Assembly: GCA_018241505.1 (NCBI GenBank)
Contig: JAFEDS010000017.1
Span: 186,001-250,000, forward strand
Origin: Pseudomonadota bacterium
GTDB lineage: Bacteria > Pseudomonadota > Gammaproteobacteria > Steroidobacterales > Steroidobacteraceae
Direction of reading: 5' to 3'
DNA: 64,000 nt
Every line of letters begins with the position of its first letter. Position 1 is the first letter of the stretch. Position numbers and translations under genes: made by a program. Shown one piece after another: positions 1 through 64,000 of the stretch. The notes under the pieces are model-generated. The model was not told the DNA's origin. It did no database searches and saw only the letters and a program-made list of their open reading frames with translations.

Positions 1-235
1 CGGAAATGGCCGCGCGCAGCCGCGCCTCGTTGACGGGGTTGGCGATCGTGCTGCGCAGGGAATCACTGCTGCCATGGAAGGAACCAGCCCAATCGAACGA
101 CTGGCAGCGAACGGTGCTGGCCAAGGGCTGGTTGACGTCCGACGTCACGCGCAGCGTGGTACACGCACCCAGCCCCAGAGTGGCCGAAACCGCGACAGCG
201 CACGTTAATGTCTTCTGAATGGCCTGCTTGATCAT
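1..235 (-). CDS. DUF4136-type lipoprotein, 5' portion (runs off the window)
   Basis: Reading leftwards from an ATG at 235 the frame stays open to the window edge, giving the first 78 residues. It starts with a short basic N-terminus and a hydrophobic stretch ending in a lipobox (LGAC, Cys near residue 22), so the product should be an exported lipoprotein. Past the Cys come a beta-type segment (TLRVTSDV), a SFDWAG segment and NPVNEARLRAAI, which resemble the start of DUF4136 proteins; the role of that family is unknown. It is on the same strand as the operon ending at 337, about 100 bases downstream. Only the N-terminal third is visible, so the family call is from pattern recall. Confidence 0.7.
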   Translation of the reverse strand, partial: MIKQAIQKTLTCAVAVSATLGLGACTTLRVTSDVNQPLASTVRCQSFDWAGSFHGSSDSLRSTIANPVNEARLRAAIS

Positions 236-336
236 GGCGAAAAACCTCGGGCGATCACCTGGAACGCACCTGCAACACACACTGTTTAGACTACCACCCT
301 GATAGAAACGCGCAGCTTCAGGGGCGGTTTACCTAA

Positions 337-2199
337 TCAGTCGTTCCCCGCCGCCGCGCCGGGGGGCTTTCGATAGCCTTTCACAATCCGGTAGTGAAAA
401 TCGCGGATGGCGATGCCATCGCGCGAAAGGTAACCGGTCTGAATCGGCCCCACGCTGCTGGCATACGGCACGGTGAGCTCGTCCGCCAGGTCACGGGGAT
501 CCCAGGCCAGAAGCAACAAGGGACGCTCCCCGATCACGAGCGAAGACGCCCACCTTGCATACATTAGACCCTGGACACCGAACAGGTTCCGGCTGGAAGT
601 CTCCGCCACCGAGCGGGCGTGGTCCGGTGCGTAGAACGTCAACTGGCTCGCCAGCTCGTAGCGGTCCATGCCCACAATGACCGGCTCCAGGCCGGTTTCC
701 CGGCGCAGACCGCCGGCAATAGCCTGGACCTGGCGGCCCAGATCCCGCCAGCCTACCGGCACCAGCTCGAGGTGGTCGCTGTAGCCCACTCCCGGCAAAC
801 CCAACGCGAGATAGTGCAAGCCCGTTCCCAGCAGCAGCATCATGATCACCGCAGTGGGGGTCCAGGCGCTGTGCAGCCACGCCCGGAACCGGCTCACGCC
901 CGGCTTGCCGAATTCGACAATGGCAGCGGCGAGCGCCGGAACCGCGCCCAGCCAGAGCGCGCCCGTCCAATCGATTTTCACATCGTGGCGGATGCTGAAC
1001 ACCACAAACACCGACAAGGGCACCAGGACCGCGAGCTGCAGAAACAACCAGGCTCGCGACTGGGGGCGGCGGCTGAGGCGCGAAGCGAACGCCGTCACGA
1101 ATCCGGTCGGTGTCAGAAGAACCAGGGCCGATATCAGCAGCCGATGGAAGGAAAAGCGCGGTCGTTCCGCAAGCCGGCGGGACGTCTGGAAGGCGAACGA
1201 AGCCCATTCATGCTGCGCGTTCCAGATGATCACGGGCGAGAAAATCAACGAGGCAATCAGCAGGGCCGCATATGGCTGCCAACGCAGCAGCCAACGGCGT
1301 GACTGCGGGTCCAGCAGCACGAACAGAAACGCCACCGGCACCAGCATGCCGATGGTGTACTTCGAAATGAGGCCCAGGCCGATGCTGACTCCCGCAAACA
1401 ACCAGGCGCGCGGCTGCCCGCCCAGCAACGACCGTTCCAGAAAATAAAGTGTCGCCGACCAGGCGGCGGTCAACGGGGCATCCGGTGTCATCAGCAAGCC
1501 CGCCAGGAAGAAGAACGGCAGCACCTGCAACAACACCAACGCGACCCGGGCGCACTCATCCCCGAACAGGTTGCGCGTCAGCCGGTACGAAAAGAACATG
1601 GCCACGGCGGCACAACACACAGCACCGATGCGCACGCCGAATTCAGCCCCGCCGAACACATGCGTGCCCACCCAGATGAGCCACGCAACCATGGGCGGAT
1701 GATCCAGGTAGCCCAGGTCGAGATGTTGCGAGTAGTTCCAGTAATACGAGTCCTCCGGAAGCAGCTCCAACTGCCCGATGTACAGCAGCCGCAACAGGAA
1801 ACCAACCGCCACAAATCCAAAGACCACACCCGCGTCGCCGATTCTCCAGCTCGTAGTGGCCAGTGAGAACCGGTATCCCGGCAGCGCAACGGCCAGTGTG
1901 ACGAGAATGGCGAACACGATGCCGGCCTGTGGGGACCAGCCCCACACGTGGGTCAACAATCCGAGCACAGCGCCGCGCAGGAATATCGCGACCGCGCTCA
2001 CCACGAGCAAATGGACATGTAAACGCAGGTCGCCACCCCGCCCCGCCGCCACGGCGGGCGACCGTACTTTCAGGACGTACAGCAGCAGGAAGGCAACACC
2101 GCAACTCAACAGGTGCGCATCGACCAGCCGCAGCCCACCATGGAGGGCAAAGAGGAAAACAATCAGGTCGGCCAGCGCCGCCAGGAGGGTCGCGATCAT
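337..2199 (-). CDS. GT39/PMT-type integral membrane glycosyltransferase
   Basis: 620-residue polytopic membrane protein with more than ten hydrophobic segments. After two or three N-terminal membrane segments comes the acidic loop motif EDSYYW followed by DLGYLDHPPM, the signature of the ArnT/PMT_2 glycosyltransferase group, which takes a sugar from a polyprenyl-phosphate donor and transfers it on the periplasmic side. A soluble C-terminal part follows from roughly residue 470. The ATG overlaps the stop of the upstream MutS-like gene by 4 bases (ATGA), so it is the last gene of the six-gene operon. Donor and acceptor cannot be told from sequence; lipid A, an extracellular glycan or a protein are all possible. 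Confidence 0.85.
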   Translation of the reverse strand: MIATLLAALADLIVFLFALHGGLRLVDAHLLSCGVAFLLLYVLKVRSPAVAAGRGGDLRLHVHLLVVSAVAIFLRGAVLGLLTHVWGWSPQAGIVFAILVTLAVALPGYRFSLATTSWRIGDAGVVFGFVAVGFLLRLLYIGQLELLPEDSYYWNYSQHLDLGYLDHPPMVAWLIWVGTHVFGGAEFGVRIGAVCCAAVAMFFSYRLTRNLFGDECARVALVLLQVLPFFFLAGLLMTPDAPLTAAWSATLYFLERSLLGGQPRAWLFAGVSIGLGLISKYTIGMLVPVAFLFVLLDPQSRRWLLRWQPYAALLIASLIFSPVIIWNAQHEWASFAFQTSRRLAERPRFSFHRLLISALVLLTPTGFVTAFASRLSRRPQSRAWLFLQLAVLVPLSVFVVFSIRHDVKIDWTGALWLGAVPALAAAIVEFGKPGVSRFRAWLHSAWTPTAVIMMLLLGTGLHYLALGLPGVGYSDHLELVPVGWRDLGRQVQAIAGGLRRETGLEPVIVGMDRYELASQLTFYAPDHARSVAETSSRNLFGVQGLMYARWASSLVIGERPLLLLAWDPRDLADELTVPYASSVGPIQTGYLSRDGIAIRDFHYRIVKGYRKPPGAAAGND

Positions 2200-3974
2200 A
2201 CTTCCAACCCGATGGAGCGCATGAGCTCCATGGCATTGCTGCGCGTGACTACGCCGTCGTGCAGCTTGAAGTCAAACAACATGCGGCCATTCTGCAGCTC
2301 GTCCTGAAAATGCACATTCACCAGGGCACCCTCCGGCAATCCGGATATATCGGTCAATGCAAGATCGTGAGTGCTGATCAAGCCGATGGCGCCGCGCGCC
2401 GCGAAGGCACGCACAATGCCTTCCGCGCCGCTGCGCCGGTCCCAGGAATTCGTGCCCTGGAGCAACTCATCCAGCAGGAACAACAACGGGCGGCTGCCAC
2501 CTACCGCATCGAACAGTTGCCGCAACCGCGTAATTTCGGCGTAGAACCGCGAGCTGCCTTCATGCAGCGAGTCGTTTATCCGGATGCTGGCGCCAATCTG
2601 CAGCTCCGTGAGGCGCAAGGAGCGCGCCCGTACCGGTGCACCCGCCATTGCCAGCACCGTGTTGATGCCGACTGTACGCAGCAGTGTGCTCTTGCCGGAC
2701 ATGTTGGATCCGCTGACGAGTAGTATACGGGTCCTCCCCGTGATGTTGACGTTGTTGCGCACGACCCGCGCTGCGGGAATCAGCGGATGTGCCAGATCCT
2801 CAGCGGCGAAACCAGCGGGCCCGTCAATGAACTCCGGAAAGGGATCGGCGGGGTGCTCGTGCGTATAGGCTGCCAAGGACAGCAGCGCTTCGAGCTCGCC
2901 AATGGTTTCGGCCCAGTGGCGCACGACGCGGCCGTGCCTCCTGCGCCATCTCTCGGCCACCAGCGCGACATTGAGGGGATACATCGCAGGGATGGCAAAC
3001 AGCGTGATCGCCTGGTTGCGCCGCGACCCCGCGAAACTGACAATCGTGCTCAGGCTGGCGATGGTCTGCGAAGGTTTGCGGGCATGCGAGCTCAACCGCT
3101 CCAGCAATTTCCGCAAGGCCGGCGCCGCGAACGTTTCCCGCTCCACGCGCAAGAGCAGGGCCGCGAACAAGCGCAGGTCTTCGAAGGCCGTTTCGCTGCC
3201 GTTGAGCACTTCGTCCACGTTCTTGCGCAGAACGGACAGGACCACCGCCTCAACCACCAGGGTAATGAACAGCGGCGTGCCGACTCCCGTCACACTCCAG
3301 TAAACGGTGCCGAGAATCGCCACAACCGGAAGCAACACGCCCACCCAGACCATCCAGCGGGCAACCAGCCGATTCGGGGTTTCCGCCCACTGCAGCAGCG
3401 CGGCCGGGTGAATGCCGACATTCGAGTGCTCGCCGAGGACCGCCAGATCCTCCCGCAAATCGGTGCGATCCTTCAGATCATGAACGCAGGCATGCCGCTC
3501 GCGAATCTCACTGAGGGGAGCCGGTGCTTTCAGCCACTGAGCCAGCCGCTCTTCACCCATGCGCGTGCGAACCGTACACAGAAGCTCGAACAACCCTCCC
3601 TTGCCGAACAAATCCAGGTCGGATCCATACACGTGGTGCGGGTCGTCATAGCGCTCACCCCGCTGTCCGCTCCCCTGCCACCGGTCCTCAATCCTCGCCA
3701 ACCCCTTTCTATAAAAGTCTGCCGCCCGCTCGGCACGTGCTCTTGCTCTGCGAGCGCTCTGGTGGGCGATCACCAACACTGCGAATGCCGCAACACCCAG
3801 GAGTAACCAAAGCGCCTGGAAAGAATGCCTGCCAAGCGAGAACCAAGCGGCGACCACGATAATCACGGCCAACGTCAGGCGAGCGCTGCCAAAGCGGGAG
3901 AGCGTGGCGTCAAGGGTCTTTACGTCGGATTCGCGAGCAGTCAGACGCTCGCGGTAGTCGGTTGCGGGATCCAT
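2196..3974 (-). CDS. Membrane-anchored MutS-like ATPase
   Basis: 592 residues from the ATG at 3974, which lies 7 bases past the upstream stop; an alternative start at 4004 would overlap that gene. Two hydrophobic pairs (about residues 35-75 and 200-245) predict a membrane anchor. The C-terminal domain is a MutS-type ATPase: Walker A GSNMSGKST near residue 422-430, the SSRFYAEI segment, Walker B LLFLLDE near 500, and the STHDLALT switch. The mismatch-recognition N-terminal domains of true MutS are absent, so it is unlikely to do canonical mismatch repair. Membrane-linked MutS homologues exist in other bacteria without a settled function. It overlaps the GT39 gene by 4 bases. Confidence 0.85.
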   Translation of the reverse strand: MDPATDYRERLTARESDVKTLDATLSRFGSARLTLAVIIVVAAWFSLGRHSFQALWLLLGVAAFAVLVIAHQSARRARARAERAADFYRKGLARIEDRWQGSGQRGERYDDPHHVYGSDLDLFGKGGLFELLCTVRTRMGEERLAQWLKAPAPLSEIRERHACVHDLKDRTDLREDLAVLGEHSNVGIHPAALLQWAETPNRLVARWMVWVGVLLPVVAILGTVYWSVTGVGTPLFITLVVEAVVLSVLRKNVDEVLNGSETAFEDLRLFAALLLRVERETFAAPALRKLLERLSSHARKPSQTIASLSTIVSFAGSRRNQAITLFAIPAMYPLNVALVAERWRRRHGRVVRHWAETIGELEALLSLAAYTHEHPADPFPEFIDGPAGFAAEDLAHPLIPAARVVRNNVNITGRTRILLVSGSNMSGKSTLLRTVGINTVLAMAGAPVRARSLRLTELQIGASIRINDSLHEGSSRFYAEITRLRQLFDAVGGSRPLLFLLDELLQGTNSWDRRSGAEGIVRAFAARGAIGLISTHDLALTDISGLPEGALVNVHFQDELQNGRMLFDFKLHDGVVTRSNAMELMRSIGLEV

Positions 3975-3981
3975 GAGATGG

Positions 3982-6237
3982 TCAGCGCCTGATGGGCAAC
4001 TCAATATAACTATCGCTGTACCAACGGATCTTCACCGGTACCCGCCCGTCCTCCACCGACTCTTCGTTCACCGCGCCATCCGTGCCGTAGTTGATCTGCC
4101 TGTCCGGCCGCTTGTTCACACCCAGCACCACCACAACCCGGCTGCCGGCCTCGAGCTTGCGGCTGGTGAGCCGGTCGCTCTTGAACGTGAGCTGCTGACG
4201 CTCGCCCGCCCGTAACAAGCGCCGGATGACCCGGTCATGCACATAGCTCGCCCGGATCTCATACACCGGATCCTGGAGCTGCACATACTCCCCGCTGGGC
4301 AGCAGCTCGAAAATGCTGATGGTCAGATCGACGTCCTGCTTGTTGACCGTGAAGTCCAGCTTGCCGGAGAACAACCCGCTGAACTCCTGGCTGTGCTTCA
4401 ACGGCTCGCTCACAAACACCACGGCATTGCGCAACTGCAGCGCCCGGCTGACGATTCCGTTGGGCGGCGGCAAGACCGCATCGCTGCGATCCGCCAGATC
4501 CACCGTGTGCGGCACGAAAGTGGTGTCCGACATCTTCTTCGTAGTCAGGCGCCGCGTTTCACCGCCGGTCGCCGGCTTGGCATCCAGGTAGTACTTCAGG
4601 TTGCCCTTGCCCATCGCCTCGATGGACGGCGCATGCTGCCACTCGTTGCCGCCCATCACCTGGAAGTTGACCCGGTCGGCCAGCACCGCGGGCTTCTCGG
4701 CGCCCTTGAAGATGTGATCGAACCATTGATAACGCAACTCGCGCAGGTCAATGAGCGCCGCGGGGTCGAGCTGGTAGCCCCGCAGGTTCGCAGGCGCGCC
4801 ATGTTGCATGGCTCCATCGTCATAGGGTCCGATCAGCAGCGTATGATTCGCGTGCGGGTCGTGTTTGAGGTGCTCGGTGAAGTAGTAAAGCGTACCCACC
4901 TCGCCGTTCGCATAGTAGCCGGTGGTGGCCAGCACCGGGATCTTGATGTGACGGAACTGCTCCTTGTACGGGATCATCTTCTGCCAGAAGCGGTCGTAGC
5001 TGGGATGATCCAGCCAGTAGTGGAATATCGTGTTGTGCGCAACGGCACGATCGAGGTCACGATACGGCTTGCCGCTCGTGTACCAGTCCTCGTCGACCTG
5101 GCGCCACTTCTGCTCGTCGCTGCAGGTTTTCTCATCGAACCCTTCCAGGTTGGCCACGCAACCGGACCAGCGATAAGCGGCATTGCGCACGATGTTGCCC
5201 GTCATGGGGAAGTCGATGCCCGGCGCGTACGCCGAGTTGGTTGCAATGGCCTTGAGAGCCGCAGGCAGGTGCTTGGTCGTGGCGGCCCACTCGGTGAAGG
5301 CGCTGTAGTTGCCGCCGTACATGCCCACACGGCCATCGCTCCAGGGTTGCTTCGCAATCCAGTTGATGACGACGCGGGCATCGGCACCATCGAACTTGAA
5401 CGGCGTCACCGGTCCGCGGCTGCGCCGTTCACCGCGCGTGAAGGCCACGATTCCCACATAGCCACGGGCCGCACATTCCTTGGCGAAGGTGTGCGAATCA
5501 ACATAGATGGTGAATTCCAGCAGGCTAGGCAGCGGCTTCGTATCGTCCTTGGGCCGGACCACCACCGCTGAAATATTCGCGCCGTCCGGTGTCTGGATGA
5601 GCACATCCCAATCGGTGACGTAGCGCCGGCTGTCGTCCTCGTCTTCCAACGCGGCCACCAGCGGATGAAAGCTCCGATATGCATCGAACTGCAGGTACGT
5701 CCACACCAGATCGATGGCGTCGGCCTGCGGAATGCTGCCCTTCGGGCGCCACTGATCAAACGCGCGTTGCACGGCATCCCTGAATGGCGCCACGGATGCG
5801 TTCAGATAGTCGGACAACAGGAATGCGTCTGTGCCACTCAACGGTGAGACGATCGCGCGGTAGGCAACACCGTAGGATTTGGTGAACGGCCCCTTGTCCT
5901 CGGCCTCGCGGGAGCGGGCGTAGGCATAGATGTCATAAACAACCGACCTGCTCACGGGCTTGTGGGAGTCGGCGTTCTTGCGCCGCTCCCGTAGTTGCAT
6001 GCGGGTCTGCCAGGCCGCGGTGTAGTTGCCCGCCACGAGCTGCAAGCCCGAGACGTTGTGCAGGTACCGATCCTGATCGTTCTCCTGGTACACCGGCAGA
6101 ATCCGCTCGGCCAGGTCGCGCATGACTTTCGGAACAGTGGGGTCGTTCGCGGATGCGGGGGGCTTGAAGTCGAAGTTCTGCGCGAGCACCACCGGCGCTC
6201 CCAGCAGACACACCATGAGGAGAAGGAACGCCTTCAC
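3982..6237 (-). CDS. Exported CocE/S15-like protein with a lost catalytic triad
   Basis: 751 residues with a clear signal peptide (hydrophobic start ending VVLAQ), so periplasmic or secreted. The central alpha/beta-hydrolase domain and the C-terminal jelly-roll domain of the CocE/X-Pro dipeptidyl-peptidase family are recognisable (GRVGMYGG, ATTGYY, LLIGPY, GGNEWQHAP). The catalytic positions are changed. The nucleophile elbow reads GGNYSAF with Asn at residue 310 where the family has Ser. The GYYD Asp is Ala at 443. The GPxDH His is Asp at 474. Neighbouring Ser312 and His478 could in principle substitute, but a non-catalytic role is more likely. Its start overlaps the stop of the ABC gene (ATGA). 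Confidence 0.85.
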   Translation of the reverse strand: MKAFLLLMVCLLGAPVVLAQNFDFKPPASANDPTVPKVMRDLAERILPVYQENDQDRYLHNVSGLQLVAGNYTAAWQTRMQLRERRKNADSHKPVSRSVVYDIYAYARSREAEDKGPFTKSYGVAYRAIVSPLSGTDAFLLSDYLNASVAPFRDAVQRAFDQWRPKGSIPQADAIDLVWTYLQFDAYRSFHPLVAALEDEDDSRRYVTDWDVLIQTPDGANISAVVVRPKDDTKPLPSLLEFTIYVDSHTFAKECAARGYVGIVAFTRGERRSRGPVTPFKFDGADARVVINWIAKQPWSDGRVGMYGGNYSAFTEWAATTKHLPAALKAIATNSAYAPGIDFPMTGNIVRNAAYRWSGCVANLEGFDEKTCSDEQKWRQVDEDWYTSGKPYRDLDRAVAHNTIFHYWLDHPSYDRFWQKMIPYKEQFRHIKIPVLATTGYYANGEVGTLYYFTEHLKHDPHANHTLLIGPYDDGAMQHGAPANLRGYQLDPAALIDLRELRYQWFDHIFKGAEKPAVLADRVNFQVMGGNEWQHAPSIEAMGKGNLKYYLDAKPATGGETRRLTTKKMSDTTFVPHTVDLADRSDAVLPPPNGIVSRALQLRNAVVFVSEPLKHSQEFSGLFSGKLDFTVNKQDVDLTISIFELLPSGEYVQLQDPVYEIRASYVHDRVIRRLLRAGERQQLTFKSDRLTSRKLEAGSRVVVVLGVNKRPDRQINYGTDGAVNEESVEDGRVPVKIRWYSDSYIELPIRR

Positions 6238-8036
6238 TCGGCCTGCCCTCCGGGAATGGCACGGAGCGCCACCGGCGCGGGGACCAGATGCAGGACCCGA
6301 TTGAACATGGGATCGCGCGCCTGGGCCGCGCGGCCGATATGAATGATGCTCGTATGTTCGAGCTCATGGGAAAATATGTCGACCACTCGCTCCATGGCCT
6401 GATCGTCGAGCCCACCCAACATGTCATCTATCAGCAGCCAGGGCGGCGCCTGCATGACAATTCTCGCCAGGGCGAGACCCAGTTGCTCATCCTGACTCAA
6501 CTCACGGTCCCAGCGCCGCGTCTCGTTCAGAAGCGGTACCAGCCGTTCGAGCCCCAACCGCTGCAGCGAGCGTGTGAAGCCTTCGTCGGGGAACCGGTCC
6601 ACTTCCAGCGGATACGCCAATACCTCCTTGAGCGAGCCGCGCGGCAGGTACGGGGTTCCAGTCGGCAGATAAAGCATTTCTTCGTCTTTCGGTCGCGCGA
6701 TGCTGCCGCCGCCCCAGGGCCAGAGGCCCGCCAGGGCGCGGAACAGCAATGTTTTGCCGGTCCCCGGCGCGCCGACAATGAGCACTCGCTCGCCTGCCTT
6801 GACGACCACCCGGGTCTCTTTGAGCATGTCCGAACCGCTCGGGGAAACGATCTGCAGATCGTTTATTGTGATGGTCCCCGGCTCTCCCTCAACGTAGGTG
6901 ATGCGACTGTCGAGCTCGCTCATGTCCTCTGTTGTAGACAGAGCGTAGCGGAAGCTCGCGACTCTTTGCAGCGTCGCGCGCCAGTCCGCAATGATACTGA
7001 AATTGTCGACAAACCAGCGCAAGGAGGACTGCGCCTGCGTGAACGCCGCGGCCGCCTGCATCAGGCCGCCAAAGGAGATCTTGCCGGAAAAGTACAACGG
7101 CGCGGCCACCAGGATCGGTGCCACGATGGTAATCCAGCCAAAGCCGGCGGTGACCCAGGTTAGATTCGTGAGTCCTCGCACCAGGCGCCGCGTGGCCCGC
7201 AGGACATTGTCCAGGTGCATTTCAACCCGCCGGCGCTCGTCCTCCTCGCCCGCCGCCAGGGAGATTCCATCGAGATGCTCATTGATTCTCACCAGCGAGA
7301 AACGCAGATCCGCCTCGCGCGCGTAACGGTCGGAATTGCGCCAGATGAGGCTCTTGCCCACCCAGTAGCTCAGCAGCGAGCCGAGGGCCGCATACGTCAC
7401 GGCCGCCCACAACATGAAACCCGGAATCTCGTAGTCGCGGTCGTGAAAACGGACCGTGAATCCGTTCGACAGCGTCCACAACACACCCGCGAAAATACCG
7501 AACAGAATACCCGCCTGCAGCAGTCCGGTACCGAGGTCGGCCGACAGCTCGCACAACTTGCGGGCGTCCTCGTGCATGCGTTGATCGGGATTGACACCCA
7601 TCGGACCGCCGGCATTCGCCAGCCAGAACGCCCGGCGCGGCAACATCCAGTCGCGCAGCAGGTCGTGCACGATGCCCTGCCGCAACTTGAGCTTCAACAT
7701 CTCGACCAGCCAGCGCTGCGCCACGTTTAAAATCAATATCGCCGTGGCAATCACGAAGAACACGCCCAACTGGTACATGAAGTCGTGCAGATCGCGCCGC
7801 GACAGCGCGTCGTAGAAAGGCTTGTTCCAACTGTTGAGTTGAATCTGGCCGTAGGCGGTGGCAACAATCACCGCCACGACGGTCACGCCGAGCGCTACGA
7901 GCGTGCGCGCAACCGGCGAGCCGCGCAGGGCCCGGAACATCATGCCCATCTGTTGGCCGAGACCGGATGCCGCCTTCTCGGCCGCGGCCTTCTTGGCCGC
8001 AGCGTCCATCGCGCCTTTTTGTGGGCTGCTCGTCAC
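6234..8036 (-). CDS. ABC transporter, fused permease-ATPase of the BacA/YddA (ABC_membrane_2) type
   Basis: 600 residues starting at a GTG that overlaps the upstream stop (GTGA). The N-terminal half has about six membrane segments of the SbmA/BacA-like fold; the C-terminal third is an ATPase domain. Family members import peptides, vitamin B12 or bleomycin-like compounds in some bacteria. Walker A GAPGTGKT sits near residue 420. The signature is LSQDEQ instead of LSxGEQ, and Walker B reads LLIDD with Asp where the catalytic Glu is normal, so hydrolysis may be slowed. Related proteins with LSxDEQ exist as far as I recall, so this may be a subfamily trait. The substrate is unknown; the neighbours suggest a glycan or peptide fragment. 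Confidence 0.85.
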   Translation of the reverse strand: MTSSPQKGAMDAAAKKAAAEKAASGLGQQMGMMFRALRGSPVARTLVALGVTVVAVIVATAYGQIQLNSWNKPFYDALSRRDLHDFMYQLGVFFVIATAILILNVAQRWLVEMLKLKLRQGIVHDLLRDWMLPRRAFWLANAGGPMGVNPDQRMHEDARKLCELSADLGTGLLQAGILFGIFAGVLWTLSNGFTVRFHDRDYEIPGFMLWAAVTYAALGSLLSYWVGKSLIWRNSDRYAREADLRFSLVRINEHLDGISLAAGEEDERRRVEMHLDNVLRATRRLVRGLTNLTWVTAGFGWITIVAPILVAAPLYFSGKISFGGLMQAAAAFTQAQSSLRWFVDNFSIIADWRATLQRVASFRYALSTTEDMSELDSRITYVEGEPGTITINDLQIVSPSGSDMLKETRVVVKAGERVLIVGAPGTGKTLLFRALAGLWPWGGGSIARPKDEEMLYLPTGTPYLPRGSLKEVLAYPLEVDRFPDEGFTRSLQRLGLERLVPLLNETRRWDRELSQDEQLGLALARIVMQAPPWLLIDDMLGGLDDQAMERVVDIFSHELEHTSIIHIGRAAQARDPMFNRVLHLVPAPVALRAIPGGQAE

Positions 8037-9352
8037 CCTACAACCGCGCGCCGGGCGGCCAGGCAGGAGATGAATGCCGCGTAGCTCCAGGCCAGATGCC
8101 GAGCGGAGGTCTGTGCGCCCGTGCGCTGGTCGAACTGTTCGGACAACTCCCCATTCTCGGGCGTGTATTGACGGACGGTCTCCAGGAACGCATCCCCTCT
8201 TCTGACCCAGTCTGTGCCTTGCGGGCTGTGAGCCGCGGCCAGAAAGCAGAACTCCGCCGCTCCCAGCGTCGAGAAATAATACGCGCCGCCGGAGAAGTAG
8301 ACATCGCCTTTATAACGCCCCATGGCCGGCCCCGCATGCGCGGGGCGATTGCGGTTGATGGGATAGAGCGAGTCGAACAGCTCTTCCAGCCGCTGCAGCG
8401 TGGCCTGCATTTGCGGATCCCGAACAGTATGCGTAGACGCGCCTCCCAACGCATGGATCGCCGCCAGGATGACCGCAATATCCAGCTCCTTCACCGACCT
8501 TATGCCGGATGCCAGGATGCGCGATCGATAGTGCCGCTCGTCCGGCAGCCAGAAGCCATCGAGGCTGCGGTGAATGGCCTCCGCCTCGGCGCGATAGGTC
8601 CCCGCCAGCTCGAGATCACCGCCGTCCGCGAGCCAGTCAGCCCCTTCGCGCAGTGCTGCGGCGGAAACACACAGCGTGTAGTAGTGCTGGCCGCTCTCCT
8701 CCTCCCAGATGTCATACGAGGGCTCGCGCCAGTGAGCAAACGTAAATGCAAGGTCCGAGCGGACCAACCTCGATACCAGCGAGCGCAGCTCGGCATCGAA
8801 TCCATGCACGCGGCTCCATCTCAACACGGAAAGTGCCCGCAGGGGCGCGCCGTCATGTTGGGGCCGCGTCCAGCTCGAAATATCGAGCGTGCCATCCGGA
8901 TTGACGCGGGTCTCGGCGACGATCGAGTCGCCATGCACGGCACCCAGCTCGTCATCCTTGCGCAGGAACTTGATGAAGTCGGCAATGACATTCTCGCGCC
9001 ACGCGGTCGTCGCGATCACCTTGCGCCCATCGAGCGCCTGCAGGTCGAGACTGAAACGCACAAAGTCACCGAAATGAGCGAGCGCCTCGCTGCCCAGATC
9101 GCCGGCCTCGAACAACAGGCGGATGGCATCCATCACCACCGCGGAATCCCGGAACCAGTGAAAGAAATAGTCCGGCTCCGGGTTCCAGTCAGCCAGCACC
9201 GGCGAGGCAATGATGGCGCCTTTCACCGGGTGAATGGTGTGGCCGAACCCCGGCCGCGCTTTGACCAGCCCCACGGGCGACACGGCCGCCAGCATTGCGG
9301 CGGCCGAGCGCCGGTATTGTTGCTCGAGCCACTGTTCGAACGCGCGTTTCAT
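8033..9352 (-). CDS. Glycoside hydrolase family 15 (glucoamylase-like)
   Basis: 439 residues from an ATG that overlaps the stop of the upstream gene (ATGA), which decides the start over longer frames. The (alpha/alpha)6-barrel enzyme normally releases glucose from alpha-glucan or short alpha-glucoside ends by inversion. The segment YDIWEEESG carries the general acid Glu (about residue 217) and matches the YDLWEE motif of fungal glucoamylase. Near the C-terminus, ENGELSEQFD followed by AWSYAAF supplies the catalytic base. No signal peptide is visible, so it should act in the cytoplasm on imported oligosaccharides. It sits between the GH144-like gene and the ABC transporter gene. Confidence 0.88.
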   Translation of the reverse strand: MKRAFEQWLEQQYRRSAAAMLAAVSPVGLVKARPGFGHTIHPVKGAIIASPVLADWNPEPDYFFHWFRDSAVVMDAIRLLFEAGDLGSEALAHFGDFVRFSLDLQALDGRKVIATTAWRENVIADFIKFLRKDDELGAVHGDSIVAETRVNPDGTLDISSWTRPQHDGAPLRALSVLRWSRVHGFDAELRSLVSRLVRSDLAFTFAHWREPSYDIWEEESGQHYYTLCVSAAALREGADWLADGGDLELAGTYRAEAEAIHRSLDGFWLPDERHYRSRILASGIRSVKELDIAVILAAIHALGGASTHTVRDPQMQATLQRLEELFDSLYPINRNRPAHAGPAMGRYKGDVYFSGGAYYFSTLGAAEFCFLAAAHSPQGTDWVRRGDAFLETVRQYTPENGELSEQFDQRTGAQTSARHLAWSYAAFISCLAARRAVVG

Positions 9353-10605
9353 CCCAGGTGCGGGCTCGAGAAACTCAGCCGCCGCAGCCCGGTCTGCACT
9401 TCGGGAATGCTCATGAACAGCTTCCACAGCAGGCCGGTACGGTAATTTTCCATCATGACGACAATGGGTCCCTGGTCGATGGCAATGTACGTATCGGCAT
9501 ACCAGTTGCGCTGCTCGCAGAAGGCATCCGCAAAACCGTAGCGGCCCCAAAGCTTCTCACCGTGCTCGCTCAGGAAGTGACGCAGGGTACTCATGACTTC
9601 AAGGGGAGCATACGGAAGACTGGAAAGTGCTGCCGTCGGCGAGATGGTGCCGTTGTCATTGTCAGGTGCATGCGCCGAGTACCCGTCCGGGTCGTCGCTT
9701 GCCGTCAGACCCCAACAGTCGGGGCCATAGCCTTTGAAGTTGTAGGGGTTGGCCAGGCAATGCGCCCGGTTGATGGCGACATGCCGCCGGTTGAGCTCCC
9801 AATAGTCGGCGTATTTGTCTTTGAGTCCGCGCGGGTCGAGTCCGCAGAAGGAATAGTGCGCAAAGAAGAGCGGCCCCCCATACGCCATGCCGAGTGGCAA
9901 CTCGATGTCGTAGTAGCGCTTGCCGTTCAGAAATCCGTTACCCGAGGCGTAGCCGCGCTGGTAGACGGTTGGACTGATGGGGTATCGAGGTGCGCCCGCG
10001 GCCAACACGTAGGTGATCAGGCATTCATTCCAACCGCGGATCTCGTGATCCATGGCCCAGCCGTTGTTGGGGCTCCAATGCCAGTACAGGACGCGGCGCC
10101 CTCCCTGCGTGTACCAGTCCCATTCGACCTCTTCCCACAACCAGGTGGCTCGCCCGCGCAGGGACTGTTCAGCTCGAGTGTCCCCATTGAAATACTGCCG
10201 CGCACACAGAAGGCCCATGCACAGGAACGCCGTCTCTACCAGGTCGCCACCATCGTCTTTCCGATAGAACGGAATCGTGGCAGCGGTTCGCCCGTTGATG
10301 AAGTGTGCGTAGGCGCCGTGATAGCAGGTTGCGGCAGTGAGCAAATCGAGCATTCGGTTGATGCGCTCAACCGCGGCATCGCGCGTGACCCAACCACGCT
10401 CGGCCGCCACGACAATAGCCATGATGCCGAAGCCGGACCCACCGATGGCGGACTTGTCGTCCGCTGCATCTGCGCGCGTAGTACACCTGTCAGGCGCGAG
10501 GCCGCTGACCGGATGCCCCCCATCCCAGAAAAACTTGAAGGTCTGGCGTTGCACGACCTCGAGCAATTGCTCATCGGGCAGTTTCGCCAGCGCTGCGGCT
10601 TCCAT
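9349..10605 (-). CDS. Glucoamylase-like (PF10091, GH144-type) putative beta-1,2-glucanase
   Basis: 418 residues from the ATG at 10605, chosen for its AAGGAG ribosome site 5 bases upstream; longer frames run into the divergent GH3 promoter region. The protein has the PF10091 barrel (QTFKFFWDGGHP, GGSGFGIMAIV, GWNECLITYVLAAG, YGLTASDDPDGY-like and NDNGTISPTAALSSLPYAP segments). Characterised relatives in GH144 are endo-beta-1,2-glucanases. No signal peptide is seen, unlike many family members, suggesting cytoplasmic action. First gene of the operon reading down to 337, and divergent from a GH3 beta-glucosidase, a pairing expected for breakdown of beta-1,2-glucan. Substrate is inferred, not shown. 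Confidence 0.82.
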   Translation of the reverse strand: MEAAALAKLPDEQLLEVVQRQTFKFFWDGGHPVSGLAPDRCTTRADAADDKSAIGGSGFGIMAIVVAAERGWVTRDAAVERINRMLDLLTAATCYHGAYAHFINGRTAATIPFYRKDDGGDLVETAFLCMGLLCARQYFNGDTRAEQSLRGRATWLWEEVEWDWYTQGGRRVLYWHWSPNNGWAMDHEIRGWNECLITYVLAAGAPRYPISPTVYQRGYASGNGFLNGKRYYDIELPLGMAYGGPLFFAHYSFCGLDPRGLKDKYADYWELNRRHVAINRAHCLANPYNFKGYGPDCWGLTASDDPDGYSAHAPDNDNGTISPTAALSSLPYAPLEVMSTLRHFLSEHGEKLWGRYGFADAFCEQRNWYADTYIAIDQGPIVVMMENYRTGLLWKLFMSIPEVQTGLRRLSFSSPHLG

Positions 10606-10610
10606 TAGCT

Positions 10611-10616
10611 CTCCTT
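10611..10616 (-). promoter_or_regulatory. Strong Shine-Dalgarno site deciding the GH144-like start
   Basis: Minus-strand AAGGAG lies 5 bases before the ATG at 10605 and excludes longer in-frame starts. The 90 bases between this ATG and the GH3 start at 10696 must hold both promoters of the divergent pair. Confidence 0.6.
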
Positions 10617-10695
10617 TACGGACCCGCACGAGCGGATTCGACTCGCGATTTTGCCCTGTTTCCGCGACCATATGTTTTTTTGCGGACGGGTTTCG

Positions 10696-12840
10696 ATGAA
10701 TCGGGCCGAGAAACTGCTCTCTCAGATGACCCTGGCGGAGAAGCTGGGGCAGCTCACCATGACGGCCGCGGGATATGCCGTCACGGGTCCCGTCATTGCG
10801 GGTGACTCGACCGAGGCCATCAAAAGCGGCGCCATTGGCAATCTTCTCAACCTCGTGGGGCCCGGTCCGGTACGGGAGATGCAGCAGCTCGCCATTGAGC
10901 ATTCGCGGTTGAAAATTCCGCTGCTGATTGGCCTCGACATCATTCACGGGCACCGCACGTTGTTTCCCATTCCGCTGGGCGAGGCCGCGCTGTTTGATCC
11001 GCAAACCTGGGAGGCGACAGCGCGGGAAGCAGCGAGAGAAGGCGCGGCTGACGGTCTTGCCCTGACTTTTTCACCCATGCTGGACGTTTCCCGCGACATC
11101 CGCTGGGGACGCACCGCCGAAGGGTCTGGCGAGGACACCTGGGTTGCGGTGCAAATGGCACGCGCCAAGGTCAAGGGATACGAAGGCACTGACCTGTCAG
11201 CGCCGGAATCGCTGGCTGCGTGTGCGAAGCACTATTGCGCGTATGCGCCGGTACTTGCCGGGCGTGAGTACGCGCAGGTGGATATCTCGGAGCGCACGCT
11301 GATGGAGGTCCATGTGCCTCCTTTTGATGCGGCGGTGGCGGCGGGTGTGGCTACGATCATGCCTGCGTTTACGGATCTGGATGGTGTTCCCATGACGGCC
11401 AACAAGAAGCTGTTGCGCCATCATCTGCGCGACCAACTCGGGTTCCAGGGCGTCATTGTCAGCGATTACAACGCCATTGCCGAGCTGTTGCATCACCGCA
11501 TTGCCGCAGACCTGCCCCAGGCGGCAGCTCTGGCCCTCAATGCCAGTGTCGACATTGACATGATGTCCGATGCTTACCGCAACGGGTTGCCCGTTGCGCT
11601 CGAACGCGGGCTCGTCACGATGGCCCAGATCGACGAGTCTGTATTGCGTGTGTTGCGCTTGAAGGAACGCCTGGGGTTGTTTGATGACCCATACCGGCGC
11701 GGATCAAGGCAGGAAGCGCCTGCTGTCCTGACGCACCGGCGCGAGCTGTGCCGATCCGTCGGCGCCCGCTCGATCGTCATGTTGAAGAACGACCGTGAAA
11801 CACTGCCCCTGCGCGGCCGGCTGCGGCGCTTGTGTGTGATCGGTCCGCTCGGGGATGCTGCTGTTGAAATGGGGGGCTGCTGGGGGGCCGCGGGCAGGCC
11901 TGAAGACCGGATCAGTGTACTGGCCGGGTTGCGTGCTGCGTTGTCCGGAACTGACATCGTGCACGCCGATGGCGTTGCATTTGCCGGTGGCGATGCAACC
12001 GGGATCGCTGCCGCTGTCGATCTGTGCAACGACGCCGATGCTGTCGTGTTGTGCATCGGCGAAAAAGCCGACATGAGTGGCGAGGCGGCGAGCCGGGCAT
12101 TTCCCGAAGTGCCGCCCTTGCAACGCGCCCTCGCGGAAGCCGTATTCGAGCGGGCTCACGCCCGGGGTCTGCGGGTCGTTGTCGTGTTGTTTTCGGGACG
12201 CCCGCTGGTCATTCCCTGGCTTGCCGACGCCGCCGATGCAATCCTGGCGGCGTGGTTCCTGGGTAACGAGGCCGGCAATGCCATTGCGGATGTTGTGTCC
12301 GGCAAGATATCGCCGAGCGGCCGCACCCCCATGAGCTGGCCGCGCGCCATCGGCCAGATTCCCGTGTTCTACGGCGAGCGTCCCACCGGCCGGCCATACA
12401 ACCCGAAGGACCACTTCACCAGCCGGTACATGGACGTGAGCAACGAGCCGCTCTATCCATTTGGTCACGGCTTGACCTACGGGCACTTCGTGTTATCCAA
12501 CCTCGTTGTTGCATCCGACGAGCTGGCGGAAAAGGACACGCTCGATGTGCGCGTGGACGTCAGCAACGAGGGCGCTGCCGCCGCCGAGGAAACCGTGTTT
12601 CTGTTTATTCACGACAAGGTGGCGACGGTGACCCGTCCGGTGCTCGAGCTGAAAGGGGTTGGCAAAGTCACCTTGCGGCCGGGAGAAACCAGGACCGTGC
12701 GCCTGAGCGTGCCGGGCACCGAGTTGCGGTTCCTGGGGCTCGACCTCACCCCGGTATTCGAACCTGGGCAAATAGAGGTGCTGGTGGGGCCTTGCGCGGA
12801 TCGGACGCAACTGCTGCTGCGGACCATTCAGCTCGTCTAG
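10696..12840 (+). CDS. GH3 beta-glucosidase, probably cytoplasmic
   Basis: 714 residues starting MNRAEKLLSQMTLAEKLGQL, the usual GH3 opening; a frame opening further upstream adds only non-conserved residues. Layout: barrel domain, alpha/beta sandwich with the acid/base region GEKADMSGEAASR, then a C-terminal fibronectin-III-like domain from about residue 600. The nucleophile Asp is in IVSDYNA (residue 257). It removes terminal glucose from beta-glucosides. No signal peptide, unlike periplasmic BglX. Divergent from the GH144-like gene, so the two probably degrade the same beta-glucan, with this enzyme cleaving the released sophoro-oligosaccharides (inference). Confidence 0.92.
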   Translation: MNRAEKLLSQMTLAEKLGQLTMTAAGYAVTGPVIAGDSTEAIKSGAIGNLLNLVGPGPVREMQQLAIEHSRLKIPLLIGLDIIHGHRTLFPIPLGEAALFDPQTWEATAREAAREGAADGLALTFSPMLDVSRDIRWGRTAEGSGEDTWVAVQMARAKVKGYEGTDLSAPESLAACAKHYCAYAPVLAGREYAQVDISERTLMEVHVPPFDAAVAAGVATIMPAFTDLDGVPMTANKKLLRHHLRDQLGFQGVIVSDYNAIAELLHHRIAADLPQAAALALNASVDIDMMSDAYRNGLPVALERGLVTMAQIDESVLRVLRLKERLGLFDDPYRRGSRQEAPAVLTHRRELCRSVGARSIVMLKNDRETLPLRGRLRRLCVIGPLGDAAVEMGGCWGAAGRPEDRISVLAGLRAALSGTDIVHADGVAFAGGDATGIAAAVDLCNDADAVVLCIGEKADMSGEAASRAFPEVPPLQRALAEAVFERAHARGLRVVVVLFSGRPLVIPWLADAADAILAAWFLGNEAGNAIADVVSGKISPSGRTPMSWPRAIGQIPVFYGERPTGRPYNPKDHFTSRYMDVSNEPLYPFGHGLTYGHFVLSNLVVASDELAEKDTLDVRVDVSNEGAAAAEETVFLFIHDKVATVTRPVLELKGVGKVTLRPGETRTVRLSVPGTELRFLGLDLTPVFEPGQIEVLVGPCADRTQLLLRTIQLV

Positions 12841-12910
12841 CGCCGGCGGAGCGCCCGTCGCCGGCCCGCGGCCGGCCCGCGCGGATTACGGCTTAACATA
12901 TTGCACCCCT

Positions 12911-12933
12911 AGATGACCACCAGGCGGTCATCT
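12911..12933. terminator. Hairpin between convergent GH3 and slyX genes
   Basis: Perfect 8-bp inverted repeat (agatgacc / ggtcatct) with a 7-base loop. The bases at 12917-12924 can instead pair with 12938-12945 (ccaccagg / cctggtgg), giving a mutually exclusive second hairpin. There is no U-tract on either strand, so it may be a bidirectional rho-dependent or structural end. The rest of 12841-12954 is GC-rich with repeated GCCGGC and holds no gene I can see. Confidence 0.4.
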
Positions 12934-12954
12934 GCGCCCTGGTGGCGCGGGCGA

Positions 12955-13161
12955 TCAGTAATGCGGCGGCCGCTCTTCTTCCGGAGTCCGCGGGGTGTAC
13001 GGAGTCTGTGCGGCAGAGATGCGTTGCGCGAGCACGTCGAGTTGGGCACGCAACGCGGCTATCTCCTGCTGCTGCCGATAGACGACATCGCTGAGCTCGA
13101 CGTTGGCGCTCTCGAGGAACGCAATCTTGGTTTCAATCCGCTCGACTTCATCGCTGGTCAT
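12955..13161 (-). CDS. slyX: SlyX family protein
   Basis: 68 residues from the ATG at 13161; an ATG at 13209 would add 16 residues. The protein is one coiled coil (VERIETKIAFLES... LSDVVYRQQQEIAALRAQ) and ends EERPPHY, the typical SlyX tail. Function of SlyX is not established; it is often found near slyD, which here is 30 kb away. It is convergent to the GH3 gene. Neither candidate start has a clear ribosome site. Confidence 0.85.
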   Translation of the reverse strand: MTSDEVERIETKIAFLESANVELSDVVYRQQQEIAALRAQLDVLAQRISAAQTPYTPRTPEEERPPHY

Positions 13162-13311
13162 ATCGACAGTGTAACCAATCCGCAGCCGCGGCGCGCGCAA
13201 TTCAAACATGGCAACCCAACATACAGCGTCGCTCGCCGGCGACGTGTTTACCTGCTGCGCCCGGGCGACTAGAGTGCCGCGCAGACGTCAGGATCCGCTA
13301 CGGGGAAAACA

Positions 13312-13887
13312 GTGAGCACGGGCAACAGCAAAACCTGGCCGCATCGGCATCGCTTTACCACGGAAGAATACAACTGGATGGCCGAAATCGGCCTGCTGAA
13401 CGGGGAACCGGCCGTCGAGCTGATTGAGGGCGAGATCATTCACATGGCGCCCATGGGAACTCAACATGGCAACGTGGTGGAAAGGCTGCAGTTGGCCCTG
13501 GCGAGCGCGTTGGCCGGCCGCGCCGTCATCAACATTCAACGCGTGTTCCGCTTGAGCAACATCACCGAGGCTCAGCCCGACGTCATTGTCCTGAAGCCGG
13601 GACGCGACTACCACTCCACGAAATTCCCCACCGGCAGCGACACCCTGCTGGTGGTGGAAGTCAGCGACACCAGCTTCTCCTACGATCACGACATCAAGGT
13701 GCCGTTGTATGCGGCCCATGATGTTCCGGAGGTGTGGATCGTCGACCTCGAGAGCCGCTGCCTGCGCTTGTTCCGCGGGCTGGTGGACGGCAAATACACG
13801 GATGTACAGGTCGTCGAGGACCCGGCGCTCACCCCGCTTGCCGGCTTTCCCGACACCCACATCAACCTGTCCGGCCTGCTGATCTAA
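13312..13887 (+). CDS. Uma2 family (DUF820) putative restriction-like endonuclease
   Basis: 191 residues from a GTG start preceded by a weak cgggga site. The Uma2 fold belongs to the PD-(D/E)XK nuclease superfamily: HRFTTEEYNWMAEIG, ELIEGEIIHMAPMG, then EAQPDVIVL and LLVVEVSDTS with the acidic residues, and YAAHDVPEVWIVDL. Biological role is unknown; such genes are abundant in cyanobacteria and scattered elsewhere as singletons. The 3' end overlaps the convergent hydrolase gene by 4 bases. No partner gene is visible. Confidence 0.88.
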   Translation: MSTGNSKTWPHRHRFTTEEYNWMAEIGLLNGEPAVELIEGEIIHMAPMGTQHGNVVERLQLALASALAGRAVINIQRVFRLSNITEAQPDVIVLKPGRDYHSTKFPTGSDTLLVVEVSDTSFSYDHDIKVPLYAAHDVPEVWIVDLESRCLRLFRGLVDGKYTDVQVVEDPALTPLAGFPDTHINLSGLLI

Positions 13888-15203
13888 TTCGCGTGCGCTG
13901 CCGCCTTTGCCTGCAGCAATTCGAGACCGGCCGCGTGATTTCGCTGGAAGCCCTTCCAGACCGAAATGCCATTCGCGCCCGGACTGACAGCGGCGTAGGC
14001 AGAGGTGCTCTCGGCCGGCCACTGGCCGGCATCCGAGTCGGTCCCGCTGACATTCAGATAGCTGTCACGACTGACATCGTCGCGGACATACCGGTCCAGG
14101 AAGGCCGTGATGAAATGGACGTTGATGGCATTGATCCGGTCCTTGCGCCACACCGGGTCCGCGAACCAATCCTGGTCCCACAGACGAGTGCGCATCGCAT
14201 CGGGTACCGGATTCAAGCCGATTGAGTGTCCCCCCTCCTTGAAGGTCAAAAGGTATCGATCGGCATTCGTCGCGCCTTCAAAGATTGCGTGCGCGCCTGT
14301 TGCGTAGTCGACCGTGCGATCCCTGTTTCCCGAGATGAGCAACAGTGGCGCATGGATCCCGCGAAGGCCCTCAGCTCCCCACGCGGCCAGGTTTCCTCCA
14401 CCGGCAGGTGCAAGCGCAACCACCGCACGCACACCTTCAACGGTAACAGCATCGTGTTTGGAACCACCACGTGCATACTGGTTGAGAAACGCGCCCGGCA
14501 CCATCGTCATCAAGGGCGATGTTGGATCGAGCGTCGCGCCGGCGGCAGTCAATACCCCGTAGCCGCCCATTGAGTAACCAACAAGGGCGACTCGCGAGGG
14601 ATCAATGAGCTTCTCACGCGCAAGAATATCTTTGAGAGATCGAGTCACATACGCCACGTCGAGCGGACGCCGCGCAAGGAGTTGAGCAAACCGGGACTTG
14701 TCGGTGATGGGCGGGTCGTCGTGTCGAATCGCCGCAACCACGTAGCCCTTCGAAGCGAGGTTCTCGGTCAGCCATGTCATGGCAGCCGGCGAATTGCTGT
14801 AGCCGTGCGAAACAACTACCAACGGGTGAGCCTTTCCGGCCGCAGGCGCATCCCGGACGGCAATTCCCGGGACGGTAAAGCTCACGGGGGGAGCAGGCGG
14901 CTCGGAAGGAAGGCTCGCAGTATAGGACTCGCGTTGGGCACCATCAGGAACGGCGGCGGGGTACCAGAGGTCAACGGTCAACGCGCGATCGCTCTTCTGG
15001 AATGAGCGGTTCGCCGGGTTGAACGACAGCACGTCTTCCTGCTTGCGCTGGACCAGGGCGAGCGTTCGGACTCCTACAGCCGAAGCGCCCAGGTGCGCGA
15101 GCTCCGGCGCATCGACTCCGAACTGGCTGGGGGGCCCGGCCATGCACGGTCCCAACAGCGCAAAGGCCGGAACCAGGGCCGTTAACGTCGCCTTCCACCT
15201 CAT
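13884..15203 (-). CDS. Exported alpha/beta hydrolase (dienelactone/PAF-acetylhydrolase-like)
   Basis: 439 residues with a signal peptide (hydrophobic start, cleavage near CMAGPP). Alpha/beta-hydrolase core: HPLVVVSHGYSNS (oxyanion region), nucleophile elbow GYSMGG after RVALV, acidic residue in LLISGNRDRTVDY, and His in EGGHSIG. The triad is complete, so it should be an active esterase or lipase-type enzyme in the periplasm. The substrate is not predictable. It diverges from the HDOD gene with 71 bases between starts. Confidence 0.85.
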   Translation of the reverse strand: MRWKATLTALVPAFALLGPCMAGPPSQFGVDAPELAHLGASAVGVRTLALVQRKQEDVLSFNPANRSFQKSDRALTVDLWYPAAVPDGAQRESYTASLPSEPPAPPVSFTVPGIAVRDAPAAGKAHPLVVVSHGYSNSPAAMTWLTENLASKGYVVAAIRHDDPPITDKSRFAQLLARRPLDVAYVTRSLKDILAREKLIDPSRVALVGYSMGGYGVLTAAGATLDPTSPLMTMVPGAFLNQYARGGSKHDAVTVEGVRAVVALAPAGGGNLAAWGAEGLRGIHAPLLLISGNRDRTVDYATGAHAIFEGATNADRYLLTFKEGGHSIGLNPVPDAMRTRLWDQDWFADPVWRKDRINAINVHFITAFLDRYVRDDVSRDSYLNVSGTDSDAGQWPAESTSAYAAVSPGANGISVWKGFQRNHAAGLELLQAKAAAHAN

Positions 15204-15274
15204 GTTCGCCCGGATTCTAGCCGTTCTGTGAACAAAAGTGCGCCACGGCGGCCGCTTAGCGGTAAGTTACGGAT

Positions 15275-16411
15275 ATGGGACAGTTGTTGTTGGTCATTGT
15301 TGTCGTAGCGGCGGTTGCCCTCGTGGCCACAATGCTGTACTTCCGGTTCGGGCGCGCGGCCGTCAGCGAAACTCCGCCGGCGCCAACACCCGCTTCCCCT
15401 GGAGCTGCCCCACAGGCACCCGCCGACCCGGCTTCAGCGACCATGTCGTTCAGCGCAGCGGACCTGCATTTCGACGCCCCAGTGGAAGGTCCGCGAAAGC
15501 TGGAGCCTGCCGAAGTCTTCGGCAAACTCTATGACCTGGCGCTGGGCAAGGCACGCCCCGCGTCATCGGTTACCGCGGGTCATCAAGAGGTGATGGACGC
15601 AACAGCGGCCGCACTGCAGGAAGACGCCACACAGGAGAAGTACGCACCCCGCCGCCCAAACATGTTGCCGCGCGTTCTCAGCGCATCGAGCGACGACAGC
15701 TTTTCGCGGCGTGACCTCGCGGCATTGATTGCTCGCGACCCATCCCTTGTTGGCAATCTGCTGAAGATTGCCAACAGCTCGTTCTACCGGGTCACCCCGG
15801 AACCGGTGGAGAGTGTCGAACGTGCGGTCGTGCTGTTGGGCACAGACGGCATCAGGTCGCTCGTCACTGCCGCGCTGATGCAACCGATATTCCGGATTGG
15901 CGGCGCTGACTTCCCGCGCTTCCCGGAAGTTGCCTGGGAGCATACGTTTCGTGCGGCGAACGCCTCGGTACCCTACAACTTCCTCGTCGAGAAATCCGAC
16001 CCCGCAGCGGCTGAACTATTGAGCCTCGTCATGGGCCTCGCGGGGGTCGTCGTGTTTCGCGTCAGCGTCGATCAATATGCGAAACACCCGAAATTGCGGC
16101 CTGACGCGGGCGTCATGTCCTCCCTGCTCGATGCCCATTCAGCAAGCGTGGCACGACGGATCGCCACCAGTTGGGAGCTCTCCGAAGCCACGATCACCGG
16201 CCTCGACGGCCAATCGACGCGGGTTTCGAAGTATTCAACGCCGCTCGGCAGATCCCTTTACTACGGCCGTCTGGTCGGAGCGCTGGCGGTCCTTCGAATC
16301 AACCACATCATCGACGAGGATACCGCGCGAGCGTCAATCCCCGTCACCACCATGCCCGAAGATCAGCTCGAGCGCATGTGGAGCCGATTGAGCCCCCAGC
16401 CTGAGAAGTGA
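15275..16411 (+). CDS. Membrane-anchored HDOD domain protein
   Basis: 378 residues. An N-terminal membrane helix (about residues 3-22) is followed by an Ala/Pro-rich linker to about residue 50. An HDOD domain occupies about residues 125-310 (LPRVL, ALIARDPSLVGNLLKIANSSFYR, VESVERAVVLLGTDGIRSLV). HDOD proteins are HD-GYP relatives without the metal-binding HD residues and act in signalling rather than catalysis. No receiver or GGDEF domain is attached. Its stop at 16411 directly abuts the stop of the convergent gene at 16412. Confidence 0.85.
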   Translation: MGQLLLVIVVVAAVALVATMLYFRFGRAAVSETPPAPTPASPGAAPQAPADPASATMSFSAADLHFDAPVEGPRKLEPAEVFGKLYDLALGKARPASSVTAGHQEVMDATAAALQEDATQEKYAPRRPNMLPRVLSASSDDSFSRRDLAALIARDPSLVGNLLKIANSSFYRVTPEPVESVERAVVLLGTDGIRSLVTAALMQPIFRIGGADFPRFPEVAWEHTFRAANASVPYNFLVEKSDPAAAELLSLVMGLAGVVVFRVSVDQYAKHPKLRPDAGVMSSLLDAHSASVARRIATSWELSEATITGLDGQSTRVSKYSTPLGRSLYYGRLVGALAVLRINHIIDEDTARASIPVTTMPEDQLERMWSRLSPQPEK

Positions 16412-16768
16412 TTACCGCGAAAGCGCGGCTACCAGCCTGGGCGGATCGTCCGTCAACGCGACGAGTGCTATGTAGGTCGTGTCATCTAGTCGGAAACGCA
16501 GATCGCGCTTCGCGGGATTGCTGGTCCGCAGCAGCATCTGTGCGCAGGAAACGTCCTTCGCGTCGGTGTGCTCGACTTCCGCGGCGTGGGGCCGGCATAA
16601 CTGGTTGGCGGCGCCCATGATTTTCAACGCCTGCTGATAGTGTCGGAAGTTCGTATCGCGTAGCTGGGCCAGATCCGCCGGACCGTTGAGGTGGACGACG
16701 CCATCCCCTGCCCAGGCGCCCGACATGCAGGCGGCAGCCAGACCCAGAACGAGTGCGGTTTTTCGCAT
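16412..16768 (-). CDS. Small exported protein of unknown function
   Basis: 118 residues from the ATG at 16768, which has a strong AGGAGG site 7 bases upstream. A signal peptide (MRKTALVLGLAAAC... cleaved after AWA) gives a mature protein of about 97 residues with two Cys (in LCRPHA and VSCAQ) that could form a disulphide. I do not recognise the family. It follows the Nramp-like gene on the same strand by 23 bases and is probably co-transcribed. Confidence 0.75.
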   Translation of the reverse strand: MRKTALVLGLAAACMSGAWAGDGVVHLNGPADLAQLRDTNFRHYQQALKIMGAANQLCRPHAAEVEHTDAKDVSCAQMLLRTSNPAKRDLRFRLDDTTYIALVALTDDPPRLVAALSR

Positions 16769-16791
16769 GATGAAGCCTCCTGATCGCGATC

Positions 16792-18066
16792 TTACTTCCC
16801 ACCCCAGACGGTCGCCAGAATGAAGGCACCCGACGCCACCGCCATCACACCCGTTCCGGCCCAACCCAGCGCCCGCAAGCGGCCGGAAATTTTGAACTGC
16901 CCCATGACTGCCGCACTGCTCGTCAGCAACATCAGCAAGACCATCACCGGAACTGCCACTATCCCGTTCAGCACTGCCGCCCACACCAGGGCCTTCACTG
17001 GATTCAACGCGAAAACATTGGCCACGGCGCCGAGCAATGTCGCCACAGTGATCGCGCCATAGAAAGCCTTCGCATGCAGCGGCTTGCGGGCCAGCCCTAC
17101 CGGCCACCTCCGGGCTTCTCCTAACGCATAGGCAGCGGAGCCGGCCAGCACGGGAATAGACAGCAGGCCGGTGCCGATAATTCCGATTGAAAACACAATT
17201 GCGGCAAAATTGCCCGCCAGCGGCTGCAGTGCCTGTGCAGCTCGAGCGGCGCTGTCGATGTCGGTGACTCCCGCCTGGTGCAGGGTAGCTGCGGCCGTCA
17301 CGAGAATGGCGAGAGCCACGAGATTGGAAAACCCCATTCCCACCAAGGTGTCCAACTTGATGCGGGCCAGTGCATTGGGTCCTTCGGCCGGGTCCTCACG
17401 CAGGGGCCGGTCGCACGGCTCGGCCTTGGTGTCCTCGACTTCCTGCGCCGCCTGCCAGAAGAACAGGTAGGGGCTGATGGTGGTCCCGAGGATCGCGACC
17501 ACAGTGAGCCAGAACTCCCGATTGAGCGACAGTCGGGGCCAGAGCATTCCCTTGGCAAACTCGAGCCACGGGACATGCACGACACACACGGTGGCAAAGT
17601 AGGCGAACAACGACAGTGTCAGCCACTTCAGCAAGGAAACATACCGCTTGTGCTGAAGAAGTATCTGCCCCAGCGTGCAAATGAAGGCGAATATCACGAC
17701 ATAAACCCAACCGGGCAACTGCGGCAACAACAGCCGGCTCGACTGCGCCATCGCGCCGAGATCCGCGCCGATATTCAGAGTGTTGGCAGTAAACAGAAGC
17801 GCCACAATGACATACAGCAGCCACTTGGGATAATGCTCGCGCAAGACCCCGGCGATCCCCTTCCCCGTCGTGCGGCCGATCCGCGCGCTGATGGCCTGTA
17901 TGGCCACCATCAACGGATACGTGAGCAGCAGCGTCCAGCCGAGTTGGAATCCGAACTGCGCTCCGGCCTGCGAGTAGGTTGCGATACCGCTCGGATCATC
18001 ATCTGCCGCACCCGTCACGAGCCCGGGCCCCAACACCTTCAACGGCCGTGTCAGGTTCCACTTCAC
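16792..18066 (-). CDS. Nramp-like divalent metal transporter with non-canonical metal-site motifs
   Basis: 424 residues, about eleven membrane segments, LeuT fold. TM1 reads DDDPSGIATYSQ where canonical Nramp has DPGN. The TM6 equivalent reads GTTISPYLFFWQ where canonical Nramp has the Met-Pro-His motif. The Met that selects transition metals is therefore missing, so the substrate may be Mg2+ (as in described NRMT relatives) or something else. The ATG overlaps the xthA stop by 4 bases. It is the third gene of the four-gene minus-strand run from 19754. Confidence 0.85.
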   Translation of the reverse strand: MKWNLTRPLKVLGPGLVTGAADDDPSGIATYSQAGAQFGFQLGWTLLLTYPLMVAIQAISARIGRTTGKGIAGVLREHYPKWLLYVIVALLFTANTLNIGADLGAMAQSSRLLLPQLPGWVYVVIFAFICTLGQILLQHKRYVSLLKWLTLSLFAYFATVCVVHVPWLEFAKGMLWPRLSLNREFWLTVVAILGTTISPYLFFWQAAQEVEDTKAEPCDRPLREDPAEGPNALARIKLDTLVGMGFSNLVALAILVTAAATLHQAGVTDIDSAARAAQALQPLAGNFAAIVFSIGIIGTGLLSIPVLAGSAAYALGEARRWPVGLARKPLHAKAFYGAITVATLLGAVANVFALNPVKALVWAAVLNGIVAVPVMVLLMLLTSSAAVMGQFKISGRLRALGWAGTGVMAVASGAFILATVWGGK

Positions 18067-18857
18067 CCGATAGTCACACTGACCGGACAGTGATCGCTTC
18101 CCATGATGTCAGCATGAATCCGCGCATCCTTGACCTTCGCCTTCAAGGCAGCCGATGTCAGGAAATAGTCGATTCTCCACCCCACATTGCGCGCCCGGGA
18201 ATTGGCGAAGTGACTCCACCAGGAGTAGTGCCCATTGCCCTGCTTGAACAGCCGGAAGGTATCCACGAATCCGGCGTCCAGCATGTTCTGGAAGCCCTCG
18301 CGCTCTTCAGTCGTGAAGCCTTTCTTGCCTTTGTTCGGCTTCGGGTTGGCGAGATCGTTTTCGGTGTGGGCTACATTCAGATCGCCACAGAACACGACCG
18401 GCTTCTTTTTCTCGAGCTGCCGCACGTACGCGAGGAATGCCGGGTCCCAATGGGCGTGGCGCAACTTCAGACGACTGAGGTCATCCTTGGCATTGGGCGT
18501 GTACACCGTCACCACATAGATATTCTTCAGCTCGGCCGTGATGACGCGGCCTTCCTCGGCGCTATCGCGCTTCAGCTCATCGGCAAACTTGTAGCGCTTG
18601 GCAAATTCGCTGGGAAAGCCGTTGATGACCTCAATCGGCTTTTCCTTCGTAAAGATGGCTGTACCCGAGTACCCCTTCTTCACTGCGGAGTGCCAGAACT
18701 CGTGGTAGCCGGGTAGCTCGATCTCAATCTGGCCGCGTTCGGCCTTCGTTTCCTGCAGACACAGTACGTCGGGGCCGTGAGCCTCAACAAACGGGGTGAA
18801 CAGGCCTTTCTTCAGAACGGCGCGAATGCCGTTGACATTCCAAGAGTACAGTTTCAT
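18063..18857 (-). CDS. xthA: Exodeoxyribonuclease III / AP endonuclease
   Basis: 264 residues, the normal length for the ExoIII family, starting MKLYSWNVNGIRAV. Metal and catalytic motifs are all present: LQETKA, NIYVVTVYTPN, FCGDLNVAH, RIDYFLTS and GSDHCPV. It cuts at abasic sites and trims 3' ends in base-excision repair in the cytoplasm. It overlaps the Nramp-like gene by 4 bases and follows the aldo/keto reductase gene by 30 bases, so the three are probably one transcript. Confidence 0.95.
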   Translation of the reverse strand: MKLYSWNVNGIRAVLKKGLFTPFVEAHGPDVLCLQETKAERGQIEIELPGYHEFWHSAVKKGYSGTAIFTKEKPIEVINGFPSEFAKRYKFADELKRDSAEEGRVITAELKNIYVVTVYTPNAKDDLSRLKLRHAHWDPAFLAYVRQLEKKKPVVFCGDLNVAHTENDLANPKPNKGKKGFTTEEREGFQNMLDAGFVDTFRLFKQGNGHYSWWSHFANSRARNVGWRIDYFLTSAALKAKVKDARIHADIMGSDHCPVSVTIG

Positions 18858-18887
18858 GGTGACGTGAGCTTATCACTGCCGCCGCCC

Positions 18888-19754
18888 CTAACGCGCCTTC
18901 TTGCCCGCCTGATCCAGCGTCTCGAAGTCTTCATCCGACAGCACGATGCCGGCGCCCGCCACGTTCTCCTCGAGGTGCTTCACCTTGGAAGTCCCCGGAA
19001 TGGGCAGCATGACCGGACTGCGCTTCAACATCCACGCCAACGCCACCTGGCTGGGCACCGCGTGATACTTCTTCGCCATTCCATCGAGCACCGAACCGGG
19101 GGTGGCGAGATCGCCGGAGGCGAGTGGGAACCACGGGATGAAGCCAATTCCATGCTGCGTGCAGTAATCCAACACGTCCTCGCTGCCGCGATCCACCAGG
19201 TTGTAACGGTTCTGCACGGTAGAGACCTTGAAAATCTTCGCGGCGGCTTTGATGTCCGCGACCGAGACTTCGCTCAGGCCGGCATGACGAATGACTCCAC
19301 TGTCCAGCAGCCTCTTCACCGCCTCGAATTGCTCATCGCGCGGCACCTTCGGGTCGATGCGATGCAACTGCCACAGATCGATTCGCTCCACACCCAGCCG
19401 TTTGCAACTGGTGTAAGCCTGTTGAATCAGGTATTCGGCGCGGCCGAGCGGCGTCCACTGGTCAGGGCCGGTGCGCGCAAGTCCCGCCTTGGTGGCCACG
19501 AAGACGCCCTTGTAGGGATGCAAGGCCTCGCGTATCAACTCTTCCGCTACATCGGGACCGTACGAATCGGCGGTGTCAATGAAATTGATCCCGAGCTCGG
19601 GGACCCGCTTTAGTGTCCGGAGCGCTTCGGCGCGATCGGCCGGCGGGCCCCAGACACCATCGCCCGTCAAGCGCATGGATCCGAAGCCCAGGCGATGCAC
19701 TTCCAGGTCCGCTGCCACGCGGAATGTCCCGGATTTCGCGGCTGAATCAGCCAT
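18888..19754 (-). CDS. Aldo/keto reductase
   Basis: 288 residues from the ATG at 19754, with GGAGG 9 bases upstream; a GTG at 19772 is possible but less likely. TIM-barrel NADPH-dependent oxidoreductase with an intact tetrad: Asp and Tyr in FIDTADSYG, Lys in FVATKAG, His in LWQLHRID. The C-terminal coenzyme segment ([16 protein letters not shown]) is present. The carbonyl substrate is unknown. It heads the run with xthA and the Nramp-like gene and diverges from the DUF5996 gene. Confidence 0.92.
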
Positions 19755-19833
19755 AAAAGCACGCCTCCGCACGGATTTTCGATTAGCGTAACATGCTCAC
19801 AATCGGCCTCGTCTACCCATTCAGAGTGACTCC

Positions 19834-20760
19834 ATGACAACAGTCTGGCCCGAGCTTCCCTATGCCGCATGGCGTGACACGCAGGCGACCTTGCAACTGT
19901 GGACCCAGGTCGTCGGCAAGGTCCGTGTGACACTCACTCCATGGCTCAACCACAGTTGGCATGCGACGCTGTACGTCACTTCCCGAGGCCTCACGACATC
20001 GCCCATCCCTCACGGAAACCGCACTTTCGAAATCGAATTCGACTTTCTGGCGCAGCAACTCGTCATTTCCGTCAGCGACGGCGGCACCCGCAAGATCCCG
20101 CTGCGGCCGCGAACCGTTGCGGACTTCTACGCTGAGGTGATGACAGCGCTGCAACTGCTGAATGTGCCCGTCACCATCAAAGAGCTGCCGGCTGAGATTC
20201 CCAATGCCATCCGCTTCAGCGAAGACCGGCAACACGACGCCTATGACAGTGAATACGCGCAGCGCTTCTGGAAGGCGCTCGTGCAGATCGATCGGGTCTT
20301 CAAGCATTTCCGCACGGGCTTCATTGGCAAAGCGAGCCCGGTGCACTTTTTCTGGGGCAGCTTCGATCTGGCGGTGACGCGCTTCTCGGGCCGCAAAGCA
20401 CCCAGGTTCACCGGCAAGGCGCCTGGACTGGACGCCGCGGTCATGCAGGAAGCCTACTCACATGAAGTGAGCAGCGCGGGGTTCTGGCCCGGCGGCGGTG
20501 GAATCGACTACGCCGCGTTCTATTCGTACGCGTACCCCACTCCGGCGCAGTTCAAATCCCACCCTGTCAAAGTGGGCGCCTTCAACGACTCACTGGGTGA
20601 GTTCATACTGCCGTACGATGAAGTCCGCACCGCCGCCGATCCGGATGCGATGCTGCTGGCGTTTCTGCAGGACACCTACAGCGCCGCGGCCGCGACCGCC
20701 GGTTGGAACCGCAACGAACTGGAGTGCGCCCTGGGAGAGCCTACGGCAGTGCGCACATAG
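19834..20760 (+). CDS. DUF5996 family protein
   Basis: 308 residues with the family pattern: WPELPYAAWRDT at the start, WLNHSWHATLYVT, IEFDFLAQQL, the central FRTGFIGKASPVHFFWGSFDLAVTRFSGR, and a YAYPTPAQF segment. No signal peptide or membrane helix; cytosolic. Function is unknown. The last 20 bases overlap the 3' end of the convergent DUF779 gene. Confidence 0.88.
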   Translation: MTTVWPELPYAAWRDTQATLQLWTQVVGKVRVTLTPWLNHSWHATLYVTSRGLTTSPIPHGNRTFEIEFDFLAQQLVISVSDGGTRKIPLRPRTVADFYAEVMTALQLLNVPVTIKELPAEIPNAIRFSEDRQHDAYDSEYAQRFWKALVQIDRVFKHFRTGFIGKASPVHFFWGSFDLAVTRFSGRKAPRFTGKAPGLDAAVMQEAYSHEVSSAGFWPGGGGIDYAAFYSYAYPTPAQFKSHPVKVGAFNDSLGEFILPYDEVRTAADPDAMLLAFLQDTYSAAAATAGWNRNELECALGEPTAVRT

Positions 20761-21112
20761 ACGAACGGATCAGAAACCGCATGTTGGTCGGTGCCTCCAC
20801 CGAGAAACTGGCGCCGCGGCCCGGCACGACATCAACAGTCCAGCGCGTGTGCGCCCAGCGCCTGAACTGCTCGCGGTCCATCCAGAATTCACAACCCGCG
20901 ATCTCCCCCACCTTGACATCGACGCTGCCCAGCTTGAATTCCCCCACCGGAAAGCACATCGGGGCGCTGCCATCGCAGCAGCCCCCCGACTGGTGAAACA
21001 TCAACGGGCCGTGTTCGCGCCTGAGCTGCTCAATGAGCCTGCGGGCCGCATCGGTGACCCCGACACGGCCCGGATCGAACTCAACCACGTTGCCGTTCGA
21101 GTCGTCAGTCAT
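20741..21112 (-). CDS. DUF779 family protein
   Basis: 123 residues with the Cys-rich motif SGGCCDGSAPMC and the following FWMDREQFRRW segment. DUF779 genes commonly follow NAD-dependent aldehyde dehydrogenases of the acetaldehyde/chloroacetaldehyde type, and here the start overlaps the dehydrogenase stop (TGATG). The clustered Cys suggest metal binding or a redox role supporting the dehydrogenase, but no function is established as far as I know. Confidence 0.88.
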   Translation of the reverse strand: MTDDSNGNVVEFDPGRVGVTDAARRLIEQLRREHGPLMFHQSGGCCDGSAPMCFPVGEFKLGSVDVKVGEIAGCEFWMDREQFRRWAHTRWTVDVVPGRGASFSVEAPTNMRFLIRSSMCALP

Positions 21113-22692
21113 CAGAAGAAGCCCAACGCCTTCTCGCCATAGCTGACCAGCACATTCTTGGTCTGCTGGTAGTGATCCAGCATCATCTTGTGCGTCTCGC
21201 GGCCGATGCCTGATTTCTTGTAGCCACCGAAAGCCGCATGCGCCGGATAGGCGTGATAGCAGTTCGTCCAGACACGGCCTGCCTTGATGCCCCGGCCGAA
21301 GCGATACGCCTGGTTGATGTTACGGGTCCAGACGCCGGCCCCCAGCCCATACAGCGTGTCGTTGGCAATCTCCAAGGCCTGCTCAGGAGTATCGAATGTT
21401 GTCACCGACACCACGGGCCCGAAAATTTCCTCCTGGAACACCCGCATCTTGTTGTGCCCCTCGAAGATCGTAGGCTTGATGTAGTAGCCGCCCGCCAGGT
21501 CGCCGGACAGCTTGTTGGCGCAGCCACCGGCCAGCACTTTCGCGCCTTCCTTGCGTCCGATATCCAGGTACGACAATATCTTCTCGAACTGGTCGTTGGA
21601 GGCCTGCGCACCGATCTGCGTGCTCATTTCATACGGATCGCCCTGTTTGATGGCCTCGACCCGCGCCACCGCCTTCTCCATGAACCTGTCATAAATGGAC
21701 TTCTGCACCAGCGCGCGCGACGGACAGGTGCACACCTCGCCCTGGTTGAGGGCGAACATCGCAAAGCCTTCCAGCGCCTTGTCCACAAACGAATCATCCT
21801 CGCTCAGCACGTCGGCGCAGAAGATGTTGGGAGACTTGCCGCCCAGCTCCAGCGTCACCGGGATGATGTTCTCGGACGCGTACTGCATGATCAACCGGCC
21901 GGTAGTGGTCTCGCCGGTGAACGCAACCTTGTTGATACGCGGATTGGAAGCCAGCGGCTTGCCGGCCTCGAGACCGAAACCGTTCACAATGTTGAGCACC
22001 CCGGGCGGCAACAGGTCCTGGATCAGCTCAGCCCACACGAGAATCGACAGGGGTGTTTGTTCCGCCGGCTTCAGGATCACGGCATTGCCCGCCGCCAGGG
22101 CCGGAGCGAGCTTCCAGGCCGCCATCAGGATCGGAAAATTCCAGGGAATGATCTGACCGACCACGCCCAACGGCTCGTGGTAATGATAGGCGACCGTGTC
22201 AGCGTCGATCTCGCCGATCGAGCCTTCCTGGGCGCGCACGCAACTGGCGAAATAACGGAAATGATCGATTGCCAGCGGAATGTCGGCGGCCGTGGTCTCG
22301 CGAATCGGTTTGCCGTTGTCATAAGTTTCAACCGCCGCCAGGAACGGCAGATACTGCTCCATGCGATCGGCGATCAGGTTGAGCGCACGCGCGCGAGCCG
22401 CCACCGCAGTCTTTGCCCAGCCATCGGCGGCGGCATGCGCCGCATCGAGAGCCCGCTCGACATCCTCCGCCTGGGAACGCGGTATCTGGCAGATCACCTG
22501 GCCGGTGGTCGGTGACACATTGTCGAAGTAACCCCCTTTCGCGGCAGCGACCCACTTGCCGCCAATGAAATTCGCATAGCGCGAGCGCAACGGCAGGGTG
22601 CGCTCAACTCCCTTCAGGTGCTTGTTGAAAGAGGTGCTGTGCTGAATGTCGGGCTCCGGGACCCGGGCTTGGATGGGGCTGGGGCTGCTCAT
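21112..22692 (-). CDS. NAD-dependent aldehyde dehydrogenase (AcoD/ExaC-like)
   Basis: 526 residues from the ATG at 22692, with AAGGAG 8 bases upstream. Contains the Glu motif LELGGKSPN and the catalytic Cys region [11 protein letters not shown]. Oxidises an aldehyde to the acid, as AcoD does for acetaldehyde from acetoin or ExaC for ethanol-derived acetaldehyde. It forms an operon with the DUF779 gene and diverges from a sigma-54 activator. A candidate -24/-12 promoter and paired activator site lie upstream, so expression is probably induced by the aldehyde's parent compound. Confidence 0.93.
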
Positions 22693-22773
22693 GTGTCTGT
22701 CTCCTTCTGGCGGGTGCGCCAGGTTCAAAGCAAAGGCCATACCAGCACCCCGCCCACGGTCTACTCCCCCTGC

Positions 22774-22789
22774 GGCGGCCTCCGTGCCA
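22774..22789 (-). promoter_or_regulatory. Candidate sigma-54 promoter for the aldehyde dehydrogenase operon
   Basis: On the minus strand TGGCACG is a perfect -24 element, followed after 4 bases by CCGC, which keeps the essential GC of the -12 element. GG-to-GC spacing is correct. Predicted transcription start is near 22762, about 70 bases before the ATG. The divergent gene encodes a sigma-54 activator, which supports the call; the weak -12 lowers confidence. Confidence 0.5.
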
Positions 22790-22805
22790 GAACCGATGCC
22801 AACCC

Positions 22806-22850
22806 TCTGTGTCATATCCGGTATATATGTCACCGCCCCCTTGACACAGA
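22806..22850. promoter_or_regulatory. Paired activator-binding site (inverted repeat)
   Basis: Perfect 9-bp inverted repeat tctgtgtca (22806-22814) and tgacacaga (22842-22850), with a third half-site tgtca at 22828-22832. It lies 45-90 bases upstream of the predicted sigma-54 start and just before the activator gene, so it could serve both activation and autoregulation. Confidence 0.5.
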
Positions 22851-22892
22851 TGCCAACCCGCGTAGCTTTATTGGTTCGGGGGGGTCATCAGC

Positions 22893-24890
22893 ATGAGAGC
22901 CGATCGACGCAATACAGGATTGTCCAATCCCGTACCCTCGGAGCCCCTGCCCCATGCCGATCTCGTCATTCGTGTCGCCGGTTGCGGCTCATCCGCTGAG
23001 CTCATTGCGGCTTCGTTGGCGCCCACGGTCGGCAGCTCGTGGCGCCGTTGCCTCAACGACTTCAATCTCGATCCGGCCGGGGACTACCAACCCACCGTCG
23101 TCGATCAAACCCGGATCAAGGACCTGCAAGCCGAGCATGAAGAGCTCGTGCAGATCGCGCGCGCGGAAATGGACTCACTCTATGAGCAGATTTCCGGATC
23201 GGGTTATGCCCTGCTGCTGGCGGACACCTCCGGTGTCATTCTGTGCGAGAAGATCGATCCAACACTACGGCGGATGTTCATCCAGGCCGGGTTGATCGTC
23301 GGCGCCGAGTGGAGTGAGCAGCGCGAAGGCACCAACGGCATCGGCACGTGCGCCGCCGAATCGCGGCCCATCACGATTCACCAGTCGGATCATTTCCGCT
23401 CGCGTCACATCGGTCTGTCCTGTTCGGCAGCACCGATTCATGATCCCTACGGCCGGGTGGTCGCCGTACTCGACGCCTCCAGCGTGAGTGCCGAAGGCGG
23501 CCGCGAATCACAGATGCATACGGTCGCGCTCGTCAATGCATCCGCCCGGCTCATAGAGAAATGCCTGTTTCTACGGCGCCACCAGGGCGATGCGCTGTTG
23601 CGTTTTCACCATCGCCCCGAGTTCGTCGACCTGTTGCACGACGGTGCCATGGCGGTGTCCACAGAAGGTATTGTCGTGGCCACGGACATGACCGGGTTGC
23701 GCCTCCTCGGTGCCAAGAGTCACCAGGACATTGTCGGCCGATCCATTGCCGATATCTTCGATGCCACCTTCGCTGAGTTGGTGGCGGGCTCATCCACCAG
23801 CCGCCGGGCCATGTATGAACTGCGCGATAACTTGCACGGCCGGCGCTATTTCGCCAGTCTCGCCCAACACAACAGTCATTCGCGTGCGGTATCGGGTGTT
23901 TCCGGCCGGGCTCTCGTGCGCGTGGCCGGGGCCAGGTCGGATGCCGTCCTGACGCTGCAGGATCTCGCCGGCGACGATCCGGTGATGCTGCGGAATATGC
24001 GCAATGCCCAGCGGGTGGCTGATTGCGCGGTGTCGGTGCTCATTCGCGGGCCGACGGGTTCGGGCAAGGAAGCATTCGCCAAAGGTATCCATCTCGCCAG
24101 CAATCGCGCCCGCCGGGCGTTTGTGGCCGTCAACTGCGCGGCGATTCCCGAGTCCCTCATTGAGAGCGAGTTGTTCGGCTACACGGCGGGCGCATTCACG
24201 GGAGCGCGCCGCGAGGGAATGCGCGGCCGGATTGCCCAGTCGTCGGGCGGGACCTTGTTCCTCGATGAGATCGGAGACATGCCCCTGTCGTTGCAGACCC
24301 GGTTGCTGCGCGTCCTGGAAGAACAGGAAGTCACGCCTTTGGGCAGCGAGACTGCCGTCAAGCTCGACCTGCGGGTCATCTGCGCTTCACACCGGAATCT
24401 GCGCGAGCTGCTCACCCGCGGTATGTTTAGAGAGGACCTGTACTACCGCTTGAATGGAATCACACTCGAGTTGCCTGCATTGGCCTGCCGCCGGGACAAG
24501 GAAAGCCTCATCCGCAAGTGCATGGCCAGTGAAATCGCCGCCGGGGCGACGGCCTCCATCGAAGGAGCCGCGCTGGACCGCCTCGCTGCGTACGCGTGGC
24601 CGGGCAACATCAGGGAGCTGCGCAACACACTGCGGACCGCGCTGGCCATTTGCGAGAACAGTGTCGTCCGGCTCAGTGACCTGCCCGCGGAAATCTGCCA
24701 ACCCGGTCGGCAGACAGCAAGCGCCGCCGAGCCGGACATCTCACTGGAACACGCCGAACGAGAAGCGCTCCTGCGGGTCATAGAGAAGAACGACTGGGTC
24801 ATGAGTCACGTCGCGACGCAGTTGGGCATCAGCCGCAACACGTTGTATCGTAAGATCAAGCGTCACGGGATTCCCCTGACGCGGAATTGA
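22893..24890 (+). CDS. Sigma-54-dependent activator, AcoR-like (GAF-PAS-AAA+-Fis HTH)
   Basis: 665 residues. The N-terminal third has a GAF-like sensor (about residues 60-210), followed by a PAS-like segment (about 240-290). The AAA+ core has Walker A GPTGSGKE near 386, the sigma-54-contacting GAFTGA loop near 432 and Walker B LFLDEIGD. It ends in a Fis-type helix-turn-helix (about 622-662, SHVATQLGISRNTLYRKI). The AcoR group activates acetoin or alcohol catabolic operons. Divergence from an aldehyde dehydrogenase operon with sigma-54-like signals makes that operon its likely target. The effector is unknown. Confidence 0.93.
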   Translation: MRADRRNTGLSNPVPSEPLPHADLVIRVAGCGSSAELIAASLAPTVGSSWRRCLNDFNLDPAGDYQPTVVDQTRIKDLQAEHEELVQIARAEMDSLYEQISGSGYALLLADTSGVILCEKIDPTLRRMFIQAGLIVGAEWSEQREGTNGIGTCAAESRPITIHQSDHFRSRHIGLSCSAAPIHDPYGRVVAVLDASSVSAEGGRESQMHTVALVNASARLIEKCLFLRRHQGDALLRFHHRPEFVDLLHDGAMAVSTEGIVVATDMTGLRLLGAKSHQDIVGRSIADIFDATFAELVAGSSTSRRAMYELRDNLHGRRYFASLAQHNSHSRAVSGVSGRALVRVAGARSDAVLTLQDLAGDDPVMLRNMRNAQRVADCAVSVLIRGPTGSGKEAFAKGIHLASNRARRAFVAVNCAAIPESLIESELFGYTAGAFTGARREGMRGRIAQSSGGTLFLDEIGDMPLSLQTRLLRVLEEQEVTPLGSETAVKLDLRVICASHRNLRELLTRGMFREDLYYRLNGITLELPALACRRDKESLIRKCMASEIAAGATASIEGAALDRLAAYAWPGNIRELRNTLRTALAICENSVVRLSDLPAEICQPGRQTASAAEPDISLEHAEREALLRVIEKNDWVMSHVATQLGISRNTLYRKIKRHGIPLTRN

Positions 24891-24911
24891 TCTTAACTTG
24901 AGCGCTATATG

Positions 24912-24934
24912 AACGGGGTCGCCTCGACCCCGTT
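24912..24934 (+). terminator. Perfect hairpin after the sigma-54 activator gene
   Basis: A 10-bp perfect stem (aacggggtcg / cgaccccgtt) with a 3-base loop, 21 bases past the activator stop. No U-tract follows, so it may be a terminator of weak type or a 5' structure of the small gene at 24967. Confidence 0.55.
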
Positions 24935-24966
24935 GAAAGTTCGGCCGCAGGCCGTGGAGAGACTCT

Positions 24967-25074
24967 ATGAGCAAAGGCATGGACAAGAAGAAGGAACAGA
25001 AGAAGAAACCCACGCGGACGCCGGACGAGAAGCGCGCCGCGAAGCGGGAGAAGAAGGCAGAGCGGAGAGGCTGA
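24967..25074 (+). CDS. Small highly basic protein (35 residues)
   Basis: ATG at 24967 with a GGAG ribosome site 8 bases upstream; 35 residues beginning MSKGMDKKKEQKKK and continuing PTRTPDEKRAAKREKK. More than a third of residues are Lys or Arg. It resembles a small conserved family of MSKG...KKE.KKKP proteins that I recall from proteobacterial genomes without assigned function. The high charge suggests nucleic-acid or ribosome association. It is bracketed by two perfect hairpins, so it is probably its own transcription unit or the tail of the upstream one. Confidence 0.7.
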   Translation: MSKGMDKKKEQKKKPTRTPDEKRAAKREKKAERRG

Positions 25075-25088
25075 CAGCGTCCGCCAGG

Positions 25089-25129
25089 CGATCCGGCGGC
25101 CCATGAGCCATCCGCCACCCGCCGGATCG
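25089..25129. terminator. Inverted repeat after the small basic gene
   Basis: Perfect 11-bp arms cgatccggcgg (25089-25099) and ccgccggatcg (25119-25129) with a 19-base loop, between the small gene and the convergent YVTN gene. No U-tract on either side. The remaining bases up to 25214 show no gene. Confidence 0.5.
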
Positions 25130-25214
25130 TCAAATATGCCATCGGCAAATACCCTGCGGCGAACATCCCGACAGCACCCATACCAACGTCAAGCATGCCG
25201 ACGTCACACGTCGA

Positions 25215-26822
25215 CTACGGCATTTGAACCTGCATTATTTCCCCCGGGTGCATTGCCGATCCCGCCGTGATCACCAGGTAGCGCCGCATCGTCGAAGCCT
25301 TGACTTCCACAATCTGCCGAATGGGCCCGATGGCATTCACAATGGCGGCGCCCGTGGAATTGGTGGAAAACGACGCCAGCGGCTGAAGCGCTCCGGTGCC
25401 ATCCGGCTTATCCGCCAAAGCCAGCAAATAAGGTTGCTTCGGCTGCAGCCCTGTCGCCGACACCTGTAGCACCTGCAACAGCCCCTGATCGAACAGCGAC
25501 ACGCTCGTCGGCGCGGACGAGCTGCTCCCCTGCCCACCCGAGCCCGGCGGCGCCAGGGTGAGATGAGCGGCTTCGCCCGCAATGCCGAGCGGTTGCAGCC
25601 CGCCGGTCCCATTGCCCTCGGTGACGGCAGCCGGAACATAGACGACTGCCTGGGGCGCCTGCCCGATCGGCACGTCGGCAATCACTTTGTTCGTGGTGGT
25701 ATCAATGGCGGTCAAACTGTCGCCATTCTCGATTCCGACGTACATCCGTTTGCCATCGCCGGACGGCCAGAGGCCGTGCGGCAGCTTGCCCGTGGGAACG
25801 GTCGCCACCTGCGTTCCGTCGGATACCTTGAAAACCTTCACAACATTCAGTCCGCCGACCGTCACGTAGGCGAAGATCTGCTTGTTGGTCCGGGCAAAGT
25901 TGACGTGGTTGGTAATGGGCCCCGTATCCATCACCCGCAGGACTGAAAACGGCGGCCGGGCATCGAACACTTCGGTCTTGCCGGAGTCCTTCAAAGTCAA
26001 CCACACCTGCTTGCCATCCGGCGTCGCGGCAATATCGGGACAGAACGAGCTCGCCTGGGCCACGCGGCCGACAATCTGGTGATCCGCCACGGAAATGACC
26101 ACCGTCTCGGGATTGAAGGATGAGCACACATAACCGTACTTGCCGTCGGGCGAGAAAATCTGCATTCCCGGGCCTCCAGGCACCGTGATGCGCATGCGCT
26201 CCGCGTAGGTGTTGGGATCGATGACGGAGATGTAGTTCTCGCCGCGTATCGTCACCCAGACTTCCGCGCCGTTGGGTGTGAAGAACGCTTCGTGCGGCGA
26301 GCGGCCCACATAGGTCGTGTGCACGATTTCATTGCTGGCGGTGTCAATGAATGTCACGGAGTTGGAGCCGATCGACACGACCGCGAGCGTTCGATGGTCT
26401 GGAGAAAATCCCAGTCCATGCACGAGCAACTGACCCCGGTACAAAGGACTCAAGTTGCCGGGCGTCGGCTCGCCCAGGCGGATCACGCCGAGCAAGGTGT
26501 TGTCGGCGGCATCGGTCACCGATACCGTGTTGGAAAACTGCTCGGCCGCATACACCCGGTCGCGATGGGTGATGGGGATTTCAGGCGCCGCCACCGGCCC
26601 CGGGACCTGGCCGGCGAAGGCCGCGATGGCCGGTAAGAGAGCCGCGGCCGGCAAACAGGCGCAGGCCCACAGCGCCAGCCGCGCACGCCCCCTCGGGCTC
26701 AGCGCCTTGGCCATGCGCCGCCCGAGGCCCATGAGCCCCTCATGGATGCGCGCCGCTTTCATGCGCGCGGCACTCACGCGCGTGGGGCACAAACGCCCGA
26801 GGCTCATGCGCCCCCATCTCAT
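25215..26822 (-). CDS. Exported YVTN-repeat beta-propeller protein
   Basis: 535 residues from an ATG overlapping the DUF305 stop (ATGA). Signal-type hydrophobic helix at about residues 47-70, followed by repeated blades with the pattern V.V.D...N.....I.LG..P (NTVSVTDAADNTLLGVI, NSVTFIDTASNEIVHT, NYISVIDPNTYAERM, DSLTAIDTTTNKVIADVPIG). Such propellers bind partners or substrates in the periplasm. The N-terminal 40 residues before the signal helix are Arg/Met-rich and partly repetitive, so translation might begin at a later Met (residue 21, 31 or 37). It forms an operon with kup and the DUF305 gene. Confidence 0.85.
   Translation of the reverse strand: MRWGRMSLGRLCPTRVSAARMKAARIHEGLMGLGRRMAKALSPRGRARLALWACACLPAAALLPAIAAFAGQVPGPVAAPEIPITHRDRVYAAEQFSNTVSVTDAADNTLLGVIRLGEPTPGNLSPLYRGQLLVHGLGFSPDHRTLAVVSIGSNSVTFIDTASNEIVHTTYVGRSPHEAFFTPNGAEVWVTIRGENYISVIDPNTYAERMRITVPGGPGMQIFSPDGKYGYVCSSFNPETVVISVADHQIVGRVAQASSFCPDIAATPDGKQVWLTLKDSGKTEVFDARPPFSVLRVMDTGPITNHVNFARTNKQIFAYVTVGGLNVVKVFKVSDGTQVATVPTGKLPHGLWPSGDGKRMYVGIENGDSLTAIDTTTNKVIADVPIGQAPQAVVYVPAAVTEGNGTGGLQPLGIAGEAAHLTLAPPGSGGQGSSSSAPTSVSLFDQGLLQVLQVSATGLQPKQPYLLALADKPDGTGALQPLASFSTNSTGAAIVNAIGPIRQIVEVKASTMRRYLVITAGSAMHPGEIMQVQMP
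26719..26814 (-). repeat. Two near-identical 21-base copies 75 bases apart
   Basis: Copies at 26719-26739 and 26794-26814 share cgcccgaggc and differ at two bases. The 75-base distance is in frame (25 codons), so the N-terminus of the YVTN protein repeats an MSLGR/MGLGR-type segment. This suggests an internal duplication in a region that may not be translated if a later start is used. Confidence 0.5.
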
Positions 26823-27145
26823 TTCGCGGGCTCACCGATCGCGAGCCGCATCGCCGCGATCTCCTGTGTCTGATTCACAATGATCTCCTGTGCCATGCGC
26901 CGCAACTGCTCATTGTGTCCATACCGCAACTCCGCCTGCGCCATTTCAATGGCGCCCTGATGATGCGGCACCATAGTCGCGACAAAGTCCCTGTCAACAT
27001 CGCCGCTCGGTGCCACCGTCATGGCCGCCATCATCTTCGTCATGGCCGCCGCGTTTTCCTGCAGGAACGGCGCCTCCGGAGTCTGCGCCGCGAAAACGCA
27101 GGCGCTCACGGCAAACAGGAAAACCGCCGGCAACCGCTTATCCAT
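26819..27145 (-). CDS. DUF305 family exported protein
   Basis: 108 residues from the ATG at 27145, preceded by GAGG in the end of kup; a TTG at 27154 is an alternative that overlaps the kup stop. Signal peptide (MDKRLPAVFLFAVSACVFAA), then the ferritin-like DUF305 signature MVPHHQGAIEMAQAEL with the paired His, and helices rich in Met. DUF305 proteins are often near copper-handling genes, and the MTKMMAAM stretch could bind metal. No copper gene is seen here. Confidence 0.88.
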   Translation of the reverse strand: MDKRLPAVFLFAVSACVFAAQTPEAPFLQENAAAMTKMMAAMTVAPSGDVDRDFVATMVPHHQGAIEMAQAELRYGHNEQLRRMAQEIIVNQTQEIAAMRLAIGEPAK

Positions 27146-27150
27146 ACCGT

Positions 27151-29037
27151 TCAAACCTCGATTTTGCGCGCCACTTCCACAACGTTGCGCGACGGCAGGC
27201 GGAACCGGTCCACCACCTTCACGGCATTGCGATACAGAAAAGCAAACACCGGCAGGCGCCAGTGGGACAGGCGTCCGTGACCGGGCTTGCGCACAATGAG
27301 ATCGCGCGCCGCGAAATAGACGCCGCCGTCCGTATCAAGCTTCGGGTCCAGGTGCTTCAAGTTGGTCAGGGCGCGGCACAGATCCGGGATTTCCATGAAG
27401 CCGAAGCGCGCGACCGCGTGCCAGATCCCGTCGGTGATGTGCTCCGCATCGCAGCGTTGCGCAGGATCAACACGAGGGGTCTCTTTGAATTCGACCGTAA
27501 GCGTCACAACACGCTCGTGCAGCGAGCCCATGTGTTGGACGTGGAAGATCATCAGAGGTGGAATCGTTCGCGGCGATTTCGTCAGGAATATTCCAGTGCC
27601 GGCCACCCGCGGAATCTTGCCGGAAGCCAGCTCTTCCAGGAATTGACGCGAGTCCTCCTCGGTCCCGGCCAGTGCATCATGCACGCAGTCCACGCCGGAT
27701 CGCCAGGTACTCATGATGAAGAAGACACCGGCGCCGAGGGTCAGCGGCAACCAGCCGCCGTCCGCAATCTTCAGAAGATTGGCACAGAAGAACGCCAGGT
27801 CCACAAGCAGAAACACGCCGGCAACCCCCAGGGACACAGCCGCCGACCACCGCCAGGTCCTGCGCATGGCCGCGTACAAGAGGCAGGTCGTCACCAACAT
27901 CGTGGTGGACACCGCCGTCCCATACGCACCCGCCAGCTTGTCGGAGCTGCCGAAAGCGACCGCAATGGCCACAGTGACAATCATCATCATCCAGTTCACC
28001 GCGGGTACGTAGATCTGCCCATAGACCTCATCGGAGGTCTGCCGGATGTTGACCCCCGGCAGCCATCCGAGTTGCATGGCCTGCCGCGTCATGGAGAAGG
28101 AGCCGGTGATAATGGCCTGACTGGCAATTACAGTCGCCAGCGTCGCCAGGACCACGAGAGGATAGACCGCCCAAGACGGCGCAAGCTGGAAGAAAGGATT
28201 GCCCGTGATGGTCTGCTTCTCGATCAGCAGCGCCGTCTGTCCCGCATAGCTCAGCAGCAGCGCCGGAAGCACCACCCAATACCAGGAGCCGCGTATGGGT
28301 CCACGGCCCAAGTGGCCCATGTCGGCGTACAGTGCCTCCGCTCCGGTAATACACAGGAATACCCCTCCCAACACCAGGAAGCCCGCGGTCCGCTCGTGCG
28401 CCAGGAATTCGACGGCGTGGACGGGATTCACTGCGACGAGCACGTGAGGATTGCGAACGATTCCACTCACCCCGAGCGCGGCAATCACAGCGAACCACAG
28501 CAGCATGATGGGTCCGAACGCACTGCCGATTCTTTCGGTTCCGAACCGCTGCGCTGCAAACAGCACCATGAGAATCAGGACCGCAATTGGCATGACGAAA
28601 GGTTTGAATGCGTCCGTGACGACGTTGACGCCCTCGACAGCGCTCAAGACCGAAATGGCGGGCGTGATGACGCCGTCGCCATAGATCAGCGCGGCTCCGA
28701 GTAATCCCATCACCGTGAGGACGCGCGCGCCGTGCCTGAAGCTATTGGCCCCAACGAGGGACATGAGCGCCATGATTCCACCCGCACCGTGGTTGTCGGC
28801 GCGCATGACAAAGACGCAATATTTCACCGAGACGGTGATGACCAGTGTCCAGAATATGAGCGAAAGAATTCCCAAGGCACTCGAGGAAGTGAAATGGCCA
28901 CCCATGGCCTGCACCACTGTCTGCAGGGTGTATAGGGGGCTGGTGCCGAGATCGCCGTAGACAATGCCCAGGGCGGTGAGCCAGAGCCAATTGTTTTCGT
29001 GGGAAGTGGCGGGGCGGACCGTGGCGGAGCTGCGCAT
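27151..29037 (-). CDS. kup: Kup potassium uptake protein
   Basis: 628 residues, the usual Kup length. Opens with LGIVYGDLGTSPLYT, the family hallmark, then about twelve membrane segments and a soluble C-terminal domain of about 150 residues. Imports K+ with H+ across the inner membrane. It is the first gene of the kup-DUF305-YVTN unit. The 197 bases to the divergent efflux operon contain no promoter I can call with confidence. Confidence 0.95.
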   Translation of the reverse strand: MRSSATVRPATSHENNWLWLTALGIVYGDLGTSPLYTLQTVVQAMGGHFTSSSALGILSLIFWTLVITVSVKYCVFVMRADNHGAGGIMALMSLVGANSFRHGARVLTVMGLLGAALIYGDGVITPAISVLSAVEGVNVVTDAFKPFVMPIAVLILMVLFAAQRFGTERIGSAFGPIMLLWFAVIAALGVSGIVRNPHVLVAVNPVHAVEFLAHERTAGFLVLGGVFLCITGAEALYADMGHLGRGPIRGSWYWVVLPALLLSYAGQTALLIEKQTITGNPFFQLAPSWAVYPLVVLATLATVIASQAIITGSFSMTRQAMQLGWLPGVNIRQTSDEVYGQIYVPAVNWMMMIVTVAIAVAFGSSDKLAGAYGTAVSTTMLVTTCLLYAAMRRTWRWSAAVSLGVAGVFLLVDLAFFCANLLKIADGGWLPLTLGAGVFFIMSTWRSGVDCVHDALAGTEEDSRQFLEELASGKIPRVAGTGIFLTKSPRTIPPLMIFHVQHMGSLHERVVTLTVEFKETPRVDPAQRCDAEHITDGIWHAVARFGFMEIPDLCRALTNLKHLDPKLDTDGGVYFAARDLIVRKPGHGRLSHWRLPVFAFLYRNAVKVVDRFRLPSRNVVEVARKIEV

Positions 29038-29234
29038 TTCGCGCAGTATAGCCGCCCGCTATTGCAACACCGGCCGGCGTTCCGGCACATTACCCCTTGT
29101 ATGTCAAGCACTTCCGACTCTGCGAAGCAACACTTGCTTACAGTGTCTGAAGTACGAATCTCGGGAAACTTCACCCCTGGTTGCACAGTCAACGTCGCAG
29201 GCTAAGGTTTGGGGAGTCGCAAGCTGGTGGATCA

Positions 29235-30620
29235 GTGGTAAACGAACAAGAGAATCAGACTAACGACCCGGCGCAGCCGCCGCAGTCGTTCTTCCGCCGA
29301 TATCGCGCAGTCATCTTCGTCGTCATCGCATTTGCAGTGGTGGTCCTCCTCGTGCTGAGGCACCACAAGCACCAGCAGGAGCTGGCTGCCATGGAAGGCG
29401 GGGGACCCGGTGGCCGAGGCCGCGGGGGCGCTTCCTCCCTTAGCGGCGGAGGCGGCCGCGGCCGTGGCGGCGGGGCGGGGCCCAACAGTGCCGTCGCGGT
29501 GACAGTGGCAAACGTTGCCTCCGGTGATATCGAGGTCCGGATCCCGGCGCTGGGAACCATTACACCTCTGGCGACCGTCACCGTGCGTCCACAGGTGAGC
29601 GGTATTCTCACGAAGCTGGCCTTCCAGGAAGGCCAGCTCGTGAAGGCCGGGCAGTTTCTGGCCGAAATCGATCCGCGTCCCTACCAGGCGGCCCTCGAGC
29701 AGGCCAAGGGCAATCTGCGCAAGGACCAGGCGCTGCTGGCGGATGCCCGCCTCGATCTGAAGCGCTTCGAGGAACTGATCAAGGAAGACTCCGTGGCGCA
29801 GCAGCAGCTCGACACCCAGCGCGCCCTGGTGGATCAATACGGCGGGCAGCTCGAGTCCGACCAGGCGGCGGTGCGGACCGCGCAGATCAACCTGGACTAC
29901 ACCCACATTGTCTCGCCGGTCTCTGGCCGCGTCGGCCTGCGCCAGGTCGACCAGGGGAACTATGTGACGCCCGGTGACACCAACGGCCTGGTCGTCGTGA
30001 CCGAGCTGCAACCGATTTCCGCGATTTTCGCCATCCCCGAAGACAACGTGAACGCCCTGATGGACCAACTCCGGTCAGGCGGCACATTGACGGCGGAGGC
30101 GTTCGACCGGGGTAACAGCACCCAGATAGGCACGGGCCAGGTGAAGGCCGTCGACAGCCAGATCGACACCACCACCGGCACGATCAAGCTGCGTGCGTTG
30201 TTTGCCAACGAGGATGGACGCCTCTTTCCCAATCAGTTCGTGAATATCCAACTCATCGTCAATGTGTTGCACGACCAGACCGTGATGCCTAGCTCGGCCG
30301 TGCATCGGGGCGCCCCCAATGGCGTCGCCAGCACTTTCGTCTATCTCGTCAACACGACGGAAAACACCGTGGCCGTCCGCCCTGTCACCCTGGGGGTCAT
30401 CGACGGTGAACGGGTTGCCGTAACGAAAGGCCTGGAGGCCGGAGATATCGTGGTCACCGAGGGCGGCGACCGCCTCCGTGATGGCGCGTCGATCCTGCTT
30501 CCGGCCAACACGACTCAACATCCTACGACGGCAGCGCCTCAGCAGGCCCACAAACGCGGCATCGGCAAGGGGAACGGCCAGCATAAGAACCGGGGACAGC
30601 AGCCGCCCGCCTCACAATGA
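29235..30620 (+). CDS. RND efflux periplasmic adaptor (MdtA-like)
   Basis: 461 residues from a GTG at 29235 preceded by ggtgg; a TTG at 29181 would add 18 residues. One N-terminal membrane anchor (about residues 24-42), then an unusual Gly/Arg-rich linker (about 52-82). The adaptor core follows: barrel-sandwich hybrid ([26 protein letters not shown]), alpha-hairpin ([16 protein letters not shown]) and beta-barrel ([17 protein letters not shown]). It bridges the inner-membrane pump and outer-membrane channel. It overlaps the first permease by 4 bases. The closest known arrangement is MdtABC, with two RND permeases and one adaptor. Confidence 0.92.
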
Positions 30621-33600
30621 ACCCGTCGCGCCTTTTCATACTCCGGCCGGTCGCCACTACCTTGTTGATGGTGGCCATCCTGGTCGTGGGCCTGATTGCC
30701 TACCTGCAGTTGCCCTTGTCGGCCCTGCCGGAAGTCGCCTATCCGACCATCCAGGTCCAGACGTTCTATCCGGGCGCGAGCCCCGAAGTGGTCACCTCGG
30801 CCATCACGGCGCCGCTGGAAAAGCAGTTCGGCCAGATGCCCGGCCTCAACCAGATGTCCTCGACGAGCTCGGCGGGGGCCTCGGTCATTACCTTGCAATT
30901 CAACCTGTCGCTGCCGATCGATGTCGCCGAGCAGGAAGTCCAGGCAGCCATCAGCGCCGGACAAAACCTGCTGCCACAGGATCTTCCCGCACCACCCATC
31001 TATGCGAAGGTCAATCCCGCCGATGCGCCCGTGCTGACATTGGGCATCACTTCGGCCGTGATGCCGTTGACCGAAGTGCAGGACATGGCGGACACGCGCG
31101 TTGCCCAGAAGATCTCCCAGTTGAAAGGCGTCGGCGTGGTGAGCATCAGCGGCGGCCAGCGGCCCGCCGTCAGGGTTGTAGTAAATCCCCGCGCCCTCGC
31201 CGCCTACGGCCTCAACCTCGATGACCTGCGCACGACCATCAATGTTGCCAATCAGAACGGACCCAAGGGGACGCTGGATGGCCCGGCCCGCGCCTACACA
31301 ATCAACACCAACGATCAGATCCGAAGCGCCGAGGAGTACGGCAATATCATTGTCGCCTATCGCAACGGCTCACCCGTCCGCATGAAGGATGTGGCCACGC
31401 TCGTGGCCGGTGCCGAGAATGCCAAGCTCGGCGGCTGGATGAACAACACCCCGGCCCTGATCCTGAACGTGCAGCGGCAGCCGGGAGCGAACGTCGTCGC
31501 GGTGGTGGACCGCATTCACGAACTGCTGCCCCAGCTTCGAGCCGCTCTTCCTCCGGGAGTGGATGTCGCCATCCTCACCGACCGCACGACCACCATCCGC
31601 GCTTCCATCAAGGATGTGAAGTTCGAGATGATCCTGGCGGTGGTACTGGTGGTGCTCGTCATCTACCTGTTCCTGCGGGATGTACGCGCCACCCTGATTC
31701 CGAGCCTGTCCGTACCGCTCTCCCTGATCGGCACCTTTGCGATCATGTACCTGGCGGATTTCAGTCTCAACAATCTGTCCTTCATGGCGCTCACCATCGC
31801 GACCGGTTTCGTGGTCGACGATGCGATTGTGATGATCGAAAACATCTCGCGCTACATTGAGCGGGGCGAGCGCCCGTTGCAGGCGGCCCTGAAGGGCGCC
31901 GGCCAGATCGGCTTTACCATCATTTCCCTCACCGTCTCCCTGATTGCCGTGTTGATTCCCCTGCTGTTCATGCAGGACGTGGTCGGGCGCCTGTTCCGTG
32001 AATTCGCGGTAACGCTGGCGGTCACCATCCTGATTTCCGCGGTCGTGTCCCTGACGCTCGTGCCGATGATGTGTGCGAACCTGTTGCAGCATCGGCCCGG
32101 GAAGCAGCACGAAGACAACGAGTCAGGTTGGTTCGGACAGATGGTGGCCTGGTACGGCGGCAAGCTCACGTGGGTACTCAATCACCAGAAGCTGACACTG
32201 TGGGTTGCCATCGCGACCCTCGTTGTCACGGCCGGCCTGTACATCGGGATTCCCAAGGGCTTCTTTCCGGACCAGGACACGGGCCTCATCCAGGGCGTAT
32301 CGGATGCCACCGAAGGTATTTCTTATGCCGCCATGGCCGAGCGCCAGCAGGCCCTGGCGCGCGCGATTCTGCAAGACCCGGATGTCGCGAGCCTGTCATC
32401 GTTCATTGGTGTGGACGGCAACAATGTCACATTGAACAGCGGCCGCTTCCTGATCAACCTGAAACCCCGTGACTCGCGTTCGGCGACCGCGACGCAGATC
32501 ATCCGCAGATTGCGCGGCGAGACCGCCAATGTGGTTCCGGGTATCACGCTGTACATGCAGCCCGTACAGGATTTGACTCTCGACAACACGGTCAGCCGCA
32601 CGCAATACAACTTCACGCTGGAGAGTGCCGACGCGGCCGCATTGTCCTCCTGGACTCCGAAGCTCGTCGCCCGCTTGAAGCAGCTACCCCAGCTTTCGGA
32701 TGTGGTCAGCAACCAGGAAGACAACGGACTTGCGGTGCAGGTCACCATTGACAGGGACAGTGCCGCGCGGCTGGGGATCAGTGTGGGTACCGTCGACAAT
32801 GCGCTGTACGATGCGTTCGGACAGAGAATCGTCTCGACCATTTTCACCCAGTCGAACCAATACCGGGTGATCCTGGAAGCCGATCCCGAGTCCTACCAGT
32901 CGGTCGACACGCTGTCCTCCATTTACGTGCCCTCGGCGGGCGGCGGACAGGTACCCCTGTCGGCAATTGCCAAAGTCAGTGTCGAGTCCCGCCCCCTGTT
33001 GATCAACCACCTGGCGCAGTTTCCGGCCGCCACGGTGTCCTTCAACCTCGCGCCGGGAGCCTCGCTCGGGTCCGCGGTCGATGCGATCGAACAGGCGGAG
33101 AAGGATGAGAAGGTTCCGGCGAGCATTCACACGACCTTCCAGGGTGCGGCGCTGGCCTTTCGCAGCAACCTGAGCAACGAATTGCTGCTGCTGCTGGCGG
33201 CGGTGCTGGTCATGTACATCGTGCTCGGCGTGCTGTACGAAAGTTTCATACACCCGGTCACCATTCTGTCCACCCTGCCGTCGGCGGGCATCGGTGCGTT
33301 GCTCGCGTTGATGCTGGCGGGTGATGACCTGACCATCATTGCGTTGATTGGCATCATCCTGCTCATTGGCATTGTGAAGAAGAATGCGATTCTCATGATC
33401 GACTTCGCCATCGATGCCGAGCGCACCCAGGGGCTGAGTCCCCGGGAAGCCATCCATCAGGCCTGCCTGCTGCGCTTTCGGCCGATTCTCATGACCACGG
33501 TGGCCGCGATCTTCGGTGCGTTGCCCTTGATGTTCGGCACGGGCACCGGCTCGGAGCTGCGGCACCCGCTGGGTGTCAGCATTGTGGGCGGACTGCTCGT

Positions 33601-33712
33601 GAGCCAGGTCCTCACTCTGTTTACGACGCCCGTCATCTATCTGGCGTTCGATCGCCTCGCCAAGCGGTTCCGGCCCAGCGCCGAAGGCGAGCTGGCGGAC
33701 GATCCGGCGTGA
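30617..33712 (+). CDS. RND efflux permease, first of a tandem pair (MdtB-like)
   Basis: 1031 residues, normal for the HAE1/RND family. Twelve membrane segments with two large periplasmic loops. The TM4 proton-relay acids are present in [16 protein letters not shown], and the [17 protein letters not shown] and [17 protein letters not shown] segments mark TM10-TM12. Uses the proton gradient to expel drugs or other amphiphiles. The start overlaps the adaptor stop (ATGA). With the following gene it probably forms a mixed trimer, as MdtB and MdtC do (established for E. coli, inferred here). Confidence 0.94.
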
Positions 33713-36700
33713 ACATTTCCGCGCCTTTCATTGCGAGACCCGTGGCAACAGTCCTGTTGACGCTCGGGGTCGCTCTGTGCGGAGTCGTTGCTTTCGGGCT
33801 GTTGCCAGTGGCACCGCTGCCTAAAATCGAAGCGCCGGCAATTTTCGTCAGTGCCTCTTTGCCGGGCGCGAGTCCCGAGGTGATGGCGAGCTCGGTCGCG
33901 ACGCCGCTCGAGCGCCACCTCGGTGCCATTGCCGATGTGGATGATATGACCTCGCGCAGCAGCGTGGGCAATACCAACATTCAGCTCGCTTTCGGGATCG
34001 ATCGCGACATCGACGGAGCGGCGCGGGATGTGCAGGCTGCCATCGTCGCGGCCCATGCCGACCTGCCATCCGCCCTCACGCGCAATCCGAGCTACCGGAA
34101 GCTCAACAGCTCGTTGTTTCCGGTGATGTCGATCGCGATGACCTCGGATGTGCTGACGCAAGGTCAGATCTATGATGCCGCCGACGCCGTCATTTCCCAG
34201 CGGCTGTCGCAGATCAACGGAGTCGGAGGCATCAATGTAAGTGGCTCCGCGCTGCCGGCCGTACGAGTGGAGATCAATCCCCTGGCCGTGTCGAAGTATG
34301 GCATCGGCTTGCAGGACATCCGCGCAGCCATCTCGAACGCCAACGCCAACGCCCCCAAAGGCGCCATCGAATCCAACAACCTGCACTACCAGATCTACAC
34401 AAATGACAACGCGCGCGCTGCGGAACCTTACCGCAACCTGATCATCGCCAACCGGAACGGCAACACCGTCCGGCTGGGTGATGTAGCCACCGTCACTGAC
34501 ATGCAGGATGGCGCCACGGAGAACATTCGCACCTACGGCGTCTACAACGGCAAGCCGGCCGTGTCCGTGCAGGTCTACCAGCAGCCCGGCGCCAACATCA
34601 TTGAAGTAGTGGACGCCGTCAAAGCCGAGCTGCCGCAGCTTCGAGCGGAGATCGACCCCAAGATCGACCTCGTAGTGACCTTCGACCGCTCGGTCACCAT
34701 CCGCGCCTCCTTGCGCCAGGTGGAGCAAACCCTGCTGATAGCGGTCGCAATGGTCATCTTCGTCGTCTACCTTTTCCTGCACAGCTATCGCGCCGCCCTG
34801 ATTCCCGCCGTGGTGGTTCCAGTCGCACTGATCGGCACATTCGCGGCGATGTATCTCCTGGATTACACGCTCGACAACTTTTCCCTGATGGCCCTCACCA
34901 TCGCCACCGGCTTTGTAGTGGACGATGCGATCGTCGTGATGGAAAACACCACGCGCCACATTGAGGCAGGCATGAGTCGAATGCAGGCGGCTTTGCGTGG
35001 CGCGAAGGAAGTCGGCTTCACCGTGGTTTCCATGAGCCTGTCGCTGATTGCGGTGTTCATCCCTTTCCAGCTCGCCGGCGGTATTGTCGGCAAGCTGTTC
35101 CGTGAATTCACGGTCACCCTGTCGGTCGCCATTTTGATCTCGCTGGTCATTTCACTGACCACGACACCAATGATGTGCGCTCGCCTGCTGGGACGCGATC
35201 GCGATCGCAAGCCCAACCGATTGGCTGTCTGGTTCGAACGGCACTTCAAGAATCTGCGCGAAGGTTACGAACGCACCCTGGCCTGGTCGCTCGATCATCC
35301 GCGACTGATGATGATTTTCCTGCTGGCCACGGTAGCTCTGAATGTCTATCTGTACGTCGTGATCCCCAAGGGCTTCATGCCGCACCAGGACACAGGCCAG
35401 ATATGGGGCGGTATCCGCGGCGATGCCGATGCCTCGTTTCAATTGATGAAAGCCAAGTTGCAGGAAGTAGCGCAGATCCTGCAGGACGATCCGGCCGTGC
35501 AAAGTGTCACCGGCTCAGTGGGCGGCGGCGGCTTCGGGCCCGGCGGTGGCGGTGGCGCGAGCGCCAGTGTCAGCCTGACCTTGAAGCCACTGGCGCGGCG
35601 TGATGCTTCCGCGGACGGCGTCATCAACCGGCTGCGGCCGAAGTTGGCCCGGGTCGCCGGCGTACAGACCTTCCTGCAGGCCGCCCAGGATTTCGGCGGT
35701 GGCGGCGGCCGTTCCGCCAACTCCTCGAATCAATACACCTTGATGGGCGATGATGTGAATGAGCTGCGCGATTGGGCGCAGAAGCTGCGCATTGCACTTC
35801 AGAATGTGAAGGAAGTGACGGACGTCGACACCGACGCGCAGCCGGGCGGGCTGGAAGCCGACCTGATTGTCGACCGCGATGCGGCGTCCCGTCTCGGGCT
35901 CACTGCCAGCCAGATCGACAATACCCTGGGCGATGCGTTTGCACAGGCGCAGGTCTCCACAATCTACAACCCGTTCAGTCCCCAGCAGTATCACGTGATC
36001 ATGGAGGTGGCGCCCGAATACTGGCAAAACCCCGACACACTCAAATCACTGTATGTGAGTACGTCCGGCGGGTCGGCGAGCGGAACGCAACTCACCCAGG
36101 CCGTGGCAGGCACCACCTCAGTCAGTGCGACCAGAAACGCGGCCGCCAAGGCAACGACGACCAACAACGCCGGCGCGGTCGCTTCCGATCTGGCCCGCAA
36201 CCTGGCATCCAACTCGCTGGCCAACGCGGGCCGCGGCAACACGTCGACCGGTTCGGCGGTCAGTGTCAGCAAGGAGACGGTCATACCCTTCACCGCCTTC
36301 AGTCATTTCGTTGAAGGAACCACACAGACCACCGTGAATCACACGGGTACCTCGGTCTCCACCTCGATTTCGTACAACCTGGCCGAAGGCGAGACGGATC
36401 AGACCGGGGTCAATGCCATCGAGCGCACCATCAACGAAATCCACATGCCGACCAGCATTCACGGCACTCCTTACGGTACGGTTCGCCTGTTCCAACAGAA
36501 CGCCAGCGCACAGCCGCTGCTGTTGCTGGCGGCGCTCATGGCAATCTACGTGGTATTGGGCATGCTGTACGAGAGCTATTCCCATCCGGTTACCATTCTG
36601 TCCACGCTGCCGTCCGCGGGCGTAGGCGCACTGTTAGCCCTGCTGGCGACCGACATGGAGCTCAGCCTGATCGCCTTCCTCGGGATTCTATTGTTGATTG

Positions 36701-37041
36701 GCATCGTCAAGAAAAACGCCATCATGATGGTCGACTTCGCGCTCGACGCCGAGCGCACCTTGTCGCTGACACCGCGCGAAGCGATTGCACGCGCCTGTTC
36801 CTTGCGCTTCCGGCCGATCATGATGACAACTCTCGCAGCCATCGCCGGCGCCCTGCCGCTAGCCGTTGCCTACGGTGACGGCACCGAGATGCGCCGGCCG
36901 TTGGGAGTATCCATTGTCGGTGGACTCGTGGTCAGCCAGTTGCTGACGTTGTACACCACGCCTGTTGTTTACCTGTATGTCCATCGCTGGGGACGCAAGA
37001 ATCGATACAAGCAGACCCGGCTGCTGGAAGCGAGCCTATGA
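33709..37041 (+). CDS. RND efflux permease, second of the pair (MdtC-like), with an extra periplasmic insert
   Basis: 1110 residues from a GTG overlapping the previous stop (GTGA). The RND core is intact ([34 protein letters not shown]). It is about 70 residues longer than the family norm. An Ala/Thr/Ser/Asn-rich insert (about residues 788-857, bases 36073-36282) interrupts the second periplasmic loop after YVSTSGG, before the conserved VIPFTAF strand. A Gly run ([14 protein letters not shown]) sits near residues 603-617. The insert is predicted to lie in the docking/porter region. Confidence 0.93.
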
Positions 37042-38435
37042 TGCGCGGATTTTCGGGAGTGCTCGTTGCGGCGAGCTGTGCGTTGCTGACTGCCTGTGCC
37101 GTGGGACCCAACCACAAACGTCCCGCCATGGACTTGTCGGCCGCTTACAAGGAGCAGAACGGCTGGAAGCCCAGTGAGCCCGGTGATGCCCTCGACAAGG
37201 GCAAATGGTGGGAGATCTACCACGATGAGGTGCTGAACGGCCTGGAAGAGCAGGTCAACATCTCGAACCAGAATATCCTGGCCGCCGCGGCGGCGGTGGA
37301 GGAGTCGCGTGCATTGCTGAGGCAGGCACAGTCGACGTTCTGGCCGCAGATCAACCTGAATGGCAGCCGCACGCGAACGGTTACGGGACACGCCAACGGC
37401 ACCACCACCACCGCCACCGTCAACGACCTGGGTGCCTCGGGAGATTGGGAAATCGACTTGTGGGGCCGAATCCGCCGCCAGGCGGAGGGCAATCGGGCGT
37501 CCATGCAGGCGAACGAAGCGGCGCTTGCCAACGCACGCCTGTCTGCTCAGGCCGCACTCGCCACCGCTTACTTCGAATTGCGCGCGCAGGATCAGTTGCA
37601 GATCATTCTGGACGACATCGTCGCCGCCGAGCAGCAGTCCTTGAAGATTACCGAGAACCGCTATCGGGTGGGTGTCGCCGCCAAGGCGGATGTCGTCAGC
37701 GCCCAGACACAACTGCTGTCCAGCCAGGCCGAGCAGACCAACGCGCCGCTGCAGCGCGCCCTGCTGGAACATTCGATCGCGGTGTTGGTAGGACAGCAGC
37801 CAGCCAACTTCTCGGTCGCGACCACGGCAATGCGAACGGACGTGCCCACCGTCCCGGCGGGTGTGCCATCCGCTCTCCTCGAGCGTCGTCCTGACATCGC
37901 CCAGGCGGAGCGGCAGGTTGCCGCCACCAACGCACAAATCGGCGTAGCCATTGCCGCGTGGTTTCCGAGCCTGGATATCACTGGTTCCGACGACTATCGG
38001 GGCAACACGATCAGCCACCTGATCCGTACGGCGAACAATGTCTGGGCGTTTGGCCCGACATTGGCATTGTCAGTGTTCGATGGCGGGTTGCGGCGTGCCC
38101 AGGTTGCACAGGCGCGCGCTGCCCACGACATATCGGTCGACAACTACCGTCAAACCGTGCTGTCCGCATTGCAACAGGTGGAGGATGACATCACCACGTT
38201 GCGTGTGCTCGAGCAGCGTGCGGTCATCGAGGATGCGGCTGTGAAAGCAGCCCGGGAAGCGGAAACACTGACCTTGAATCAGTACAAGGCCGGCACTGTT
38301 CCCTACAGCAGCGTGATCACCGCGCAAACGACACGCCTGAATGCCGAAGAGACGGCGTTGAATGTGCTGTCATCGCGGCTGCAGGCGAGCGTCGCAATGA
38401 TCCAAGCGCTAGGAGGTGGCTGGCACCAGCCGTAG
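37038..38435 (+). CDS. Outer-membrane efflux factor, OprM/NodT family lipoprotein
   Basis: 465 residues starting at the first of two adjacent ATGs, overlapping the permease stop. Lipobox LLTAC with Cys near residue 20 followed by AVGPNHKRP, the standard opening of this family. Two duplicated helical OEP repeats follow (long coiled-coil regions rich in Ala/Gln, with SLKITENRYRVGVAAKADVV and TLTLNQYKAGTVPYSSV). Forms the trimeric outer-membrane channel completing the pump. Last gene of the efflux operon; its 3' end overlaps the convergent metallophosphoesterase gene by 27 bases. Confidence 0.93.
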   Translation: MMRGFSGVLVAASCALLTACAVGPNHKRPAMDLSAAYKEQNGWKPSEPGDALDKGKWWEIYHDEVLNGLEEQVNISNQNILAAAAAVEESRALLRQAQSTFWPQINLNGSRTRTVTGHANGTTTTATVNDLGASGDWEIDLWGRIRRQAEGNRASMQANEAALANARLSAQAALATAYFELRAQDQLQIILDDIVAAEQQSLKITENRYRVGVAAKADVVSAQTQLLSSQAEQTNAPLQRALLEHSIAVLVGQQPANFSVATTAMRTDVPTVPAGVPSALLERRPDIAQAERQVAATNAQIGVAIAAWFPSLDITGSDDYRGNTISHLIRTANNVWAFGPTLALSVFDGGLRRAQVAQARAAHDISVDNYRQTVLSALQQVEDDITTLRVLEQRAVIEDAAVKAAREAETLTLNQYKAGTVPYSSVITAQTTRLNAEETALNVLSSRLQASVAMIQALGGGWHQP

Positions 38436-39551
38436 GCGGGTAATTTCCGACGGAGCACCGAACCGGTTGGGCGGTCCCCAGTAACCCGTTCCCCGGCTCA
38501 CATACACCCAGAGTTGGTTGAGCCGGTGCAGTCCCGCCGTAAACGGCTGCTGGAAGCGCACAAACAGATTCCAGGGCCAGAACTGTCCGCCATGGGTGTG
38601 ACCTGACAACTGCAGGTCATAGCCGGCGGTAGCGGCTTCCGCCGCGGAACGCGGCTGATGCGCCAGGAGAATTCGTGCGCCCACATTGGCCGGCGCTCCC
38701 GCCAGCGCCGCGGCCGGATCGCTTTTCTCCCGGGGGTTGAAATGATGGGCGCTGTAGTCCGTTACGCCGGCAATGACCAGCGGCGCGCCCTCATGTGTCA
38801 GCACTTCGTGCTCATTGAGCAGCACCTTCAGCCCGAGTCGCCGGAACTCCGCAATCCATGGAGCCGCGCCGGAGTAATACTCATGATTACCCGTGACGAG
38901 AAAAGCCCCATGACGCGCCGTCAGGCGCGCCAGGGGCGCGGTATGACTGCCGAGCTCGCCAACGGGGCCATCGACAACATCGCCTGTGACGGCGATGACA
39001 TCCGGATGCAGCCCATTCACGGCGTCCACGATGGCATCAACATACTCTCTGCGAATCGCGCTGCCGACGTGCACATCGCTGATTTGCGCGATGGAAAATC
39101 CGTGCAGCGCGGCCGGCAGATTCAGGATCGGGACATCCACGTTGACAATCCGCGCACGCCGGCGGGCTGCCGCGAATCCAACCGCGGTCGCAATAACCCC
39201 CAGCACTACCACGGAAAATGCGGTTATCGAACGCAGTGTATATTCGTGAGCCGGCGAGAGCGTCACGAAACCCACGAGCAACAGCAGATCGCGCAGCAAC
39301 GTGAGAACCAGCAATGAGGAAAAGAAGCCTGCCATGAACAGGCCAGGGCCCGCGAGGCGCGCCGCCTGCAATCGCGGCAGCCGTCCACGAGCCAGTATTG
39401 CCAGCAGCATCATTGCAAACGACCCCGCCACCACGCCGGCGCCGGCAATACCAAAGGATGCACCGAGATCGGGCACCACACGCCAGCCAATGTACGCGTG
39501 GAGCAGTCCCAGAAGCGCTATGAAATACATGAAACGCCGATTGATTCGCAT
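38409..39551 (-). CDS. Membrane-anchored metallophosphoesterase
   Basis: 380 residues. Four N-terminal membrane segments (to about residue 130) precede a calcineurin-type phosphoesterase domain with every metal motif: ISDVHVG, GDVVDG, GNHEYY, LAHQPRSA and SGHTHGGQFWPW. The layout matches the YkuE/YaeI group of membrane-attached metallophosphoesterases; substrates in that group include nucleotide-lipid or phospholipid-type diphosphates. The ATG is only 13 bases from the start of the divergent MFS gene. Confidence 0.9.
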   Translation of the reverse strand: MRINRRFMYFIALLGLLHAYIGWRVVPDLGASFGIAGAGVVAGSFAMMLLAILARGRLPRLQAARLAGPGLFMAGFFSSLLVLTLLRDLLLLVGFVTLSPAHEYTLRSITAFSVVVLGVIATAVGFAAARRRARIVNVDVPILNLPAALHGFSIAQISDVHVGSAIRREYVDAIVDAVNGLHPDVIAVTGDVVDGPVGELGSHTAPLARLTARHGAFLVTGNHEYYSGAAPWIAEFRRLGLKVLLNEHEVLTHEGAPLVIAGVTDYSAHHFNPREKSDPAAALAGAPANVGARILLAHQPRSAAEAATAGYDLQLSGHTHGGQFWPWNLFVRFQQPFTAGLHRLNQLWVYVSRGTGYWGPPNRFGAPSEITRLRLVPATS

Positions 39552-39564
39552 GCGAGTTGAGTAG

Positions 39565-40953
39565 ATGGGAGCGGCCCCGCCACCTTCAAGCCCGGATCGC
39601 GCGGCTGCCGGAGATTTTCCGGACGGATTGCCCGTTCCCCGGCGTTACTGGGCGCAGGCGGCGACCATCATGGCCATAGTGATGTCGGTGCTCGACAGCA
39701 GCATCGCGAACATCGCCCTACCCTCGATTGCGAGCGATTTCCACGTCACCAAGGCCGCGTCCATCTGGGTCATCAATGCCTATCAGATGGCCATCCTGGC
39801 GGCGATTCTGCCGTTTGCCTCCCTGGGCGAAGTCGTGGGCTTCCGCCGGGTATCCCAGGCCGGGATGGTCGTCTTCACCCTGGGTTCCCTGGCCTGTGCC
39901 TGGTCGAATTCGCTGCTCGCATTGAGTATCGCCCGGGTGGTGCAGGGTCTCGGTGCCGCCGGCATCATGAGTGTCAATGCGGCCCTGGTGCGCTTTACGT
40001 ATCCCCACGCGATGTTGGGCCGCGCGATCGGCATCAATGCATTCGCGGTGGCCATATCCGCCGCCATCGGACCCACGATAGCCTCGGCCGTGTTGGCGGT
40101 CGCTCCCTGGCCGTGGCTCTTTGGAATCAACGGCCCGATCGGGCTGGCGGCCTTTGTCATTGCCATGAAGGCCCAGCCGCAGACACCCCGCGTGCGGCGG
40201 CCCCTCAACTACGTGGGTGCGGCCTTGAATGCCGGCACCTTCCTGTTCCTCGTGGGCGGGCTGCAGGCACTCGCTCACGACTCGGCGGCACCGCTTGCCT
40301 TCCTGCAACTCGGAGCCGGTGCGGTGTTGGCCTACATACTGGTGCGCCACGAGCTCGACCGGCCCTCTCCCATCATTCCCTTCGATCTGTTGCGGATCCG
40401 CTTGTTCTCACTGTCCATTGCGACTTCGGTCGCCTCATTCATGGCGCAAATGGCCGGGCTCGTGGCATTGCCGTTCGAGATCCAACGCCTGGGACGCAGC
40501 GCGGTGGAGACCGGTCTTCTCATGACTCCGTGGCCGGTGGCCGTGGCCATTGCCGCCCCCATCGCCGGAAGGCTCGCCGATCGCTACCCAGCCGGCATTC
40601 TCGGCAGCGCGGGAATGCTGTGCATGGCCGCGGGCCTGGCGCTGCTGGCGCTGTTTCCGCAGGGCGGCTCCGCGGCCGACTTCATCTGGCGCATGGCACT
40701 GTGCGGGTTGGGATTCGGATTTTTCCAGGCGCCCAACAACAGGACCCTGATGGCCGCGGCCCCGCGAGCGCGCAGCGGCGCCGCGGGCGGTATGTTGGGA
40801 ACAGCGCGATTGTTGGGACAGACCCTCGGCGCCGCCGGGGTCGCCATCCTGTTCCGAGCCTATCCGGCCACCGGCTCGAACCTCATCCTGTGGTGTGCGG
40901 TGGCCTTCGCTCTATTCGCCGCCGCGATCAGCCTGTCGCGGCTGAAGCCGTGA
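39565..40953 (+). CDS. MFS drug exporter, DHA2 (14-TM) type
   Basis: 462 residues with about fourteen membrane segments. Opening segment RRYWAQAATIMAIVMSVLDSSIANIALPSIA carries the DHA2 TM1 Asp motif, and SIARVVQGLGAAGIM is motif B. A proton-driven exporter of drugs or small metabolites. The start is the only good candidate ahead of the conserved RRYW segment. It diverges from the phosphoesterase with 13 bases between start codons, and its last 26 bases overlap the convergent dcp gene. Confidence 0.9.
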   Translation: MGAAPPPSSPDRAAAGDFPDGLPVPRRYWAQAATIMAIVMSVLDSSIANIALPSIASDFHVTKAASIWVINAYQMAILAAILPFASLGEVVGFRRVSQAGMVVFTLGSLACAWSNSLLALSIARVVQGLGAAGIMSVNAALVRFTYPHAMLGRAIGINAFAVAISAAIGPTIASAVLAVAPWPWLFGINGPIGLAAFVIAMKAQPQTPRVRRPLNYVGAALNAGTFLFLVGGLQALAHDSAAPLAFLQLGAGAVLAYILVRHELDRPSPIIPFDLLRIRLFSLSIATSVASFMAQMAGLVALPFEIQRLGRSAVETGLLMTPWPVAVAIAAPIAGRLADRYPAGILGSAGMLCMAAGLALLALFPQGGSAADFIWRMALCGLGFGFFQAPNNRTLMAAAPRARSGAAGGMLGTARLLGQTLGAAGVAILFRAYPATGSNLILWCAVAFALFAAAISLSRLKP

Positions 40954-43009
40954 GCCCGCGATATTCCAACAGCGGGCCGATCTCGGGCGGGCCGCCGTAG
41001 AAATTCCGGAACATCGTCTGCGGATCATCGCTGCGGCCCCGTGACAACACTTTCTCTCTCAGGCGATCGCCGTTGGCCCGAGTCAGTCCGCCGCGCGCCT
41101 GCATCCATTGACCCGTGTCCCGAGCCAGCACCTCGCTCCACAGGTACGCGTAATAACCCGCGGAGTACCCGCCTGCAAAAACATGCATGAAGTAGCTCGA
41201 GTGATAACGCGGCGGAATCACCGGATAATCAACTCCGTTCGCGCGCAGCGCCGCCGCTTCGAACTGCGCGACATCGGCAGCCGCCGGCGCTTCATCCACT
41301 TTGATCCGATGCCACGACTGATCGAGCAGTGCGGCAGCGAGATACTCCGTCGTCGCATATCCCTGGTCGAATTTCTGGGCCGCGAGCACTTTGGCCAGCA
41401 ATTCCGGCGGCATGGGCGCGCCGGTCTGGTAGTGGCGCGCGTAGTGAGCGAGCACCGCCGGTTCCCGCGCCCACATCTCGTTGTACTGGGACGGGTACTC
41501 CACAAAATCGCGCGGCAGTGAGGTACCCGAGAGCATCGCGTACTGCACATTCGACAGGATCCCGTGAATGGCGTGCCCGAACTCGTGGAACAGGGTGATG
41601 ACTTCCTCAAAGGTCAGCAGGGTCGGCTGGCCCGGCTGCGGCTTGGGGATGTTGGTATTGTTCGCCACCACCGGCTTCATGCCGAACAGCTTCGACTGGC
41701 GCACGAAGTTGTTCATCCACGCACCGCCCTGCTTGTTGTCGCGTGCGAAGTAATCGCCGACAAACAGGGCCAGCGGCGCGCCGTCGGCATCGAACACTTC
41801 AAACACGCGGACGTCGGGGTGATAGCCCGGCAGGTCGTGGCGCTCGCGGAACTCGAGGCCATAGAGCTCGCGGGCCGAGTAGAACACGCCGTCGCGCAAG
41901 ACATGCTCGAGCTCGAAATACGGCTTCACCTGCGCCTGGTCGAAGTCGAAACGCGCCCTGCGCAGCTCATCCGAGTAGAACGCCCAGTCCCAGGGCTGCA
42001 GCTCGAACGACGCGGTGTGATTCGCGGCCGCCTCCGCATCGATCAGCTTCTGCATGTCGGCCGCATCCTGCCGGGCACGCGCCAGGGCGACGGGCGCGAG
42101 CTCGCTCAGAATCTTGTGGACAGCGGCCGGCGTGCCGGCGGACTCGTCCTCGAGTTGGTAGGCGGCGTGGTTGGCATAACCCAGCAGCGCCGCGCGCTCG
42201 GCGCGCAGCCGCACGATTTTCGCGATAACCGCTGTGTTGTCGCACTCCGCGTCCGAACCGTTACAGCGGGCCCGCGAAGCCCGGTAGATGCGCTCGCGCA
42301 AGGCGCGGTTCTTTAGCTGGGCCAAAGGCGGCTGATTGGTCGTATTCTGTAATGCAATGACCCATTTGCCGGACAGGCCCCGGGCCTCAGCGGCGGCGGC
42401 CGCAGCCCCGATCTGCACGGCTGACATTCCATCCAGCTCGGCGACATTGTCGACAATGACCGCCCCGCTTTTCGTTGCCTTCAACACATTCTGCTTGAAC
42501 AGGGTCGTGAGTGACGACAGCTCCCCATTGATGTCACGCAGGCGCGCCTTGTCCGCATCGCCCAGGCGGGCGCCCGCGCGCACGAACTCAATGTAGTAGC
42601 GGTCGAGAAGCTGCCGGGATTCCGGGTCCAGATTCAACGTGGCGCGCCGCTGGTAGACCGCGGCAACCCGCGCAAACAGCGCCGCATCGAGGAAGATCGC
42701 ATCCTCGTGAGCCTGCAGCTTCGGGGCGATCTCGGAGTCGATGGCCTGCATTTCCGCATCCGTATTGGAGGCGTTCAGGTTGAAAAACACGCTGGAAACG
42801 CGATTCAGCATCAGGCCGGAGCGTTCCAGGGCCAGCAGGGTGTTCTGGAAGTCCGCGGCAGCCGCGTTCTCCACGATCTGGCGCACTTCCTCGCGCTGCT
42901 GGCGCATGCCTGCCTCGAACCCCGGGCGGTAATCCGCGTTGCCCACCCGGTCGAAGGGCGGCATCTGGTACGGCAGAGTACTGGGATGCGAGAAGGGGTT
43001 TTCGGGCAT
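40928..43009 (-). CDS. dcp: M3 family oligopeptidase (peptidyl-dipeptidase Dcp-like)
   Basis: 693 residues from the ATG at 43009, with AGGA about 9 bases upstream; a start at 43045 adds 12 non-conserved residues. Zinc motif HEFGH (in TLFHEFGHAIHGIL) plus the downstream Glu in FVEYPSQYNEMWA. No signal peptide, so cytoplasmic. Releases C-terminal dipeptides or trims short peptides. It diverges from slyD with 66 bases between the starts. Confidence 0.93.
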   Translation of the reverse strand: MPENPFSHPSTLPYQMPPFDRVGNADYRPGFEAGMRQQREEVRQIVENAAAADFQNTLLALERSGLMLNRVSSVFFNLNASNTDAEMQAIDSEIAPKLQAHEDAIFLDAALFARVAAVYQRRATLNLDPESRQLLDRYYIEFVRAGARLGDADKARLRDINGELSSLTTLFKQNVLKATKSGAVIVDNVAELDGMSAVQIGAAAAAAEARGLSGKWVIALQNTTNQPPLAQLKNRALRERIYRASRARCNGSDAECDNTAVIAKIVRLRAERAALLGYANHAAYQLEDESAGTPAAVHKILSELAPVALARARQDAADMQKLIDAEAAANHTASFELQPWDWAFYSDELRRARFDFDQAQVKPYFELEHVLRDGVFYSARELYGLEFRERHDLPGYHPDVRVFEVFDADGAPLALFVGDYFARDNKQGGAWMNNFVRQSKLFGMKPVVANNTNIPKPQPGQPTLLTFEEVITLFHEFGHAIHGILSNVQYAMLSGTSLPRDFVEYPSQYNEMWAREPAVLAHYARHYQTGAPMPPELLAKVLAAQKFDQGYATTEYLAAALLDQSWHRIKVDEAPAAADVAQFEAAALRANGVDYPVIPPRYHSSYFMHVFAGGYSAGYYAYLWSEVLARDTGQWMQARGGLTRANGDRLREKVLSRGRSDDPQTMFRNFYGGPPEIGPLLEYRGLTASAATG

Positions 43010-43075
43010 GTGACGAGTCCTGCTATCCTTCGTGCGCCCGATCATACCCGACCGGCACTACATGGGATCGATACC

Positions 43076-43555
43076 GTGAGCATCAAAAAAGACTCTGTTG
43101 TCACGTTCAACTACAGCCTGAAGGATGATGCGGGCGAGGTCATCGACAGCTCCGCTCCCGGTGAGCCGCTGGCCTATCTGCACGGCCACGGCAACCTGGT
43201 TCCCGGTCTCGAGCGCGAGCTGGAAGGCAAGAGCGCGGGCGAGAAACTGACTGTCAAAGTCACGCCGGCGGACGGTTATGGCGAGCGCAGCAACGAGCTC
43301 ATCCAGAAGGTGCCCCGGCGCGCCTTGAAGGGAATCAACAAGATCACTGTCGGAATGCGCTTGCACGCCCAGACGCAACAGGGGCCGCGCGCCGTGACCG
43401 TAACCGCCGTCACCGGCGACATGGTCACCATCGACGGCAATCATCCGCTGGCCGGTCAGAACCTGAATTTCGATATCGATCTCGTCGACGTACGGGACGC
43501 CACTGAAGAAGAACTTGCGCACGGACACGTGCATGGTCCAGGGGGACATCACTGA
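43076..43555 (+). CDS. slyD: FKBP-type peptidyl-prolyl isomerase, SlyD-like
   Basis: 159 residues from a GTG (VSIKKDSVVTFNYSL). FKBP core with YLHGHGNLVPGLERELEG and the insert-in-flap chaperone domain (ADGYGERSNELIQKVPRRAL), followed by a short His-rich tail HGHVHGPGGHH that could bind nickel. SlyD assists folding and supplies metal for enzymes such as hydrogenase in E. coli; no hydrogenase genes are seen here. It is followed one base later by the amidohydrolase gene. Confidence 0.92.
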   Translation: MSIKKDSVVTFNYSLKDDAGEVIDSSAPGEPLAYLHGHGNLVPGLERELEGKSAGEKLTVKVTPADGYGERSNELIQKVPRRALKGINKITVGMRLHAQTQQGPRAVTVTAVTGDMVTIDGNHPLAGQNLNFDIDLVDVRDATEEELAHGHVHGPGGHH

Positions 43556-43556
43556 A

Positions 43557-44834
43557 ATGAAGCAACATCGTTGGGTACTCGCAGCTCTGACCTTCACCCT
43601 GGCGAGTACCGCCTGGGCCGACACCGTCGTGGTCACGGCGGATCACATGGTCGATGTCATTGCAGGAAAGGTGGTCGATCATCCGCAAATAACCATCACG
43701 GACGGCCGCATCACGGCTGTTGGATCTCGAGGGGGCAACATTCCCGCGGGCGCCCGCAAGGTCGACCTGCCGGGCATGACGCTGCTGCCGGGCTTCATTG
43801 ATATGCACACGCACATCACCGGCGATCCGCGCTACAGCGGCTACAAGGGCCTGGAATTCACCGACAACTTCTGGACGGTGGTCGGCGTGGCGAATGCAAA
43901 GAAGACCGTGGAAGCGGGCTTTACGACCATCCGGAATGTCGGCTCGGCCAACTTCGATGACGTAGCGATCAAACAGGGCATCGACAACGGTTACATTCCG
44001 GGGCCGCGGATCGTTCCAGCCACGTATGCCATTGGCGCGACCGGGGGTCATTGCGACTCCACGGAGTTCCCTCCGTCCGTCACGGTCCCCGCCCCGGCTG
44101 TCGCGGACGGACCGGAAGCGATCCGGGCCACCGTGCGCAAGCTGCGCAAATACGGCGCGGAGGTCATCAAGTTCTGCGCCACCGGCGGCGTGCTGTCCAA
44201 GACCGATACTGCCGGCGGCCAGCAATATAGCCTCGAGGAAATGAAGGCGCTCGTGGACGAGGCTCACATGTTGGGACTCAGGGTCGCCGTACACGCTCAT
44301 GGCACATCGGGTATCAAGGATGCGATCCGCGCAGGCGCGGATACCATCGAGCACTGCAGCCTGGCGGATGCCGAGGCGTTCACGCTGGCAAAGCAACACG
44401 GCACTTACTTCGACATGGACATCTACAACGACGACTACATCATGTCGGAAGGTGAAAAGAACGGCACCTTCAAGGAATCGCTGGAGAAGGAGCGCGTCAT
44501 CGGCCTCAAGCAACGCCAGACCTTCCAGGCCGCCAACAAGGCCGGCGTAAAAATGATCTTCGGGACCGATGCCGGCGTCTATCCCAACGGCGACAACGCC
44601 CATCAGTTCGCCACCATGGTGCAATGGGGAATGACGCCGATGCAGGCGATTCAGGCTGCGACCGTAACCGCGGGCGAAGCGCTGGGCCGTTCCACGGATG
44701 TCGGAGCCATCGCGGTCGGACGGTATGGGGATCTGGTGGGTGTGACCAGCGACCCGCTGGCCGACGTGAAGGTATTGCAGGCGGTGGCGTTTGTGATGAA
44801 GGGTGGCCAAGTCGTCAAGGGGCCCGGCAAATAA
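43557..44834 (+). CDS. Exported metal-dependent amidohydrolase
   Basis: 425 residues with a signal peptide (cleaved after TAWA). Amidohydrolase barrel with complete metal ligands: DMHTHI, Lys in EVIKFCATGG, HAHGTSG, DTIEHC and FGTDAG. The group includes Xaa-Pro dipeptidases and imidazolonepropionase-like hydrolases, so a periplasmic dipeptide or cyclic amide is a likely substrate. It starts one base after slyD and overlaps the next gene (TAATG). Confidence 0.92.
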   Translation: MKQHRWVLAALTFTLASTAWADTVVVTADHMVDVIAGKVVDHPQITITDGRITAVGSRGGNIPAGARKVDLPGMTLLPGFIDMHTHITGDPRYSGYKGLEFTDNFWTVVGVANAKKTVEAGFTTIRNVGSANFDDVAIKQGIDNGYIPGPRIVPATYAIGATGGHCDSTEFPPSVTVPAPAVADGPEAIRATVRKLRKYGAEVIKFCATGGVLSKTDTAGGQQYSLEEMKALVDEAHMLGLRVAVHAHGTSGIKDAIRAGADTIEHCSLADAEAFTLAKQHGTYFDMDIYNDDYIMSEGEKNGTFKESLEKERVIGLKQRQTFQAANKAGVKMIFGTDAGVYPNGDNAHQFATMVQWGMTPMQAIQAATVTAGEALGRSTDVGAIAVGRYGDLVGVTSDPLADVKVLQAVAFVMKGGQVVKGPGK

Positions 44835-45319
44835 TGTTGCGCTCGGCGGGGGCGCTGGTGCTGCTGGCTCTGGTGGGCACGGTGTCACAATCGGCATCGT
44901 GCCCATCGACGCTCACAGCCCACTCGGCCGAGGTGGAAAAGAAGGCGATCCTGCAGGTCATCTCCGGCATGCAGGACGCCTGGAACCGGGGCGATTTCCG
45001 GGGTTACATGCAGGGCTTCAAGAATCCGGGCGTGGTGTTCGTGTCAGGCGGCCGGTTCCAACAGGGATGGCAGGGCACGCTCGATCACTACATCCGCGAC
45101 TACGGCGGCTCCGCCGATTCGCGCGGCACGCTGACCTTCCACGACATCCAGATCGAAATGCTCGCGCCCGATGCGGCGCAATTGATCAGTCAGTACCAGC
45201 TCATCCGCCCGGAGCATCCGCAGTACGGAATCAACACCCGGCTGATGCGCAAAGTGAACGGCCACTGGGTGATTGCCTTGAATCACGTGTCCTCCGCCGA
45301 AGCTCCCCCGGCTAAGTAG
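44834..45319 (+). CDS. Exported NTF2-like (SnoaL/DUF4440) protein
   Basis: 161 residues; ATG overlaps the amidohydrolase stop (TAATG). Signal peptide at the N-terminus, then an NTF2-like fold: AILQVISGMQDAWNRGDFRGYMQGF opens the cone, and MRKVNGHWVIALNHVS closes it. Such proteins bind small ligands or act as subunits. Co-expression with a periplasmic amidohydrolase suggests a supporting role. The last 8 bases overlap the convergent PLP gene. Confidence 0.85.
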   Translation: MLRSAGALVLLALVGTVSQSASCPSTLTAHSAEVEKKAILQVISGMQDAWNRGDFRGYMQGFKNPGVVFVSGGRFQQGWQGTLDHYIRDYGGSADSRGTLTFHDIQIEMLAPDAAQLISQYQLIRPEHPQYGINTRLMRKVNGHWVIALNHVSSAEAPPAK

Positions 45320-46478
45320 CCGCTGCGGCGCGCAGGATTGCCTGCACGCTGCGCTCAACATCGTCGTCGCTCAGAGCCCACGACCGCACGGTGATTTTCA
45401 GGGCGATTCGTCCTCGCCACTCAGTGTACTCGCACCAGTCGATGCCTTCCTTCTGCAAGGCCGCGGCCAGGCGCCGGGTCCGGGCCGCATCGCCGACGGC
45501 AACGACCACCCGATTCAACACCACTTCATTCAGGATCTCATGCCCGGCACTGCGCAGGTCCCGCGCGAACCGGCGCGCCTGACGGCAATTGCGTTCAAAC
45601 AACTCGGCGAGCCCCGACCGGCCCAGCGAGCGCAACGCAGCCCACAACTCAACACCACGCACCGGGCTTTCGGACCCGGTGACGGCGGTCGCCGCTTGCA
45701 GCGTGTTGGGATCGCGAACGAAGGTCAACCCGCTGTCGTAAGGCACGTCGAGCCATTCGCGCGCATCCGTAGCCCAGGAGTCGGCCTGCTCGAGCCCGCG
45801 CGCCAGCGGCCGAAGCAACGGTGAAGCCTTCGCCCACAGTCCAAAGGTGCCTTCCACATGAATCCAGGCACCGAGTGCCCGGGTGCGCGGAATAATGGCC
45901 CCGAAATCATCGAACGAGCCGGAATTCAGATTGCCCGCCTGCACACACAGGATCGTCGGACCCGAAATGAGTGGCAGTCCCGACGGGCGCATCCGTCCCT
46001 GATCGTCACTCGACACTTTCACGATGCGGGCGGACCCCAGTCCCAGCATGCGCAATGACGTAGTGAGCGATGGGTGAGCCTCATGCCCGGTGATGATTGT
46101 GATAGCGGGCGCACCGGACACGCCATTTTCTTCAACATTCCAGCCAACTCGCGCAAGCACTGAATTGCGCGCCGCGGCGAGAGCCGTGAAATTCGCCGCC
46201 GTCGCGCCATGCACGAAAACAGCGCCGGTGCCCGTTGGCAGCTCCAGCAGGTCCACCAGCCACCGCAGCGCCACGACTCCGATGTGCGACACGCCTGGGG
46301 TGCCCAACCGCGCGAGCAGCTCCAGGGTGACCGCCGGATCGCTGGCCTCGGCGGGAACACCATCATCGAGATCGCGCAAGTCACGCGCAGCCGCCGCAGG
46401 CCGGGCGCGTGGCTTCTGGCCGAGATTGTCCAGGTAGGCCCGCGCACGTCGGACCGCATCGTCGAAAATCGAATACAC
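45312..46478 (-). CDS. Group II PLP-decarboxylase-like protein lacking the PLP lysine
   Basis: 388 residues from a GTG. The fold is that of aromatic amino-acid/glutamate decarboxylases: VFVHGATAANFTALAAAR, ITGHEAHPSLTTSLRMLGLG, QAGNLNSGSFDDF, IHVEGTFGLWA and SWATDAREWLDVPYDSG. The PLP-binding HK pair is replaced by Arg240-Glu241, and the Asp that contacts the pyridine nitrogen is Glu209. It therefore cannot form the usual internal aldimine. It is shorter than full-length family members. Likely a pseudoenzyme or a reshaped PLP binder. It diverges from the phosphotransferase gene. Confidence 0.85.
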   Translation of the reverse strand: MYSIFDDAVRRARAYLDNLGQKPRARPAAAARDLRDLDDGVPAEASDPAVTLELLARLGTPGVSHIGVVALRWLVDLLELPTGTGAVFVHGATAANFTALAAARNSVLARVGWNVEENGVSGAPAITIITGHEAHPSLTTSLRMLGLGSARIVKVSSDDQGRMRPSGLPLISGPTILCVQAGNLNSGSFDDFGAIIPRTRALGAWIHVEGTFGLWAKASPLLRPLARGLEQADSWATDAREWLDVPYDSGLTFVRDPNTLQAATAVTGSESPVRGVELWAALRSLGRSGLAELFERNCRQARRFARDLRSAGHEILNEVVLNRVVVAVGDAARTRRLAAALQKEGIDWCEYTEWRGRIALKITVRSWALSDDDVERSVQAILRAAAAT

Positions 46479-46623
46479 GAGGCCAGTTTACGTCAGAAGG
46501 GGTTCCCAATCACGGTTCAGACGGCCGCGGGTCCAGCATGTTGATGTTACGCACCAGACACTGCTTGGCAATTCTTCAAGTAACGGGGCGCTATGCTGGG
46601 GACCTGCTGCTCGTGGGAGAATA

Positions 46624-47580
46624 ATGAACACCCGGGAACCCTCCCTCCCCCTGGATGTCGCCGCACTCGACAGCTATCTCACCGACGTCATCGCCGGTTT
46701 CCGGGGGCCCATTTGTGCACGGCCCTTCGTGCACGGCCAAGCCAATCGCACCTACCTGCTCGAAACCAGCCACGAGCGTTACGTGTTGCGAAGAAAGCCG
46801 CCCTGTGTGCTGCCTTCGGCAAATGCGGTTGAGCGGGAGTTCCGGGTGATGCGCGCCTTGCTGCCCACCGAGGTGCCTGTGCCCCGGACGTTGTGTTACT
46901 GCGATGATTCAACCGTCATCGGGACACCCTTCTATGTGATGGAGTACATTGAAGGACGTGTTTTCGAGGATGTGCGGCTCGAATCGCTCGCCCCCGATGA
47001 GCGAAAGGCCATCTATGCCGCGTTGAATCGGGTAATCGCGGCACTGCACAGTGTCGACCCGGAGCGGGCCGGCCTGGGCGATTTCGGCAAGCCCGGCGGC
47101 TATGTGGGCCGCCAGGTAGCGCGGTGGACCCGGCAGTATCGCGCCTGCGAAGCGCAGCGGATCGAGGCAATGGAGCAACTCATTGCCTGGCTGCCCCAAC
47201 ACACTCCGGCGCAGCAGCCGTGCCGCATCGCTCACGGCAACTACCGGCTCGACAACGTCATTTTCCATCCGCGCGAGCCACGCATTCTCGCGGTATTGGA
47301 CTGGGAGCTGGCGACACTCGGTGACCCGCTGGCGGATTTTGTGTACCACTGCATGCCGTGGCGCGTGGCTCCTGAGTTGACAGGCCCGGGCATCCCAACT
47401 GAAAGTGCCTATGTGCGCGCCTATTGCGAACGCACCGGTCGGGCCGCTGTGGAACACTTCGATTTCTACATGGCCTTCGGGATGTTCCGCCGCGCCGCCC
47501 TATTGCGGGGTGTCGCGGCACAGTGCATGGCTGAAGCCGCGTGGGCGCAAGCACAACGCGCAGCCGGAGGTCTTGCATGA
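46624..47580 (+). CDS. APH-family phosphotransferase (ACAD10/LvaA-like) with Asn at the catalytic Asp
   Basis: 318 residues. Kinase fold with the ATP lysine region YVLRRKPP, VMEYIEGRVF, and the metal segment VLDWELATLGDPLADF. The loop that reads HGDYRxDN in relatives here is HGNYRLDN, with Asn206 replacing the catalytic base. Relatives (ACAD10 N-domain, LvaA of Pseudomonas putida) phosphorylate hydroxyacyl-CoA. The overlapping acyl-CoA synthetase gene fits that pathway, but activity is doubtful with the Asp lost. Confidence 0.87.
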   Translation: MNTREPSLPLDVAALDSYLTDVIAGFRGPICARPFVHGQANRTYLLETSHERYVLRRKPPCVLPSANAVEREFRVMRALLPTEVPVPRTLCYCDDSTVIGTPFYVMEYIEGRVFEDVRLESLAPDERKAIYAALNRVIAALHSVDPERAGLGDFGKPGGYVGRQVARWTRQYRACEAQRIEAMEQLIAWLPQHTPAQQPCRIAHGNYRLDNVIFHPREPRILAVLDWELATLGDPLADFVYHCMPWRVAPELTGPGIPTESAYVRAYCERTGRAAVEHFDFYMAFGMFRRAALLRGVAAQCMAEAAWAQAQRAAGGLA

Positions 47581-49250
47581 GTACGCCCAATCTAACGCAT
47601 TGGCCGAAGCACGCGCCCCAACACCTGGAGCTGCCTGACACCTCGCTCTGGTACAACATTGAAGTCGCGGCGGCCCGCTACCCGCGCAAGGCCGCGATTG
47701 TCTTCTACGACACCATCCTGTCCTATTCCCAGTTGCGGCGCAGCGCCGAGCACCTGGCGGGCTTCCTGCAGCAGCGCTGCGGTATCCGGCGCGGCGATCG
47801 CGTAGCGCTGTTTCTGCACAACAGTCCGCAATTCATTATCGGGTTCTACGCCATCCTGCGCGCCGAAGCCATGGTAGTCCCCGTCAACTCCATGAGCACC
47901 GCCTCGGAGCTGACTCACATCATGACCGATTGCGGCGCCCGGATATTGATCACCGCACAGGAGCTGCTCGTCCACACCAAGTCGCTGGGCACCCTGCTGC
48001 AACACACCGTCGTTGCCTGTTACTCCGACTATCTCACGGCAGCTACGGATCTCGCTGTGCCGGACTTTCTGCAAGCGCCGGCACTGAGCACCGCGAGCGC
48101 AACGACCACACCTTGGACCGAAGTGCTCGCGCTGCAGTTGGAACCTGAACCGCACATCGGGACCGCCGACGATCTGTGTGTCATGCCCTACACTTCGGGG
48201 ACGACCGGAAAACCCAAGGGGTGCATTCACAGGCATCGCAGTGTGATGCACACCGCGGTCGCGCTCTCCCGCTGGCACGACAAATACTCCGAGGAGGTCG
48301 TGTTGGCCGTCCTGCCGCTGTTTCATGTTACCGGCATGCAAAACAGCATGAACACATCGCTGTACGTTGGGGCCACCATCGTGTTGTTGCCACGCTGGGA
48401 TCGCGATGTGGCCGCGAAACTGATCGGTCGCTACCGTGTGAGCTGTTGGACCACGGTGCCCACCATCATTGTGGACCTGCTGTCGAGCCCGAACCTTCCT
48501 CAGTACGATCTGTCCAGTCTGAAGAGTGTCGGCGGCGGCGGGGCCGCCATGCCGAAGGCCATTGCCCAAAAGCTCGAGACACTGTGCGGCCTCACTTACA
48601 TTGAAGGCTATGGCCTGTCGGAGACCATGGCGCCCTCGCACATCAACCCGCCCGATCGCCCCAAGCCCCAGTGCCTGGGCCTGCCGATTTTCGACACCGA
48701 CTCGCGGATTGTGGATCCCCAGACACTCGTGGAGCTCGAGCCGGGCGCGGTGGGTGAGATTGTCACCATGGGCCCCCAGGTGTTCGATGGCTACTGGCAC
48801 AGGGACGATGCGAACGCGGAATGCTTCTTTGACCTGAATGGCAAGCGGTTCTTCCGCACTGGCGATCTGGGCTACATTGATGCGGACGGCTATTTCTTTT
48901 TTGTCGACCGGTTGAAACGCATGATCAATGCCGCCGGTTTCAAGGTCTGGCCCGCGGAAGTGGAGGCCCAGTTGTATGCCCATCCGGCCATCCAGGAAGT
49001 CGCCGTCATTGCCAAGCCGGATGAGCGCCGCGGTGAGACCGTCAAGGCGGTTGTTGTGCTGCGCACGGAAGCCCGCGGCAAAATAACACCTGAGCAATTG
49101 ACGGAGTGGGCACGGGCCAACATGGCCGCCTACAAAGTGCCGCGATTCTGGGAGTTTGTGGCGGCCCTGCCGAAGTCGGCCAGCGGCAAGATCTTGTGGC
49201 GGGTACTGCAGGAGCAGGAACGCACGCCGGCGCGGCGGGACGCGACCTAG
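47577..49250 (+). CDS. AMP-forming acyl-CoA synthetase
   Basis: 557 residues from an ATG overlapping the phosphotransferase stop (ATGA). All adenylation motifs are intact: YTSGTTGKPKG, YIEGYGLSETM, FRTGDLGYID, GRLK-equivalent DRLKRMINAAGFKVWPAEVE, and the C-terminal Lys in PKSASGKILWR. Activates a carboxylic acid with ATP to the CoA thioester. The substrate is probably a medium or long acyl chain. With the phosphotransferase it forms a two-gene unit resembling part of hydroxyacid catabolism. The 3' end overlaps the convergent permease gene by 4 bases. Confidence 0.93.
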   Translation: MSTPNLTHWPKHAPQHLELPDTSLWYNIEVAAARYPRKAAIVFYDTILSYSQLRRSAEHLAGFLQQRCGIRRGDRVALFLHNSPQFIIGFYAILRAEAMVVPVNSMSTASELTHIMTDCGARILITAQELLVHTKSLGTLLQHTVVACYSDYLTAATDLAVPDFLQAPALSTASATTTPWTEVLALQLEPEPHIGTADDLCVMPYTSGTTGKPKGCIHRHRSVMHTAVALSRWHDKYSEEVVLAVLPLFHVTGMQNSMNTSLYVGATIVLLPRWDRDVAAKLIGRYRVSCWTTVPTIIVDLLSSPNLPQYDLSSLKSVGGGGAAMPKAIAQKLETLCGLTYIEGYGLSETMAPSHINPPDRPKPQCLGLPIFDTDSRIVDPQTLVELEPGAVGEIVTMGPQVFDGYWHRDDANAECFFDLNGKRFFRTGDLGYIDADGYFFFVDRLKRMINAAGFKVWPAEVEAQLYAHPAIQEVAVIAKPDERRGETVKAVVVLRTEARGKITPEQLTEWARANMAAYKVPRFWEFVAALPKSASGKILWRVLQEQERTPARRDAT

Positions 49251-50359
49251 GCGGACGGCGGCGCCTCGGCCGGGGGTGCCTCGCTCACCCAACTGCGCCA
49301 CACGGCCACGAGCGCTGCCATGAGCGCGGGCCCCAGGAAAATCCCCACGAGGCCGAAAGACTCGACACCGCCCAGGATTCCCAACAGGACCCACAGAAAC
49401 GGCAGCTTCGCACCCTCCCCGATGATGACGGGGCGCACGAAGTGATCGGCAATAAACAACACCACGCCACCGGAAATCAGCACGCCGATTCCCGCGCCCA
49501 CCGCGTCCTGGCTGGCCAACAACAACGCCACGGCACCAAACACGACCGGAGCCGCGAACGGGATCATGGCAAAGATCCCGGTAATGGCACCGAAGAGAAT
49601 GGGATGGGGTGCACCGGCAATGGCATACACACCGGCCATGATGGCGCCTTCGGCGACCGCCACCAGCACGATCCCGTCGACGGTGGCGCGAATCGCTTCC
49701 GTCGCCCGGGTCATCAGGTCTTCGACTGTTGGTCCAAACAAGCGCCGGCCAACACGGGGCACGTCGCGCTCGAGTGAGTCGCGATTGAGATACACGAAGT
49801 ACAGGGTGAGCAGCGTGAAGACGAGGGTGCTCAGGCGCCTCAGCAACTGCACGCCGACCAGCCGCGTCCATTGAACGATGGCAGGCCTGGCCTGGACAGT
49901 AGCAGTCGCGATACCGGCATGCTCGGCGCTCCGTTCGCCCGCCCCGTGCGCGGCGACCGCGGCCATTTTGTCCGCCCAGATGCCATTGAGCCAGTCGCCC
50001 AGCCACGGCAGTTGTTGCACCCAGTCCGGCAGGCCGGGGGGTCCTTTCGAGCTGTCCAGCAATGTCCGCACCAGCGCGATCGCCTCGCGTACCGCAATGA
50101 TTCCGCCGTAGACGAGCGGCACTATCAGTACCAATCCAACGATGGTCGTAAAAGTCAATGCCGCCCAGACATCCCGATGCTTACCGCGGAAATTGCGGAG
50201 CCATCGGTCGTACAACTTGGACGTGCCGATCGCCAGGACGATGGCCCAGCACAGGGCCGCCAGAAAATGCTGCAGCATCCAGCCGCCCAGCAGCATCAGC
50301 GCCACGATCAGCCCGTAGCGTGCGATCTTCTGAGACACCGAGACTTCGGACGTGAGCAC
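49247..50359 (-). CDS. AI-2E/PerM family membrane protein
   Basis: 370 residues from a GTG at 50359, chosen because longer frames run into the divergent pqiA gene. Six to eight membrane segments with the family pattern (VLAIGTSKLYDRWLR, LLTLYFVYLNRD, EGAIMAGVYAIAGAPHPILFG, GVVLFIADHFVRPVIIG). The name comes from the TqsA autoinducer exporter; many members instead move Na+/H+ or are uncharacterised. It diverges from pqiABC. Confidence 0.88.
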   Translation of the reverse strand: MLTSEVSVSQKIARYGLIVALMLLGGWMLQHFLAALCWAIVLAIGTSKLYDRWLRNFRGKHRDVWAALTFTTIVGLVLIVPLVYGGIIAVREAIALVRTLLDSSKGPPGLPDWVQQLPWLGDWLNGIWADKMAAVAAHGAGERSAEHAGIATATVQARPAIVQWTRLVGVQLLRRLSTLVFTLLTLYFVYLNRDSLERDVPRVGRRLFGPTVEDLMTRATEAIRATVDGIVLVAVAEGAIMAGVYAIAGAPHPILFGAITGIFAMIPFAAPVVFGAVALLLASQDAVGAGIGVLISGGVVLFIADHFVRPVIIGEGAKLPFLWVLLGILGGVESFGLVGIFLGPALMAALVAVWRSWVSEAPPAEAPPSA

Positions 50360-50401
50360 GTTGATTCTTTCTGAGGGGGATACCGCCGAGTATACAGGCG
50401 T

Positions 50402-50407
50402 TATAAT
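50402..50407 (+). promoter_or_regulatory. Candidate -10 element of the pqiABC operon
   Basis: A perfect TATAAT at 50402-50407, with no good -35 at the right distance (gatacc near 50379). The predicted start is at about 50414-50415, which coincides with an ATG at 50415. Confidence 0.45.
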
Positions 50408-50414
50408 CGGGGTG

Positions 50415-50447
50415 ATGTTCTCAGAAACCGACCCGGCCGTTCTTTGA
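50415..50447 (+). CDS. Possible 10-residue leader peptide of pqiA
   Basis: ATG at 50415 opens MFSETDPAVL and stops at a TGA that overlaps the TTG start of PqiA (TTGA). If transcription begins at the predicted point, this would be a leaderless mRNA whose first codon is the leader ATG. Such a peptide could couple translation to the weak TTG start. It may equally be chance. Confidence 0.25.
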   Translation: MFSETDPAVL

Positions 50448-51697
50448 ACCATTCGACCTCGCCCTCGGCCGTCGAACGCATCGCGTGCCCGGATTGCGGA
50501 CTCATGCAGCTTCTGCCGCCCCCCGCTCGAGGTCAGAAAGCGGAGTGTGCACGTTGCCTGAAGGTCCTGGCCGGTGCCGCCACGGGACGGATTGGCGCCC
50601 CCCTGGCTCTGTCCGTGGCCGCCCTGCTGCTGCTGGTGCCGGCCACCATTGCCCCCCTGCTTCTGGTCACCACCCACGGTGCGGACCGGGAGGCCTGGCT
50701 GCCCTCGACCGCTGCCGCGATGTGGAACGATGGCTTTGCCTCGTTGGGGGTGCTGATCGGCGTCTTTGCCATCGCCCTGCCCTACGCGTTCCTGGGGCTG
50801 CTCATCTGGGTTCTGGGCAACCTGCATTGGCAGACCGGCTGGCAGGTTGGAACCGCCTTCCGCTGGGCCAAGCACCTGCGCCCCTGGGTGATGATTGAAG
50901 TCTTTCTCGTCGGCAGCTTTGTTTCCTACAGCCGGATCAAGGCGGTATCCAACGTCACGGTGGAAGTCGGCGGCTGGGCGTTGGTTGCGGCGGGCATCAT
51001 GGTGTTGATTGCTCTCATCCAGTTGGACGAGCGCACGGTGTGGGAAACGCTCCGGCCCCAAAGGCGCGACCCGATGCGGGCGCCGCGCCGCGACGAGACC
51101 GTCGCCTGCATCATCTGCGACCTCATTGTCGATATCGGCAATGACGGCAAGCCCTGCCCCCGTTGCGGCGCCACGCTGCACGTCCGCAAGCCGGCTTCGA
51201 TCCAACGCACGGTGGCCTATGTAGTTGCCGGCTACCTGCTGTACATACCGGCAAACACCCTGCCTGTGTTGACGACCGTGCAGTTCGGCCGCCAGGAACA
51301 CAACACCATCCTGAGTGGTGTCATCGAGCTCGTCCACAACGACCTGGTACCCCTGGCCGTCATTGTGTTCATGGCCAGTATCGTCCTGCCGCTCGTCAAG
51401 CTGTTCGGGCTCACGTGGATGCTGCTGGCCACGCGGCTGAAATCCAGCCGCTTCCTGGTCAGCCGCACGCAGCTCTACCGGACCATCGACACCATCGGCC
51501 GCTGGTCCAACATCGACATCTTTTCGGTGGCTATGCTGGTGGCGGTCCTGCAGTTCGGCGCCCTCACCGCCGTGCACTCGGGCCCCGGACTGGTGGCCTT
51601 TGCGGCGGTGGTGATCATCACGATGCTGGCGACCGCGGTGTTCGACTCGCGGTTGATGTGGGATGCGGTCGCGGGAACCGTTACGGAGCGTGAATGA
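50444..51697 (+). CDS. pqiA: Paraquat-inducible protein A
   Basis: 417 residues from a TTG, the only start ahead of the first zinc-ribbon segment CPDCGLMQ. Two Cys-rich elements (CPDCG...CARC, and CIICD...CPRCG) each precede a four-helix membrane unit, the standard PqiA duplication. It supports the PqiB/PqiC lipid-transport bridge in the inner membrane. Overlaps pqiB by 4 bases. Confidence 0.93.
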   Translation: MNHSTSPSAVERIACPDCGLMQLLPPPARGQKAECARCLKVLAGAATGRIGAPLALSVAALLLLVPATIAPLLLVTTHGADREAWLPSTAAAMWNDGFASLGVLIGVFAIALPYAFLGLLIWVLGNLHWQTGWQVGTAFRWAKHLRPWVMIEVFLVGSFVSYSRIKAVSNVTVEVGGWALVAAGIMVLIALIQLDERTVWETLRPQRRDPMRAPRRDETVACIICDLIVDIGNDGKPCPRCGATLHVRKPASIQRTVAYVVAGYLLYIPANTLPVLTTVQFGRQEHNTILSGVIELVHNDLVPLAVIVFMASIVLPLVKLFGLTWMLLATRLKSSRFLVSRTQLYRTIDTIGRWSNIDIFSVAMLVAVLQFGALTAVHSGPGLVAFAAVVIITMLATAVFDSRLMWDAVAGTVTERE

Positions 51698-53352
51698 CTG
51701 AGACGACCGAACAAACCCGACCCGAAGGTGGCAACGGCGGGCGCGAACCCGAGCCGCGCGCCACTGTGCGCGCGCAACGCTTCAACTGGGTCTGGCTGTT
51801 TCCCCTCGGAGCCGCGGCCATTGTCATCTGGCTGGCGTGGCGCAACCTGGCCGACCGCGGGCCCGAAATCACCATCTCATTCCGCAATGTCGACGGCCTG
51901 GAAGCCGGACAGACGAAGATCCAGCACCGTAATGTCGATCTGGGAACTGTTGAATCGCTGGAGCTGACACCCGACATGTCGCACGTAATCGTGCACGCGC
52001 GCATGACACGCCAGGCCAAGGGCCACCTCACCCCCAACACCCGCTTCGCAATCATTGCGCCGCACGTAGGCGTGGGCGGCATTTCCGGCCTCTCGACTCT
52101 CGTCTCCGGGTCGTACATTGAGATGTATCCGGGTAAGCCGAGCGACGAATCCAAGCGGGACTTCGTGGGCCTCGATGAGCCGCCGGCGCTGGCACCCGAT
52201 ACCAAGGGACGTTCGTTTACGCTGCTGGCCAACGATCTGGGCTCACTCACACGCGGCTCCCCCATTTCATTCAATGGGATCACGGTCGGAGAGGTGGAAG
52301 ACTATCAACTGCGCAGCAACAACAAGGGCGTCCAGGTAACAGCCTTCATTCGTTCGCCGCATGAGGACCTGATTCACCCGGAAACGCGCTTCTGGAATGC
52401 GGGCGGAGTGGATCTCACATTGGGCTCGCAGGGTCTGCGGATCAGGGCGAACTCCTGGGAGCAATTGCTGTCCGGGGGTATCGCCTTCGCGACGCCCACG
52501 GAAGCACTGAATAAGCCGCCCAGCCCCGAAGGAGCCGTATTTGGCTTGTACGATAACCGTCGAGCGGCAGATCGTGCTCCGCAGGGCCCCACACTGACCT
52601 ACGTCGCGGATTTCCTCGGTAATCAACGGGGCCTCGACGTTGGAACTGCGGTGGAGCTGCAGGGAATTGAAGTGGGTGAGGTGACTGAGGCGCATCTGGC
52701 CTACGACGAGCGCAAGCACACCCTCGTCACACGGACAACGTTCTACGTCGATCCCGAGCGCGTCGAGATACTGAACCTCCCGCGTGCCGACGGCGCCAAC
52801 CAACATGACGCCGTGCAACTGTGGATCGAAAAGCTCGTTGGCGACGGGATGCGTGCCCAGGTGTCCTCGGCGAGCCTGCTCACCGGAACGAAGCTCGTGG
52901 GGCTGGAGATGATCTCGAACGCACCCAGGGGTCACCTGGAGCGCGAGGGCGATTCGGTGATGATGCCGACTACTACGGCGGGTGACTTCACGTCCGTGTT
53001 GCAGGATCTGCAGAACGTTCTCAGGAACATCGACCGTGCCACGTCGGGGCCGCAAATCGGCCACGCGTTGCAGTCGTTGGATGAGACACTGACCAGGCTC
53101 GATAAGGTCACACAGGATATCGAGCCCGACATCAAGTCGTTGATCAAGAGCCTGCGCGATACGGCGGATTCCGCGCAGAGTACGCTGAACACGATTCAGG
53201 GCCTTGCGGGTAATACCGCGCCGTCCGGAACCGACCTGCCCCGCATGATGCGCGAGCTGACGGAAGCCGCGCGCTCCGTGCGCGGACTGGCCGACTACCT
53301 CGACCGCCATCCGGAAGCATTACTGCGCGGACGCAAGGGAGACAACAAGTGA
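51694..53352 (+). CDS. pqiB: PqiB, MCE-domain lipid-transport protein
   Basis: 552 residues (E. coli PqiB is 546). A single N-terminal membrane helix (about residues 30-50) is followed by three MCE/MlaD repeats (TISFRNVDGLEAGQTKI; SFTLLANDLGSLTRGSPISFNGI; TYVADFLGNQRGLDVGTAVELQGI). A long C-terminal helical region (about 440-545) forms the periplasm-spanning needle. Forms a hexameric tube carrying lipid between membranes. ATGA overlap with pqiA and GTGA with pqiC. Confidence 0.95.
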   Translation: MTETTEQTRPEGGNGGREPEPRATVRAQRFNWVWLFPLGAAAIVIWLAWRNLADRGPEITISFRNVDGLEAGQTKIQHRNVDLGTVESLELTPDMSHVIVHARMTRQAKGHLTPNTRFAIIAPHVGVGGISGLSTLVSGSYIEMYPGKPSDESKRDFVGLDEPPALAPDTKGRSFTLLANDLGSLTRGSPISFNGITVGEVEDYQLRSNNKGVQVTAFIRSPHEDLIHPETRFWNAGGVDLTLGSQGLRIRANSWEQLLSGGIAFATPTEALNKPPSPEGAVFGLYDNRRAADRAPQGPTLTYVADFLGNQRGLDVGTAVELQGIEVGEVTEAHLAYDERKHTLVTRTTFYVDPERVEILNLPRADGANQHDAVQLWIEKLVGDGMRAQVSSASLLTGTKLVGLEMISNAPRGHLEREGDSVMMPTTTAGDFTSVLQDLQNVLRNIDRATSGPQIGHALQSLDETLTRLDKVTQDIEPDIKSLIKSLRDTADSAQSTLNTIQGLAGNTAPSGTDLPRMMRELTEAARSVRGLADYLDRHPEALLRGRKGDNK

Positions 53353-53942
53353 AGTTGCTTTCGGTTGCTTTTGCGGGAGCGCTGTTGGCTGCGTGCGCGT
53401 CCAGCCCTCCCATGCACTACTACACCTTGACCGAGATGCCCGCTTCCAGCCGACTGACGGTTCCGGAAAATACGATACCCGTTCGCCTCGATCGCGTAAC
53501 CATTCCCACCGAGCTCGACCGCTCGCAGATTGTCCGGCGCGTGGGACCCACGCAGCTACAGATCGTGGAAAACGACCGGTGGGCGGCGCCCTTGGATGAG
53601 ACGATCCGGCGCGTTTTATCCAACGACCTGGCCGCACGGCTGCCTCCAGGTGCGGTTGCCAATCCAAACGAGCCGGCGATCGGCGAGAAGCGGCAGTCGC
53701 TGGCGGTGGATATCTCGGAGTTCTACGGCGATCCCTCGTGCACGGTCACTTTGCGGGCGTCGTGGACCTTGAAGCAGTCGGATTCGCGCAGCCTGCATGG
53801 CGATGAGGAAGCCAAAGCTACCGCGCAGGATGGATGCAATGGCTCCGGCACGATTCCTGGGGCCATGAGTCAGGCACTGGGGCAGCTCAGTGAGCAGATT
53901 GCGGCGGCGGTGTCAAAAGCCGGGGCGCACGAGGCACAGTAG
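53349..53942 (+). CDS. pqiC: PqiC, ABC-type transport auxiliary lipoprotein (DUF330)
   Basis: 197 residues from a GTG that overlaps the pqiB stop. Signal peptide with lipobox LAAC followed by ASSPPMHYYTL, typical of PqiC/DUF330. Anchors to the outer membrane and contacts the end of the PqiB tube. Contains the family segment IPTELDRSQIVRRVG. Last gene of the operon; the bases following are tandem repeats. Confidence 0.92.
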   Translation: MKLLSVAFAGALLAACASSPPMHYYTLTEMPASSRLTVPENTIPVRLDRVTIPTELDRSQIVRRVGPTQLQIVENDRWAAPLDETIRRVLSNDLAARLPPGAVANPNEPAIGEKRQSLAVDISEFYGDPSCTVTLRASWTLKQSDSRSLHGDEEAKATAQDGCNGSGTIPGAMSQALGQLSEQIAAAVSKAGAHEAQ

Positions 53943-53944
53943 TC

Positions 53945-54046
53945 GTCACGCGGGTCCTATCGCCCCGCGGGCCCTATTGTCACGCGGGCCCTATTGTCAC
54001 GCGGACTCTATCGTCACGCAGGCCCTATCGCCTCGCGGCTCATGGG
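53945..54046. repeat. Six tandem 17-bp repeats between convergent genes
   Basis: Units start at 53945, 53962, 53979, 53996, 54013 and 54030, with consensus gtcacgcgggccctatt. The last copy is degenerate. The array fills the gap between the pqiC stop (53942) and the stop of the SLT gene at 54040, covering that stop. The 17-base period is not a codon multiple, so it is non-coding; a role in transcript ends or protein binding is possible. Confidence 0.85.
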
Positions 54047-54765
54047 TCCTGTGGGCTCGAATCGCTGCGGGCCGCCAAACGGCTGAAGACATTCTCCATC
54101 ACATTGACGCGCGCGACATATACGCGCACCTCGTGATCGCCGCAGCGCTGCCCATCGTTCAGCCTGAAACGATGCCGGGCGAATACATCTCCAGCTCCCC
54201 CTCCGCATAGGTGGATCACGGCCGCCAGCTCTCTCTTCTGGCGCAGTGTTGCATTCGAGACGCGATGGCGTTCCAACGTGCGCACCACGGCGCGATCGAG
54301 ATAAGCCGAGGTGAGCTCAATGGAGTGGCTGGGAATCACCCGGATATACATGTTGTTGAACCAACATGACCGCCAGTCCTCCCAGGGTCCGTCCTCGACG
54401 ACCACGTGGTCGCGGATACAATACTTCTTCGCTTCCTCGAAGGTGCCATCGGTAATCTGGTACATGCCCACCGCGCTCGACGCGGGCCGATAGACTCCAA
54501 ACGGATGGATCGTCCACGACCAGCGCCAATAGGTACGCGCAACCGGATTTCCGGAGCCTTCCACCTGGGCCAGTGCCGCCAGCAGCTCTGGCGTCATGAC
54601 GCTCGTGGAGTACTTTTCAAAGGCCGAGCTGTATTGCCGCCACGTCTCCGCAGGCGTCTTATTCAACGTATTGCTGACCGGAAAGAACAACTCCGATGGC
54701 TTGCGGATGACCTGGTAGATCCAGTTGATGGTCAGTGACACCGTCGCCGCGAACACCAGCAACAC
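54040..54765 (-). CDS. SLT/transglycosylase-like membrane protein
   Basis: 241 residues from a GTG at 54765. Membrane helix at the start, then a lysozyme-like SLT-type domain: LLAALAQVEGSGNPVARTYWRW (with the candidate Glu), SSAVGMYQITDGTFEEAKKY. Several Cys could form disulphides (YC, SCW, LCGG, RC). It should act on peptidoglycan from the periplasmic face. The frame stays open upstream: 40 further residues, very basic (TRKRKNRRKR, LRKRWWR), reach an in-frame ATA at 54885 overlapping the permease stop (ATAG). These look like a real cytoplasmic N-terminus, so the annotated start is probably too late. Confidence 0.82.
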   Translation of the reverse strand: MLLVFAATVSLTINWIYQVIRKPSELFFPVSNTLNKTPAETWRQYSSAFEKYSTSVMTPELLAALAQVEGSGNPVARTYWRWSWTIHPFGVYRPASSAVGMYQITDGTFEEAKKYCIRDHVVVEDGPWEDWRSCWFNNMYIRVIPSHSIELTSAYLDRAVVRTLERHRVSNATLRQKRELAAVIHLCGGGAGDVFARHRFRLNDGQRCGDHEVRVYVARVNVMENVFSRLAARSDSSPQDP

Positions 54766-54881
54766 AATTAGCTGTGCTGTACGCGGCGCACGGTCGAACG
54801 CCCGCCACCAACGCTTGCGCAGGGCGGCGGCGGGCCAGAAACGGCTGCTACGTTTGCGACGGTTCTTGCGCTTTCGAGTGG

Positions 54882-56234
54882 CTATCGCTGCCGGGCCCCG
54901 GAGTAGTAGGCAATGGCCAGTAGCCCGAACCAGAAGGGAGCGACATACAAAGCCACCCGCGTGTCCGGATCCCGCCAGAACATCGCAGCCACAACCAACA
55001 GAAAGAGGATCACGAGCCAGTTGACGACGGGCGCCCCGGGCATGCGGAAGCCGACGCCTTTGGCGCGCCCTTCAGCCACGGCGCGGCGATACTGCGTGTG
55101 GGCGTACAGGATGATGATCCAGGTCCACAGCGTGCCAATGAGCGAAATACTGGTGACCCAGGCGAAGACATTCTCCGGCACAACGTAGTTGAGCGCGACG
55201 CCAATCAACATCACGAGCGCCGAGACATGAACTCCCGCCGCGGGCACTTTTCGCTCACTCAATCGACCGAACAGTTTCGGCGCCTGCCCGCGCAGGCTGA
55301 GTGAATACAACATGCGGCCCGTACTGAAGATTCCGCCGTTGCACGAGGATGCGGCGGCGGTGATGACCACGATGTTGATGATAGTGGCCGCGGCCGGCAC
55401 CCCGATCTTCTGGAACATCATCACGAACGGGCTCATCTTCGGATCGAGCTGATCCCAGGGTACCAGGGACATGATGACCACCAGGGCACCGATGTAGAAC
55501 AGCAGTATGCGAAAGATGATGCTGTTGGTGGCGCGCGGCAGATTGACCTCGGGATTGGCGGTCTCCCCGGCGGTCACTCCGATCAACTCCACGCCCTGGT
55601 AGGCGAACATGACAATCTGCAGCGTCCCCAGTACGGGCAGAAACCCGAAGGGCATGAAGCCCTGGTGGCTCCAGAGATTGGAGAAGCTCGCCGTCTGCCC
55701 GAGGTCACCGATGTGGAAGAAGATGACAGCCAGGCCGGACACAATCAGCAGCAGAATGGTCACGACCTTCAATAGCGCGAACCAGAACTCCAACTCACCA
55801 TACACACGGACCGCCAACAGGTTGGTACCGTAAAGGAGACCCAGGGCCACGAGGCCCGGCAGCCACTGCGGCACGTCCGGCAACCAGAAGCGCACATAGA
55901 TGCCGACAGCGGTCAACTCGGCCATGGCCGTGACCACCCACATGAACCAATAGGACCAGCCGGTCACAAAGCCCGAGAACGGCCCAACGAATTCTTCGGC
56001 GTAACTGGCGAATGAGCCTGCCACGGGCCGGTAGATGAGCAGCTCGCCCAGGGCTCTCATAATGAAGAAGATGGCGATACCGCCGATGGCATAGCTGAGC
56101 AGCAGCCCGGGCCCTGCCTTGTGAATGGCGTTGGCCGAACCCAGGAACAGCCCTACGCCAATGGTGCCTCCGAGCGCAATGAGCTGGATGTGTCTGCTTT
56201 GCAGGCTGCGAGCGAGCCCTTCTGATTGCTGCAT
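54882..56234 (-). CDS. Amino-acid permease of the AAT/APC family
   Basis: 450 residues from the ATG at 56234, with ggga upstream; a longer frame starts at 56339 with non-conserved residues. Twelve membrane segments with ALGGTIGVGLFLGSANAI in TM1, VAGSFASYAEEFVGPFSGF, and AGETANPEVNLPRATNS. Imports an amino acid with H+; Pro, Asn, Lys or aromatic specificity cannot be decided. It is immediately upstream of the SLT-like gene and probably co-transcribed. Confidence 0.92.
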   Translation of the reverse strand: MQQSEGLARSLQSRHIQLIALGGTIGVGLFLGSANAIHKAGPGLLLSYAIGGIAIFFIMRALGELLIYRPVAGSFASYAEEFVGPFSGFVTGWSYWFMWVVTAMAELTAVGIYVRFWLPDVPQWLPGLVALGLLYGTNLLAVRVYGELEFWFALLKVVTILLLIVSGLAVIFFHIGDLGQTASFSNLWSHQGFMPFGFLPVLGTLQIVMFAYQGVELIGVTAGETANPEVNLPRATNSIIFRILLFYIGALVVIMSLVPWDQLDPKMSPFVMMFQKIGVPAAATIINIVVITAAASSCNGGIFSTGRMLYSLSLRGQAPKLFGRLSERKVPAAGVHVSALVMLIGVALNYVVPENVFAWVTSISLIGTLWTWIIILYAHTQYRRAVAEGRAKGVGFRMPGAPVVNWLVILFLLVVAAMFWRDPDTRVALYVAPFWFGLLAIAYYSGARQR

Positions 56235-56560
56235 TCGTAATCCCACCGGGTGTGTCGGAAGCGCGAAGTCTAAGTCATCGCGCCGCGCGGGTCCTTGCCA
56301 TTTGCGCGGCCAAAGTCTTTGTGAATCTGGCTCTTGCACCAGGGTTCGAATCGTGGCTCAGGCTCATCTCGCGAGCCGGCGCCAGGGTTCGAATCGCGGC
56401 CAACCGTCATCACGCGAGCCGGCGCCAGGCTCCGTTGGCCGACCCGCGGCGGCCGCCCACCCATACGTCCGGCCCCGCCACTTCACCCATTCGGGGAGTG
56501 CCACCCGCCGGCCCCGGGGGCCAATCTGGCTCCAACACATTCTCCTGGCGGACTGCTCAC
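56235..56560. other. 326-base gap between permease and pseudo-HtrA genes
   Basis: Contains both promoters for the divergent permease and HtrA-like genes, plus the 43-bp direct repeat described separately. A plus-strand frame runs through it in phase with the HtrA-like gene but its translation (Arg/Pro-rich, no domain) does not look coding. No tRNA despite ggttcgaatc motifs. Confidence 0.6.
56339..56424. repeat. Two tandem 43-bp repeats with a ggttcgaatc core
   Basis: Copies at 56339-56381 and 56382-56424 share ccagggttcgaatcg at the start and cgcgagccggcg at the end, with a diverged centre. A partial third copy (ccaggctccg) follows at 56425. The core resembles a tRNA T-loop, but the flanks cannot form the T-stem. 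Confidence 0.75.
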
Positions 56561-57484
56561 ATGGCGGCGAATTCACTGTTGAAACAATATTCCGACGAGC
56601 GCGCGGCGCTCGTGTTACACGCGGTGCCCAAGGCGGCCGCAATCATCCTGGGCCGCCGGCGCGTTCTCTCCGGTATCCGTTGGCGCGACAACCTGGTCAT
56701 AACCGCCGCGGAAGCGATCGGCGGCGCGGAGCACGTTGATGTGCGATTCCACGGGGACAGTGAGTTGGAAGGCGATGTCGTCGCTACTGACTTGACGACT
56801 GATATTGCGATATTGCGTGTTGGATCGGCGGGCGACGTTGGCGGCGGCTCTGCTGCCGCACCGTTCGCGGGGGCGACACTGCTCCGCGTCGGCGAGGCTA
56901 TAGCGGTTGTTGGTCGCAGCCTCCGCGGCCCCATCGCCATCTGGGGCAGCGTGCAACTCGCCGGCCCCGCCTGGAACTCGCGGCGCGGCGGCAAGATCGA
57001 CCAGCGGATCGAGTTGGATGTCGGCTTCGACCCCTCGTTCGAAGGCGCCGCCGTCATTGACACGAGCGGTAACATAGTCGCGATGGCCGTTCCCGGCCCC
57101 TACCACCGCGTCCTCGGTATCCCGACTGCGACGATCGAAACCGTCGTAGCTAAAGTCGACCAGTTCGGCCATCTGCCGAAACCCTACCTCGGCATCCGCC
57201 TCCAGCCGCTTTGGCTGGACGACGACACTCGCACCAAGCTCGGACGCAAAGCGCGCGGAATCGCCGCCGTCGGCGGAATCGACGCCGGCTCACCCGCCGA
57301 GCAGGCGCACATCGAACTCGGCGACCTGCTGCTGACGCTGGACGGCCAACCCGCCGAAAGCGTGAACGATATGGCTCGCCGAATCGCCAGCGCCAACCCA
57401 GGACAAACCATCGTCCTCGAAGTCCTCCGCGGCGGTAAGCCGTTGACCATCAACGTGCAAATCGGGGAGAGACCGCGGCATTGA
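56561..57484 (+). CDS. HtrA-like pseudo-protease with PDZ domain
   Basis: 307 residues from the ATG at 56561. The trypsin-like domain (about residues 20-200) keeps the HtrA layout (LVITAAEAIGG, VVATDLTTDIAILRV, FDPSFEGAAVIDTSGNIVAM). The catalytic His is Glu51 and the Ser is Glu161; only Asp81 remains, so it cannot be a serine protease. A PDZ domain follows (about 210-300: YLGIRLQPLWL, IDAGSPAEQAHIELGDLLLTLDGQPA). No signal peptide is seen, suggesting a cytoplasmic binding protein. It is followed within 4 bases by a repeat frame and then a LuxR regulator, so the three may form a signalling unit. Confidence 0.85.
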   Translation: MAANSLLKQYSDERAALVLHAVPKAAAIILGRRRVLSGIRWRDNLVITAAEAIGGAEHVDVRFHGDSELEGDVVATDLTTDIAILRVGSAGDVGGGSAAAPFAGATLLRVGEAIAVVGRSLRGPIAIWGSVQLAGPAWNSRRGGKIDQRIELDVGFDPSFEGAAVIDTSGNIVAMAVPGPYHRVLGIPTATIETVVAKVDQFGHLPKPYLGIRLQPLWLDDDTRTKLGRKARGIAAVGGIDAGSPAEQAHIELGDLLLTLDGQPAESVNDMARRIASANPGQTIVLEVLRGGKPLTINVQIGERPRH

Positions 57485-57645
57485 GTACTCACCGGCGCCT
57501 GATCGCTGCTGCTGCAGGTCGGCGCACCGCTGGCGGCGTGGGTCTGCAGTCCACCGCCGCTGCGAGTCTGGGCTGCGCTGGTGGCTCGGGTCTGCAGTCC
57601 ACTGCCGCTGCGGGTCTGCGCTCCACCGCCCTGGCGGGTCACTGA
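57481..57645 (+). CDS. Possible 54-residue protein of 8-residue repeats
   Basis: A TTG overlapping the HtrA-like stop (TTGA) opens a frame of 54 codons ending at TGA 57643-57645. It contains 8-residue repeats of the type GLQSTAAA / SLGCAGGS / GLQSTAAA / GLRSTALA, encoded by a 24-bp DNA repeat. The next gene begins 2 bases later (GTG 57648) or at 57693. Overlap geometry fits translational coupling, but no homologue is known to me and the start is weak. Confidence 0.3.
   Translation: MSTHRRLIAAAAGRRTAGGVGLQSTAAASLGCAGGSGLQSTAAAGLRSTALAGH
57516..57635. repeat. Five tandem 24-bp repeats
   Basis: Units at 57516, 57540, 57564, 57588 and 57612. Units 2 and 4 are nearly identical (gggtctgcagtccac...gc) and the first and third are diverged. 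The 24-base period is in phase with codons. The array fills the interval between the HtrA-like gene and the LuxR gene. Confidence 0.75.
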
Positions 57646-57692
57646 CGGTGCGGGGCCTTGCGGAACCGCCCAGTCGCCCCCACGGTCGTGCC

Positions 57693-58373
57693 GTGAGTGC
57701 AATTCTTGCTACCTCGGATGAGTCCTTCCGCAATCGCGTCCTAGAGCGACTGCTGGCCGCGGGCTATGACGATCTGGAAGTAGCTGAACTGCCCAACGCG
57801 CTCACTGATCTCCTGCGCGATTCCAAGGAGACATTGGTAATCGTTGGGGGCACGTGGCCCGACCCGCAAGCGTTTCTGCGCATTGCGGTGAACGCCGGCG
57901 CCCTACCCCTCGTGCTGCTGGAGTCGAGCGCCCTCGAAGCCGAGGGCGAAGCGCTCGCCATGGGCGCCCGTGCCGCTCTTCAATCGGACATCCCCGGATC
58001 GTCGCTCGCAGCAGCACTCGCGGCCGTAGACGCGGGTCTGATAGTGTTGGAACCCAGCGCTCGCGCGCTCCTGCTCTCAGCAAACCGGGACCGGTTCACC
58101 CCCGCCCCGGCGAACTCCGTCGCGGAACCGCCAACTCCTACGGTTGACGCACCCGCGCCCTCACTACGAACAGGTCGCCCACTGACTTCGCGCGAGCGCG
58201 AGATACTCAGCCTCGTCGCCAGCGGCACATCCAACAAAGGCATTGCGCGCGTTCTATCGGTCTCCGCCAACACTGTGAAGTTCCATCTCGCAGCGGTCTT
58301 TGACAAGTTGAACGCAGCCACTCGCGCGGAAGCGGTCGCCGAAGCGATCCGGCGCGGCGAGCTGTCGCTCTAA
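57693..58373 (+). CDS. LuxR/NarL-type regulator with degenerate receiver domain
   Basis: 226 residues from the GTG at 57693; a GTG at 57648 adds 15 residues. The N-terminal ~115 residues have receiver-like strand/helix order, but the phospho-acceptor Asp after LVIV is Gly and the Lys near AALQSD is lost. It therefore should not be phosphorylated. An Ala/Pro-rich linker leads to a LuxR helix-turn-helix (LTSREREILSLVASGTSNKGIA, then VSANTVKFHLAAVFDKL). Probably responds to a ligand or to the adjacent PDZ protein instead of a histidine kinase. Confidence 0.88.
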   Translation: MSAILATSDESFRNRVLERLLAAGYDDLEVAELPNALTDLLRDSKETLVIVGGTWPDPQAFLRIAVNAGALPLVLLESSALEAEGEALAMGARAALQSDIPGSSLAAALAAVDAGLIVLEPSARALLLSANRDRFTPAPANSVAEPPTPTVDAPAPSLRTGRPLTSREREILSLVASGTSNKGIARVLSVSANTVKFHLAAVFDKLNAATRAEAVAEAIRRGELSL

Positions 58374-58437
58374 CCGCCTCCGCGACGCACTGCGCCACGC
58401 CCTCACACCGCAGCCCAGGGCACGGTAGGAAATCTGC

Positions 58438-60201
58438 TTATTCCATGTCGGGATAGGGGCCCTTGCCCCCCTCGGCAATGAACTTATCAATCCGCGCTCT
58501 CAACACCGGCAGCGGCACCGACCCCAACTCCAGCACAGTGTCATTGAACGCCCGGATGTTGAAGTTCGCACCCAGCGCCTTCTCCGCCTTGGCCCGATCG
58601 GCCAGGATTTCCCGCTCGCCCAGGTAATACGACAGCGCCTGCCCCGGCCAGGCGATGTAGCGATCCACTTCGGTCTCGATCTCATGCTCCGGCAGCGCCG
58701 TGTAGTCGTGCAAATAGGCAATGGCGCGCTCTCGCGTCCAGCCCTGCGAATGCACACCCGTATCCACGACGAGCCGCGCCGCCCGCCAGATCTGATACCC
58801 CAACATCCCGAAACGATCGTACGGAGTTTCGTACATGCTCATCTCGACGCCCAACTGCTCGCAGTACAGCGCCCATCCTTCGCCAAACGCGGAGATATAA
58901 GTGTGCTGGCGAAATTCCGGCTGATTCGTGTGCTCCATCGCAACCGGCATTTGAAACGCATGCCCCGGCGCAGACTCATGCAACGTCAGCGCCGTCAGGT
59001 TGTACAACGGCCGGCTCGGCAGGTTATAGGTGTTGACCAGGTAGACCCCCGGTCCACCGCGACCTGCCGTGTAAAACGGCGCCAGGTCATCGGGCACCGG
59101 AACAATCGCGAAGCGCGCCCGGGGCAGGTAGCCAAAGAAGCGCGAAGCCTTGCTATCAAACTTCTTGGCAATCCAGGACGCCCGCATCAACAGCTCATCG
59201 GCGCTTTTCGCATAGAACTGCGGGTCGGCACGCAGGAACTTCAAGAACGCGGGGAAGTCCCCTTTGAAGCCCGTTTCCTTCATGACGGCCACCATCTCGT
59301 TGTGCAGCCGCTCGACCTCGGACTCGCCCAGGGAGTGAATTTCCGCGGGATCCATGTTGAGAGTGGTGAACTCGAGGATCTTCGCTTTGTAGAAGTTCGC
59401 GCCATCCGGCAGATCCTTCGCCGCCAACGTTGTACGACACCCCGGGACGTACTCCGTCCGCACGAATTTCAACAGCTCGACATACACAGGCTGCACAACA
59501 TCCCGAATCGTTGAAACCGCCTGCGCGCGCAGCTCCGCCTGATCCGCGGAAGTGATGCCCGGCATGTCCTTGAAGGGGGTATAAAACAAACTGTCTTCGG
59601 GCTTCGCGTCCGTCACGGCGGTGATGGATGCATCTCGCCCCTCCATGGTCACCTTCGGAGGTGTGAAGCCGCGTTTCAGGCCCGCGCGCATCTCATCCAT
59701 TTGTTCATGGTAGTAGCGCGGAATGTCCTTCATCTGCGCGAGCCAGTTCTTGTAGTCCTGCAGCGTGCGGAAGGGCCGGCGCGCGGTGTACCCGAGATCC
59801 GTCCAGAATGTGGTGTCGGCATTCGCCGGCATCTCGAAGTCGCGATAGCGCTGATTCGTGATCAGAACCTGGATCTGCGGCCGGTAGATGTCGTAGTTGA
59901 TCTGCTGCTCGGGTGACAACTCGGCGCGGGGAATCGCTTCAAGCTTGGACATCACGTCTTCCCAGTATTTGAGGCGCGCGTCCTGAGAGGCCGGATCCAT
60001 CTTCGGCAAATGGTCCGCGATCGGCTTCTGGGAGTCCTCGCCGTCCGGGAACTGCTCCTGGCGCCATTTCCACTCTGTGGTGTAAATCGCTTGAAAACGG
60101 GCATTGGCGTCTTCTTTGTGCTGCTGACAGCCAGAAGCACCGATCACCACTGCCACCAGGGCCAGTCCGGTCCAGACAGGCACTGCGAAGATATTTCCCA
60201 C
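58438..60201 (-). CDS. DUF885 lipoprotein, putative metallopeptidase
   Basis: 587 residues. Lipobox GASGC with Cys at residue 25 after a hydrophobic segment. The family zinc motif HESAPGH is present, with EGWALYCEQLG downstream carrying the third ligand. DUF885 proteins are M32/M3-like zinc peptidases by fold; substrates are unknown. It is flanked by the convergent LuxR gene and the co-directional hipA gene. Confidence 0.9.
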   Translation of the reverse strand: MGNIFAVPVWTGLALVAVVIGASGCQQHKEDANARFQAIYTTEWKWRQEQFPDGEDSQKPIADHLPKMDPASQDARLKYWEDVMSKLEAIPRAELSPEQQINYDIYRPQIQVLITNQRYRDFEMPANADTTFWTDLGYTARRPFRTLQDYKNWLAQMKDIPRYYHEQMDEMRAGLKRGFTPPKVTMEGRDASITAVTDAKPEDSLFYTPFKDMPGITSADQAELRAQAVSTIRDVVQPVYVELLKFVRTEYVPGCRTTLAAKDLPDGANFYKAKILEFTTLNMDPAEIHSLGESEVERLHNEMVAVMKETGFKGDFPAFLKFLRADPQFYAKSADELLMRASWIAKKFDSKASRFFGYLPRARFAIVPVPDDLAPFYTAGRGGPGVYLVNTYNLPSRPLYNLTALTLHESAPGHAFQMPVAMEHTNQPEFRQHTYISAFGEGWALYCEQLGVEMSMYETPYDRFGMLGYQIWRAARLVVDTGVHSQGWTRERAIAYLHDYTALPEHEIETEVDRYIAWPGQALSYYLGEREILADRAKAEKALGANFNIRAFNDTVLELGSVPLPVLRARIDKFIAEGGKGPYPDME

Positions 60202-60259
60202 GTTGGCTCGCCCCCAATTGATTCGAATGGGATGAGAATACTTTATACGCGAAGGACCT

Positions 60260-61507
60260 TCACTGTCTGATATCGTCCCGCTGGTCCTTCAAAAAGGGCC
60301 GATCCAGATGTTGGGCGTAGAGGTCGATGTCGCCGGTAGTCACACCGCAACTGGCAAAGTGGTCCTTCCAGCCATCCACTGTGCGGGCAACTGCCTGTAC
60401 CTCGTTCATAGCCTGGTCTTTTGTCAACGAGAACATGCGAGACATTGACAGCGCATTGACCAATGTTGAGTCCGCCTCCTGGTCACCCACACGCATCTGT
60501 TGGAATCCGAGTGCTTGGCCGGAGGGTAGAACGTCATAGGCGGGTGAAAGCTCGTACTGCTGAGAATCGGTCACTAGCAGCGCATGGTTCTTTTCGTGAT
60601 CATCGGTGTTGTCAATCAGGATGTTGAAGACCATGCGCCGAAACAGTTCTCGCATGTTCGCCGCGTAGAGATCGCCTTCAATCACCCCTCGTCGGCGCAG
60701 AAGTTGAGCCAACTCGGGGTAACCAAACCCCTCCGCCGCCGCTTGCAGTGCAACGCGCGCCGAGAGACAGTGCAACCGTCGGTTACCGGCGCGATCGAAG
60801 CGTTTTATAGCCACGGCATGGCCATGGATCAGTCGCACGGGCTGAGTTTCGGCCACCCGGATCGAGGCCTTTTGCGCCAGCGTCATTGCGGCATGTTCAA
60901 TCAATGGCGTGTCGGCGGGATCACCGTCAGCAAACTTGATTACCCATTGCTCCCCGGCGATGTTGACCAGCGCTTTCGGACGTGCACCGCCCATGGTTGC
61001 GCCCGGGGAGATCAAGCGCTCCTGAGCTTGGGGAACCGCTTCGTTGTTCTGAACCTTGCGAATGAGCTCTTGAATCTCGTCAGCGTCGGCAAGCGCTGGC
61101 AACGCCCCCAGTCGCCGCGGCAGATACTCCGTTGGAGAAGTTGATACGCCGAGCGCCCCAAATCGATCGTCACCTGCGAAGAACAGGAATTCCAACAATG
61201 ACAGGCGCTTCGGTTTGTCAATGAAGCGAATGACCCGCTCGCCCCATCTGTCTGGGCGCGCGTCATCCACTGCACCGGCGGCGGTACCTCGGTCGGTGGG
61301 GAGAAACTCCTGACCAATGAGAGGAAGGTCCTCGCTGAGTGGGAAGCCATTTCTGACCCAATCGTCCGCGTAGCGGAGCGACACGCCCTGCATCGAGCGA
61401 ACGAGGTTGATCACACCGACGCGGATTGGCCGAGACGGTTGCCCGAGGTACCAGAGGTAGAGGGTGTCAGTAGGCTGGTAGTTGGCTGGCCCGCGGACAC
61501 TGCTCAT
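60260..61507 (-). CDS. hipA: HipA-type serine/threonine kinase toxin
   Basis: 415 residues with an N-terminal HipA_N-like domain (about 15-110) and a kinase core: GGARPKALV, the catalytic NTDDHEKNHALL loop, and the metal Asp in LSPAYDV. All residues needed for activity are visible. HipA phosphorylates glutamyl-tRNA synthetase or another tRNA synthetase in known systems, causing growth arrest. Overlaps the antitoxin gene by 4 bases (ATGA). Confidence 0.93.
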   Translation of the reverse strand: MSSVRGPANYQPTDTLYLWYLGQPSRPIRVGVINLVRSMQGVSLRYADDWVRNGFPLSEDLPLIGQEFLPTDRGTAAGAVDDARPDRWGERVIRFIDKPKRLSLLEFLFFAGDDRFGALGVSTSPTEYLPRRLGALPALADADEIQELIRKVQNNEAVPQAQERLISPGATMGGARPKALVNIAGEQWVIKFADGDPADTPLIEHAAMTLAQKASIRVAETQPVRLIHGHAVAIKRFDRAGNRRLHCLSARVALQAAAEGFGYPELAQLLRRRGVIEGDLYAANMRELFRRMVFNILIDNTDDHEKNHALLVTDSQQYELSPAYDVLPSGQALGFQQMRVGDQEADSTLVNALSMSRMFSLTKDQAMNEVQAVARTVDGWKDHFASCGVTTGDIDLYAQHLDRPFLKDQRDDIRQ

Positions 61508-61872
61508 CTGTCAGCCTTCTTGCGTGTCAATCTCGCTTCAGCAGAAGCTGCAGACCGCACCGCGCGTCGCCGGACTGCCTCACGAACATTGGCCTCCAGC
61601 GCTCCCTGGTCCTGCCCCGGGGCCGCCAGCTCGGGTAGCGCACTGACGCGGCCCATCAGCCAAAGCGCGGTCGCATAGATACCCGCACCGACGCCTGGAT
61701 CGCCGCGTTCGAGCCGAATCAAAGTGGGAACCGAAACACCCAAGCGCTTCGCCCAAGCACGCTGGGATTCATGGCGCCGAATTCGCGCTATGGCGAGATT
61801 TTCTCCCAATGCCCGCAATGCCTGAGTAGCCGCGGGGGGGAGTACCAGAAGGGCCTGTGGACTCTTTGGCAT
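61504..61872 (-). CDS. hipB: HipB-like Xre-family antitoxin
   Basis: 122 residues from the ATG at 61872; a GTG at 61890 would add six. Helix-turn-helix of the Xre type (LAIARIRRHESQRAWAKRLGVSVPTLIRLERG). The C-terminal tail is basic (VRRRAVRSAASAEARLTRKK). It neutralises HipA and represses the operon in known systems. Inverted arms aacaaa (61873-61878) and tttgtt (61899-61904) just upstream could be an operator. Confidence 0.9.
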   Translation of the reverse strand: MPKSPQALLVLPPAATQALRALGENLAIARIRRHESQRAWAKRLGVSVPTLIRLERGDPGVGAGIYATALWLMGRVSALPELAAPGQDQGALEANVREAVRRRAVRSAASAEARLTRKKADR

Positions 61873-61920
61873 AACAAAGAGTTTATCCACCCAGGCGATT
61901 TGTTCAAGTCTATATTACCG

Positions 61921-61941
61921 AAAAAATGCTGCATCGCGGCA
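61921..61941 (-). terminator. Intrinsic terminator of the EamA gene
   Basis: On the minus strand an imperfect hairpin (tgccgcgatgcagca) is followed by six T residues. A further hairpin (61944-61959, atagc/gctat) overlaps the stop codon. It lies 15-35 bases past the EamA stop and just before the hipB promoter. Confidence 0.5.
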
Positions 61942-61955
61942 TAATAGCTGCCCGG

Positions 61956-62909
61956 CTATCTTGCCGGTGCGACCGACCTCTTGAGACTGCTCCACTGCTG
62001 ATTCAGGGCAACGCCGCCCAGAATCAGCACACTGGCCGCTGCCATAGTCAACGTAAGCGGCTCACCGAGCGCGAGGTACGCCCAAAGCACGCCGAACAGC
62101 GGTACGAGGTACGTCACGGTCGAAGCCCTGGGGGCTCCAATACGGTTGATCAGTCGATAGTAGAGAGCGTATGCGATTCCGGTGCATACGATGCCCAGCA
62201 ATACTCCGCACAGCCACGACAGAGCGGGAATCGGTGTCGAGGGCCAGGTAGCGAGTGCGAGGGGTGCATTAAACACAGACGCACAAAACAACGTAGCAGC
62301 GGCCACAGCAGCCGCTGGCAAACCAACTAATTGGCGCTTGATGAGATTCCCGCCAATTCCGTAGAGAAGGGAGGCACACGTTCCGGCCAACGCGGCCGGC
62401 CAAACGCTGACTCCATTCGTTTTTCCGCTTGCCAGAACCGCAACGCCGACAAAGCCAGCAAGCAGCCCCATCGCGCGCCGCGTGGATATAGACTCGCCGA
62501 AGAAAATCAGTGCGACCAGCGCTGTGAACATGACGGCAGTTGCATTGGCAATAGCGCCGATACCTGCAGGCGCACGTTGAGCGCCCCACGCAAACAGTAC
62601 GAACGGGATCGCCGAGTTGATGATGCCGATACCCGCAAGCCGGAGCCAAAGACGCAGATTGAAGAGACTCCGCGCACGCCACAGAAACGGCATCAGAACC
62701 AGCGAGCCCAGGAACAGCCGTACCTCGACCAGAGCAAACGAGCCGAAATCCTTAGCGGCTATGCGCTGAAACAAGAACGAGGCGCCCCAAATGGCACCCA
62801 GCAGCATCAGCTCGGCCGGCGTGAGCCATGCACTGGCTGCCGTCGGATCGTCACTGGAACCCGCCATTGGAACCGCAGGCGACTGTGCCGTGGACATGAT
62901 GAAACTCAT
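61956..62909 (-). CDS. EamA/RhaT family DMT transporter
   Basis: 317 residues with ten membrane segments arranged as two EamA repeats (first about 30-155, second about 165-300: PAALAGTCASLLYGIGGNLIK, STVTYLVPLFGVLWAYLALGEPL). Exports small metabolites or amino acids. It diverges from a LysR regulator, the usual arrangement for a regulated exporter. The codon choice here looks less GC-rich than most of the window. Confidence 0.9.
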   Translation of the reverse strand: MSFIMSTAQSPAVPMAGSSDDPTAASAWLTPAELMLLGAIWGASFLFQRIAAKDFGSFALVEVRLFLGSLVLMPFLWRARSLFNLRLWLRLAGIGIINSAIPFVLFAWGAQRAPAGIGAIANATAVMFTALVALIFFGESISTRRAMGLLAGFVGVAVLASGKTNGVSVWPAALAGTCASLLYGIGGNLIKRQLVGLPAAAVAAATLFCASVFNAPLALATWPSTPIPALSWLCGVLLGIVCTGIAYALYYRLINRIGAPRASTVTYLVPLFGVLWAYLALGEPLTLTMAAASVLILGGVALNQQWSSLKRSVAPAR

Positions 62910-63035
62910 TTGAGGGTCGAGGGGATCTGGGTGCTAATTCTCCGTATTCCTAGGCTTTGAGCAAGAGCGTAGGATGAGAGGCAGCCACAAATCTGGCTTG
63001 TGTCTCGCACTCACAGCGTCGCTGTAACCCTTACG

Positions 63036-63965
63036 ATGACTCTCCGCCCTACCGCCCTGCCTGCCTTCGGCGTCTTCGCGGTTGCCGCCAGGCACCAGAA
63101 CTTCGCAAACGCTGCCGAAGAGCTCGGCCTCACTGCCAGTGCCGTGAGCCATCACGTGCGCGGATTGGAAGCGACCCTCGGCGTGAAGCTCTTCCAACGT
63201 CACGCGCGTGGCGTCGCCCTCACCGACGAAGGTCGCTCCCTGGCGGACGCCGCGAACGTCGCATTGACCGACCTGGACGCCGTAGCAGGCGCACTGAACA
63301 GCGAAGCACACAGGGCCACTCGGGTTCGTGTGTCCGCGCTCCACTCCCTCACCTATTGCTGGCTGCTTCCCCGTCTCTCCCGCTTTATGGCCGCCTATCC
63401 CCGCATTCGTGTGAGCTTCGAAACGGGTATCGCAATCACCCGTTTTGATCACACGGGACCCGACCTGGCCATACGCCACGGAGCAGGTTCGTGGTCTGGG
63501 TTGACTGCCGACCATATCATGGACGAATACCTGTTCCCTGCCGCTGCACCCACAATGAAGGGGTTAAATGCAGTCACCGAAGCTGCGCATGTTGCCAACC
63601 TCCCACTGGTAACTGACCTCGCGCATCAAGGATGGCGCGAGTGGTTTCGTTCAGCGGGGGTGAGAGGCGTGCGTTTGCCGGAGATGCACAGCTTCACTGA
63701 TTCGACCGACGCGATGCAGGCCGCTGTGCTCGGCATCGGGGCTATTCTCGCGCGCTCTCGCATTGTCGAACCGTATATACGCGAAGGCAGGTTGGTTCGA
63801 CTCGCGGGGCCCGCGGTCAAGGCTCGTTATGGTTACTATGCGGTTTATCCGACTCACCGGCGACTGACTGCCGCCGTTGCCAACTTCCTGTCTTGGCTGC
63901 GACAGGAGGCCGCGCGGGAATCGAATGAATTGCCGCCCGTGTTTGTACCAACACGCGCCGATTGA
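63036..63965 (+). CDS. LysR-family (GcvA/AmpR-like) transcriptional regulator
   Basis: 309 residues from the ATG at 63036; a GTG at 63000 adds 12. N-terminal helix-turn-helix (ALPAFGVFAVAARHQNFANAAEELGLTASAVSHHVRGLE) and a two-lobe effector domain (about 90-295). Most likely controls the divergent EamA gene. Inverted half-sites tccta (62948-62952) and tagga (62970-62974) lie in the 126-base gap between the starts. The last 35 bases of the window after its stop hold no feature. Confidence 0.92.
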   Translation: MTLRPTALPAFGVFAVAARHQNFANAAEELGLTASAVSHHVRGLEATLGVKLFQRHARGVALTDEGRSLADAANVALTDLDAVAGALNSEAHRATRVRVSALHSLTYCWLLPRLSRFMAAYPRIRVSFETGIAITRFDHTGPDLAIRHGAGSWSGLTADHIMDEYLFPAAAPTMKGLNAVTEAAHVANLPLVTDLAHQGWREWFRSAGVRGVRLPEMHSFTDSTDAMQAAVLGIGAILARSRIVEPYIREGRLVRLAGPAVKARYGYYAVYPTHRRLTAAVANFLSWLRQEAARESNELPPVFVPTRAD

Positions 63966-64000
63966 TCAGGCAACGCACGGCGGCAGGCTCGCCCTTACGC

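Follow-up and report, generated by a model that had tools for sequence, protein, structure and literature searches.

The window, a contiguous stretch of 64,000 nucleotides, contains six minus-strand open reading frames (ORFs) arranged in a single run at 337..10605, in which four junctions read from the DNA are 4-base overlaps (ATGA, GTGA, GTGA, ATGA) and the CocE stop codon is separated from the MutS ATG by a gap of 7 bases. ORFs and DNA agree with the layout given in the original prediction, and the six-gene operon in the window is real (Table 1). The prediction left out the divergent GH3 gene, 90 bases from the GH144 gene; the intervening region is presumed to be the control region. Reading the ORFs of positions 1-16000 by eye brought up neither a TonB receptor nor a solute-binding gene, and the seven cluster proteins have no match to a solute-binding-protein family in Pfam, the flanking ORFs having been judged by eye only.

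Table 1. Features of the cluster and its flanks in the window.
Feature	Position	Strand	Remarks
PMT_2/GT39-type membrane glycosyltransferase	337..2199	-	PF13231, E 2e-43; linkage loose
Membrane MutS-like ATPase	2196..3974	-	PF00488+PF05192; same run in window, outside recurring unit
CocE/NonD-fold pseudo-esterase, secreted	3982..6237	-	751 aa; GTG start; PF02129+PF08530
SbmA/BacA/YddA-like fused TMD-NBD protein (ABC2)	6234..8036	-	600 aa; GTG start; PF06472+PF05992+PF00005
Predicted GH15 alpha-glucoside hydrolase	8033..9352	-	439 aa; PF00723
Predicted GH144-type beta-1,2-glucanase	9349..10605	-	418 aa; PF10091
Divergent intergenic region, presumed control region	10606..10695	.	90 bases
Predicted BglX-like GH3 beta-glucosidase	10696..12840	+	PF00933+PF01915+PF14310; divergent

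The GH144 protein matches the Pfam family PF10091 ('Glycoamylase') at E 1e-81, with 274 bits against a cut-off of 27, and a phmmer search returns 4gl3, a 'putative glucoamylase' (561 bits), and 5gzh, an 'Endo-beta-1,2-glucanase' (482 bits over residues 9-417); the aligned motifs are retained in all eight orthologues aligned, one of them partial. The GH15 protein matches PF00723 at E 1e-51, its closest solved structures are glucoamylases, and all 8 aligned orthologues have both catalytic Glu motifs (WEE and SEQ). In the alpha-1,6-specific GH15 enzymes glucodextranase and isomaltose glucohydrolase, a Trp582/Trp350-type residue replaces the Trp390-type residue, according to part of PMC12446779. 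Compared in sequence and not in structure, the spacing from Glu405 to Ala417 is 12 residues in the window protein, 13 in TtGA, 23 in KfIG and 22 in AgGD. Because Trp161, which we take to be the glucoamylase-type Trp, is kept and this spacing is short, the window GH15 looks unlike the alpha-1,6-specific enzymes, and its sequence features lean against strict alpha-1,6 specificity. The GH3 protein scores 642 bits against the BglX profile PRK15098, below the cut-off of 666. No signal peptide is evident by eye in GH144, GH15 or GH3, although the hydropathy score of GH15 (1.83) is above that of one CocE protein (L004, 1.74).

In ABC2 a PF06472 transmembrane domain (TMD) is fused to an ABC nucleotide-binding domain (NBD, PF00005), and PF05992 is matched at E 4e-19. 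The best solved relative is 6tqe, presumably Rv1819c, and the SbmA/BacA-related 7p34 is matched at E 2e-8. The Walker A motif GxxGxGK(S/T) is intact in the window copy and altered in 7 of the 15 ABC copies linked to CocE (L007, L008, L011, L021-L023 and L036). At the position of the catalytic Glu after Walker B the window protein has Asp, and this Glu is lost in all 15 CocE-linked ABC proteins (Asp in eight, Gly in seven), whereas five of the eight full-length copies not linked to CocE keep it. Loss of the H-loop was dropped as proof of a dead ATPase because a Glu-bearing paralogue also lacks the His. Conservation of the NBD is 64% among the CocE-linked copies versus 50% among the others, a comparison that gives no support to decay of this domain in the CocE-linked copies. 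When aligned by eye with the glutamate ladder of SbmA, ABC2 matches E193 and E276, matches E287 across a gap, has Asp for E378 and lacks E203 and E269; with its NBD present and its ladder incomplete, it was rejected as a full proton-driven transporter of the SbmA type (SLiPT).

Several other ideas about this protein were also set aside. A single origin of the CocE-linked copies is not supported by the tree, which demands two label changes and in which L044, on a long branch, groups weakly with L011. A role in anti-phage defence was suggested by one weak PADLOC match only (P0004 against mad3, 20 bits, located in the NBD). An ABC-CocE fusion in L021-L023 was discarded, the frames of 1066-1158 aa that surround CocE there extending upstream through GH15 in another frame. 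In L011, ABC and CocE lie within one frame of 1335 aa, which is not used as evidence because it comes from a single metagenome contig in which a sequencing slip is possible.

The CocE protein matches PF02129 and PF08530 in Pfam, has an extra N-terminal domain of ~180 aa and begins with an N-terminus that looks signal-like by eye. Its description in the original prediction as a dead CocE fold is correct for the window copy, in which the triad Ser, Asp and His positions are occupied by N310, N444 (A443 if the preceding column is right) and D474, respectively. Across the 15 copies the triad His is lost in every case and the Ser in 14, being kept in L004; the Asp occurs in none, or in one (L011) when the preceding column is taken instead. 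The shorter CocE relatives L009 and L024 retain Ser and His.

A unit consisting of GH3 (divergent) / GH144-GH15-ABC-CocE recurs in other genomes. CocE with the extra N-terminal domain is found in 15 genomes and always in one gene run with an ABC gene, which lies directly upstream in 12 (as a partial copy in L006) and elsewhere in the same run in the other three. GH144 and GH15 are adjacent in 13 of 13 genomes in which that side is covered; besides these, G280 has part of GH15 where its contig breaks off. GH3 divergently adjoins the cluster in 14 of 14 such genomes (on two contigs for G254). The gene-order comparison that had been suggested thus recovers both the GH144-GH15 and the ABC-CocE adjacency, and because both recur they are not due to chance. 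A close GH144 (at least 64% identity) is present in 13 of the 15 CocE genomes; in the order sample of 296 genomes it occurs in 8 of 8 CocE carriers versus 2 of 288 others (Fisher p 3e-14, kinship ignored). Its co-occurrence with CocE extends to G132, G254, G280, G295 and G687, where it lies on a contig other than that of ABC-CocE. ABC-CocE is retained in G685, which has no GH144, and in G686, which has a GH144 at 36% only.

The MutS-like and GT39-type genes do not share this pattern. In the nearest relative, L003 (genome G005), whose proteins are 69-88% identical across the seven genes, the end of CocE is overlapped by a convergent gene and the MutS-GT39 pair starts ~3.9 kb beyond, parted from CocE by opposite-strand genes. 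Among the fetched loci a MutS-like gene occurs only in the window and L003; neither MutS nor GT39 is found downstream in L004, L008 and L021-L023 within 3.7-10 kb of sequence, nor the pair in any other fetched locus with downstream sequence. In L041, L072 and L078 a GT39 homologue (46-52% identity) is either next to GH3 or separated from it by a single gene. Joint action of all six genes on a glycan or glycopeptide, the functional unit originally proposed, would suit the one tight run in the window and these three GT39 loci; nevertheless, the gene order of relatives makes it highly improbable, and the six-gene unit is rejected for MutS and largely for GT39. The original prediction regarded unlinked genes in relatives as evidence against itself, and such unlinking is found for these two, GT39 near GH3 being a partial exception. 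Its view that the genes belong together survives for GH144, GH15, the BacA/YddA-type ABC protein and the dead CocE, whereas MutS and GT39 are mostly mere neighbours.

The explanation that we prefer, and to which we give about an even chance as a whole, is that the GH3 / GH144-GH15-ABC-CocE unit imports a beta-1,2-linked glucan, which it would degrade to glucose in the cytoplasm; the substrate, the energy source and the direction of transport are ones that we infer. The cluster quite probably serves beta-1,2-glucan breakdown. Import of the glucan by ABC2, the SbmA/YddA-like membrane protein that would pass it inward, is slightly favoured, and the pseudo-esterase, tied to ABC2 by gene order, may bind or present the glucan in the periplasm, the case for its being the partner of ABC2 standing near balance. 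GH144 would cut the beta-1,2 bonds, GH3 would finish the oligomers and GH15 may remove an alpha-glucosyl link. Import and processing of a glycan, as originally suggested, therefore stands as the best reading, whereas nothing in the analysis favours the glycopeptide or cobalamin substrates suggested with it.

The alpha-1,6-cyclised beta-1,2-glucan, an osmoregulated periplasmic glucan of 16 glucoses with one alpha-1,6 bond (PMC11228985, in part), is proposed because it is a natural substrate that would demand all three enzymes, and it is a possible but doubtful main substrate. The window genome has an OpgG-like and OpgH-like gene pair and two OpgD homologues (L085 and L086), both with the W76/D343/R477 residues that mark XccOpgD, and the host is predicted from these sequences to make the cyclised glucan. 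OpgD type was rejected as a predictor of the cluster, with which it has no association: the marks are present in 7 of 8 typed genomes without CocE, the Y-D-H form occurs in 6 of the 15 CocE genomes, and G688 has none. In G142, GH3 / GH144-GH15-ABC is present and the MdoG gene is absent. Counting against the preferred explanation are this genome, the OpgD marks that do not track the cluster, the glucoamylase-like GH15, the two genomes that keep ABC-CocE without a close GH144, an ABC2 whose catalytic Glu is missing and whose ladder has gaps, the signal-peptide calls made by eye, and the lack of a recognised TonB receptor or solute-binding gene among the ORFs of positions 1-16000.

Alternatively, ABC2 might form a heterodimer with a second, Glu-bearing paralogue, ABC1, contributing the degenerate half of what would be an ordinary ATP-driven importer. 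Two such ABC genes (E at most 1e-60) are present in 8 of the 15 CocE genomes, the second copy keeps Glu in six of these eight (G000 L076, G031 L077, G254 L078, G295 L041, G685 L072 and G687 L073), L004 (G258) retains an in-frame ABC1 remnant ahead of GH144, and heterodimeric ABC exporters commonly carry a degenerate site (part of PMC7756269). However, six CocE genomes have a single copy (G005, G034, G035, G258, G684 and G688), among them Solimonas terrae KIS83-12, the only named isolate in the comparison that combines all five genes with one ABC copy, in which Walker A is altered too; both copies lack Glu in G132 and G280; and the Glu-bearing copy of the window genome stands alone ~160 kb outside the window, so that we regard a heterodimer as rather unlikely. 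By analogy with transporter-like sensors, ABC2-CocE might instead sense or regulate in response to periplasmic glucan and transport nothing, in keeping with the retention of both proteins despite lost catalysis and with the higher conservation of the CocE-linked NBD. This possibility is decidedly unlikely, as no recurring regulator gene lies beside ABC-CocE in the loci read and the single-ABC genomes would be left with cytoplasmic hydrolases but no importer in the cluster.

Transport of some other solute (peptide, cobalamin or sulfated glycan), with the hydrolases as hitch-hikers, would fit the promiscuity of SbmA/BacA/Rv1819c-type transporters (PMC13316013, in part) and the loci in which ABC-CocE has no GH144 alongside (L005, L006, L011 and L036-L039). 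An F5/8-type-C protein precedes ABC-CocE in L005 and in L075 (the L006 genome), and PhyH and sulfotransferase genes lie near it in L005. Against this, a close GH144 co-occurs with ABC-CocE even when unlinked, and we consider the proposal quite unlikely. Finally, the hydrolases could serve to recycle a store of alpha-glucan, mixed or ordinary, with GH15 a plain glucoamylase, as its residues at the positions discussed would allow, and its grouping with GH144 a metabolic convenience. The GH144-GH15 adjacency in all 13 genomes argues otherwise, as does the rarity of a GH15 of this kind, which at 1e-40 has one carrier in the class sample of 369 genomes and is therefore no common housekeeping gene there; an alpha-glucan store is thus an unlikely explanation.

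Osmoregulated periplasmic glucans are important to both symbiosis and infection, and the list of enzymes acting on them is still growing. Should the preferred explanation hold, the cluster would supply a ready-made set of enzymes for the cyclised form of the glucan, for which the parts of PMC11842490 and PMC11228985 consulted describe no breakdown route; no literature title or abstract opening among those listed mentions this gene set. The pairing of a degenerate ABC protein with a dead esterase raises the question of whether an importer of ABC architecture can work without ATP hydrolysis, which would be required if SbmA arose from a YddA-like ancestor, as part of PMC13316013 proposes. In its boldest form, to which we assign only a small chance, uptake would depend on two pseudo-enzymes, a non-ATP-hydrolysing protein of ABC architecture and a periplasmic pseudo-esterase replacing the solute-binding protein, which would import intact, perhaps cyclic, beta-1,2-glucan for cytoplasmic GH144, GH3 and GH15.

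The sgl clusters (GH144 or GH162), as presented in part of PMC11842490, likewise combine GH144 with a beta-glucosidase and a protein of ABC type; theirs is a sophorooligosaccharide-binding ABC subunit, whereas here an SbmA/YddA-like fused protein, a pseudo-esterase and GH15 are found. With the full-length ABC transporters YddA/BclA and Rv1819c (portions of PMC13316013 and PMC12003926) ABC2 shares the TMD-NBD fusion and PF06472, 6tqe being its top solved match, and the incomplete glutamate ladder is common to YddA and ABC2; the CocE-linked copies differ in uniformly lacking the catalytic Glu and in being linked to glycoside hydrolases and a presumed periplasmic partner. The proton-driven SbmA/BacA transporters (SLiPT) have a related TMD, and ABC2, like them, shows no sign of ATP hydrolysis, but it keeps the NBD and lacks the E203 and E269 equivalents. 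Cocaine esterase and other CocE/NonD hydrolases share the fold and the C-terminal domain with the window CocE, which has lost the triad and gained the N-terminal domain. The product of XccOpgD, alpha-1,6-cyclised beta-1,2-glucohexadecaose, has two bond types that fit the enzyme set of the cluster, and the host homologues carry the three marker residues; that study (PMC11228985, in part) concerns synthesis.

The original prediction placed six genes at 337-10605 of the window, with four 4-base overlaps and one 7-base gap as junctions, and all were found at those positions, on the minus strand. Its reading of the six as one novel unit was not upheld; what recurs is a real gene set of restricted distribution. 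A search of genome contigs for CocE returned 17 loci, seven of which (L003-L008 and L011) carry the N-terminal domain. Divergent GH3 followed by GH144-GH15-ABC-CocE was seen in L004 and L008 (Solimonas terrae) and, with GH3 truncated by a contig end, in L003, the nearest relative; in L007 the run extends from a cut GH144 through CocE, and a second contig from this genome, L129, carries GH3 with the remaining part of GH144. In three same-genus genomes (L021-L023) the order is divergent GH3, then ABC-GH144-GH15-CocE.

Of the loci retrieved, L003 and the window alone have MutS (L020 covers the same stretch). In L003 the end of CocE is overlapped by a minus-strand gene (8170-8814), and MutS-GT39 comes ∼3.9 kb further; in S. 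terrae the genes after CocE differ from those of the window. Since GT39 is followed by similar lipoprotein-like genes in the window and in L003 (window 2-280, minus strand; L003:15923-16495), MutS-GT39-lipoprotein looks like a conserved block of its own. GT39 has homologues close to GH3 in L041, L072 and L078 too; at L041:427-4629 and L072:11744-16279 the homologue, beside GH3, adjoins genes that by eye are response regulator-like and sensor-kinase-like. Elsewhere in the window, a plus-strand run at 29181-38435 resembles by eye an RND efflux set (a periplasmic adaptor-like gene, two genes for RND-like proteins of ∼1000 aa and an outer-membrane-factor-like gene).

Genes of the cluster and MdoG-family genes of the same genome
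Feature	Location	Strand	Basis or remark
GH144	within 337-10605	-	PF10091
GH15	within 337-10605	-	family assignment
Fused TMD-NBD protein	within 337-10605	-	matches ABC_membrane_2, SbmA_BacA, ABC_tran
CocE/NonD protein	within 337-10605	-	family assignment
Membrane MutS-like ATPase	within 337-10605	-	family assignment
PMT_2 (GT39-type) transferase	within 337-10605	-	family assignment
BglX-like GH3	10696-12840	divergent	90 bases from GH144
MdoG family, outside window	L085:3726-5327		
MdoG family, outside window	L086:4004-5611		
MdoG family, outside window	L087:3527-5119		
MdoG family, outside window	L084:530-2116		adjoined by OpgH-like gene

Within the order, a profile of the CocE N-terminal domain (A4, built from 11 rows) matched 8 of 296 genomes; within the class it matched one of 369, namely the window's own. 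Counting also G005, G034 and G684-G688, this CocE is present in 15 genomes; ABC lies directly upstream in 12 (the L006 copy is partial) and elsewhere within the same run in the remaining three. The GH144 protein P0006 gave 43 matches at 1e-20 in the 296 genomes, ten with at least 64% identity: the eight CocE carriers, G142 and G314 (partial, at a contig end). This co-occurrence has a Fisher p of 3e-14, overstated because kinship is ignored. Close GH144 is found in 13 of the 15 carriers; none was found in G685, and G686 gave only a 36% match. Of three same-genus genomes chosen for lacking CocE, two (G001, G002) had no GH144 match and one (G003) had a 39% match. In the class sample any GH144 at 1e-40 occurs in 9/369 genomes, the only close one being the window's own, and a GH15 like P0005, at the same threshold, in 1/369.

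G142 has divergent GH3 and GH144-GH15-ABC without this CocE. In G132, G254, G280 and G295 close GH144 belongs to a divergent GH3, ABC1-GH144-GH15 cluster (cut by contig ends in G254 and G280) on a contig other than that of ABC2-CocE. Because G258 retains an in-frame, internally deleted ABC1 remnant between GH3 and GH144 (L004:4740-5480, also covered by L035), divergent GH3 with ABC1-GH144-GH15-ABC2-CocE can fairly be inferred as the ancestral order. At L011:8192-12196 a single 1335-aa open frame holds ABC and CocE, the CocE signal-like stretch being internal. A ∼1000-aa F5/8-type-C protein precedes ABC-CocE at L005:1927-8137, which additionally has PhyH and TPR-sulfotransferase genes, and at L075:618-3587.

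Most unexpectedly, catalytic residues have been lost together from two proteins whose genes are tightly linked. The residue after the Walker B Asp in CocE-linked ABC is Asp in eight and Gly in seven of 15 copies (14 full, one partial); Glu stands there in five of eight other full copies (L041, L072, L073, L076, L077; not L040, L043, L044). Walker A is intact in the window copy; 7/15 linked copies deviate from GxxGxGK(S/T), L022 and L023 having Arg for Lys. The H-loop His is missing in ABC2 and likewise in the Glu-bearing paralogue. Asp at the catalytic Glu position may permit some ATP hydrolysis. Erosion of the NBD in linked copies is not supported by its mean identity, 64% (TMD 74%) versus 50% (TMD 69%) in the others. 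In CocE the Ser position holds Gly in 11 of 15 sequences and N, T, S and D once each. The triad His is missing in all 15. The Asp is missing throughout at the column as aligned; if the true column is one before, L011 alone retains it and 14 lack it. Two shorter relatives, L009 and L024, retain Ser and His.

By eye, a signal peptide is present in CocE and absent from GH144, GH15 and GH3, so the substrate would have to enter the cytoplasm, where these three hydrolases would act. Hydropathy scores are 0.63 for GH144, 1.21 for GH3, 1.83 for GH15 and 1.74-2.83 for 11 CocE sequences; GH15 thus overlaps the lowest CocE value. GH15 orthologues show stretches similar to the one scored, which we regard as belonging to the domain.

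A substrate with beta-1,2 and alpha-1,6 bonds would account for GH144, GH3 and GH15 together. In the window's genome an OpgG-like gene adjoins one resembling OpgH, and three other MdoG proteins are encoded; L086 scores 709 bits against 8x18 ('Glucans biosynthesis protein D'). PMC11228985 gives W76, D343 and R477 as marks of alpha-1,6-cyclised beta-1,2-glucohexadecaose synthases; the XccOpgD residues it names fall at their own numbers in the 8x18 chain, and the equivalents of these three are kept in L085 and L086. Nevertheless, a cyclic-glucan step seems rather unlikely, because GH15 resembles glucoamylases at the positions treated in PMC12446779 and because marked OpgD does not follow the distribution of CocE: of the 15 CocE genomes eight have marked copies, six a Y-D-H form and G688 none, and marked copies also occur in seven of eight typed genomes lacking CocE (from 12 such genomes with an MdoG match; a single copy fetched in five of the eight).

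The SbmA glutamate ladder, read by eye from the alignment, is incomplete in ABC2, as PMC13316013 describes for YddA. The cluster is predicted to belong with the beta-1,2-glucan catabolic loci, as a novel variant whose transporter is unusual.
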